Positions 1 through 34,139 of a stretch of DNA of 34,139 bases are shown piece by piece. The stretch is taken from NCBI GenBank assembly GCA_021298975.1, contig JAJTGC010000015.1:1-34139 (forward strand), written 5' to 3'. Both the position numbers and the translations under genes were made by a program. The DNA is from Oxalobacteraceae bacterium. GTDB lineage: Bacteria > Pseudomonadota > Gammaproteobacteria > Burkholderiales > Burkholderiaceae_D. Each line of letters begins with the position of its first letter. Within the stretch, counting starts at the first letter, position 1. The notes beneath the pieces were generated by a model that saw only the letters and a list, made by a program, of their open reading frames with translations, ran no database searches and was not told the DNA's origin.

Positions 1-71
1 GGCTCACGAGGCCCGGTGATGCATGAATGCCTTCACCGACTACGCTTACGCCCCACCCACACGCGTCACAC

Positions 72-416
72 ATGCGCCTGCTGCTGCTCTGGCTGATCAA
101 TACAGTCGCGATTTTCGCCCTGCCCCATCTGCTCGATTCCGTGCAGGTCGACAGCTTCACTACTGCGTTAACCGCAGCACTCGTACTAGGGTTGGTCAAT
201 ACGCTGATTCGCCCCATACTGATTCTGCTGACGCTGCCGGTAACCTTCCTCACCTTGGGACTCTTTGTGTTTGTGATCAACGGCCTGATGTTCTGGGCAG
301 TCGCTGATCTGGTCACTGGTTTTCAGGTCGCAGGATTTGGTGCTGCCGTGGCTGGCGCCTTCGTGTACAGCCTGCTGTCCTGGCTGCTGTCGGCTATCTT
401 GATACGAAATAAATGA
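72..416 (+). CDS. Phage-holin-4-2-like small integral membrane protein
   Basis: A 114-residue, almost wholly hydrophobic protein with about four membrane segments and short polar turns (the NTLIRPIL turn and a final IRNK). This is the pattern of the Phage_holin_4_2 (YvlD-like) family, common in bacterial chromosomes and not evidence of a prophage; its function is unknown. An ATG at 27 is in frame, but the 15 extra residues are polar and proline-rich and unlike the family start, so ATG 72 is chosen. Neither ATG has a clear ribosome site. The stop overlaps the metF start (ATGA at 413-416), so the two are probably translated together. The first 71 bases hold no gene I can identify. Confidence 0.75.
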   Translation: MRLLLLWLINTVAIFALPHLLDSVQVDSFTTALTAALVLGLVNTLIRPILILLTLPVTFLTLGLFVFVINGLMFWAVADLVTGFQVAGFGAAVAGAFVYSLLSWLLSAILIRNK

Positions 417-1276
417 CTCGCTCAATGACTACTTCAGCTTTGAAAATGCCCGCTATCAGCATGGAATTCTTCCCGCCCAAGACCACCGAGGGTACCGATA
501 AACTGCGCGCGGTGCGCGTGCAACTTGCCGAGCTCCGGCCTGAGTATTTCTCGGTCACCTTCGGCGCTGCCGGGTCGACTCAGGCGGGAACGCGCGATAC
601 CGTGCTCGACATTCAGCGTGAAGGTCATATGGCCGCGCCGCACTTATCCTGCATGGGCCGCAGCCGCGCTGAACTGCGCGAGATCATCCATGAATACAAG
701 TCGCACGGCATACGCCACATGGTTGCCCTGCGCGGCGATCTGCCAAGCGGTTTTGGCGGATCGTCGGGTGAGTTCAGTCATGCCAATGAACTCATTGAGT
801 TCATTCGTGCCGAAACCGGTGACTGGTTTCATATCGAGGCCGCTGCGTACCCCGAGATGCATCCGCAGGCACGCTCACCGCAGGATGATCTGCAGAATTT
901 CATTCGCAAGATCAGAGCCGGTGCCAATTCAGCGATCACCCAGTATTTTTACAATGCGGATGCGTATTTCCGTTTTATTGATGAAATCCATAAAGCCGGT
1001 GTCGATGCGCCAGTCGTTCCCGGCATCATGCCCATCACCAATTACACGCAGCTCATGCGTTTCTCCGACATGTGCGGGGCAGAGATACCGCGCTGGGTTC
1101 GTCTGAAACTTGCCAGTTTTGTTGATGACAGTGCGTCCATACGAGCCTTCGGTCTGGATGTGGTCACGCAGTTGTGTGATCGTTTGATCGCTGGCGGTGC
1201 GCCAGGTCTGCACTTTTACACACTCAATCAGGCCGCGCCGACGATCGCGATCTGGCAGCGTCTCGCGGGTCGCTGA
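413..1276 (+). CDS. metF: 5,10-methylenetetrahydrofolate reductase
   Basis: Cytosolic flavoenzyme that reduces 5,10-methylene-THF to 5-methyl-THF, the methyl donor for methionine synthesis. The 287-residue length matches the short bacterial TIM-barrel form with no regulatory domain. The start motif MEFFPPKT (residues 17-24) contains the Glu (E18) equivalent to catalytic Glu28 of E. coli MetF, and RGDLP (107-111) contains the flavin-contacting Asp (D109). The VTFGAAGST segment near residues 48-56 is also typical. ATG 413 is favoured by its 4-base overlap with the upstream stop; ATG 425 is a possible alternative. The gene converges on the 5-formyl-THF cyclo-ligase gene with no gap, putting two folate enzymes side by side. 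Confidence 0.95.
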   Translation: MTRSMTTSALKMPAISMEFFPPKTTEGTDKLRAVRVQLAELRPEYFSVTFGAAGSTQAGTRDTVLDIQREGHMAAPHLSCMGRSRAELREIIHEYKSHGIRHMVALRGDLPSGFGGSSGEFSHANELIEFIRAETGDWFHIEAAAYPEMHPQARSPQDDLQNFIRKIRAGANSAITQYFYNADAYFRFIDEIHKAGVDAPVVPGIMPITNYTQLMRFSDMCGAEIPRWVRLKLASFVDDSASIRAFGLDVVTQLCDRLIAGGAPGLHFYTLNQAAPTIAIWQRLAGR

Positions 1277-1819
1277 TCAGTCGGTCAGAATCACATCCAG
1301 CGCAATATCAAATGCATCTGCCGGAAAATCGGCTTTCGTTATCGCATACGCGATGCCCACGGCCAGAGGTCGAGGCGAGTGCGCCAGTGTGCGATCGAAA
1401 TAACCGCCGCCGTAACCCAGCCGATACTGTGCCGCGTTGAAACCTACACACGGGGCAAGGAGCGCATCGGGCCTGACAAAGTTTGACCGGTCCGCCGGCG
1501 CCAGCGTGCCGCTGGCGTCGCGCGTCAGTGCATCGCCGGCCTGCCAGAAAACGAACTGCAGAGGCTGATTTTTTTCCATTACGACAGGCATGGCCACGCG
1601 TATTCCTCGCTCCGGCAGCGTTGCGTAAAGTGAGGAAAGGTCGGGCTCGCCCGCCATGGGAAGATAGGCGCCCAGCACGGCCACTTGATGTGCGTCCAGC
1701 CAGGCCCACAGTTTCGACGCAATGCGCGCATCTGCCTGCGCTTTCACATCCGCGCCCATCGCCTTGCGTGCTGCAATCAATGCCTTGCGCAGGTCTGCTT
1801 TTACGGTATCGGTTTTCAT
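1277..1819 (-). CDS. 5-formyltetrahydrofolate cyclo-ligase
   Basis: Converts 5-formyl-THF to 5,10-methenyl-THF using ATP, returning the storage or inhibitory folate to the active pool. At 180 residues it has the usual family length. The N-terminal KADLRKALIAARKAM segment, central GAYLPMAGEPDLSSL, and the C-terminal signature GYGGGYFDRTLA (about residues 136-147), which forms the nucleotide/substrate loop, identify the 5-FTHF cyclo-ligase (YgfA/MTHFS) family. Its stop codon directly abuts the metF stop (tail to tail). In E. coli the homologue lies beside the 6S RNA gene ssrS; I see no 6S RNA here. The region ahead of its start is shared with slt and contains a perfect palindrome. Confidence 0.93.
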   Translation of the reverse strand: MKTDTVKADLRKALIAARKAMGADVKAQADARIASKLWAWLDAHQVAVLGAYLPMAGEPDLSSLYATLPERGIRVAMPVVMEKNQPLQFVFWQAGDALTRDASGTLAPADRSNFVRPDALLAPCVGFNAAQYRLGYGGGYFDRTLAHSPRPLAVGIAYAITKADFPADAFDIALDVILTD

Positions 1820-1871
1820 AGTGCAAAAGAATGCTTGGGTCGTCGATTTACTTCAAGAGCGCATGCTATTC

Positions 1872-1886
1872 TAAACAGACTGTTTA
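1872..1886. promoter_or_regulatory. Perfect 15-bp palindrome, candidate operator
   Basis: Seven-base arms TAAACAG and CTGTTTA mirror each other around one A. It lies in the 89-bp divergent space between the cyclo-ligase start (1819) and slt (1909), ending 22 bases before the slt ATG. A short perfect dyad in this position is what a dimeric repressor such as a TetR-family protein would bind. No regulator gene adjoins it, so the ligand and target remain inference. Confidence 0.4.
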
Positions 1887-1908
1887 CTAATAGAAACCCG
1901 GAATTTGC

Positions 1909-3876
1909 ATGACAAAGAAAAGCTGGATCGCCTTGGGAATTTTTTGTGCTGTTGCGACGGCGATGATGATGATGCCTTCGTCGGCGGATGCCGGGCGACG
2001 CGCCCCAGTTGCACTTAACGCCGCCGACGCAGATTTTATCGCCTTGCGCGAAGCAGCACTGCGCGGCGATATGGGCGAGGCGGGCCGCATCTCAGCGCGC
2101 CTGTCCGATTATCCCGTGCAGTCTTATATTGAATACTACCGGCTGTATCCACGGCTGGCATCGGCACCCGAGGGTGAGGTACGCAGCTTTTTATCGAAGC
2201 ATGAAGGTACGGCTATCGGCGATCGTTTGCGCAATGACTGGTTGCTGCTGATAGGGCGTGCTCGCGACTGGCGCTTGTTTGACGAGCAGTACCCGCTGTT
2301 TGTACTGAATGACGATACTCAGCTCAAATGCTATGCACTCTTGTCGAAACTGGCCAAGGGCGAGAAAGTCGCCAAAGCGGCACAGGATTTGCTCGTGCAA
2401 CCCAAAGCCTATGGTGAGGCGTGCGTCGATCTGATTGGTCGCCTGCAACGAGAAAAGCAATTCAGCGAAACTGATGTCTGGAAGCAGATTCGTCTCTCGG
2501 TGGAATTTGGTGTACCCGGTACGGCTCGACGCATCGCAGCGTTCACGGAGGTCAGCGAAAAGCAGCTGGTTCAGGCGATTGACAAACCCAATGTCATCAT
2601 TGATCAGGGTGCGACCGGATCGAGGGTCGCGCGCGAGTTGTTCATCATCGCCATCGGTCGCCTTGCGCGAACGGATGTCGAGCGCGCCGCAAAAGTGCTT
2701 GAGCGTATGCAGACCCGCCTGTCCGGCGAAGAGCTTGCTGCTGCCTGGGCCCAGATCGCCTTGCCCGCCTCCTTGTCGCTGTCCAAAGACGCTGCGCCGT
2801 ACTGGCGCAAGAGTTGGGGAGCGTTGCTGTCTCAAGAGGGATATCAGTGGCGCGCGCGCGCTGCCTTGCGTGAGGCTGATTGGCCGATGGTGGCCAAAGC
2901 GATCGAGAGCATGCCGCCTGATCTGCAGAAAGACCCGACCTGGATTTACTGGCGCGGACGCGCGTTGCTTGCCGCGGGTGCTGCGGAAGATGCGCACAAA
3001 TATTTTCAGTTGATTGCGGGGCAGCATAATTTTTACGGCATTCTGGCGATGGAAGAGCTTGGACTCAAAGTCGCGCCGCTACCCCGACCCCAACCGCCCA
3101 AAGCCGACGAAATTGCAGAGGCATCGAACAACACCGGCCTTCGTCATGCGCTGAAATTTCTGGATATGGAATTGCGCTTTGAGGGTAATCGCGAGTGGAA
3201 CTGGCAGCTGCGTAAAATGAATGAGCGCCAGCTATTGGCTACCGCCGAATTCGCGCGCCGCAGTGAGGTACTTGACCGCATGGTGACAACAGCGGATCGC
3301 ACGAAACTGGAGCTCGATCTGACCCAGCGTTATCCGACACCGTATGACGACATCATGCAAAATGCCACGCGTCCCATTGGTCTGGACAAGGCCTGGGTTT
3401 ACGGACTCATTCGCCAGGAATCACGTTTCATTCGCGCTGCGCGCTCTCAGGTTGGTGCATCGGGACTGATGCAGATCATGCCCGCCACGGCCACTTATGT
3501 CGCGCGTAAAATCGGCATGTCCGGTTTCAGTCTCAGCACGCTGAATGACATCAAGACCAATATCACGCTGGGTACGCAGTATCTGAACATGGTGCTGGCC
3601 AACCTCGGCGGTTCGCAAACGCTGGCAACCGCTGCCTACAATGCCGGGCCGGGTCGGCCGCGTCAGTGGCGCTCCACACTCAGCAAGCCAGTCGAAGGTG
3701 CGATATTTGCCGAGACGATTCCATTCACCGAAACGCGGGTTTACGTGAAAAATGTGATGTCCAATACCACCTGGTATGCCGCCATGTTTGAAAACAAGCC
3801 ACAGTCGATGAAAACCCGGCTGGGCATGGTGACGCCACGAGATGCCAATCTTGCCGAACTCGGTGATCTGCCATGA
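1909..3876 (+). CDS. slt: Soluble lytic murein transglycosylase
   Basis: Periplasmic muramidase that cleaves peptidoglycan between MurNAc and GlcNAc to give 1,6-anhydromuropeptides during wall turnover. The 655 residues start with a signal peptide (KK, a hydrophobic stretch to about residue 24, cut near SADA). A long alpha-helical superhelical region follows (about 35-450). The C-terminal SLT lysozyme-like domain (about 480-630) has catalytic Glu504 in IRQESRF, GLMQIMP (519-525) and AYNAGPG (576-582), all classic family-1 motifs. Length matches E. coli Slt70. Its last codon overlaps the next gene (ATGA at 3873-3876), giving an slt / epimerase / cca operon, an arrangement common in Burkholderiales. 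Confidence 0.95.
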   Translation: MTKKSWIALGIFCAVATAMMMMPSSADAGRRAPVALNAADADFIALREAALRGDMGEAGRISARLSDYPVQSYIEYYRLYPRLASAPEGEVRSFLSKHEGTAIGDRLRNDWLLLIGRARDWRLFDEQYPLFVLNDDTQLKCYALLSKLAKGEKVAKAAQDLLVQPKAYGEACVDLIGRLQREKQFSETDVWKQIRLSVEFGVPGTARRIAAFTEVSEKQLVQAIDKPNVIIDQGATGSRVARELFIIAIGRLARTDVERAAKVLERMQTRLSGEELAAAWAQIALPASLSLSKDAAPYWRKSWGALLSQEGYQWRARAALREADWPMVAKAIESMPPDLQKDPTWIYWRGRALLAAGAAEDAHKYFQLIAGQHNFYGILAMEELGLKVAPLPRPQPPKADEIAEASNNTGLRHALKFLDMELRFEGNREWNWQLRKMNERQLLATAEFARRSEVLDRMVTTADRTKLELDLTQRYPTPYDDIMQNATRPIGLDKAWVYGLIRQESRFIRAARSQVGASGLMQIMPATATYVARKIGMSGFSLSTLNDIKTNITLGTQYLNMVLANLGGSQTLATAAYNAGPGRPRQWRSTLSKPVEGAIFAETIPFTETRVYVKNVMSNTTWYAAMFENKPQSMKTRLGMVTPRDANLAELGDLP

Positions 3877-4796
3877 CGGTCATGCATCACGAAACTGTTT
3901 TAGTCATTGGGGGCAGTGGTTTTATCGGCTCCCACATGGTGGCGCGACTCGCTGCCTCTGGCCGTCGTGTTGTCGTGCCAACGCGCCATCTGCCGCGCGC
4001 CAGTCACTTGCTCGTGCTGCCAACTGTGCAGGTGGTCGAAGCCGATATCCATGACGATGCCGCGCTGGATCGCTTGATTGCGCAAGTCGATGCAGTCGTC
4101 AATCTGGTCGGCGTGCTGCATTCAAAGCCCGGCAATCCCTGGGGTCCGCAATTCGAACAAGCTCACGTTGCTCTGCCACGGCGCATTGCGCTGGCGTGCA
4201 GCAGACTCGGCGTGAAGCGCTGTTTGCATATGTGTGCTCTGGGTGCGGCGAGCGATGCGCCCTCCATGTATCAGCGCTCCAAAGCTGCGGGTGAGCAACT
4301 CATGCTCACCATGCCAGAACTCGAAGTCACCTCATTTCGTCCCTCGGTGGTGTTCGGACCCGAAGATCAGTTTCTGAATGTGTTCGCACGCATGCAGGCT
4401 CTGCTGCCGGTCATGGTGGTGGGTGGTGCCGACGCAAAATTCCAGCCTGTGTTTGTCGGTGATCTTGCGCAGGCTTTCGTCGATGCGCTGGACGATCCTC
4501 GGAGCGTAGGCAAAGTGTACGAGCTGGTGGGGCCCCATGTGTACACCTTGCGCGAGCTGATCCGTCTCTCCGGTACGTACTCGCATCATCGACGGCCCGT
4601 GATTGGGTTGCCTGCGTCACTGGCGCGCGTTCAGGCTTTCGTGCTGGAGCATATGCCGGGTGGGCCGATCATGAGCCGCGACAATCTCGACTCCATGAAA
4701 GCCGACAATGTCGCCAGTGGCAACTATCCCTTGCCACCCGCCTGGCATCCGACCGCACTGGAAGCGGTCGCGCCGCACTATCTCGCACCACATTGA
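3873..4796 (+). CDS. NAD(P)-dependent epimerase/dehydratase family protein (complex I NDUFA9-like)
   Basis: A 307-residue Rossmann-fold protein of the atypical extended SDR group that also contains the complex I accessory subunit NDUFA9. The nucleotide-binding loop GGSGFIG is at residues 13-19. A YQRSK (Y133, K137) provides the Tyr-x3-Lys pair, and SFRPSVVFGPEDQFLN is the typical central motif of the group. No substrate can be assigned; family members are also annotated as NAD(P)H-binding or quinone-reductase-like. It overlaps slt by 4 bases and is followed 3 bases later by cca, so it sits in a three-gene operon whose members have no obvious shared pathway. Confidence 0.88.
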   Translation: MTVMHHETVLVIGGSGFIGSHMVARLAASGRRVVVPTRHLPRASHLLVLPTVQVVEADIHDDAALDRLIAQVDAVVNLVGVLHSKPGNPWGPQFEQAHVALPRRIALACSRLGVKRCLHMCALGAASDAPSMYQRSKAAGEQLMLTMPELEVTSFRPSVVFGPEDQFLNVFARMQALLPVMVVGGADAKFQPVFVGDLAQAFVDALDDPRSVGKVYELVGPHVYTLRELIRLSGTYSHHRRPVIGLPASLARVQAFVLEHMPGGPIMSRDNLDSMKADNVASGNYPLPPAWHPTALEAVAPHYLAPH

Positions 4797-4799
4797 GCC

Positions 4800-6065
4800 A
4801 TGAGCGCGCCCGTCAAAACCTATGTGGTCGGCGGCGCGGTACGCGATGCTTTGCTGGGCTTGCCCGTCAAGGATCGTGATTATGTGGTGGTGGGTGCGAC
4901 GCCGGATCAGATGCGTGCGCAGGGCTTTCTTCCGGTGGGCAGGGACTTTCCTGTTTTTCTGCATCCGGATACGCATGAAGAATACGCGCTCGCGCGCACC
5001 GAACGTAAAACCGCACCCGGCTATACCGGTTTCAGTTTTCATGCTGCGCCTGATGTCACGCTCGAACAGGATTTGTTGCGACGCGATCTGACCATCAATG
5101 CGATTGCCCAGGATACGGAGGGCACGCTGATTGATCCCTATGGCGGTCGTGCTGATTTGGAGGCCCGCGTTTTCCGTCATGTCTCTGCCGCGTTTGCCGA
5201 AGACCCGGTGCGTATTTTGCGCGTTGCACGTTTCGCCGCCCGCTTTACCGAATTCACCGTTGCCGAAGAAACGCTGTTACTCATGCAGCATATGGTGGCA
5301 TCCGGTGAAGTGGACGCCTTGGTGCCCGAACGCGTCTGGCAAGAGCTTTCACGCGGATTGATGGAAGCCACGCCCTCGCGCATGTTCATGGTGTTGCGAG
5401 ATGCGGGTGCGCTGAAGCGCATCTTGCCCGAAATCGCCGCGCTGGATGGCGTACCGCAGCCGGCGCAGCATCATCCTGAAATTGATACGCTGATCCACGT
5501 GATGATGGTGATCGACGCGGCGGCTCGGCAGTCAGCCTCTTTGCCAATACGTTTTGCTGCACTGGTGCATGATCTGGGCAAGGGCACCACATCGCCTGCG
5601 CAGTGGCCGCAACATATTGCGCACGAAGCACGCAGCGTGGCACTGGTGGAGGCCTTGTGTGAGCGCCTGAAAATTCCGGGTGATGTACGTGATCTTGCCG
5701 TGATGACGGCGCGCGAGCATGGCAATGTGGGACGCGCACTCGAGATGCGCGCTGACACACTCGTAAAAATGCTGGAACGTTGCGACGCTTTCAGAAAGCC
5801 GGCACGTTTTTTGGATGTGCTGCTCGCCAGCGAGTGCGATTTCCGTGGTCGTGCCGGATTTGAGGAACGCCCTTTTCCCCAGCGCGCTTTTTTGCAGACC
5901 GTGCTCGCCGCTGCGCAATCCATCGTCGGTGGCGAGATCGCTGCCACGGTCTCGGCCAGTCATCCCGACAAGCCTGCCGAGGCGATAGCGCAGGCCATAC
6001 ACGCCGCGCGCATTGCGGCAGTCGCCGCGGTGATGCCGCATAAAAAAGCGGACCCACATCACTGA
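4800..6065 (+). CDS. cca: Multifunctional CCA tRNA nucleotidyltransferase / phosphodiesterase / phosphatase
   Basis: Adds or repairs the CCA end of tRNAs without a template. The 421-residue length fits the beta/gammaproteobacterial class II enzyme with an HD domain. Seen: GGAVRD (11-16), the two metal-binding aspartates D25 and D27 in KDRDYVVVG, RRDLTINA (about residues 96-103), and the HD-domain motif with HVMMV and HDLGKG, which carries the extra 2',3'-cyclic phosphodiesterase and phosphatase activities. Last gene of the slt operon. The final codons (from 6048) form one arm of a hairpin that ends transcription of the convergent EF-hand gene. Confidence 0.96.
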   Translation: MSAPVKTYVVGGAVRDALLGLPVKDRDYVVVGATPDQMRAQGFLPVGRDFPVFLHPDTHEEYALARTERKTAPGYTGFSFHAAPDVTLEQDLLRRDLTINAIAQDTEGTLIDPYGGRADLEARVFRHVSAAFAEDPVRILRVARFAARFTEFTVAEETLLLMQHMVASGEVDALVPERVWQELSRGLMEATPSRMFMVLRDAGALKRILPEIAALDGVPQPAQHHPEIDTLIHVMMVIDAAARQSASLPIRFAALVHDLGKGTTSPAQWPQHIAHEARSVALVEALCERLKIPGDVRDLAVMTAREHGNVGRALEMRADTLVKMLERCDAFRKPARFLDVLLASECDFRGRAGFEERPFPQRAFLQTVLAAAQSIVGGEIAATVSASHPDKPAEAIAQAIHAARIAAVAAVMPHKKADPHH

Positions 6066-6075
6066 TGGGGTCCGC
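6042..6075 (-). terminator. Intrinsic terminator of the EF-hand gene, overlapping the end of cca
   Basis: Arms GCGGACCC (6048-6055) and GGGTCCGC (6068-6075) pair perfectly. Inside them CATC (6057-6060) pairs with GATG (6064-6067) around a 3-base loop, with one bulged A. Six A residues at 6042-6047 become a U-run on the minus strand directly after the stem, as expected of a Rho-independent terminator for a leftward transcript. There is no T-run on the rightward side. It lies 57 bases past the EF-hand stop and inside the last codons of cca. Confidence 0.8.
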
Positions 6076-6131
6076 AACGCGCCGGAGGGTGGCGCGGGGT
6101 TCAGACCAATCGGCGGATCAAGGGGTTGCGG

Positions 6132-6623
6132 CTAAGGCGTCATCTTGTGGTGCGGCGCTGCGGCTATTTCGTCCTGTGTCAGCTTGCCGTCCTTGTTCTT
6201 GTCCAGTTTGTCAAAGTCGCGTACCAGTCGGGGCATTTTTCCGGCTTCAGCTTCTGCCTTGCTGAGCGCGCCGTCGCCATCGGTATCGGCTTTTTTCCAG
6301 TAGTCGCGCATGCTCTGTCTGAACTGTTCGCGCATCGCGCGATGATGGGCCTGCATTTCTTCAGTGGAGATAACGCCATCCTTGTTCGTGTCGGCTTCGG
6401 CAAATAGCCTCTCCACCCCTTCGTGCAATTCTCCGCGGCTCACCCGGCCATCTTTATTTTTGTCAAACTGTTCGAACATCGGCGGCGTTCTGTCGCCATG
6501 CATCATTTCACCGTACCTATCGCCGTCATGCTTGCCCTCGCCTTTTTGGTGGTGGTCGGCGTGGGCCAGACTGCCGGTCAGCAGTCCCGCCATCATTAAC
6601 CAGCGGAATGTATCCAGTTTCAT
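6132..6623 (-). CDS. Secreted EF-hand calcium-binding protein
   Basis: A 163-residue protein with a signal peptide (KLDTFRWLMMAGLLTGSLA, cleavage near AHA at 20-22), so probably periplasmic. Four EF-hand loops with the canonical DxNxDG...E pattern lie at residues 54-65, 78-89, 113-124 and 141-152; all keep Asp at loop positions 1 and 5 and Glu at position 12, so all four should bind Ca2+. A His-rich stretch (HADHHQKGEGKHDG) follows the signal peptide and could bind transition metals. The AAAGGTG ribosome site sits 6 bases before the ATG. It is monocistronic, with its own terminator. Its biological role is unknown; calcium buffering or sensing is inference. Confidence 0.85.
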   Translation of the reverse strand: MKLDTFRWLMMAGLLTGSLAHADHHQKGEGKHDGDRYGEMMHGDRTPPMFEQFDKNKDGRVSRGELHEGVERLFAEADTNKDGVISTEEMQAHHRAMREQFRQSMRDYWKKADTDGDGALSKAEAEAGKMPRLVRDFDKLDKNKDGKLTQDEIAAAPHHKMTP

Positions 6624-6675
6624 GTGTCACCTTTAATTGGGTTGGTTACCGGGCAAGGTCTACAAGTACTGACCC

Positions 6676-6697
6676 GGCGCGCTCATGATGGCGCGCC
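6676..6697. repeat. GC-rich inverted repeat between EF-hand and LysR genes
   Basis: Arms GGCGCGC (6676-6682) and GCGCGCC (6691-6697) with an 8-base loop. It lies about 57 bases past the LysR stop (LysR is transcribed leftward) and 53 bases before the EF-hand start. No U-run follows on either strand, so it is at best a weak or Rho-assisted terminator for the LysR transcript. Confidence 0.35.
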
Positions 6698-6753
6698 AGA
6701 TACAGAGTGACACATCGGGTTTACCACTTGTTACAGAAAGATCAGGAAACTTG

Positions 6754-7662
6754 TCACTGACCATAGGCATGCAGCAAAAACTGTTGCAATGCTTCTGCGT
6801 GGGTATGCATTTTTCCGTCCGGATGCCAAAGTGCGCCGACCTCCATCGGCGGCACCAGATCCAGAATAGGACGCGCTTCGATGCGCTTGCCCTCCAGCGA
6901 CCAGGGACGAAACACCATGTCCGAGAGTACGGTCACGCCGAATCCATGCGCCACCAGACCACGTACTGCTTCGGTTGAGGTCGTACGAAAAACGATATTG
7001 GGCTTGATCCGACGTGATTTCCAGTAAGCCAGGGTGGCTTCCTCCGCCTCATCGGTGGTGACCATGATGTAAGGATGCTGCGCGATATCTTTTAATGAGG
7101 GCGACGGTATTTTCGCCAGCGCATGATCGGGTGCCACCCAGAGTTGACGGCGCGAGCGCACCATGACCGCATGACCGAAACGCTCCGGCCGGCGGATATT
7201 CGACAGAATGGCTACGCCCAGATCGACCTCCCGGTTGAGCACCGCCTGCTCAATGCTCGCCCGGTCCATGTCACGCAAGTCGATTTCCACTTCCGGATAG
7301 CTTGCCCTGAAGCGCGCCAGCAGATCCGGCAACAGATACCCCAGCACCGTGTAGGAGGCTGCCATTTTTACCGTGCCCCGTAATTGGCGTGCGCGGAAGC
7401 GAGGCTTGTGGGTGGCATCGCGCACCGAGTCCAGAATGTGGCAGGCCTGAAGAAAAAAATCCTGGCCTTCCGGCGTCAGTGAGACACCCTGAGCCAGGCG
7501 ATAAAAAAGCCGTACGCCCAGCTCTTTTTCCAGCGCGAGCACTGCATTGGTGATGGCGGACTGGGACACGTTTTCACTGGAGGCAGCCATCGAAAATTGG
7601 CCGTTGCGGGCTGCAGCGACGAAATAACGCAATTGCCGCAGGGTGACGTTATTCATGGACAT
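6754..7662 (-). CDS. LysR-family transcriptional regulator
   Basis: At 302 residues, a standard LTTR. The N-terminal winged helix-turn-helix (about residues 5-65) reads LRQLRYFVAAARNGQFSMAA then QSAITNAVLALEKELGVRLF; the C-terminal co-inducer domain (about 95-295) has the usual two-lobed pattern. A good ribosome site AAAGGAG (7672-7678, complement) lies 9 bases before ATG 7662, which fixes the start. It is divergent from the 1201-residue ferredoxin oxidoreductase gene with a T-N11-A site between, so the likely job is activating that gene in response to an arylpyruvate or related aromatic acid; the ligand is inference. Self-repression through the same site is usual for LTTRs. Confidence 0.93.
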   Translation of the reverse strand: MSMNNVTLRQLRYFVAAARNGQFSMAASSENVSQSAITNAVLALEKELGVRLFYRLAQGVSLTPEGQDFFLQACHILDSVRDATHKPRFRARQLRGTVKMAASYTVLGYLLPDLLARFRASYPEVEIDLRDMDRASIEQAVLNREVDLGVAILSNIRRPERFGHAVMVRSRRQLWVAPDHALAKIPSPSLKDIAQHPYIMVTTDEAEEATLAYWKSRRIKPNIVFRTTSTEAVRGLVAHGFGVTVLSDMVFRPWSLEGKRIEARPILDLVPPMEVGALWHPDGKMHTHAEALQQFLLHAYGQ

Positions 7663-7711
7663 GGGTAGCGGCTCCTTTGGGGTGTCATTTGCGTGCGAAA
7701 CCCCCTCTGGG

Positions 7712-7728
7712 TATCAGTTTTTCAGATA
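7712..7728. promoter_or_regulatory. LysR recognition site (T-N11-A dyad)
   Basis: TATC-N9-GATA, containing the T-N11-A pattern with an interrupted dyad that defines LTTR recognition sites. It is centred about 65 bases upstream of the start of transcription predicted from the -10 at 7773, the classic position of an LTTR recognition site, and 50 bases from the LysR start on the other side. Confidence 0.6.
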
Positions 7729-7737
7729 GTAAGCTTG

Positions 7738-7759
7738 CGTATTTGTGATTTTACGATAC
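7738..7759. promoter_or_regulatory. Second dyad, candidate LysR activation site
   Basis: Overlapping dyads CGTA (7738-7741) / TACG (7752-7755) and GTAT (7739-7742) / ATAC (7756-7759). They cover the region just upstream of and across the predicted -35, where an LTTR activation-binding site is expected. The match to T-N11-A is poorer than at 7712-7728. Confidence 0.35.
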
Positions 7760-7778
7760 CTTGGTCCCTGCCTATACT
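7750..7778 (+). promoter_or_regulatory. Sigma-70-type promoter of the oxidoreductase gene
   Basis: -10 TATACT (7773-7778) and a weak -35 TTTACG (7750-7755) separated by 17 bases. A weak -35 with a good -10 is typical of activator-dependent promoters. Transcription would start near 7785, giving a leader of about 29 bases with ribosome site GGGGGAG (7801-7807). Confidence 0.55.
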
Positions 7779-7813
7779 CTGGGACATAGAGATAAAACTG
7801 GGGGGAGCCCGTC

Positions 7814-10800
7814 ATGAACGCACCACTGGACAAGCTGCAGGCGCTGCAGCCCGATGCCATTTCACTGGATGACAAATACACGCTTGAGCGCGGCCGTGTT
7901 TTTCTGACCGGCACGCAGGCGCTGGTTCGTTTGCCGATGATGCAGCGTCAGCGTGACCTCGCCGCTGGACTCAATACCGCAGGTTTTATTACCGGCTATC
8001 GCGGCTCGCCGCTGGGCAGTGTGGATCAGACTGCGGCCAAAGCCAGAAAACATCTCGAGGCACATCACGTGCGCTTTCATCCCGGTGTCAACGAAGACCT
8101 GGCAGCGACCTCGATCTGGGGCACGCAGCAGGTGAATCTTTTTCCGGGTGCGAAATACGATGGCGTGTTTTCCATCTGGTACGGCAAAGGCCCCGGTGTT
8201 GACCGATCCGGCGATGTCTTCAAGCATGCGGTGGCTGCAGGCACCGCGCCGAACGGTGGCGTACTCGCTCTCGCGGGCGACGATCATGCGGCCAAATCAT
8301 CCACCAATGCGCATCAGAGCGAACACATTCTGAAAGCCTGCGGCTTGCCCGTGCTTTACCCTTCATCGGTGCAGGAGTATCTCGACTACGGCCTGCATGG
8401 TTTCGCGATGAGTCGATACACCGGTCTGTGGGTCGCGATGAAATGCGTGACGGATGTGGTGGAATCCGGTGCCACGGTCGACATTGATCCCGAGCGCGTG
8501 CAGATTGCCTTGCCCGGTGATTTCGATATGCCCGCTGGGGGTCTCAATATTCGCTGGCCCGATGGCATCCTCGAGCAGGAAGAGCGGCTGGTCAATTACA
8601 AATGGTACGCGGCGCTTGCCTATGCACGCGCGAACCACCTCAATCGCGTGATCTGGGACAGCCCGCATGCGCGCTTCGGCATCATGACCGCAGGTAAATC
8701 CTATCTCGACACGCGCCAAGCGCTGGAAGATCTGGGTATCAACGAGTCGGTTGCGCGCGATATTGGTTTGCGCCTCTACAAAGTGGGCATGAGCTGGCCA
8801 CTCGAAGCCGAAGGCACGCGCGCGTTTGCAACCGGCCTGGAAGAAATTCTCGTCGTCGAAGAAAAACGTCAGCTGCTCGAGTATCAGCTCAAGGAAGAAC
8901 TGTACAACTGGCGCAATGATGTACGCCCGCGCGTGGTCGGCAAATTTGATGACACCGGCGAGTGGAGCAATACCCGCCGCAGTGGTCATGGCGAATGGCT
9001 GCTGCCGGGTACTTATGAGCTCAATCCAACGCAAATTGCGCGCGCCATTGCGTCGCGCATCTCGAAATACTTTGCCGGTCATCCGGTCGAGCAGCGTGTG
9101 CGTGAACGCATTGCCTATCTGGAGTCGCGCGAGGCCGTACTCAAAGTCAGCACGGGCGCCAACCCGCAAAAAGATCGCACGCCCTATTTCTGCTCGGGCT
9201 GTCCGCACAACACCTCAACGCGTGTACCGGAAGGCAGTCGCGCACTCGCCGGTATTGGCTGTCACTACATGGCCTTGTGGATGGATCGCTCGACTTCAAC
9301 CTTTACCCACATGGGTGCCGAGGGCACGACCTGGATTGGTCATGCGCCCTTCACCACCGAGCAGCATGTGTTTGCCAACATTGGTGACGGTACTTACTAC
9401 CACTCAGGTCTGCTTGCGATACGCGCATCGGCAGCGGCCAAGGTCAATATGACCTACAAGATTCTGTTCAACGATGCCGTCGCCATGACCGGTGGCCAGA
9501 CCCACGATGGCCCGCTGGATCCTGCGACGATTTCGCGTCAGGTTGCTGCGGAAGGGGTAACGCCGATTGTCGTGGTCACCGACGAGCCGGACAAATACCC
9601 GACGACGACCAACTGGGCGCCGGGTGTGACGATTCGGCATCGCAGCGAGCTCGATGCCGTGCAGCGTGAAATGCGCGAAGTCAAAGGCGTCTCCGCCATC
9701 ATCTATGACCAGACCTGTGCATCCGAGAAGCGTCGGCGCAGGAAGCGCAATACCTTCCCTGATCCGGCCAAGCGTGCCGTGATCAATGAGGCGGTGTGCG
9801 AAGGTTGTGGTGATTGCAGCGTCAAATCAAACTGTCTGTCAGTCGAGCCACTCGAAACCGAATTCGGTCGCAAGCGTCAGATCAATCAGTCCAGCTGCAA
9901 CAAGGATTTTTCTTGCGTGACCGGTTTCTGCCCGAGTTTTGTCACGGTTGAAGGTGGCCAACTGAAGAAGCCGAAAAAAGCGGCGATGAAAGACGCCAGC
10001 GGCAGCGCCATTTCTGCCTTGTCACGTTCGGCAAAGCTCGGTGCGCCGCAACTGCCTTTGCTCAGTGAGCCGTTCGGCGTGCTGGTCACCGGTATTGGTG
10101 GCACCGGCGTGGTGACCGTGGGCCAGATTCTGGCGATGGCAGCGCACGTCGCTGGCAAGGCATGCAGCGTGCTGGACATGAGTGGCCTGGCACAAAAAGG
10201 CGGACCGGTCATGTCGCATGTGCGTCTGGCAGAAAAAGATGACCAGATCCATTCCACGCGCGTCGGTACCGGTGCGGCGGATCTCGTGATTGGCTGCGAC
10301 GTGATCGTGGCCGCGAGCAAGGATGCAATAGCGCGCATGGGCAGTGGCCGCACGCACGCGATCATCAATTCGACACTCGCGCCAACTGCGGCGTTTGTCA
10401 AAAATCCGGATTGGGTCTATCCGGATGCCAGCGCGGCCGACAATATCCGCAAAGCCTGTGGTGATGAAGCGGTCGCTGCCGTCGACGCCGGCAAGATCGC
10501 CACCACGCTGATGGGCGATGCGATTGCGACCAATATGTTCATGCTCGGCTATGCATTCCAGCGTGGCTGGGTGCCGCTGTCCGAGCAGGCGCTGCTCAAG
10601 GCGATTGAGCTCAATGGGGTTTCCGTCGACTTCAATCAGCAGTCCTTTGCCTGGGGACGTCTGGCAGCCGACAATCTGGAAGCCGTCGAGAAGGAAATGA
10701 AGGCCCTCTCACCGGCACAGGTCATCGAATTCAAACGTGCGCCCACGCTGGATGAAATGATCAAGCGCCGTATTGCCTTCCTGACGGATTATCAAAATGC

Positions 10801-11419
10801 GGCGTATGCGGATCGTTATCGGCAGTTTGTCGAGCAAGTCCGTGCCGCCGAAAACAAGCTGGTATCTGCGGAACAAAGCCTGCGTCTGACCGAAGCCGTC
10901 GCGCGTTATTTCTTCAAGCTCATGGCGTACAAGGATGAATACGAGGTCGCACGGTTGCACAGCGATCCGGCATTCAAACAAAAAATTGCGGGTATGTTCG
11001 AAGGAAATTATTCGATCAAATACCATCTTGCACCACCGCTGTTGTCACAGCGCGATACGCAGGGTCATCTGGTCAAGCGTCAGTTCGGCAGCTGGGTGGG
11101 TATGGTCTTCCCTGTGCTGGCGAAGCTGCGCTTCCTGCGCGGCAGTCTTCTGGATCCGTTTGGTCACACCGAAGAACGCAAGGGCGAACGCGCTTTGATT
11201 ACCGAGTATCGCGATGCCATCACGGCGCTGCTGCCGACACTGAGCAGCGAGAATTTGGCACAGATGGTGGCGCTGGCCAGCGTGCCGGAAGATATCCGGG
11301 GTTACGGTCATGTCAAAGAACGGCATCTGAAAAACGCCAAGCAGAAGGAAGCCAAGTTGCTTGATGCTTTGAAACCGACAACGAAGTCGGTGCCGGATGC
11401 GGGGCGGCACGCCGCTTGA
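7814..11419 (+). CDS. Indolepyruvate ferredoxin oxidoreductase family protein (fused 2-oxoacid:ferredoxin oxidoreductase)
   Basis: A 1201-residue single-chain thiamine-diphosphate/iron-sulfur enzyme expected to decarboxylate an aryl- or branched 2-oxoacid to its acyl-CoA with reduction of ferredoxin. The order seen is: N-terminal TPP-family domain (TGYRGSPLG near 52, then GKGPGVDRSGD); a second TPP domain with the GDG cofactor motif (524-526) and a downstream Asn (ILFNDAVAMTGGQ); an Fe-S segment with C662, C665, C668, C674, C695, C701 and C706; a gamma domain starting at GVLVTGIGGTGVV (755); and a C-terminal helical region of the DUF6537 type. Length fits the aerobic proteobacterial form that fuses iorA and iorB. 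The ribosome site GGGGGAG lies 6 bases before the ATG. The likely regulator is the divergent LysR gene. Exact substrate unknown. Confidence 0.92.
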   Translation: MNAPLDKLQALQPDAISLDDKYTLERGRVFLTGTQALVRLPMMQRQRDLAAGLNTAGFITGYRGSPLGSVDQTAAKARKHLEAHHVRFHPGVNEDLAATSIWGTQQVNLFPGAKYDGVFSIWYGKGPGVDRSGDVFKHAVAAGTAPNGGVLALAGDDHAAKSSTNAHQSEHILKACGLPVLYPSSVQEYLDYGLHGFAMSRYTGLWVAMKCVTDVVESGATVDIDPERVQIALPGDFDMPAGGLNIRWPDGILEQEERLVNYKWYAALAYARANHLNRVIWDSPHARFGIMTAGKSYLDTRQALEDLGINESVARDIGLRLYKVGMSWPLEAEGTRAFATGLEEILVVEEKRQLLEYQLKEELYNWRNDVRPRVVGKFDDTGEWSNTRRSGHGEWLLPGTYELNPTQIARAIASRISKYFAGHPVEQRVRERIAYLESREAVLKVSTGANPQKDRTPYFCSGCPHNTSTRVPEGSRALAGIGCHYMALWMDRSTSTFTHMGAEGTTWIGHAPFTTEQHVFANIGDGTYYHSGLLAIRASAAAKVNMTYKILFNDAVAMTGGQTHDGPLDPATISRQVAAEGVTPIVVVTDEPDKYPTTTNWAPGVTIRHRSELDAVQREMREVKGVSAIIYDQTCASEKRRRRKRNTFPDPAKRAVINEAVCEGCGDCSVKSNCLSVEPLETEFGRKRQINQSSCNKDFSCVTGFCPSFVTVEGGQLKKPKKAAMKDASGSAISALSRSAKLGAPQLPLLSEPFGVLVTGIGGTGVVTVGQILAMAAHVAGKACSVLDMSGLAQKGGPVMSHVRLAEKDDQIHSTRVGTGAADLVIGCDVIVAASKDAIARMGSGRTHAIINSTLAPTAAFVKNPDWVYPDASAADNIRKACGDEAVAAVDAGKIATTLMGDAIATNMFMLGYAFQRGWVPLSEQALLKAIELNGVSVDFNQQSFAWGRLAADNLEAVEKEMKALSPAQVIEFKRAPTLDEMIKRRIAFLTDYQNAAYADRYRQFVEQVRAAENKLVSAEQSLRLTEAVARYFFKLMAYKDEYEVARLHSDPAFKQKIAGMFEGNYSIKYHLAPPLLSQRDTQGHLVKRQFGSWVGMVFPVLAKLRFLRGSLLDPFGHTEERKGERALITEYRDAITALLPTLSSENLAQMVALASVPEDIRGYGHVKERHLKNAKQKEAKLLDALKPTTKSVPDAGRHAA

Positions 11420-11468
11420 TTCTTGAATTGATTAATTTAGATTCACGAATAAAACCTTTGTAGGTGCG

Positions 11469-11576
11469 CAACGAAAGCCGCTGTATCTCAGCTTTCGCCG
11501 GGATGACGATATTTTCAGGCTACTGGCTATAAATGCCGTCGCCCCGGCGAAAGCCGGGATCCCGTGTCTTTCGTTG
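11469..11576. repeat. Inverted repeat, two 40-base arms (about 80% identical), MITE/REP-like
   Basis: Arm A 11469-11508 and arm B 11537-11576 are reverse complements at about 32 of 40 positions, separated by 28 bases. Both arms begin (in the A orientation) with CAACGAAAG and contain GCTTTCGCCGGG; arm B also carries an internal perfect hairpin CCCGGC-TTTC-GCCGGG, which arm A has partly lost. The core resembles the CCCGGCGAAAGCCGGG-type intergenic repeat widespread in proteobacteria. It lies between the convergent oxidoreductase and queC genes and provides the last codons of queC. It may also act as a two-way transcription stop. Confidence 0.75.
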
Positions 11577-12273
11577 ATACGCCCGCGGCATACTCACGAT
11601 AGCCTTTTGCCCGCAATTCACACGCCGGGCAAGCACCACAGCCATGACCCCACTCATGCAACTGGCCGCGCTCGCCCAGGTAGCAGGTGTGGGTATCCGT
11701 ACGTATCAGCGCCACCAGCGGCTCACCACCCAGATCGTGTGCAAGCTGCCAGGTCGCTGCCTTGTTAAGCCACATCAGAGGTGTTTGCAGTGACAGCGTG
11801 GTTGCCATGCCAAGTTGCAGCGCTGATTCAAGTGCGCGCAGGCTGTCATCGCGACAGTCCGGATAACCAGAGTAATCCGTCTCGCACATGCCACCGACGA
11901 TCACATCGATACCGCGACGGTAAGCCAGTGCTGCTGCGATGGTAATGAAAAGCAGATTGCGCCCTGGCACAAAAGTATTCGGCAAACCATTCGCCTGCAT
12001 CGCAATCTCGGTGTCGCGTGTGAGCGCGGTATCGGAAATTTTTCCCAGCACTGACAGATCAAGCAGATGATCTTCGCCCAAGCGGCTGTGCCATTCGGCA
12101 TTCAGTGTCCGCATGGATGACAGGAGCGATGGCCGCAAGCCGAGTTCAACCACATGCCGCTGGCCATAGTCAAATCCCAGTGTCTCGACACGCGTATAGC
12201 GCGATAGTGCCCACGCCAGACAGGCGGTTGAATCCTGACCGCCTGAGAACAGCACCAGTGCTGAAGCACTCAT
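11527..12273 (-). CDS. queC: 7-cyano-7-deazaguanine synthase
   Basis: ATP-dependent conversion of 7-carboxy-7-deazaguanine to preQ0, on the queuosine pathway. The PP-loop SGGQDST is at residues 10-16, followed by DYGQRH, and the zinc site is C197, C212, C215 and C218 (HTCY ... CGACPAC), all as in the family. The normal fold should end near residue 230; residues 233-246 are translated from the inverted repeat arm at 11537-11576 and the last two from its spacer, so the 248-residue protein carries a foreign tail of about 16 residues that probably does not disturb the core. The start overlaps the DUF3108 stop (ATGA). No queD/queE neighbour is in the window. Confidence 0.95.
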
Positions 12274-13007
12274 TTTTTGGTAATTTTTTCTATCGTCTGC
12301 TCAATGGCATCGCCACCGGACTCCGTGAAGCGCAGGCGCACGGGGAACCATTCCTGCGATGGCGCGAGCCAGATATCGACTTGCCGTCCGTTGCCGGGTT
12401 CGCCCGGCACATGCGCAACATGCAGGGTATCCACCTCGCCGAGACTGGTGCGCAGTCGCTGCTTGTCTTTCACCTGAAACGTCCAGGATTCGCCGCCGCG
12501 GTGGCCTGCGACGAAAAATTTCCAGGTCGAGCCGGGAACGAAACTGCCCGGCCGGGCACGTGCCATTGATAACAATTGCCAGATCACGCTGAGGCGGTCT
12601 TGTTCGCCTCCCTGAATTTTGTAAGGTGGAACATCACCTGCAAAATTAATTTGGCCCGCGCGACGATCAAAAACGACAGCGACAGGTTCCTTGCGCAGGC
12701 GTTTCAGTAAAAAATTGGTTGGTACCAATCCGCTGCGATCAATGGCGCCTTCGCTTTTTTCTGACATCAGCTGACCGGTCAGCTGTGTGGACGTATCAAA
12801 CATCAATCGATATTGTTTTGCATCGGCTTGCCAATCGATTTGGCCGCTGCCCTCGACGGAGAGTCCCTTGACGTCGGCACGCAGCCGGTACTGCAACTGG
12901 CTTGATGGTGGTGGATTGCCTGTGGTCTTGTCTTGTGCGTGCACCAGGCCAAGGCTTAACAGCGCGCCTGCCGCCAGCATCGGAAATTTTTTCAGGATGA
13001 GCATCAT
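12270..13007 (-). CDS. DUF3108-domain exported protein
   Basis: A 245-residue protein with a signal peptide ([20 protein letters not shown]), hence periplasmic, then a DUF3108 beta-rich domain from about residue 38. Typical segments seen are [48 protein letters not shown] and [18 protein letters not shown]. Function unknown; the fold resembles single-domain lipid or envelope binding proteins, which is only suggestive. Paralogous to the DUF3108 domain of the next upstream gene (38 bases away), sharing the GGEQDR..VFWQL and W(L)AP.Q(D/E)W.PV motifs, so the pair arose by duplication. Overlaps queC by 4 bases, so queC is probably co-transcribed with it. Confidence 0.82.
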
Positions 13008-13045
13008 GGTGTTTTCTTTTCCTCAGAGCATCGGCAGGTCGGTAT

Positions 13046-14329
13046 TTATTTTTTTTCCAGTTTCGACAAGGTTAACCCAAGCGATGTCCCCTTGCGATCC
13101 ACATACATGATTTTGACCGGATACCAGTCCTGTGCGGGTGCGAGCCAGACCTCGAGCTGGTAGTCGTTGCCGCCGTCCGGTCTTACCAGAGTCATATGCC
13201 AGGCATCGGTTCGACCTTGACCCAGCGCGATCGGCGCCGTGCCATGCACTGTGACACGCCACGGATCGGCAGTGCGGCTACCGGCGATGATCAGATCGAA
13301 TGACAAGCCTGCCTGCCACCTGTCAGGATTGCCGCGCGCCAGACCCGCCAGCTGCCAGAACACGCTGCCGCGATCTTGTTCACCGCCTTTGACCGCATAA
13401 CTGTTGGTGGAAGCCGAGAAACTGATCGTCTGACGCTCGCGATGAAAATGGGTATTGGTTGAAGACTTTCCCAAACGCTTTTCGGTATACAGCTCGGGCA
13501 GGATGCCGACATCGCCCAGATAACCTTCGCTGCGGTAGCTGAGTACGGATAAAAACAAGACCGATGCTTCACCGGTGATCGAGTACTGTCGACCGTTCTG
13601 CACCCATTTCACCAGACCCCGACCTTCGACCTTGCTGCTGCCTTTGATGGCAACCGCGTCATAGCTGAGATCGGCGGAGGGCGGCAGGCTGATGCGGGAA
13701 AACAGCTGAGGCCGATCTGCTGTGGCCGAGGGTGCGGGTGCCGGTGCCGCGGTTGGCGCGTCGGTTTGCGTGGGTATTGGCTCCGGTGGTGCCGGTGTTG
13801 GTGGTGGACTTGGCTCCGGTGATGCAAGTGCCGGCAGTGGACTTGGTTCTGGTGGTGCAAGCGCCGGCAGTGGACCTGGCGCCGGTGACGCTGCGGGTTC
13901 TGGCGGTAGCGCTGCCACCGGTGCCGCCGCCGTTTCAGTCACTGCGTTGGTGGCCCTGGTTGTCTGATCTGGCGGTGTCGCAAGCACGGGTTCGGCGACG
14001 ACGGGGGCAGCGACTTCGTTGGCAGCTGGCGGCGTGCTGGTCACCGGAGCGTCGGGCAAGGGCGGCGGCGATTTTTCTTCCGAAGCGGGTGTTGCAGGGG
14101 GTGTCGGGTCGGGTATCGCCGCTTGGGTTGGGGGCCTCGCCGTCGTTTGCAAGGTAACGCTGATGATGTCCTCCTGATCATCACGTAGCGCTACCATCGC
14201 CAGACGGTCTGTGGCCCATTGGATAATGAACAGGTGTGCCAGCAGGGATACCAGAAGGATCAGCAGCAGAAATCCGGCTTTGCGACCGGGTGGCAGCGGC
14301 GAGTAAGGGAATTCGTGATGCGCAGGCAT
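13046..14329 (-). CDS. Membrane-anchored, proline-rich DUF3108 protein (TonB-like N-terminus)
   Basis: A 427-residue protein. A short cytosolic start is followed by one membrane segment (about 18-36, AGFLLLILLVSLLAHLFIIQWA), then a long Pro/Ala/Glu/Ser-rich stretch (about 65-210) and a C-terminal DUF3108 domain (about 220-425). This anchor plus stiff proline-rich spanner is the layout of TonB/TolA-type proteins, here ending in DUF3108 instead of a TonB domain, so it may reach across the periplasm; that role is inference. Part of the spanner comes from a 33-bp tandem repeat. It is the paralogue of the downstream DUF3108 gene. No strong ribosome site precedes the ATG. Confidence 0.8.
   Translation of the reverse strand: MPAHHEFPYSPLPPGRKAGFLLLILLVSLLAHLFIIQWATDRLAMVALRDDQEDIISVTLQTTARPPTQAAIPDPTPPATPASEEKSPPPLPDAPVTSTPPAANEVAAPVVAEPVLATPPDQTTRATNAVTETAAAPVAALPPEPAASPAPGPLPALAPPEPSPLPALASPEPSPPPTPAPPEPIPTQTDAPTAAPAPAPSATADRPQLFSRISLPPSADLSYDAVAIKGSSKVEGRGLVKWVQNGRQYSITGEASVLFLSVLSYRSEGYLGDVGILPELYTEKRLGKSSTNTHFHRERQTISFSASTNSYAVKGGEQDRGSVFWQLAGLARGNPDRWQAGLSFDLIIAGSRTADPWRVTVHGTAPIALGQGRTDAWHMTLVRPDGGNDYQLEVWLAPAQDWYPVKIMYVDRKGTSLGLTLSKLEKK
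13807..13892. repeat. 33-bp tandem repeat in the proline-rich coding region
   Basis: Two full units (13807-13839 and 13840-13872) differ at only a few third-position-type sites and are followed by a degenerate partial third unit. Because the unit is 11 codons long, copy-number change keeps the frame and would lengthen or shorten the LPALA-PPEPSP-type spacer of the DUF3108 membrane protein. Confidence 0.75.
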
Positions 14330-14397
14330 CTGGCTAGTTTACTGGTGTCAAATCAGGTGTGCTGGTTTGATGTAGCGCCGCAGAGAATGATCTGAAT

Positions 14398-14414
14398 CGG
14401 GTCATCATGATCCG
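14398..14414. promoter_or_regulatory. Near-perfect 17-bp palindrome between the DUF3108 and phaM genes
   Basis: CGGGTCAT and ATGATCCG mirror each other around a central C with one mismatch. It lies in the 153-bp divergent space, so it could serve either gene. No known regulator's consensus is recognised. Confidence 0.3.
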
Positions 14415-14441
14415 ATCTGTTACCCTTTTGCCGAAAAGGAT

Positions 14442-14465
14442 GGTATCAACCATTCTCATGATACC
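14442..14465. promoter_or_regulatory. Inverted repeat just upstream of phaM
   Basis: Arms GGTATCA (14442-14448) and TGATACC (14459-14465) are perfect, with a 10-base centre, giving a site spaced about two helical turns between arm centres. It ends 4 bases before the phaM ribosome site (GGGGAG at 14470-14475), so it could act as an operator or as an mRNA hairpin limiting translation. Confidence 0.4.
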
Positions 14466-14482
14466 GCTTGGGGAGATGCGTA

Positions 14483-15055
14483 ATGACGAGTAATGACATG
14501 GGTGGTTTGCCGGGAGCCGGCGCAATGAACGACACCCTCGAATTTGTGCGCAACATGTGGGGTGCGATGAAGATACCCGGTATGTCCATGCCATCGATGT
14601 CGCCTGATGACATCAACAAGCAAATTACCGATCTCAAGGCGGTCGAGTCCTGGTTATTGATGAACATGAATATGTTGCGGACCACGATACAGACGCTGGA
14701 GGTCCAGAGCGCCACCTTGGCGGCAATTCAGGCCATGGGTCAGAGTTTTTCGCAGGCCGGTGCCAGCCGACCCACGGCCGAAGGCACGCCTGCTTTCGAA
14801 TCACCTTTTGAAAAAGCGGCCGGCAAGACAGATACATCTGCTCCGGGCATGCCGGACACGGCCGCATTCGCAGCGCAGTTTGCCAATCCGGCTTTGTGGT
14901 GGAACACGGTGCAGGATCAGTTTGCGCAGGCGGTCAATCAGGTCGTGACACCACCGAAGAAACCCGCCACCAAAAAAGCAGCGCCCAAAAAGAAAGCAGC
15001 AGGCGCGGCAAAAAAAACTGCAGCCTCGCGCGGTACGAAAAAAGCCAAAACCTGA
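14483..15055 (+). CDS. phaM: PhaM-type polyhydroxyalkanoate granule regulator
   Basis: A 190-residue protein. The N-terminus (NDTLEFVRNMWGAMKIPGM..MPSMSPDDINKQITDLKAVESWLLMNMNML) is the conserved PhaM family block, with a helical region to about residue 95 and a C-terminal Lys/Ala/Pro tail (PPKKPATKKAAPKKKAAG...) like histone-type DNA-binding tails. In Cupriavidus necator PhaM binds and activates PHA synthase PhaC1 and tethers PHB granules to the nucleoid; the same role is inferred here. A TTG at 14468 is in frame, but ATG 14483 has GGGGAG 7 bases upstream and is chosen. No other pha gene is nearby. Confidence 0.88.
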   Translation: MTSNDMGGLPGAGAMNDTLEFVRNMWGAMKIPGMSMPSMSPDDINKQITDLKAVESWLLMNMNMLRTTIQTLEVQSATLAAIQAMGQSFSQAGASRPTAEGTPAFESPFEKAAGKTDTSAPGMPDTAAFAAQFANPALWWNTVQDQFAQAVNQVVTPPKKPATKKAAPKKKAAGAAKKTAASRGTKKAKT

Positions 15056-15107
15056 GGTTTCAGCGCCTCTTTCTCGCTCAGTACAGCGGTCCCTGGCTTA
15101 CCGCGAG

Positions 15108-15130
15108 CCGCCTTGGCTGGCGGAATTTTT
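15108..15130 (+). terminator. Probable intrinsic terminator of phaM
   Basis: Stem CCGCC (15108-15112) / GGCGG (15119-15123), a 6-base loop, then AA and five T residues (15126-15130). The stem is short, so confidence is moderate. It lies 53 bases past the phaM stop and 10 bases before the end of the convergent operon. Confidence 0.45.
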
Positions 15131-15139
15131 CCAGTGCAC

Positions 15140-15571
15140 TTATTTGCGCGCCAGTCGTTTCAGGCCACGCATCAATGAACCCAGCAAAGGCAGTTTTTCG
15201 TAAAGCTCTTCTGCCGCATCCCAGTAATCACGATGGAAATTTGCCTTGCCGTCGGAGCCAAAGCGCAGATGTGTCGCGCCGCGTATGCATTGCTCTGCCG
15301 TAGAAAAGCGTTTCATTCGAAACAAAAAATCCCAGGTCAGAAAAGCCTGATCGCCTTGCAGCACATGACTGGTCACGACAAAGCGTGGGCTATCGACTTG
15401 TTCGAACATGTGCGAAAAAATTTGTACGACTGCGGGCAGGCCGCGTACTTCATTGAAGGGATCCTTGAAAAATACATCCTCGGTATACACCTGCGCTAAC
15501 TGGCCGATATTGCCGGCATTGATGGTTTCAAAAAAACCAATCAGTTTTTGCAGGTCGTCTTCGTGATTCAT
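15140..15571 (-). CDS. Nuclear transport factor 2 (SnoaL-like) family protein
   Basis: A 143-residue NTF2-fold protein: LQKLIGFFETINAGNIGQLAQVYTEDVFFKDPFNEVRG is the usual helix-plus-pocket start of the family, and FLTWDFLFRMKRF and IRGATHLRFGSDGKANFHRDYWD the later strands. Members are small-molecule binding proteins or isomerases; proteins of this subtype regularly accompany the SDR, DUF3833, DUF1365 and CFA-like genes found upstream. The start overlaps the SDR stop (ATGA), making it the last gene of the eight-gene operon. The specific reaction is unknown. Confidence 0.85.
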   Translation of the reverse strand: MNHEDDLQKLIGFFETINAGNIGQLAQVYTEDVFFKDPFNEVRGLPAVVQIFSHMFEQVDSPRFVVTSHVLQGDQAFLTWDFLFRMKRFSTAEQCIRGATHLRFGSDGKANFHRDYWDAAEELYEKLPLLGSLMRGLKRLARK

Positions 15572-16413
15572 AGGCCGGTCACTTTGTGAATCAGTGAAAA
15601 ATACCAGCGATAGGGCAGGAGCCTTGCCATTCTGAGCCAGTTCGTAAAGCCTTTGGGAAAGTGGATATGGAAGCCCCCTTTTTCCATCCCTGTCACGATT
15701 TCCTGTGCTGCACGTCTGGCACTGATCAGGCCCGGCATCACAAACTTGTTTTGCGCCGTCGCCGGTGTTTCAACGAAACCGGGATTGATCATATACACCG
15801 CATGTCCTCGCGGATGCAGATCAAAGTACAGTGATTCGCACAGATTGATCAGTGCCGCCTTGGTGGGGCCGTACACCAGCGCCTTGGGCAAACCTGAATA
15901 CCCGGCAACCGACGAGACGATGCCAATGCCGCCGCCGCCGTTTTCCTGACTGAGCAAGATCGGCAGCATGGCATCAATACAGTGAAATACCCCGCGCAGA
16001 TTCACATCCAGCAGTTGATTGACTACCGCCATGTCGAAGGTGTCGACACGCATTTCATTGTAGGCGCCAGCCACAATCAGCATCAGATCCACACCGCCCC
16101 AGTCGGCGAGCAGCTGGTCGCGAGCGGACATGACTTGTGCATGCTGTGTCACATCCAGTGGCAGAACCAATGCCAGTGGATGGGCGGCCGCTATCTGCTG
16201 CAGTGCATCGGTTTTACGTGCCGATATCGCGACCCGCGCGCCTTTTTCGAGCAACAGCCTGGCCGTCTCCGCGCCGATGCCGGTCGATGCACCAATGACC
16301 CACACCCGTGCGCCGCGCCAATCCCGAATGCGCCGATTCATCCCGCGATCTGCCGGTTCGTACAGCATCGTCTGCGCATCGGGCGCCCGCAGTGCGTGCG
16401 GAGCGAGCGTCAT
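15568..16413 (-). CDS. Short-chain dehydrogenase/reductase (SDR) family protein
   Basis: A 281-residue classical SDR, presumably an NAD(P)H-dependent oxidoreductase. The cofactor loop GASTGIG is at 41-47, the acidic/NNAG-equivalent region reads IVAGAYN, with N138 in DVNLRG, the catalytic Ser in IVSSVAG (167-168), and Y181/K185 in YGPTK. The C-terminus (LRMARLLPYRWYFSLIHKVTG) is basic and hydrophobic and could associate with the membrane. The start is fixed by the TAATG junction with DUF3833 (shared A), although ATG at residue 25 is possible. Part of the lipid/oxidative-stress operon; a substrate derived from modified acyl chains is inference. Confidence 0.9.
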   Translation of the reverse strand: MTLAPHALRAPDAQTMLYEPADRGMNRRIRDWRGARVWVIGASTGIGAETARLLLEKGARVAISARKTDALQQIAAAHPLALVLPLDVTQHAQVMSARDQLLADWGGVDLMLIVAGAYNEMRVDTFDMAVVNQLLDVNLRGVFHCIDAMLPILLSQENGGGGIGIVSSVAGYSGLPKALVYGPTKAALINLCESLYFDLHPRGHAVYMINPGFVETPATAQNKFVMPGLISARRAAQEIVTGMEKGGFHIHFPKGFTNWLRMARLLPYRWYFSLIHKVTGL

Positions 16414-16952
16414 TACTGAGGCCTTTTGCGAAATGACAGGGTGACTTCACCCAGCCGTATGCCGAATTTGCTCATGACCGCGCGATTGATCATCACGTTC
16501 TCATCCATCTGGTACATCCAGTCATCGAAATTGACGTGATACACCTTGCCATCGACGGGAAGTGCCAGCACATACTTCCAGTTGAGTGAATTGCCACCGG
16601 TTGTACCATCGGCCTGACCAATCACATCACCCGCCGTGCCGATGTAGCGGTTCTCGCCTGCCTTCTTGAGCGTCCACACGCGTTTTTGCGTGGTGCCATC
16701 CGAGTAGGTGAAGTCTTCATCCAGTGTGCCTGTGTCGCCTTCCCAGCTGCAGTGCATCACCACAGTGAAGCGCTTGACGACCTTGCCCGAGCGATCCTGG
16801 AATATGCCCCACGCATCCACGGTGCCGTTGAAATAGGTTTTCAGGTCGAGCGCCGGCTGCTCAGCGGCGTAATCAGCGGGTGTCATTGTTGTCCCGCAGC
16901 CAGCCACCGTCATTGCCAGCATAAAGCCGACTGATCGTATCCATGCATTCAC
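16413..16952 (-). CDS. DUF3833-domain lipoprotein
   Basis: A 179-residue protein with a lipoprotein signal peptide and lipobox VAGC (Cys19), so probably attached to the inner leaflet of the outer membrane or to the inner membrane. The DUF3833 domain runs from about residue 30 (LDLKTYFNGTVDAWGIFQDRSGKVVKRFTV) to the end (RLGEVTLSFRKRPQ). The start codon is GTG with GGAGA 6 bases upstream; no in-frame ATG fits. Function unknown, but the family is found almost exclusively with the SDR, CFA-like and chalcone-isomerase-like genes of this operon type. The stop and SDR start share a base. Confidence 0.85.
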   Translation of the reverse strand: MNAWIRSVGFMLAMTVAGCGTTMTPADYAAEQPALDLKTYFNGTVDAWGIFQDRSGKVVKRFTVVMHCSWEGDTGTLDEDFTYSDGTTQKRVWTLKKAGENRYIGTAGDVIGQADGTTGGNSLNWKYVLALPVDGKVYHVNFDDWMYQMDENVMINRAVMSKFGIRLGEVTLSFRKRPQ

Positions 16953-17011
16953 AATCTATCTCCATAGTTTTCATTCTGGTGTTATCTCGCGTTTTGTTTC
17001 GGATTTCAATG

Positions 17012-18250
17012 TCAAACGTGCTTGAGCGGTGAGCGCCACAACAGCAAGCCCGCGGCCACTTTCAGTCCGCAAGGCAGCAGCGCGTACCCGATGACCAGTG
17101 CGCGCAATCCTTCTTCACTGGCATGACCGGGCGCATAACCAAGCCAGTCCAGCAAGGGCAGTGAAATGCCCGCAGCGAGCGCCAGATTGAGCTTGGTCAT
17201 CCAGCTCCACAGCCCGAAGTACGCGCCCTCGCGTTGTCCGCTGTGACCTGCCGCGCCAATGACACCGGCCAGCAAGGCGGGCGGTAACGCCAGGTCGGCA
17301 CCCAGTGCTGCGCCAGAGAGCACACAAATCACGGCGAACGACACCAGCGCGCCGCTGTCAAGTTGCGCAGTCCATACGAAAGCACTCACGGCCAGCAGCA
17401 TGCCTGCCAGCCAGGCATTGGCTTCGCCGATGTGCGTCGCCAGCTTCGCCCAGGCGGGCAATGCCAGTGCGGCGGAAAAAAAATACAGCACCAGAAACAA
17501 GCCGGCGTATTCCGGCAACAGCAATCCGTCTGATGCAAAAAACATGAACAGTGTGGCGGGTATCGCAGCAGCGATGCCATTGATGGCGAACACGGCGAGC
17601 AACCAGCGAAACTGTCGGTCGCGCAAGGGCAGCATCACGGAGTGTGCTGGCGCATTCTCTGCGGTGCGCAACAACGCGCGTGGCGCAAAGCGCAGCAGTA
17701 CAAAAGCCGTGACGGCGAGCAGTAAAATAAAAACGATCGACAAGCCGGCCATGCCAATCATCATGGGCAGCGCCGCCGCCATCACGACACCTGCCAATGC
17801 GCAGGCTTCGCGCGTTGCTGTCAGGCGTGCGCGCTCGCCGCGTTGCTGCGTGAGACTTGCGCCCCAGCTGTTGTGCGCAATCGTCGCCATGCTGAAGCCT
17901 GCGTAAACTACCAGCAAGCTCAAACCAAACCACAGATACAAATGATCGGTCGACAGCACCGGCGGATGAAACAGCGCCAGATAGCCGGCACTCAGCGGTG
18001 CCAGCGACATCAGCACAAAGCCGGCATGGCCACGCGTCAGCGCCGCTCTGTCCATCCAGCCACCCAAGGCCGGATCAATGAAGGCATCAAACAACCGAGC
18101 GGCCAGCAACAGGCTGCCCACGGCGGTCAGCGACAATCCCAGCGTACCGGCGTACAACTGCGGCACCACGACATAGACGGGCAGCGCCAGCAGCGCGAGT
18201 GGCAGTCCAAACAAGCCGTAGGCAAATAAATGCCTCAAGGAGAATGTCAT
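17012..18250 (-). CDS. MFS transporter of the GPH cation-symporter type
   Basis: A 412-residue inner-membrane carrier with about 12 hydrophobic segments. The N-terminus (FAYGLFGLPLALLALPVYVVVPQLYAGTLGLSLTAVGSLLLAARLFDAFIDPALGGWMD) is the hallmark of the MFS_2 / glycoside-pentoside-hexuronide family, including the RLFDAFIDP motif. Family members import sugars with Na+ or H+, but related proteins (for example the MFSD2A group) move lipids, which would fit this operon better; the substrate is not determined by the sequence. Genes lie 34 bases before and 59 bases after it in the same operon. Confidence 0.88.
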   Translation of the reverse strand: MTFSLRHLFAYGLFGLPLALLALPVYVVVPQLYAGTLGLSLTAVGSLLLAARLFDAFIDPALGGWMDRAALTRGHAGFVLMSLAPLSAGYLALFHPPVLSTDHLYLWFGLSLLVVYAGFSMATIAHNSWGASLTQQRGERARLTATREACALAGVVMAAALPMMIGMAGLSIVFILLLAVTAFVLLRFAPRALLRTAENAPAHSVMLPLRDRQFRWLLAVFAINGIAAAIPATLFMFFASDGLLLPEYAGLFLVLYFFSAALALPAWAKLATHIGEANAWLAGMLLAVSAFVWTAQLDSGALVSFAVICVLSGAALGADLALPPALLAGVIGAAGHSGQREGAYFGLWSWMTKLNLALAAGISLPLLDWLGYAPGHASEEGLRALVIGYALLPCGLKVAAGLLLWRSPLKHV

Positions 18251-18284
18251 TCGGGATGTCTCTGCTGACTCAAGATAGCCCCCG

Positions 18285-18839
18285 TCATTTCGTGTTCAAT
18301 AAAAGCTGACGCAATTTTGGTGCTGACGTTTTCGGATGTAACCAGATACCAAAAAATGCAGGACCGAATTCAGGATCGGCAACATCACCGATGGGTTTGC
18401 CATTGAAAAAAAAGCGTGACGGCTGCCCGGGAGCGAAGATGCCGGTCAGCTGCTGACCTTCGTCCACATTGGGGAAAATCTTCTTCATATCAGCCAGCCA
18501 TTGATCATGTTGCGCGTTGGTACCTATCCCCAGTTTTTTTATTTCATCGATACTGGCAACGGCAATTTTTTCACCGTACAGGGTTCGTGTGTATTCAAGC
18601 TCCAGGGCAAAACTGCTGCCGGGCCATCCTGCTGCGGTGACCTTTGTTTTGTCACCCCACAAGCGCGCTTTATAAATGCTCAGACCAAACCAGCGGTACA
18701 CACCCTGTCCGACCAGCGTGGACTCGGGGAGCACTTGCCGAACGTAGGTCGGGGATGTCTGCGCGAATGCCGACAGAGATAGCAGGCATGCCACCAGAGC
18801 CAGCAAGAAAAAAATTCGTGGGTATGGCGCTTTCTTCAT
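18285..18839 (-). CDS. Chalcone-isomerase-like exported protein
   Basis: A 184-residue protein with a signal peptide (MKKAPYPRIFFLLALVACLLSLSAFAQ), then a chalcone-isomerase-like domain (VGQGVYRWFGLSIYKARLWGD, ALELEYTRTLYGEKIAVASIDEIKKLG, GIFAPGQPSRFFFNGKPIGDVADPEFGPAFFGIWL). Plant homologues of this fold include fatty-acid-binding proteins as well as true isomerases. Since it is secreted and sits in a lipid-modification operon, fatty-acid binding in the periplasm is a fair guess. ATG 18839 is chosen because it begins the signal peptide and overlaps the upstream stop by 4 bases; a longer reading from 18899 would bury the signal. Confidence 0.87.
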   Translation of the reverse strand: MKKAPYPRIFFLLALVACLLSLSAFAQTSPTYVRQVLPESTLVGQGVYRWFGLSIYKARLWGDKTKVTAAGWPGSSFALELEYTRTLYGEKIAVASIDEIKKLGIGTNAQHDQWLADMKKIFPNVDEGQQLTGIFAPGQPSRFFFNGKPIGDVADPEFGPAFFGIWLHPKTSAPKLRQLLLNTK

Positions 18840-20071
18840 CGTTTCTGCAATGTGAACTGATACAGGTCGATGCTGCCGGCACGAAATCCCGCTTCGCAAT
18901 AAGACAGATAAAAACGCCAGGTTTGAATGAAGGCCGTATCAAAGCCCTGTGCGGTCACTTCCGGCAGGGTTTTCATGAAGGCCGCGTGCCACAGTTCGAG
19001 TGTTCGTGCGTAATCGAGACCGAAGGCGAGTTCATTGACGACTTGCAGGCCATGACGTTCTGCGTAAGCGCGAAACACCGAGGGCGATGGCAGCATGCCA
19101 CCGGGGAAAATGTATTGCTGAATAAAATCAGTCCCGGTACGGTAGCGCTCGAACAGGCCATCCTCAATCGTGATGGTTTGTATGCAAGCCCGCCCGCCAG
19201 TTTTCAGCCGCTGCGCCACACAGGTAAAGTAACTGTCCCAATAGGCTTCGCCAACCGCCTCGAACATCTCGATCGATGCGATTGCATCAAATTCACCTTC
19301 GGCATCGCGATAATCCTGCAGCTTCAGGTCGGTCTGACCGGCCAGTCCGGCTGTTTGCAAGCGTTGCTGCGCGAATTCCAGCTGCTCGGTCGACAGTGTC
19401 AGACCTGTAAGATGCGCGCCACGCGTTGCAGCAAGCTCGGCAAAGCCGCCCCAGCCACAACCAATCTCCAGAATTCGGCTGCCGGCGCTCAACTTCAGTT
19501 CGTCATAAATACGTTCGTACTTGGCGGTTTGTGCTTCCTGCAGTGTCGCCTGCGGATGCGCAAACAGCGCGCTCGAATAGGTCATCGACGGATCCAGCCA
19601 CAGCGTGTAAAAGTGATTGCCGATATCGTAATGCGCGTGGATATTACGGCGACTGCCGGAGCGTGAATTGCGATTGAAAAGATGACGAATACGGTAGACC
19701 AGACTGCCCCACCAGCTGCCATAAATCGCCGTCTCCAGCGCATTGCGGTTGTAGATGAACAGCCTGAGCAGACCGGTCAGATCATCGGTATGCCATTGCT
19801 GGCTGATAAAGCTCTCCGCAAATCCGATGTCCCCTGATTTCATCACGGCGACGCACGGATCCCAGTTCTTCAGTGTCAGCGTGACAGCCGTGCTGTCGTC
19901 ACCAAAATGCAGCGACGTGCCATCCGGGCAGGTCAGTTGCAGCGCGCCATGTTCCAATCGGCGTAACATTTGAAGCACGATTCTCGCCTGTGCCGGAAGC
20001 GTGGCAGATTGAATATAGCTGCCAGTAATCTCATCATGAAGGGCGCGTGAGGGAGACAGTGGTTTATTCAT
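18836..20071 (-). CDS. cfa: Cyclopropane-fatty-acyl-phospholipid synthase family methyltransferase
   Basis: Transfers a methyl(ene) group from S-adenosylmethionine to unsaturated acyl chains of membrane phospholipids. At 411 residues, it has an N-terminal lipid-binding domain (to about 130), HYDIGN (147-152), the SAM loop LEIGCGWGG (201-209), MFEAVGEAYWDSYF, and the typical DFIQQYIFPGGMLPS. Two active-site positions differ from E. coli Cfa: the Cys of YSCAYW is Ser (S167 in YSSALF), and the His of the LHTIGS strand is Gln (IQTITI). The Gln form occurs in plant-type enzymes. The product may be a cyclopropane, a methyl-branched alkene or a furan precursor. It overlaps both neighbours by 4 bases, so coupling to DUF1365 and the flavoprotein is tight. 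Confidence 0.92.
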   Translation of the reverse strand: MNKPLSPSRALHDEITGSYIQSATLPAQARIVLQMLRRLEHGALQLTCPDGTSLHFGDDSTAVTLTLKNWDPCVAVMKSGDIGFAESFISQQWHTDDLTGLLRLFIYNRNALETAIYGSWWGSLVYRIRHLFNRNSRSGSRRNIHAHYDIGNHFYTLWLDPSMTYSSALFAHPQATLQEAQTAKYERIYDELKLSAGSRILEIGCGWGGFAELAATRGAHLTGLTLSTEQLEFAQQRLQTAGLAGQTDLKLQDYRDAEGEFDAIASIEMFEAVGEAYWDSYFTCVAQRLKTGGRACIQTITIEDGLFERYRTGTDFIQQYIFPGGMLPSPSVFRAYAERHGLQVVNELAFGLDYARTLELWHAAFMKTLPEVTAQGFDTAFIQTWRFYLSYCEAGFRAGSIDLYQFTLQKR

Positions 20072-20862
20072 CGGCTCAATGAAGAAGTAGGTGGCAATGG
20101 TTTTCTGAAGAATGGCACGCGCTTGATGAACAGGCGCAGTGCCTGCCAGTGAATCCGGGCAATCACGCCGAGGGTCATCAGCGGATGACGCAGCAAGGCT
20201 TCAGCGGCGCTGGTATTGGAGAGTGGCGAGAGTACACCGGAGACGCTCGTCAGCAGCAGCGGGCCTTGGTCATCGTCATAATCAATGCGCGCTACGATGC
20301 GCTCGATATCTTTGCCCTCGATATGCTGCGTCGTGCGCATGAAGCGGAAACGATAATTGCCTTCGACAGCGCAGAAGGGCGACACATGAAAGACTTTTTT
20401 CGCCGCCAGCGACACGCCCCAGGACATCACGTCGCCGGTATCCAACAGGTAGCAATGACGCTCGCCGAAGGTATTGTTCACTTCGCAGACAATCGCGCGC
20501 AACTCACCATCACGCCGGTGGCAATACCAGAACGAGACCGGATTGAAGACATAGCCCAGCACCCGAGGGAAGCTCTGCAGCCAGATTTCGCCATCGGCAT
20601 CGTTGACCTGCTCGCTTTTCAATAATTGATCTATCCACTGCAGCAGCGGTGATTTGCCATCACCATGATCGCGATCGTAGAAGGACATCAGATTGAAGCG
20701 ATTGCGTGAGCACAAGCGACTGGGTAGTGCAGCGTCGCCCAGCGTACGCAGCGGTAACATGAGTGTGAATACGCCGTAGCTGAAGGTGTTTTGCGCCGGG
20801 CGCAGGCGGCTGTGTCTTACCTGACCTCTGCTCAACAACGCTTGCTTGGGCAGCTTTTGCAT
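20068..20862 (-). CDS. DUF1365-domain protein of the FAD/DUF1365/CFA lipid module
   Basis: A 264-residue protein of the DUF1365 family (COG3496), seen in LSRGQVRHSRLRPAQNTFSYGVFTLMLPL, the FYDRDHGDGKSPLLQWIDQLL block, FPRVLGYVFNPVSFWYCHRRDGELRAIVCEVNNTFGERHCYLL and HVSPFC(A)VEGNYRFRF. Biochemical function unknown; the family nearly always lies between an FAD oxidoreductase and a CFA-like gene. GTG at 20877 is in frame and overlaps the upstream stop, but GGGAGG 5 bases before ATG 20862 makes that the better start. Overlaps the CFA-like gene by 4 bases. Confidence 0.87.
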   Translation of the reverse strand: MQKLPKQALLSRGQVRHSRLRPAQNTFSYGVFTLMLPLRTLGDAALPSRLCSRNRFNLMSFYDRDHGDGKSPLLQWIDQLLKSEQVNDADGEIWLQSFPRVLGYVFNPVSFWYCHRRDGELRAIVCEVNNTFGERHCYLLDTGDVMSWGVSLAAKKVFHVSPFCAVEGNYRFRFMRTTQHIEGKDIERIVARIDYDDDQGPLLLTSVSGVLSPLSNTSAAEALLRHPLMTLGVIARIHWQALRLFIKRVPFFRKPLPPTSSLSR

Positions 20863-20873
20863 CACAGCCTCCC

Positions 20874-22175
20874 TCACGCGGCGCGGCGCTCATGCTGCAG
20901 CGCTTGTTGTTCGATGGCGCTGGCCACCGACAGGCCGGATTTGAGGCCATCCTCATGGAAACCATAGCCCGTCCACGCGCCAGCGAACCAGGTATTGCGC
21001 TGACCCTGAATGCGTGGCAGTGCCTGTTGGGCAGCAATGGCGGCGCTGTCAAACACCGGATGCGCATAATCAAAGCGCCCCATCACGCTCGCGGGATTCG
21101 GTTCGGACAAAGGATTGAGTGACACGATCACCGGCGTCTTGCATGGCAGCGGCTGCAGCATATTGATCAGGTAGTGCACACACACGCGGGGCGCTTCTGT
21201 ACCGGCACTCTCATAGTTCCAGGCTGACCAGGCAGCTTTACGCTCGGGAAGGCAGCTGGCGTCGGTGTGAAGTACCGCCTGATTGGGCTGGTAGCCCACC
21301 GCAGAGAGAATTTTTTTCTCATCATCACTGGCATCGCTCAGCAGCGCGAGACTTTGGTCGCTGTGGCAGGCGAGCACGACTTGATCGTACATCAGGCTGC
21401 CCAGAGCGGAATCCACTTTCACTTGCCTCAGTGCGCCGAGATCAACACGCGATACTGATGTGACGGGTGTCTTGAGATATTTGCTGGTGATGGCTTTGAG
21501 TAGTTGGACGACATAATGCCGCGCGCCACCGGTCACGGTGTGCCATTGTGGCCGATCGCTCACCTGAATCAGTCCGTGGTTATGGCAAAAGCGCACAAAA
21601 GTCGCAAGCGGAAACGCGAGCATCTGCTCGGTGGGACAAGACCAGATGCACCCCGCCATGGGCAGCAAATACCAGTCGCGAAATTCGGTGCTGTACTGGT
21701 GCTGAACCAGAAAATCACCGAGCGGCATGTCATCCATCGCGTCACCACTTTGGGCCATCTGCGTTGTTTCCCGATTGAAGCGCAGGATATCTTTGATCAT
21801 TCGCAGAAAGCGCGGATTGAAGAGATTGCGCCTTTGAGCAAATACGGTATTGAGGTTGGCGCCCGCCCATTCCAGCATGCGCGCGCCGGGCTGATCCGAC
21901 AGCGGCAGTTTGCACGAGAAGGACATATCGCTGGCTGAGGTATTGACTTTGATGTCATCAAACAGCCGAACCAGATTGGGATACGTGCGGTGATTAAAAA
22001 CGAGAAAACCCGTGTCTACACCGAAAGTTTTGCCCTCGACGGTGATGTCCACCGTATTGGTGTGACCGCCAAAATAATCGCCGGCTTCGTACAGCGATAC
22101 GTCGTGTCCTGTGCGGGCGAGCTGCCAGGCCGCTGAGAGTCCGGAGATTCCGGAGCCAACCACTGCGATTTTCAT
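20874..22175 (-). CDS. FAD-dependent oxidoreductase (amine-oxidase/desaturase-like) of the CFA module
   Basis: A 433-residue flavoprotein of the COG2907 group. The N-terminal FAD-binding loop VVGSGISGLSAAW (G7, G9, G12), E30 at the end of strand 2, and GGHTNTVD are seen, as is the C-terminal WFAGAWTGYGFHEDGLKSG loop that contacts FAD. In plants this protein is fused to the N-terminus of cyclopropane synthase, strong family evidence that the two act on the same lipid. It may desaturate or oxidise methylated acyl chains, as proposed for furan fatty-acid synthesis in Rhodobacter (recalled, not checked). ATG 22175 is chosen because it begins the Rossmann strand; the longer reading to 22283 adds 36 unlikely residues. 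First gene of the operon. Confidence 0.9.
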   Translation of the reverse strand: MKIAVVGSGISGLSAAWQLARTGHDVSLYEAGDYFGGHTNTVDITVEGKTFGVDTGFLVFNHRTYPNLVRLFDDIKVNTSASDMSFSCKLPLSDQPGARMLEWAGANLNTVFAQRRNLFNPRFLRMIKDILRFNRETTQMAQSGDAMDDMPLGDFLVQHQYSTEFRDWYLLPMAGCIWSCPTEQMLAFPLATFVRFCHNHGLIQVSDRPQWHTVTGGARHYVVQLLKAITSKYLKTPVTSVSRVDLGALRQVKVDSALGSLMYDQVVLACHSDQSLALLSDASDDEKKILSAVGYQPNQAVLHTDASCLPERKAAWSAWNYESAGTEAPRVCVHYLINMLQPLPCKTPVIVSLNPLSEPNPASVMGRFDYAHPVFDSAAIAAQQALPRIQGQRNTWFAGAWTGYGFHEDGLKSGLSVASAIEQQALQHERRAA

Positions 22176-22297
22176 GGTTTTGATACCCCGCGCGAATAAA
22201 ATAGCTGTGACGCCCGTCAGGGAGAATACGGGTTGGGGGAAGATCGCCCCGACATGCCACCAGCCTGTGCCGGGAGGCATCACAGCAAAAACCGTTT

Positions 22298-22314
22298 CGG
22301 ATGCCCTGCATCCG
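22298..22314. repeat. Perfect 7-bp hairpin between gpx and the FAD oxidoreductase gene
   Basis: CGGATGC (22298-22304) and GCATCCG (22308-22314) around CCT. It lies 113 bases past the glutathione peroxidase stop on the minus strand; a TTTTT tract follows 7 bases later in that direction, so it may be an imperfect terminator separating the two leftward transcripts. The rest of 22176-22426 holds no gene I can support; the operon promoter should be here, but I could not assign -35/-10 boxes. Confidence 0.4.
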
Positions 22315-22426
22315 CATTACTGGGAACCGGTCTCGATAGGCTCATGCCACCACAGCAGCCATGCATTCAGCACCGATGTACGATCGGGCGCTGTCAACGC
22401 CGCATGCAGCCCTACGCAGCAGGTTC

Positions 22427-23017
22427 TTACTTGGTGTTGAGCGCCTTTTCGATAGCGGCCAGCATCGTCTTGTCGTTGGGCGACGTGGTACTGCCGTAAT
22501 GGCTGACCAGCTTGCCTTCTCGATCGATCAAGTATTTGTTGAAATTCCAGCCGGGCGCTTTGCCACTGGTCTTGGCCAGTGTCGCGAACAACGGATGGGC
22601 TTCCTTGCCCTTGACGGCTGTTTTCGAAAACATCGGAAACTTTACGCCGTAGGTGTTGTAGCAAAAGTCAGCGATTTCCTTACTGTTGCCAGGTTCCTGA
22701 CTGAAATCGTTCGACGGGAAGCCAAGAATTACCAGTCCCTTGTCCTTGTAGGTTGCGTACAGCTTTTCCAGGCCTTCGTACTGCGAAGTAAATCCGCAGT
22801 AACTTGCCGTGTTGACAACCAGTGTGACCTTGCCCGTGTACTGGCAAAGATTTTGTGGCGAGTCATCCTGCAGGCGGCTGTGCTTGAAGTTCAGCAAAGC
22901 CGGGCATTCATCGGCGAGGCTGACCCGCGGCATGAGTGCCAGCAGTGTCAGAAGCCCGAGAAAACTGACCGTCACCCACCAAGGTCTTGGTATTGCGCGT
23001 ATTGTTTGCTGACTCAT
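22427..23017 (-). CDS. Exported glutathione-peroxidase-type thiol peroxidase
   Basis: A 196-residue protein with a signal peptide (about 1-36, cut near SLADE), so periplasmic. The Cys-type GPx catalytic tetrad is complete: C74 (TASYCGFTSQ), Q107 (SNDFSQEPG), W157 and N158 (WNFNKYLID). The FPCNQF Cys is replaced by Ser, but C119 in EIADFCYNTYGVKFP is at the resolving-Cys position of thioredoxin-dependent GPx enzymes, so it probably works as a 2-Cys peroxidase on lipid or organic hydroperoxides. ATG 23017 begins the signal peptide; a longer reading to 23149 is unlikely. It lies upstream of the lipid operon on the same strand and is divergent from the photolyase, fitting a photo-oxidative-stress set. 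Confidence 0.9.
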   Translation of the reverse strand: MSQQTIRAIPRPWWVTVSFLGLLTLLALMPRVSLADECPALLNFKHSRLQDDSPQNLCQYTGKVTLVVNTASYCGFTSQYEGLEKLYATYKDKGLVILGFPSNDFSQEPGNSKEIADFCYNTYGVKFPMFSKTAVKGKEAHPLFATLAKTSGKAPGWNFNKYLIDREGKLVSHYGSTTSPNDKTMLAAIEKALNTK

Positions 23018-23195
23018 TATCTGAATACCATTAAGTTTTAATTTAGACTGCTCGGTTATTCTAGCGCATTCATGGAAATCGTGTGCCTGTCCGCAAACTT
23101 TTTCCTGATTAGTCTGAAAAAAGCAAAAAAACCAAGTCTTCTGTCGCATTTCACTTAGTCGAGAATTTATTTATGACAACTTTTCTGCCCTGCTC

Positions 23196-24731
23196 ATGCG
23201 CCATCTGATCCTCGTCCTCGGTGACCAATTGAGTTTTACCAGTCCTGTGTTCGAGGACTTCGATGCTGCACAGGATGCTGTGCTGATGATTGAGGCGCCG
23301 GGCGAGGCAAAGGCGGTTTGGTCGCACAAGGCCCGCATTGCCTTGTTCCTGTCTGCGATGCGGCATTTCGCCAATGGCGTGGCGGCGCGCGGCTGGCCCC
23401 TCCACTACGTGCAAATTGATGATCCGGTCGAGCCGGGTTTCGATGAGCGCCTCCGGCAAGCCTTGCGCGCGCATCGCCCGCATGCCTTGCGGCTGGCCGA
23501 GCCGGGCGAGTGGCGCATGCTACAGCAGATACAAAACGTGGCCCGTGACGAGGGCATGGTGCTGCATTTGCTGGATGACACCCATTTTCTGTGCAGTCGA
23601 CCGGAATTCGCCGACTGGGCACGGGGCAAGAAAGAGCTGCGCATGGAGTTTTTTTACCGTGTGATGCGAAAAAAATTCGGCGTCATGATGGACGGCGCCG
23701 AACCTGCCGGTGGTCAATGGAATTTCGATGCCGACAATCGCAGCGCCTACCCCAAACGCACCGGTCCCGGTGCGATCCCGCCGCCCGCTGCTTTTGCGCC
23801 CGATGCGGTGACGCTGCAAGTGATCGCTCTGGTGGAAAAACTTTTTCCGGACCACCCCGGGTCGCTCGCACACTTTGCGTGGCCAGTCACCAGAGAGCAG
23901 GGGCTGGAAGCTTTGGCACGTTTCGTTGATCAGCGCCTATGCAAGTTCGGTGACTTTCAGGATGCGATGTGGACCGACACACCGCTGGGTTGGCACTCCC
24001 TGTTATCGACAGCGCTCAATCTGCACCTGCTCGACCCGCGTGAAGTTATCGCGGCAGCAGAGCAGGCTTGGCGCCAGGGTCATGTCTCGATCGAAAGCGC
24101 AGAGGGCTTCATTCGGCAGGTACTCGGCTGGCGCGAGTTTATCCGCGGTGTGTACTGGACCGACATGCCGGCAATGGCCAAGGCAAATCATTACGGGCAC
24201 GAGCGCGACTTGCCGGACTGGTTCTGGAATGGCCGAACCGACATGGCCTGTGTGCGTGACAGCCTCAAGCAAACGCTGGAGCTGGGTTATGCCCATCACA
24301 TTCAGCGGCTGATGGTCACCGGTAACTTCGCCTTGCTGGCGGGCTTGTCGCCGCAACAGGTCTGCGACTGGTATCTGGCCATTTACGTGGATGCGATTGA
24401 GTGGGTCGAGCTGCCGAATACGGCGGGCATGGCATTGCATGCCTGTGGTCCGCGGTTTACCAGCAAGCCGTATGTGGCGAGCGGCGCCTACATCAACCGC
24501 CAGAGTAATTATTGTTCCGGCTGTCGTTACGACCCAGCGCAGCGCACCGGCGAGACCGCATGCCCGTTCACGACCCTGTATTGGCATTTCATCGACAAGC
24601 ACGAGGCCACGCTGTCGGCCAATCCAAGGACAGCGCTGATGGCAAAAAATCTGCAAAGGCTCGATACGGCCGAGCGCGACGCGATACGTCATCGCGCCGG
24701 ACAAATGCTCGATGCACTGAACGACTTGTGA
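23196..24731 (+). CDS. Iron-sulfur (6-4) photolyase / cryptochrome of the PhrB/CryB type
   Basis: Light-driven DNA repair flavoprotein of the FeS-BCP family. At 511 residues it has the expected length. It opens with LILVLGDQLSFTSPVF (photolyase-related alpha/beta domain), and a C-terminal helical FAD domain carries C352, C440, C443 and C456. These are the four [4Fe-4S] ligands of Agrobacterium PhrB (350, 438, 441, 454) with identical spacing. Typical family motifs seen are GWREFIRGVYW, MVTGNFALLAG, YVDAIEWVELPNTAGMALHACG and YCSGCRYDP. (6-4) photoproduct repair is established for PhrB; a sensory role is the alternative. No ribosome site precedes ATG 23196. Divergent from the peroxidase across a 178-bp AT-rich space. 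Confidence 0.93.
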   Translation: MRHLILVLGDQLSFTSPVFEDFDAAQDAVLMIEAPGEAKAVWSHKARIALFLSAMRHFANGVAARGWPLHYVQIDDPVEPGFDERLRQALRAHRPHALRLAEPGEWRMLQQIQNVARDEGMVLHLLDDTHFLCSRPEFADWARGKKELRMEFFYRVMRKKFGVMMDGAEPAGGQWNFDADNRSAYPKRTGPGAIPPPAAFAPDAVTLQVIALVEKLFPDHPGSLAHFAWPVTREQGLEALARFVDQRLCKFGDFQDAMWTDTPLGWHSLLSTALNLHLLDPREVIAAAEQAWRQGHVSIESAEGFIRQVLGWREFIRGVYWTDMPAMAKANHYGHERDLPDWFWNGRTDMACVRDSLKQTLELGYAHHIQRLMVTGNFALLAGLSPQQVCDWYLAIYVDAIEWVELPNTAGMALHACGPRFTSKPYVASGAYINRQSNYCSGCRYDPAQRTGETACPFTTLYWHFIDKHEATLSANPRTALMAKNLQRLDTAERDAIRHRAGQMLDALNDL

Positions 24732-24815
24732 TTTCGGGCTCAGGTAAAAGCAATCTACAAGTCGCCCCGGCCATCGATCGAACAATCACTTTATTGGTAG
24801 AATCCCCACACGCCA

Positions 24816-25691
24816 ATGATGCAGGAATCTCAACAAATGCTGTATCCCGAACTCTTCCGCTCACTCGAGCAAGTCCGCTGGAACATGGAAACGGATATTC
24901 CATGGGGTGAGTTCGATCCTGCACGGCTGTCTGACGAGCAGGCGCAGACCATACGCATGAATGCAATCACCGAGTGGTCAGCCCTGCCGGCGACTGAGAT
25001 GTTCTTGCGCGATAACCGCAATGACAGTGATTTTTCAGCCTTCATGTCGGTCTGGTTTTTTGAAGAGCAAAAGCATTCGCTGGTATTGATGGAATATCTG
25101 CGCCGGTTTCGGCCTGAGCTGGTACCTACCGAAGCAGAACTGCATAACGTGCGCTTTGAATTCGATCCGGCGCCGCCGCTGGAAACGCTGATGCTGCATT
25201 TTTGTGGCGAGATACGACTCAATCACTGGTATCGCTGTGCTGCTGACTGGCATACCGAGCCGGTGATCAAGCAGATTTACAAGATCATCAGTCATGATGA
25301 GGCACGGCACGGCGGCGCATACCTGCGCTACATGAAAAAAGCACTTGCAGAAGCGGGTGACAATGCCCGGGTTGCTTTCGCAAAAATTGGTGTGCTTATG
25401 GCCTCCGCACGCCGCACCGAAAAACCACTGCATCCGACCAATCTTCATGTGAACCAGGCGCTCTATCCCAACGACACCGTGCAAAGTCGTCTGCCTGATC
25501 CCAACTGGCTTGAGGCCTGGCTGGATCACCAGATTCGTTTTGATGGTGACTGGGAAAAGAAAGTGATCGACCGGATTTTGCACAACCTCTCTTTGCTGTT
25601 TGAGCGCAGCTTCAGTTCTGTCCAGGAACTCAATCGCTATCGCAAGGAAGCGATCGCCCGGCTCGAGCCCCAGACAAAAGCCTCTGCGTAG
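24816..25691 (+). CDS. Ferritin-like diiron protein resembling acyl-ACP desaturases
   Basis: A 291-residue mostly helical soluble protein. Likely diiron ligands are E53 or E61, E84-x2-H87 (FFEEQKHS), E132 (GEIRLNHWYR) and E162-x2-H165 (HDEARHG). Two E-x2-H motifs with an extra Glu at this spacing is the pattern of the acyl-ACP desaturase branch of the ferritin-like superfamily, so it may use O2 to oxidise an acyl chain or another substrate; this is inferred from ligands only. It lies 84 bases after the photolyase. ATG 24837 (giving MLYPELFRSLEQ) has AGGA 10 bases upstream and may be the true start; ATG 24816 has no ribosome site. A TAGAAT box at 24798 could be a -10. Confidence 0.85.
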   Translation: MMQESQQMLYPELFRSLEQVRWNMETDIPWGEFDPARLSDEQAQTIRMNAITEWSALPATEMFLRDNRNDSDFSAFMSVWFFEEQKHSLVLMEYLRRFRPELVPTEAELHNVRFEFDPAPPLETLMLHFCGEIRLNHWYRCAADWHTEPVIKQIYKIISHDEARHGGAYLRYMKKALAEAGDNARVAFAKIGVLMASARRTEKPLHPTNLHVNQALYPNDTVQSRLPDPNWLEAWLDHQIRFDGDWEKKVIDRILHNLSLLFERSFSSVQELNRYRKEAIARLEPQTKASA

Positions 25692-25695
25692 CTGG

Positions 25696-25712
25696 TAAGC
25701 GGTCTCCGCTTA
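25696..25712 (+). terminator. Hairpin after the diiron protein gene
   Basis: TAAGCGG and CCGCTTA pair perfectly around TCT, starting 4 bases past the stop. GG/CC flanks extend the stem with one bulge. No T-run follows, so it may protect the mRNA end or act with Rho. Confidence 0.4.
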
Positions 25713-25716
25713 ACCC

Positions 25717-25764
25717 AGACAAACGGCGCCCTTCGCCCAACGTAGACAGGCAGCGCCCCTCGCC
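25717..25764. repeat. Short imperfect direct repeat
   Basis: Copies at 25717-25737 and 25744-25764 match at 17 of 21 bases (AGACA...GCGCCC.TCGCC) with a 27-base period. It lies in the non-coding gap between the diiron protein and the DUF411 gene. No function recognised. Confidence 0.5.
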
Positions 25765-25868
25765 AAGCACCAGCGACACGCTGTGATGATCGCAAACCTG
25801 CACTACACTGCCATTTCCGCCCTGATGGCGCGTCTGTGCGCGCGGGTGACAATCGACAAGGATAGCCA

Positions 25869-26327
25869 ATGAAACGCAGAACCCTGATGCAGGCATTATT
25901 TATCGGCCTGGCCGCGCCCGCCCTCGTGCGCGCTGAAAAGAAAACGCAGATTGACGTGTTCAAAACATCCAGCTGCGGCTGTTGCGTCGAATGGATCACC
26001 CATCTTGAGCAAAATGGTTTCGAGGTCATTGCGCATAATGTGCCGAAAACCGGGCCCTACCGGTTGCGCTTCGGCGTGCCACCCGATATGGCGTCTTGTC
26101 ATACCGCCATGGTGGATGGTTACGCGCTGGAAGGTCACGTGCCTGCACAAGATATTCGGCGTTTGCTTTCCGAGCGCCCCAAGGCTATCGGTCTGGCCGT
26201 GCCCGGGATGCCCGTGGGCAGTCCAGGCATGGAGGTCGAGGGCACACGCAGAGATGCCTACGATGTGATCTTGTTTGGCGAGGGGGATAGCCGCAAGGTA
26301 TTTCAGCATTACGGCGCGCGTTCCTGA
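25869..26327 (+). CDS. DUF411 metal-binding exported protein
   Basis: A 152-residue protein with a signal peptide (MKRRTLMQALFIGLAAPALVRA) and a DUF411 domain: thioredoxin-like VFKTSSCGCCVEW (C36, C38, C39), then DMASCHTAMVDGYALEGHVP (C77, H78), and AIGLAVPGMPVGSPGME with its Met-rich loop. DUF411 proteins (CopG-like) are linked to copper and other metal resistance and are predicted to bind Cu through these Cys/His/Met residues. AAGGA lies 7 bases before the ATG. It appears monocistronic. The PCu(A)C chaperone gene lies about 0.7 kb downstream on the other strand, giving a local copper theme. Confidence 0.9.
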   Translation: MKRRTLMQALFIGLAAPALVRAEKKTQIDVFKTSSCGCCVEWITHLEQNGFEVIAHNVPKTGPYRLRFGVPPDMASCHTAMVDGYALEGHVPAQDIRRLLSERPKAIGLAVPGMPVGSPGMEVEGTRRDAYDVILFGEGDSRKVFQHYGARS

Positions 26328-26378
26328 GCGTTTGCAGCCCCAAACCTGCCTTTAGTTTTGACGAGCGAAAACCTGTTG

Positions 26379-26409
26379 GCGACCTGAGCCGTTGCGTGCT
26401 CAGGTTCGC
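26379..26409. repeat. Stable inverted repeat downstream of the DUF411 gene
   Basis: GCGACCTGAGC (26379-26389) pairs with GCTCAGGTTCGC (26398-26409) over 11 bp with one bulged T and an 8-base loop. No T-run follows. The rest of 26328-26585 shows no gene I can support; this hairpin is the likely 3' end of the DUF411 transcript. Confidence 0.45.
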
Positions 26410-26585
26410 GTCGTGGCAGCAGATAATCTGTGCCGCCATTCTCTGCAGCAAAGGTCTGTGGTGTCGCGCACACATTCCTGTAATTTTTTCGCCCCAGATG
26501 AGTTGAGTGTTTTAAATTCGCCCCGCCGCACGAACATACAGGTTGGCGCGGTCACGGGAAATGCACAAGCGCTCAAGTCAAAATA

Positions 26586-26915
26586 ATGGAAGTTGAAATC
26601 GATTTGCCCTCATTCCTGACTGCGGGTGACGAGCAGCGCTTTTTTCAGGGATTGAAAGATCTGACGGCTATCCGCGAATTTCAGATGAACGATGGGCGAC
26701 TACTGCTCAGAATGGAAATACGATTTCTCACCAAGAGTGCATCAAGAGAATTCATCGCACTGCTCACCCGCTATCAGGTATCGCTCGCACCGCTCAGGTG
26801 TTTATCCGAAACGAACAAAAAATTTATCTGGCTCGCAGATGCTCACGAATACTGGCATCAAAGTATGTTTGGCGATCCGCAGACGGTGCCGGAGCGCAAA
26901 ATCATTCATGGCTGA
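26586..26915 (+). CDS. Hypothetical 109-residue protein
   Basis: Not recognised. The predicted protein is soluble, with no signal peptide or membrane segment. It reads like a compact alpha/beta fold (VEIDLPSFLTAGDEQRFFQGLKDLTAIREFQMNDGRLLLRMEI, then FLTKSASREFIALLTRYQVSLAPLRCLSE, then KFIWLADAHEYWHQSMFG), with alternating hydrophobic strands and amphipathic helices that suggest a real gene rather than chance. No clear ribosome site precedes ATG 26586. It is flanked by hairpins on both sides, so it may be its own transcription unit. Confidence 0.5.
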   Translation: MEVEIDLPSFLTAGDEQRFFQGLKDLTAIREFQMNDGRLLLRMEIRFLTKSASREFIALLTRYQVSLAPLRCLSETNKKFIWLADAHEYWHQSMFGDPQTVPERKIIHG

Positions 26916-26960
26916 GGCACCGCAGACCGTACGGTTGCATGGAAAAGATAGGGCAGGTAG

Positions 26961-27004
26961 TGCGGGCTGAATGTGGTCCGCCTGCGGAACGATGCCAGCC
27001 CGCA
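26961..27004. repeat. Nested hairpin between convergent genes, candidate two-way terminator
   Basis: Outer arms TGCGGGCTG (26961-26969) and CAGCCCGCA (26996-27004) are perfect; inside, TCCGC (26977-26981) and GCGGA (26984-26988) form a second stem. It sits between the end of the hypothetical gene (26915) and the end of the copper chaperone gene (27063). There is no U-run on either strand. Confidence 0.5.
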
Positions 27005-27062
27005 TGCCAGCAGCCGCCCTGCAAGAGATCTCAGACGGAGAGCAGCCTGTCGATGGCACCCC

Positions 27063-27560
27063 TTACTGGTGATGATGATGCTCATGCATCTGTTCATCTT
27101 GCCCTGATTTTGATGCTGCACCTGCTTCCACGACCGTGACCGTGAGCCGTACCTTGCCCGCTTTGCGGAAGCTCAGTTGCATGGGAAAGCTGTCGCCTGC
27201 CTTCAGTGGTTTTTTCAGGCCGATCAGCATGATGTGATAACCCTGCCCAGATTTCATCTCAATTGTTTCGCCGGCCTTGAGCTCAATGCGTTCGACTGTA
27301 CGCATTTTCATCACGTCGCCTTCCATCGTCATCGTGTGAATCTCTACCTTGCCAGCGATTGGTGCAGCCACAGACTGCAGGACATCATCGACCTTGCCCT
27401 GATTTTCAATAGTCAAAAAAGCGGCGCCATTGGACTGGTTGCCTACGCTGGCACGCGCCTGCGCCTGTTCTACATGGATGCTGCCGGCGTGCGTGCCGTG
27501 CGCGTGAACCAGGGTGGTGGCGAGCAGGGTGACAAGTGCGATCATGAGTCGGTTCAGCAT
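27063..27560 (-). CDS. Periplasmic copper chaperone PCu(A)C family protein
   Basis: A 165-residue protein with a signal peptide (MLNRLMIALVTLLATTLVHAHG), then the PCuAC cupredoxin-like domain. The Cu(I) ligand pattern H(M)-x10-M-x21/22-H-x-M is present: H75, M86, H109 and M111 (VEIHTMTM ... KMR ... GYHIML). The C-terminus is His-rich (HEHHHHQ), an extra potential copper-binding tail. PCuAC delivers Cu(I) to the CuA/CuB sites of cytochrome oxidases, and a coxB-ctaD-ctaG operon begins 3 kb away. ATG 27560 has AGGAC upstream and starts the signal peptide; the longer reading to 27686 is not supported. Confidence 0.92.
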   Translation of the reverse strand: MLNRLMIALVTLLATTLVHAHGTHAGSIHVEQAQARASVGNQSNGAAFLTIENQGKVDDVLQSVAAPIAGKVEIHTMTMEGDVMKMRTVERIELKAGETIEMKSGQGYHIMLIGLKKPLKAGDSFPMQLSFRKAGKVRLTVTVVEAGAASKSGQDEQMHEHHHHQ

Positions 27561-27593
27561 GGTGTCCTCAAAATAAAAAGAAGCAATTATCGA

Positions 27594-27627
27594 ATTATAG
27601 GCGCAAGAACCTGCTGAACTGATCAGT
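27594..27627 (-). promoter_or_regulatory. Promoter of the PCuAC gene with an overlapping palindrome
   Basis: On the minus strand a perfect -10 TATAAT (27599-27594) lies 34 bases before the ATG. No good -35 is present at 16-18 bases; instead the perfect 10-bp palindrome ACTGATCAGT (27618-27627) covers that position, so activation by a DNA-binding protein is plausible. Confidence 0.5.
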
Positions 27628-27632
27628 GTTGA

Positions 27633-27686
27633 GTGGCTCGCCAGTGCAGCCGCAGATTGCGCCGTGCAGGTCGGTGGGTGAGCCAC
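27633..27686. repeat. Inverted repeat between trmL and the PCuAC gene
   Basis: GTGGCTCGCC (27633-27642) and GGTGAGCCAC (27677-27686) pair over 10 positions with one mismatch (a wobble in rightward RNA) around a 34-base loop. It begins 11 bases past the trmL stop, so it may mark the 3' end of the trmL transcript, though no U-run follows. Confidence 0.4.
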
Positions 27687-27697
27687 ATCAGTGCTGG

Positions 27698-28168
27698 TCA
27701 GCTACCGCTGACAAAGTCATTCTGACGCCAGGCTTCATAAACGGTAACGGCCACCGCATTGGACAGATTCAGGCTGCGGTTACCGGCACGCATCGGTAGT
27801 CGGATTCTTTGTGAAGGCGGAAAGGATTCGCGCAAACTGACGGACAAGCCGCGCGTCTCTGACCCAAAGACAAACACATCACCGGGCTGGAAGCGCACAT
27901 GGGCGAACACGGCAGACCCATGGGTGGTCATCGCGAACAGTCGCAGCGGGTCGGGCTGCAAGGCGGCCAGAAATGAAGCCCAGTCACGATGCACTTGCAT
28001 GGCCGCGTATTCGTGATAGTCCAGCCCCGCCCGGCGCATCTTTGCGTCGTCCAGCGGAAAACCCAACGGCTCAATCAGATGCAGATGCGCGCCGGTATTG
28101 GCGCACAGCCGAATGATATTGCCGGTGTTCGGCGGTATTTCGGGTTCGACCAGCACCACATGAAACAA
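27698..28168 (-). CDS. trmL: tRNA (cytidine/uridine(34)-2'-O)-methyltransferase
   Basis: SPOUT-fold enzyme that 2'-O-methylates the wobble base of certain leucine tRNAs using SAM. Family motifs: VEPEIPPNTGNIIRLCANTGAHLHLIEPLGF, FGSETRGL, and the knot strand IRLPMRAGNRSLNLSNAVAVTVYEAWRQ. I place the start at TTG 28168: GGAGG lies 5 bases upstream, and the resulting MFHVVLVEPEIPPN aligns end to end with E. coli TrmL (MLNIVLYEPEIPPN). A GTG at 28174 adds two residues but sits directly on that ribosome site. No in-frame ATG exists after the comF stop. The gap after comF is 18 bases, so the two are co-transcribed. Confidence 0.92.
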   Translation of the reverse strand: MFHVVLVEPEIPPNTGNIIRLCANTGAHLHLIEPLGFPLDDAKMRRAGLDYHEYAAMQVHRDWASFLAALQPDPLRLFAMTTHGSAVFAHVRFQPGDVFVFGSETRGLSVSLRESFPPSQRIRLPMRAGNRSLNLSNAVAVTVYEAWRQNDFVSGS

Positions 28169-28186
28169 GGCCACCTCCGCATCAGT

Positions 28187-28918
28187 TCATTTTTCCGGTG
28201 TGCGTGCAAAAACTGCATTCGTTACACGCCTTGCGCCGTGTCGCTTGAGACAGGCGGCGAGCTCGTTGAGCGTATGGCCGGTCGTCATCACATCGTCCAC
28301 CAGCAGCACATGCTGACCGCGCACGGAGACATCCAGCGGCACTGCAAAAGCGCCGCGCATATTAACCCGTCTTTCGCTCAGCGGTAGTCCGGCCTGCGGC
28401 TGTGTGTCCCGAACTCGTACGCACCACCGCGCCTGCAATGGTATGCCGGTGTACCGCGAGAGCGAGCGCGCAATTTCGCTGGCCTGATTGAAGCCCCGCT
28501 GCGCCAGTCGGGTCTCTGAGAGGGGTACCGGGATGATTACGTTGGGCGGGTCGCTCGGCCGCTGTGTGATCGCGTTTGCCAGCATCTGCCCGAAGGATTG
28601 CGCCAACGGCAGACGCGCGCGAAACTTCAGGTCTTGGATCAGAAGATTTGACGGAGCGGCGTAATCGCAAGCGACGCTGGTGGCGTCGAATGCGGGTGGT
28701 CTGCGCAGGCAGGCGCCGCAAATTTTTGCACGCGGATGCGGCATTCGCCTGGCGCAGATTTCGCAACGCATGGGCGTGTTTGCAAAAAACTGCAGGCGGC
28801 ACGTACTGCAGAGCGCATTTTGGCTATCGCCATGACACAGAGCGCAGCTGCCGGGCAGAAGGGTTTCGAGGGCGGTGCGCACAAGACGGAAAAATGAAGG
28901 CCGGTTGAAGCAATCCAT
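28187..28918 (-). CDS. comF: ComF family protein (phosphoribosyltransferase-like)
   Basis: A 243-residue protein. The N-terminal zinc-ribbon region has Cys pairs C25/C28, C37/C40, C52/C55 and C67/C70; the C-terminal type I phosphoribosyltransferase domain has IIPVPLSETRLAQRGFNQASEIARSL and the PRPP loop VLLVDDVMTTGHT (214-226). ComF (GntX in E. coli) is needed for uptake of single-stranded DNA during transformation in several bacteria; its exact activity is unclear. ATG 28918 begins MDCFNRPSFF and gives the usual length; the reading to 29050 adds 44 unlikely residues. Divergent from the BioC-like gene. Confidence 0.9.
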   Translation of the reverse strand: MDCFNRPSFFRLVRTALETLLPGSCALCHGDSQNALCSTCRLQFFANTPMRCEICARRMPHPRAKICGACLRRPPAFDATSVACDYAAPSNLLIQDLKFRARLPLAQSFGQMLANAITQRPSDPPNVIIPVPLSETRLAQRGFNQASEIARSLSRYTGIPLQARWCVRVRDTQPQAGLPLSERRVNMRGAFAVPLDVSVRGQHVLLVDDVMTTGHTLNELAACLKRHGARRVTNAVFARTPEK

Positions 28919-29089
28919 AATTACCGAGAGTTCGTGTTGAAAAGAAGGCTCAATACCATGCCCAGCCTGCTGCGGTACACTGCGCCGAATTATTTCATTG
29001 CAGCCTTGCGTCTTGCGCATCAGGTCTGCTGAGCGACTGATTTTCTTCATGGATCTTATGACCTTGCCCGCAGCCGTGCCGGTTTACTG

Positions 29090-30031
29090 ATGGCTTCATC
29101 GTCCTCTCCCCCAGAGCCGCAACGCATCAGTGCGCCGATCGCGCTGGATCGGATTCGTCGTTTGTTCGCCCGCCCCGAGCGTGTTGCGCAATCGCAGTTC
29201 TTGCGGCGTGAGATTGCGGGGCGCATGTTCGAGCGCCTCTCGCTGATCAAAATTGATCCTGTGAGGGTCCTTGATGCCGGTTGTGGCGAGGGCGATGATT
29301 TGCTCACGCTGCGTCAGCATTTTCCGCGCGCCGCATTTTTGGGACTGGATGCTGCGTTGGCGATGCTCAGCGAAGCACGACAACGCGAAGCCCGTTCATG
29401 GTCAGGCATGCAGAGGCTCCTGCACGCACTACGCGTGCGGGGTCAACACCGGTCAGCGACGTCGGCACTGGTTTGCGCTGATTTTGGTCAGCTACCGTTG
29501 AAAGCGGCAGCGATGGATCTGGTCTGGTCCAATCTGGCCTTGCATTGGCATCCGCAGCCACACAAGGTGTTGGCCGAATGGGCGCGGGTGTTGCGTGTTG
29601 ATGGCTTGTTGATGTTTTGCTGCTTCGGGCCGGATACGTTCAAGGAGTTGCGCGACGTGGCGGCGGTCACGGGTCATCATGCGCGCGTGCTGCCTTTTGT
29701 GGATCTGCATGATTACGGCGACATGCTGGTTGATGCGGGTTTTGCATCACCTGTCATGGATATGGAAAAGCTGAATATCACTTATTCATCAGCGACAAAA
29801 TTGCTGGCCGATGTGCGGGCGTTCGGTGGCAATCCGCTGGAAGACCGCGCGCGTGGCCTGATGTCGCGCCAGCAGGGGCAGTCGCTGACGCACTCACTGG
29901 CGCGGCTGGCAGACCGGGATGGCAGGATCGGACTCACCATCGAGGTCATCTATGGCCATGCTTTCCGGGCCAGGCCAAGAGTCATCGGCACGGGAGAGCC
30001 TATTGTTCATTTCGAGCGCCGAAAGCCTTGA
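29090..30031 (+). CDS. BioC-like class I SAM-dependent methyltransferase
   Basis: A 313-residue protein. The SAM-binding motif I VLDAGCGEGDD is at 60-70, motif II region FLGLDAALAMLSEA, motif IV DLVWSNLALHWHPQP, and post-motif LLMFCCFGPDTFKELR. The SNLALHW..(D/P) and F..FGP(D/G)T.(K/R)ELR motifs are those of BioC, malonyl-ACP O-methyltransferase, which primes pimelate synthesis for biotin. The N-terminal FARPERVAQSQFLRREIAGRM also matches BioC. No other bio gene is nearby, so the exact role is inferred. No clear ribosome site precedes the ATG. Confidence 0.82.
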   Translation: MASSSSPPEPQRISAPIALDRIRRLFARPERVAQSQFLRREIAGRMFERLSLIKIDPVRVLDAGCGEGDDLLTLRQHFPRAAFLGLDAALAMLSEARQREARSWSGMQRLLHALRVRGQHRSATSALVCADFGQLPLKAAAMDLVWSNLALHWHPQPHKVLAEWARVLRVDGLLMFCCFGPDTFKELRDVAAVTGHHARVLPFVDLHDYGDMLVDAGFASPVMDMEKLNITYSSATKLLADVRAFGGNPLEDRARGLMSRQQGQSLTHSLARLADRDGRIGLTIEVIYGHAFRARPRVIGTGEPIVHFERRKP

Positions 30032-30084
30032 ACTACCTGTGCAAAATTTAACTACCCGGTTACTTTCTTCGAGGACTTTTGCAG

Positions 30085-30114
30085 TTGGCGGCAGTTATTT
30101 TTTTCGCTTATACT
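30085..30114 (+). promoter_or_regulatory. Sigma-70-type promoter of the cytochrome oxidase operon
   Basis: -35 TTGGCG (30085-30090), an 18-base spacer that contains seven consecutive T, and -10 TATACT (30109-30114). The predicted start near 30121 gives a leader of about 49 bases before the DUF2244 ATG. Confidence 0.6.
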
Positions 30115-30124
30115 CCGAGGGCTT

Positions 30125-30160
30125 TGGGCGACGCATTGCCCACCGATTTTCCAGAGTGGG
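30125..30160 (+). promoter_or_regulatory. Two mutually exclusive hairpins in the oxidase operon leader
   Basis: TGGGC (30125-30129) can pair with GCCCA (30138-30142). The overlapping CCCAC (30139-30143) can instead pair with GTGGG (30156-30160), which abuts the purine-rich ribosome site GGTAGGG (30159-30165). Only one stem can form at a time, so the leader could gate translation. Stems are only 5 bp, so this is tentative. Confidence 0.3.
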
Positions 30161-30169
30161 TAGGGTGCG

Positions 30170-30622
30170 ATGGCGACGCGAGAATGGGTCCTGAAGAAAA
30201 ATTGCTCCATTTCGCCGAGGCAGTTGGCCAAGGCTTATTTGGCGCTGTGTGGCGCCTCACTGATGGTGGCAAGTTATTTCACCTGGCACGGCGCGTGGTT
30301 GATCATGGTGTTTGCCGTACTCGAAATGACCGCAGTGGCAGCAGCATTTTTGTATTTCGGTCGGCACGCTACGGATCGCGAATGTATTGCGCTCAATGAT
30401 GCCGAGTTGGTCGTCGAGTTGGTGCAGGCTGAAAAGACCAGACAATTTCGAATGGACCCCTGCCGTACGCGGGTCGCGTTACCAGTGCTGAGCCATGGAT
30501 TGATCGGGCTGGAGGGAAGTGCAGGCCGGGTTGAGGTGGGTCGATTCCTCACCGAGCGCAAGCGACGGGAATTCGCCAAGGAACTGGATCAGGAACTCCT
30601 TGGCCACAGAGTCAGTATCTGA
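30170..30622 (+). CDS. DUF2244-domain membrane protein
   Basis: A 150-residue protein with two adjacent membrane segments (about 19-64: LAKAYLALCGASLMVASYFTWHGAWLIMVFAVLEMTAVAAAFLYFG) and a soluble C-terminal half. The order (RQLAKAYL..., HA(T)DRE.I.L, RVALPVLSHGLIGLEGSAGRVEVGRFLTERKR..FA.EL) matches DUF2244. Its position directly before coxB is conserved in Burkholderiales, so a role in oxidase assembly or stability is inferred; no activity is known. Leads the oxidase operon behind the promoter at 30085; coxB starts 58 bases later. Confidence 0.87.
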   Translation: MATREWVLKKNCSISPRQLAKAYLALCGASLMVASYFTWHGAWLIMVFAVLEMTAVAAAFLYFGRHATDRECIALNDAELVVELVQAEKTRQFRMDPCRTRVALPVLSHGLIGLEGSAGRVEVGRFLTERKRREFAKELDQELLGHRVSI

Positions 30623-30680
30623 TCTGGAAACAAAAGCAGTAAAGCAGTAGACGACTATTCAATCAGGCTTTGAGGACACT

Positions 30681-31838
30681 ATGAACTACGTGAAGCGCCT
30701 AACCCTGCTGTCCATGGCGGCTCTCGGACTGACGATCTTCGGTTCGGCATCCGCAGTCAGCAACATGGAGGGTGGACCAGCTGTGCATCAGCTCAACTTC
30801 CAGACACCCGTCACGGCCATTGCTGCCGATATTTACGTTTTGCACAACTGGATGATCGGCATTTGCCTGGCGATTTTTCTTGCCGTGTTCGGCGTGATGT
30901 TTTACTCAATCCTCAAGCACCGTAAATCGCTGGGTCACAAATCGGCCAGCTTCCACGAGAGCACCAGCGTGGAGATTGCGTGGACAGTTGTGCCGTTCGT
31001 GATCGTGGTGCTAATGGCGCTGCCGGCTACCAAAACGGTGGTTGCGATGAAAGACACGTCGAACGCCGACATCACCATCAAGGCGACGGGCATGCAGTGG
31101 AAGTGGGGCTATGACTACCTCAAGGGTGACGGTGAAGGTATCGCGTACCTGTCAGCCCTCTCGACGCCGCGCGATCAGATCAATGGCATCGCACCGAAAG
31201 GCGATAATTACCTGCTCGAAGTCGATCATCCGCTCGTCGTGCCGGTCAACAAAAAGATCCGTATCGTGACCACGGCCAATGACGTGATCCACGCGTGGGG
31301 CGTTCCTGCGCTGGGCGTCAAACAAGATGCGATTCCCGGCTTCGTGCGTGATACCTGGTTCAAGGCAGAAAAAATTGGCACCTACCGCGGCAACTGCTAT
31401 GAGCTGTGCGGTAAGGAACATGCCTTCATGCCGATCGTGGTCAATGTGGTGAGCGAAGAAGATTACGCGAAGTGGATTGTTGCGCAGAAGAGCGCAATGA
31501 CGGCCAAATCGGATGATCCGAACAAGACGTGGACCGTTGCAGAACTGGCCGCACGCGGTGAAAAAGTCTACGCCGCCAATTGTGTGGCTTGTCACCAGGC
31601 CAATGGCAAGGGCGTGCCCGGCGCATTTCCTGCGTTGGATGGTTCGCAGATGGTCAATGGCCCACAGGATGGTCAGATCGCGATTCTTCTCAATGGCAAG
31701 AACGCGATGCCGGGATGGAAGGCCAGCTTGTCCGACACCGAAATCGCAGCCGTCATCACCTACACACGCAACAACTGGTCCAACAAAGCTGACGACAACA
31801 TTGTTCAGCCCGCCGAAGTTCTGGCTGCGCGCAAGTAA
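30681..31838 (+). CDS. coxB: Cytochrome c oxidase subunit II with fused cytochrome c domain
   Basis: A 385-residue electron-entry subunit of an aa3/caa3-type oxidase. A signal peptide (to about SASA, residue 25) and two membrane segments (about 55-78 and 98-116) precede the CuA cupredoxin domain with ligands H204, C239, E241, C243, H247 and M250 ([12 protein letters not shown]). A flexible linker leads to a class I cytochrome c domain with heme site CVACH (301-305) and axial Met343 (NAMPGW). The fused heme domain takes electrons from a soluble cytochrome c or the bc1 complex. GAGGA sits 4 bases before the ATG. Followed 23 bases later by ctaD. Confidence 0.97.
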
Positions 31839-31861
31839 CCGAGAAAAACGAGGAGAAACCC

Positions 31862-33457
31862 ATGAGCACTACTCTGGATCACGCCCACGGTCACGATGAC
31901 CACGCGCACGACGATCATCATCCGCACGGCTGGCGTCGCTGGCTTTATGCGACCAATCACAAGGACATCGGTACGCTGTACCTGTGGTTCTCGTTCGCCA
32001 TGCTGCTGACCGGTGGTCTGCTCGCGCTCGGTATTCGCGCAGAGCTGTTCATGCCCGGCCTGCAATTGTTCCAGCCGGAGTTCTTCAATCAGCTGACCAC
32101 GATGCACGGCCTGATCATGGTCTTTGGCGCCATCATGCCGGCCTTCGTGGGGTTTGCGAACTGGATGATCCCGCTGCAGATCGGTGCGGCTGACATGGCG
32201 TTTGCGCGGATGAACAACTTCTCGTTCTGGTTGCTGCCGCCCGCCGCGATTCTGCTGGTGTCTTCATTCCTGGTGCCAGGTGGTGCAACCGCCGCAGGCT
32301 GGACGCTTTATGCACCGCTGTCCACGCAAATGGGCATCGGCATGGACATGGGCATTTTCGCGATGCACATCATGGGCGCATCGTCGATCATGGGTTCGAT
32401 TAACATTGTCACGACCATCCTCAACATGCGCGCGCCCGGCATGACCTTGATGAAGATGCCGATGTTTGCCTGGACATGGCTGATTACCGCCTACCTGCTG
32501 ATCGCCGTGATGCCTGTGCTTGCTGGCGCGATCACCATGACGCTGACTGACCGCCATTTCGGCACGTCGTTCTTCAACGCCGCAGGTGGCGGTGATCCGG
32601 TGATGTATCAACACATCTTCTGGTTCTTCGGTCACCCAGAGGTATACATCATGATTCTGCCGGCCTTCGGCATCGTCTCGCAGATCATTCCCGCTTTCGC
32701 GCGCAAGCCACTGTTTGGCTATGCCTCGATGGTCTATGCAACGTCCTCGATCGCGATTCTGTCCTTCATCGTCTGGGCGCACCACATGTTCTCAACCGGC
32801 ATGCCGGTCACTAGTCAGCTGTTCTTCATGTACGCGACCATGCTGATCGCGGTACCCACCGGCGTGAAAGTGTTCAACTGGATCGCCACCATGTGGCAAG
32901 GTTCGATGACTTTCGAGTCCCCGATGTTGTGGGCGGTTGGCTTCATCTTCGTGTTCACGATGGGCGGCTTCACCGGCCTGATCCTCGCGATCACACCGGT
33001 CGATATCCAGTTGCAGGACACCTACTATGTTGTGGCGCACTTCCACTACGTGCTGGTCGCTGGCTCTCTGTTCGCGCTGTTTGCAGGCTTCTATTACTGG
33101 GCGCCGAAGTGGACAGGCTTCATGTACAACGAAACGCGCGGCAAGATCCATTTCTGGGCATCGCTGATCACGTTTAACGTGACCTTCTTTCCGATGCACT
33201 TCCTGGGTCTGGCCGGTATGCCCCGTCGCTATGCCGATTACGCAGCGCAGTTCACCGATTTCAACATGATCGCGTCGATTGGTGCTTTCGGTTTTGGTCT
33301 GTCCCAGGTGTACTTCCTGTTCTTCGTTGTTCTGCCATCGATCCGTGGTGGCGAGAAGGCCGCCGCCAATCCGTGGGAAGGTGCTGAGGGTCTGGAGTGG
33401 ACTGTGCCTAGCCCGGCACCATTCCATACCTTTGAGACACCACCGACGGTAAAGTAA
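31862..33457 (+). CDS. ctaD: Cytochrome c oxidase subunit I
   Basis: A 531-residue catalytic heme-copper subunit with 12 membrane helices. Heme a ligands are H82 (MHGLIM) and H395; heme a3 ligand H393 (VAHFHYV); CuB ligands H258 (HPEVY, with cross-linked Y262), H307 and H308. K336 of the K-channel (TGVKVFNW) is present. HPEVY plus K-channel Lys puts it in the A-family of oxidases. The N-terminus is unusually His-rich (8 His in residues 7-22), a possible copper-collecting segment also seen in related Burkholderiales. GAGGAG precedes the ATG. Followed by a strong hairpin and a tiny assembly gene. Confidence 0.97.
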
Positions 33458-33467
33458 ATTGACAGGT

Positions 33468-33487
33468 CCGGCGGCTCAGGCCGCCGG
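33468..33487 (+). repeat. Strong GC hairpin between ctaD and the small assembly gene
   Basis: CCGGCGGC (33468-33475) and GCCGCCGG (33480-33487) pair perfectly around TCAG, starting 11 bases past the ctaD stop. No T-run follows, so it is more likely to stabilise the upstream coxB-ctaD message or reduce read-through than to end transcription fully. Confidence 0.6.
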
Positions 33488-33517
33488 CCACGCAACAGCT
33501 GTTTGTAAAAGGTGTTT

Positions 33518-33628
33518 ATGTCCGAACCAAAGAAGCCGCCCAATCTGCGCACAGCGCTGATACTGCTGTCGATTGCAGTGGTATTTTTCGCAGGCGTCAT
33601 TCTCAAGCATTCGCTGTTTCCGAGCTGA
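33518..33628 (+). CDS. Cytochrome oxidase small assembly protein
   Basis: A 36-residue peptide: a polar start (MSEPKKPPNLRT), one membrane segment (ALILLSIAVVFFAGVIL) and a short tail KHSLFPS. Small single-span proteins of this form lie between ctaD and ctaG in many Burkholderiales and are annotated as oxidase small assembly proteins; the role is inferred from position. Ribosome site weak (AAAGGTG at 33508-33514, 3 bases from ATG). The stop is 2 bases before the proposed ctaG GTG, so ctaG translation may be coupled to it. Confidence 0.75.
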   Translation: MSEPKKPPNLRTALILLSIAVVFFAGVILKHSLFPS

Positions 33629-33630
33629 CG

Positions 33631-34139
33631 GTGGCGGTGACCGGGCAGGAAGGCAGCCAGCGCCGCAGCCGCAGGAATGTGCGGATGCTCGGGAAATTGA
33701 TGCTGGCGGCGGTTCTGATGTTTGGTTTTGGGTACTCGCTGGTACCGCTGTACAAAAAGATTTGTGAACTCACCGGCATTAACGTGCTGGCGGTGCAGGA
33801 AACCCTGAACGATACTGGCCCGTCGAATACCCAAGTCGACATTAGCCGCACGATCACGGTGGAGTTCGACGCCAATACCACGGGCCCGTGGCGATTCAAA
33901 CCTGTGGTCTCCAGTGTTCAGGTGCACCCGGGAGAGATGGCGCAAGTGGTCTATGAAGTCGTGAATACGCAGGGCAGAGCCATGGACGCGCAAGCGATTC
34001 CGAGCTATGCCCCACAGGAGGCAGCGCAGTATTTCAAGAAAATGGAATGCTTTTGCTTCAAGCAGCAAACACTGGCGCCCAATGAGGCGCGGCAAATGCC
34101 GGTGAGTTTTTACGTTGACCCGGCGCTGCCAAAGAATGT
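33631..34139 (+). CDS. ctaG: Cytochrome c oxidase assembly protein CtaG/Cox11 (partial, runs off the window)
   Basis: Copper chaperone that inserts CuB into subunit I. 169 complete codons are present; the last few residues are beyond the window. A basic N-terminus (about residues 9-18) and a single membrane segment (LMLAAVLMFGFGYSLVPLY) lead to the periplasmic Cox11 domain with VDISRTITVEFDAN, WRFKPV, HPGE and the copper-binding motif ECFCF followed by QTL and PVSFYVDP. Start is uncertain: GTG 33631 (MAVTGQ...) or GTG 33637, neither with a clear ribosome site, or ATG 33685, which would cut off most of the cytosolic start. Fourth structural gene of the oxidase operon. Confidence 0.93.
   Translation, partial: MAVTGQEGSQRRSRRNVRMLGKLMLAAVLMFGFGYSLVPLYKKICELTGINVLAVQETLNDTGPSNTQVDISRTITVEFDANTTGPWRFKPVVSSVQVHPGEMAQVVYEVVNTQGRAMDAQAIPSYAPQEAAQYFKKMECFCFKQQTLAPNEARQMPVSFYVDPALPKN

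Follow-up and report, generated by a model that had tools for sequence, protein, structure and literature searches.

Within the 34,139-nucleotide stretch of DNA from an Oxalobacteraceae bacterium analysed here (referred to as the window), eight closely packed minus-strand genes lie beside genes for a peroxidase, a photolyase and a diiron protein, raising the question of what this island makes and how it is controlled. The relevant features are as follows.

15140..15571, minus strand: SnoaL/NTF2-like protein (PF12680)
15568..16413, minus strand: short-chain dehydrogenase (SDR), RSP1087-like (PF00106)
16413..16952, minus strand: DUF3833 lipoprotein, RSP1088-like (PF12915, E 1.6e-71)
17012..18250, minus strand: GPH/MFS carrier, RSP1089-like (PF13347)
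18285..18839, minus strand: chalcone-isomerase-like (Chalcone_3) protein (PF16036, E 1e-10)
18836..20071, minus strand: ufaM-like SAM methylase of the CFA family (PF02353)
20068..20877, minus strand: ufaO-like DUF1365 protein, putative O2-dependent furan-forming step (PF07103, E 2e-83)
20874..22175, minus strand: ufaD-like flavoprotein, putative fatty-acyl desaturase in the synthesis of furan fatty acids (Pfam Amino_oxidase)
22191..22295, minus strand: structured RNA with a three-way junction, a terminator-like P1 and a pyrimidine-rich P3 loop (covariation and model match)
22427..23017, minus strand: GPx-family peroxidase upstream of the RNA (PF00255, E 2.5e-32)
23196..24731, plus strand: Fe-S (6-4)-type photolyase (PF04244, E 1.4e-75; solved relatives)
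24816..25691, plus strand: AurF/desaturase-like diiron protein (PF03405 and PF11583)

As assigned by Pfam, the eight genes run from 22175 to 15140 in the order amine-oxidase-type flavoprotein, DUF1365, CMAS, Chalcone_3, MFS_2, DUF3833, SDR and SnoaL_2, in good agreement with the families and places given in the initial annotation. The tight packing described there was also borne out: five of the seven junctions overlap (by 4, 4, 4, 1 and 4 bases), and the remaining two leave gaps of 34 and 59 bases. Two starts were corrected, that of the chalcone-like gene to 18839 and that of the flavoprotein to the ATG at 22175, the GTG at 22283 being an upstream extension across the RNA element. The same gene order was found, beyond chance, in further genomes of the genus, elsewhere in the Burkholderiales and on a plasmid of Azoarcus that carries all eight genes.

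UfaD, UfaO and UfaM have been reported to synthesise methylated furan fatty acids within phospholipids, the furan being formed by UfaO, a DUF1365 protein, which takes the oxygen from O2 (PMC7380195). According to the same source, this chemistry was shown biochemically in two alphaproteobacteria, Rhodobacter sphaeroides and Rhodopseudomonas palustris; only three genes are needed for the furan in R. sphaeroides, and deletion of RSP1087, RSP1088 or RSP1089 left its fatty-acid profile unchanged, so that these genes are dispensable for furan synthesis (PMC7380195). The DUF1365 protein of the island was 41 percent identical, over 260 aligned positions, to that of a genome taken, from the agreement of four gene lengths, to be R. 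sphaeroides; because it matches UfaO, the protein, initially listed as lacking an assigned step, does have one, namely furan formation with O2 (PMC7380195). Its AlphaFold model (pLDDT 89.0) retrieved no PDB match below E 0.001 in the fold search, the best one having an E-value of only 0.035.

The best CMAS match of the same presumed R. sphaeroides genome was 44 percent identical to the UfaM-like protein, and YSSALF and SIEMFEAVG are common to the latter and the presumed R. sphaeroides UfaM; the Cfa paralogue from the organism's own genome and two solved Cfas, which were compared, have YSC and VGMFEHVG instead. With UfaM-type residues present and the Cfa Cys and His positions, which we take to bind bicarbonate in Cfa, replaced, assignment as a Cfa was rejected. 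The nearest PDB relative of the UfaD-like flavoprotein was the amine oxidase LkcE (E ~4e-39), and a gene of its family lies ahead of the DUF1365 gene both in Rhodobacteraceae-like loci and, beside ChrR, in Qingshengfaniella; in the presumed R. sphaeroides genome the corresponding stretch reads N. The flavoprotein–CFA fusion previously mentioned for plants was traced to one plant protein described as resembling both UfaM and UfaD (PMC10940516).

By homology to the two alphaproteobacterial systems, we infer the same furan chemistry in the present organism, an uncultured member of the Burkholderiales closest, among named relatives, to Oxalobacteraceae or Burkholderiaceae assemblies: UfaM would methylate a cis-vaccenoyl chain of a phospholipid, UfaD would desaturate the methylated chain, and UfaO would close the furan ring with oxygen from O2. 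The island thus looks like a known type of operon, one that converts fatty acids of the membrane to furan fatty acids with a protective role, and not like a new pathway. Of the initial proposal that the set makes, exports or repairs an unusual acyl lipid, the acyl-lipid modification was retained, with a methylated furan fatty acid as the product predicted by homology; nothing pointing to export or repair was found. The same enzymes occur in R. sphaeroides RSP1091-1087 (ufaD, ufaO, RSP1089, RSP1088, RSP1087) and R. palustris RPA2571-2569. Unlike those operons, the island has ufaM and the chalcone-like gene inside, the NTF2-like gene last, a structured RNA before ufaD, and no ChrR-type promoter above chance.

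The carrier, DUF3833 protein and SDR were similar to the RSP1089, RSP1088 and RSP1087 homologues of the presumed R. sphaeroides genome (40 percent identity over 378 positions, 33 percent over 152 and 36 percent over 250, respectively), and follow in the same order. In 66 named loci that were chosen by UfaO and have sufficient sequence downstream, both UfaO and UfaM were found in all 66, the chalcone-like protein and SDR in 63 each, DUF3833 in 58, NTF2 in 54 and the carrier in 53; the ufa core was co-directional in 52 of 54 DUF1365 loci. The same operon was present in most of the examined Burkholderiales loci that carry UfaO. A survey of 299 genomes of the phylum, as suggested initially, detected DUF1365 in 94 and DUF3833 in 69, of which 66 also have DUF1365. 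Furan fatty acid synthesis thus appears as a recurrent operon in many Burkholderiales, with the carrier, DUF3833 lipoprotein, chalcone-isomerase-like, SDR and NTF2-like proteins as its conserved accessories. In the DUF3833 protein, Cys19 was invariant in 36 sequences, and the predicted model (pLDDT 94.6) is a ten-stranded, calycin-like beta-barrel with weak lipocalin/nitrobindin-type PDB matches. Of six loci with DUF3833 outside the ufa core, three (L088, L102 and L104) have the chalcone-like gene next to it. The predicted fold and the lipoprotein signal suggest that this pair may have a periplasmic lipid-binding role.

As to the controlling signal, the island might form a regulon responding to light or singlet oxygen, like those of Rhodobacter (RpoE/ChrR) or Pseudomonas (LitR/LOV), a reading which we regard as almost evenly balanced, leaning slightly against it. 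RSP_1087, 1088, 1090 and 1091, phrB and cfaS are listed in the predicted singlet-oxygen (RpoE/ChrR) core regulon (PMC5507510), and homologous genes are light-induced in P. mendocina (PMC9758184); the gene set of the light-inducible Pseudomonas pmlR1/PplR cluster (phrB, SDR, FAD oxidoreductase and ufaM), near a photolyase, overlaps that of the island. Furthermore, MerR-B12-type regulators were found in 22 of 63 named loci, a TTGTCC-GGACAA-like palindrome precedes ufaD in 9 of 29 loci that have MerR and in 0 of 48 lacking it, the Qingshengfaniella operon has ECF sigma and ChrR genes at its flanks, and a double-cupin protein on contig C97 of the organism's own genome matches the ChrR profile at 49 bits. 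In the window, however, the ChrR-type promoter TGATCC-N16-CGTA (up to 2 mismatches) had 23 matches against 23.2 expected by chance, none of them before gpx or ufaD, and the class II LitR operator was likewise at chance. In contrast to the Pseudomonas cluster, the window contains no LitR-type gene, and the organism's own genome (88.6 percent complete) yielded partial MerR matches but no full-length MerR-B12 regulator. No ECF sigma match was detected in the ~3 kb loci around the genome's own PF12973 matches, including that on C97, and the match on C77 is a single domain (33.8 bits); a control search for PF12973 in the presumed R. sphaeroides genome also gave none, for which a masked stretch may be the reason. 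The link to light and singlet oxygen made in the initial annotation thus holds for the homologues, whereas induction is unsupported in the present genome, both types of site occurring at chance in the window.

The structured RNA, absent from the initial annotation, lies between gpx and ufaD (22295-22191, minus strand). It forms a covarying three-way junction, in which a terminator-like P1 stem is followed by a U tract and P3 carries one long pyrimidine-rich, anti-Shine-Dalgarno-like loop. Covariation scores were 0.506 against 0.249 for shuffled alignments (20 sequences, with P1 picked by an inverted-repeat scan, which favours P1 pairing), 0.329 against 0.198 (15 sequences) and 0.416 against 0.218 (33 sequences), and were reached in 0 of 500 shuffles each time. 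A model built without the window genus (R1) found the window RNA at 42.7 bits (E 5.4e-10), and two RNA models found each other's sequences. The RNA had a single match in the organism's own genome, and 20 of the genus's 21 genomes have it in one copy each; by eye, a further hairpin-like repeat follows it in several loci. Rfam 15 gave no match in the window or in the loci of 12 relatives, and no fitting report of a similar small RNA in Burkholderiales was found in the open-licence literature searched. Across the order, a model search detected the RNA in at least 5 of 200 genomes, a lower bound because its strict filters missed a known positive (G014), and a search by loop pattern gave hits in 41 of 250 genomes, with one match each among the matches listed and 0 for the reversed pattern; 30 of these 41 loci were examined.

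Of 54 distinct Burkholderiales copies from outside the window genus, 40 have an ECF-type GGAAC 45-85 bases upstream, against 2.5 expected; the other 14 lack it in this range. No GGAAC excess was observed before AurF-like, GPX, PHR, MerR or chalcone genes. The signature was found in 0 of 6 upstream regions of the window genus, no GGAACT-type promoter was found in the window, and a sigma-70 scan of the window gave fewer sites than shuffled sequences.

Because of the ECF-type signature in other Burkholderiales, the terminator-like stem and the anti-Shine-Dalgarno-like loop, we read the element as a gene for a stress-induced small RNA that, in the window genus, came to lie within the furan-fatty-acid operon; that it is transcribed, and what it does, we infer from sequence. 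The combined reading, a furan-fatty-acid operon with conserved accessories plus such an RNA gene, is held with high confidence. Promoter and terminator signatures and stand-alone copies, as expected of a trans-acting small RNA, were found in relatives, the promoter signature being absent in the window genus, where the RNA would probably come from a gpx-ufaD transcript. Where ufaD follows the RNA, read-through would couple the operon to the signal of the RNA. More tentatively, the RNAs may constitute a new Burkholderiales family of ECF-sigma-dependent small RNAs, whose anti-Shine-Dalgarno loop would, during oxidative stress of the envelope, repress the translation of many mRNAs with strong Shine-Dalgarno sequences, perhaps those of the envelope, with read-through turning on furan fatty acid synthesis at the same time, and which would have been captured in the window genus as a gpx-ufaD intercistronic element. 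If so, a small RNA family would tie membrane-lipid remodelling to translational shut-down. The operon being of a known kind, the new part is this covarying RNA with a promoter-like signature in relatives and without an Rfam 15 match.

The RNA could instead be a cis-acting leader (attenuator or riboswitch), in which P1 and the U tract terminate transcription before ufaD until a signal refolds the RNA. In the window the element lies 15 bases ahead of the ufaD start codon, and the 44 R1 matches from the first 138 sources, which represent 38 distinct sequences, all lay within 100 bases upstream of the UfaD match, these loci having been chosen by UfaO/DUF1365; the hairpin-like repeat would also suit such a leader. 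However, a leader should always precede its regulated gene, and among the 33 other copies 14 are not directly followed by ufaD. The next gene after 13 of these stand-alone copies is a convergent CorA (4) or GST (9) gene, as assigned by Pfam or, for L304, by sequence; in L312 an unassigned minus-strand frame comes before CorA. In addition, two RNA-bearing genomes (G110 and G235) showed no DUF1365 match, and we consider the leader unlikely. As a small RNA, the element resembles the stress-linked alpha-r14/cuckoo RNAs (CcsR, NfeR1) with their exposed CCUCC-rich loops. Alpha-r14 members are described with three hairpins and CCUCCUCCC in each (PMC10746234), whereas the island RNA, which matched no Rfam family, has a three-way junction and a single long pyrimidine loop; membership was rejected, since several hairpins each with a CCUCCUCCC loop were not found. 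A role of the RNA in stress or lipid control is open to testing in culturable Comamonadaceae.

The three neighbours named initially were also recovered. The AurF/FA_desaturase_2-like protein has candidate diiron ligands (E52, E83, H86, E131, E161 and H164) invariant in 29 sequences, and its gene occurs in 37 of the 63 named loci whose upstream sequence was long enough, as might be expected of a further furan-pathway enzyme. This is improbable, since three genes suffice for the furan as described for R. sphaeroides (PMC7380195) and only 9 of 299 genomes of the phylum have the protein, 5 of them with DUF1365 (Fisher p 0.11); this weak co-occurrence led us to reject it as an obligate pathway enzyme. 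The GPx-family gene is syntenic in the genus, and its product has a signal-like N-terminus by eye. That the RNA is nothing more than an intrinsic gpx terminator together with inverted repeats arising by chance, as the U tract after P1 and the frequent GPX upstream might suggest, is very improbable, given that P2 and P3 covary as well (double changes in 5/5 and 5/10 pairs), that the RNA is conserved also in loci that gave no GPX match, and that it often has its own promoter-like site. The photolyase belongs to the FeS-BCP/CryPro group, with full-length similarity to solved Fe-S photolyases, (6-4) photolyases among the nearest chains (E ~1e-145), and nearly full-length homology to bacterial Fe-S (6-4) photolyases (PhrB) and CryB, from which no difference was noted. 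Its candidate cluster cysteines are 352, 440, 443 and 456, presumably the positions of the cluster ligands.

The initial annotation was right about the eight minus-strand genes and the families to which it assigned them, with gene calls and Pfam in agreement, and the tight packing was likewise borne out: overlaps of 1 to 4 bases occur at five of the seven junctions, and the remaining two gaps measure 34 and 59 bases. The features on which the following rests are these:

22295-22191, minus strand: RNA, a P1-P2-P3 three-way junction between gpx and ufaD
22175, minus strand: ATG start of the flavoprotein gene (ufaD)
20068-20877, minus strand: UfaO (DUF1365)

In 12 congeneric sequences the upstream part of the flavoprotein open frame is conserved as an element that varies by insertions and deletions. 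The window is the whole of contig C91 (34,139 bases) in an assembly of 2.69 Mb that is 88.6 percent complete. Among named sources, the DUF1365 protein of the window comes closest to metagenome assemblies that carry the labels Oxalobacteraceae, Burkholderiaceae or Betaproteobacteria.

The island by itself belongs to an already known operon type. Genome G376 was taken as R. sphaeroides because four genes in a row have exactly the lengths in bases published for RSP1090 to RSP1087; against these as reference, the window proteins were 41, 40, 33 and 36 percent identical to the inferred RSP1090, RSP1089, RSP1088 and RSP1087, respectively. The comparison covers these four genes, the ufaD stretch of G376 reading N. 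The window CFA-family protein and its best G376 homologue have two motifs in common, both of which differ in the own-genome Cfa-like paralogue (L229) and in the two solved Cfa enzymes shown. L229, on contig C4, is thus another member of the CFA family in this genome and has the residues typical of Cfa. According to PMC7380195, UfaM, UfaD and UfaO, the last with a DUF1365 domain, act on phospholipid chains to give methylated furan fatty acids, and RSP1089, RSP1088 and RSP1087 are dispensable for this synthesis. The window organism would make furan fatty acids, a chemistry itself established by others.

Among 60 loci fetched, six were DUF3833 loci apart from the core and 54 were core loci, of which 52 carried UfaD, UfaO and UfaM on one strand; the exceptions were L094, with UfaO on the opposite strand, and L096, which has no UfaM. 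On an Azoarcus plasmid (L140), typed as mobilizable, all eight genes recur alongside a divergently oriented MerR gene having B12-binding domains, and in one Rhodobacterales plasmid locus UfaD-UfaO-carrier adjoins an ECF sigma factor and ChrR. In named Burkholderiales-type loci chosen for UfaO, the downstream genes (66 loci with enough sequence) were UfaM in 66, chalcone-like and SDR in 63 each, DUF3833 in 58, NTF2-like in 54 and the carrier in 53, and the upstream genes (63 loci) were AurF-like in 37, GPX in 28, MerR in 22 and photolyase in 12. The genome survey initially proposed bore out the co-occurrence of DUF3833 and DUF1365: with a cutoff of E 0.001, DUF1365 was found in 94 and DUF3833 in 69 of 299 phylum genomes, 66 having both (Fisher 1e-39, kinship ignored), within 10 kb in 34 of the 66, and only G063, G183 and G257 having DUF3833 without DUF1365.

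DUF3833 is a lipoprotein with an invariant lipobox Cys and a predicted ten-stranded calycin-like barrel, whose PDB matches were weak and of lipocalin, nitrobindin and fatty-acid-binding types. In three of the six loci that stand apart from the furan core (L088, L102, L104), its gene and the chalcone-like gene are direct neighbours. The predicted fold and lipoprotein signal suggest that the two may form a periplasmic lipid-binding pair. The UfaO model was of fair confidence (pLDDT 89.0) and matched no solved fold below E 0.001 (best E 0.035). The AurF-like protein was rejected as an obligate pathway enzyme and regarded as a neighbour, because it occurs in 9 of the 299 genomes, only five of which also have DUF1365.

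What sets the island apart from the known operon type is the linked RNA, the part that merits further work. In 20 non-genus sequences, in which P1 had been selected by an inverted-repeat scan, 95.2 percent of cells were paired and 18 of 25 pairs changed on both sides, with a covariation score of 0.506 vs 0.249 shuffled and 0.10-0.13 slid. The 15 genus sequences gave 93.7 percent, 11 of 21 pairs and 0.329 vs 0.198 shuffled and 0.05-0.19 slid. Model R1, built from the 20-sequence set, matched all 33 further loci, 30 of them chosen by loop and P3 pattern only and five having RNAs identical to first-set members; there, P1 pairing reached 94.2 percent of cells, 8 of its 10 pairs had changed on both sides, and covariation scored 0.416 vs 0.218 shuffled on an alignment fitted to R1. 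R1, which contains no genus sequences, detected the window RNA at 42.7 bits. Conversely, the genus-built model R2 detected 18 of 23 non-genus RNAs of named loci, 15 of these below E 0.01, and genome-wide under stricter filters gave a single match per genome in 20 of 21 genus genomes and zero in 35 others. An Rfam search of the RNA in the window and in 12 relatives' loci returned zero matches.

Of 77 named loci in which the ufaD start was usable, 31 have the RNA, and the AurF-like gene accompanies it (28/31 RNA-bearing vs 13/46 RNA-less loci; Fisher 4e-8, kinship ignored). Directly 3' of the RNA, ufaD was found in 19 of the 30 pattern loci and not in 11, where its absence covers about 1.5 kb only. 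Three more copies lack ufaD directly downstream: in G110 and G235 the genome gave no DUF1365 match, and G224 has the ufa operon on a contig other than the RNA's. Upstream of these 14 copies lies the AurF-like gene in 10 and GPX in four; the next gene is convergent in 13 (CorA in four, GST in nine), and in the fourteenth (L312) a minus-strand frame without family assignment comes first.

Of 54 distinct non-genus sequences, 40 have GGAAC 45-85 bases upstream of the RNA (shuffle mean 2.5, largest 8), and 32 have the fuller motif GGAAC(T/C)-N14-18-(TCTNA-like) (shuffles 0.1, largest 2). This motif resembles general envelope-stress ECF promoters. It is different from the ChrR-type promoter, TGATCC-N16-CGTA as given in PMC5507510. 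The signature occurred in 12 of 77 ufaD upstream regions, all 12 in RNA-bearing loci; it was not enriched before AurF-like (1/41), GPX (0/34), PHR (0/13), MerR (0/29) or chalcone-like (0/72) genes, and was absent upstream of the RNA in all six genus sequences. Before gpx, a GCTAGAAT-like stretch is conserved in most of 12 genus sequences and may drive a gpx-RNA-ufaD transcript in the genus. A TTGTCC-GGACAA-like palindrome precedes ufaD in 9 of 29 loci with a MerR-B12-type gene (L161, L162, L163, L165, L166, L168, L175, L179, L193) and in 0 of 48 without, and is probably a CarH/LitR-type operator.

The RNA would be transcribed, ending at P1. Its pyrimidine-rich loop carries CCUCC repeats in the non-genus set and CUUCCCCC in most genus copies, and would act as an anti-SD loop, like those described for the alpha-r14/cuckoo RNAs in PMC10746234 and PMC10253847. 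The RNA may work in trans, in cis on ufaD, or in both ways.

Elsewhere in the window, genes for DUF411, a PCuAC copper chaperone, COX2 with cytochrome c and COX1 adjoin the island (25869-33457). A PhaM-like (PHA-granule) protein, recognized by eye without a Pfam match, lies at 14468-15055, past the island end in the genus. The long protein encoded at 7814-11419 combines POR, TPP and DUF6537 domains and is of the indolepyruvate-ferredoxin-oxidoreductase type.
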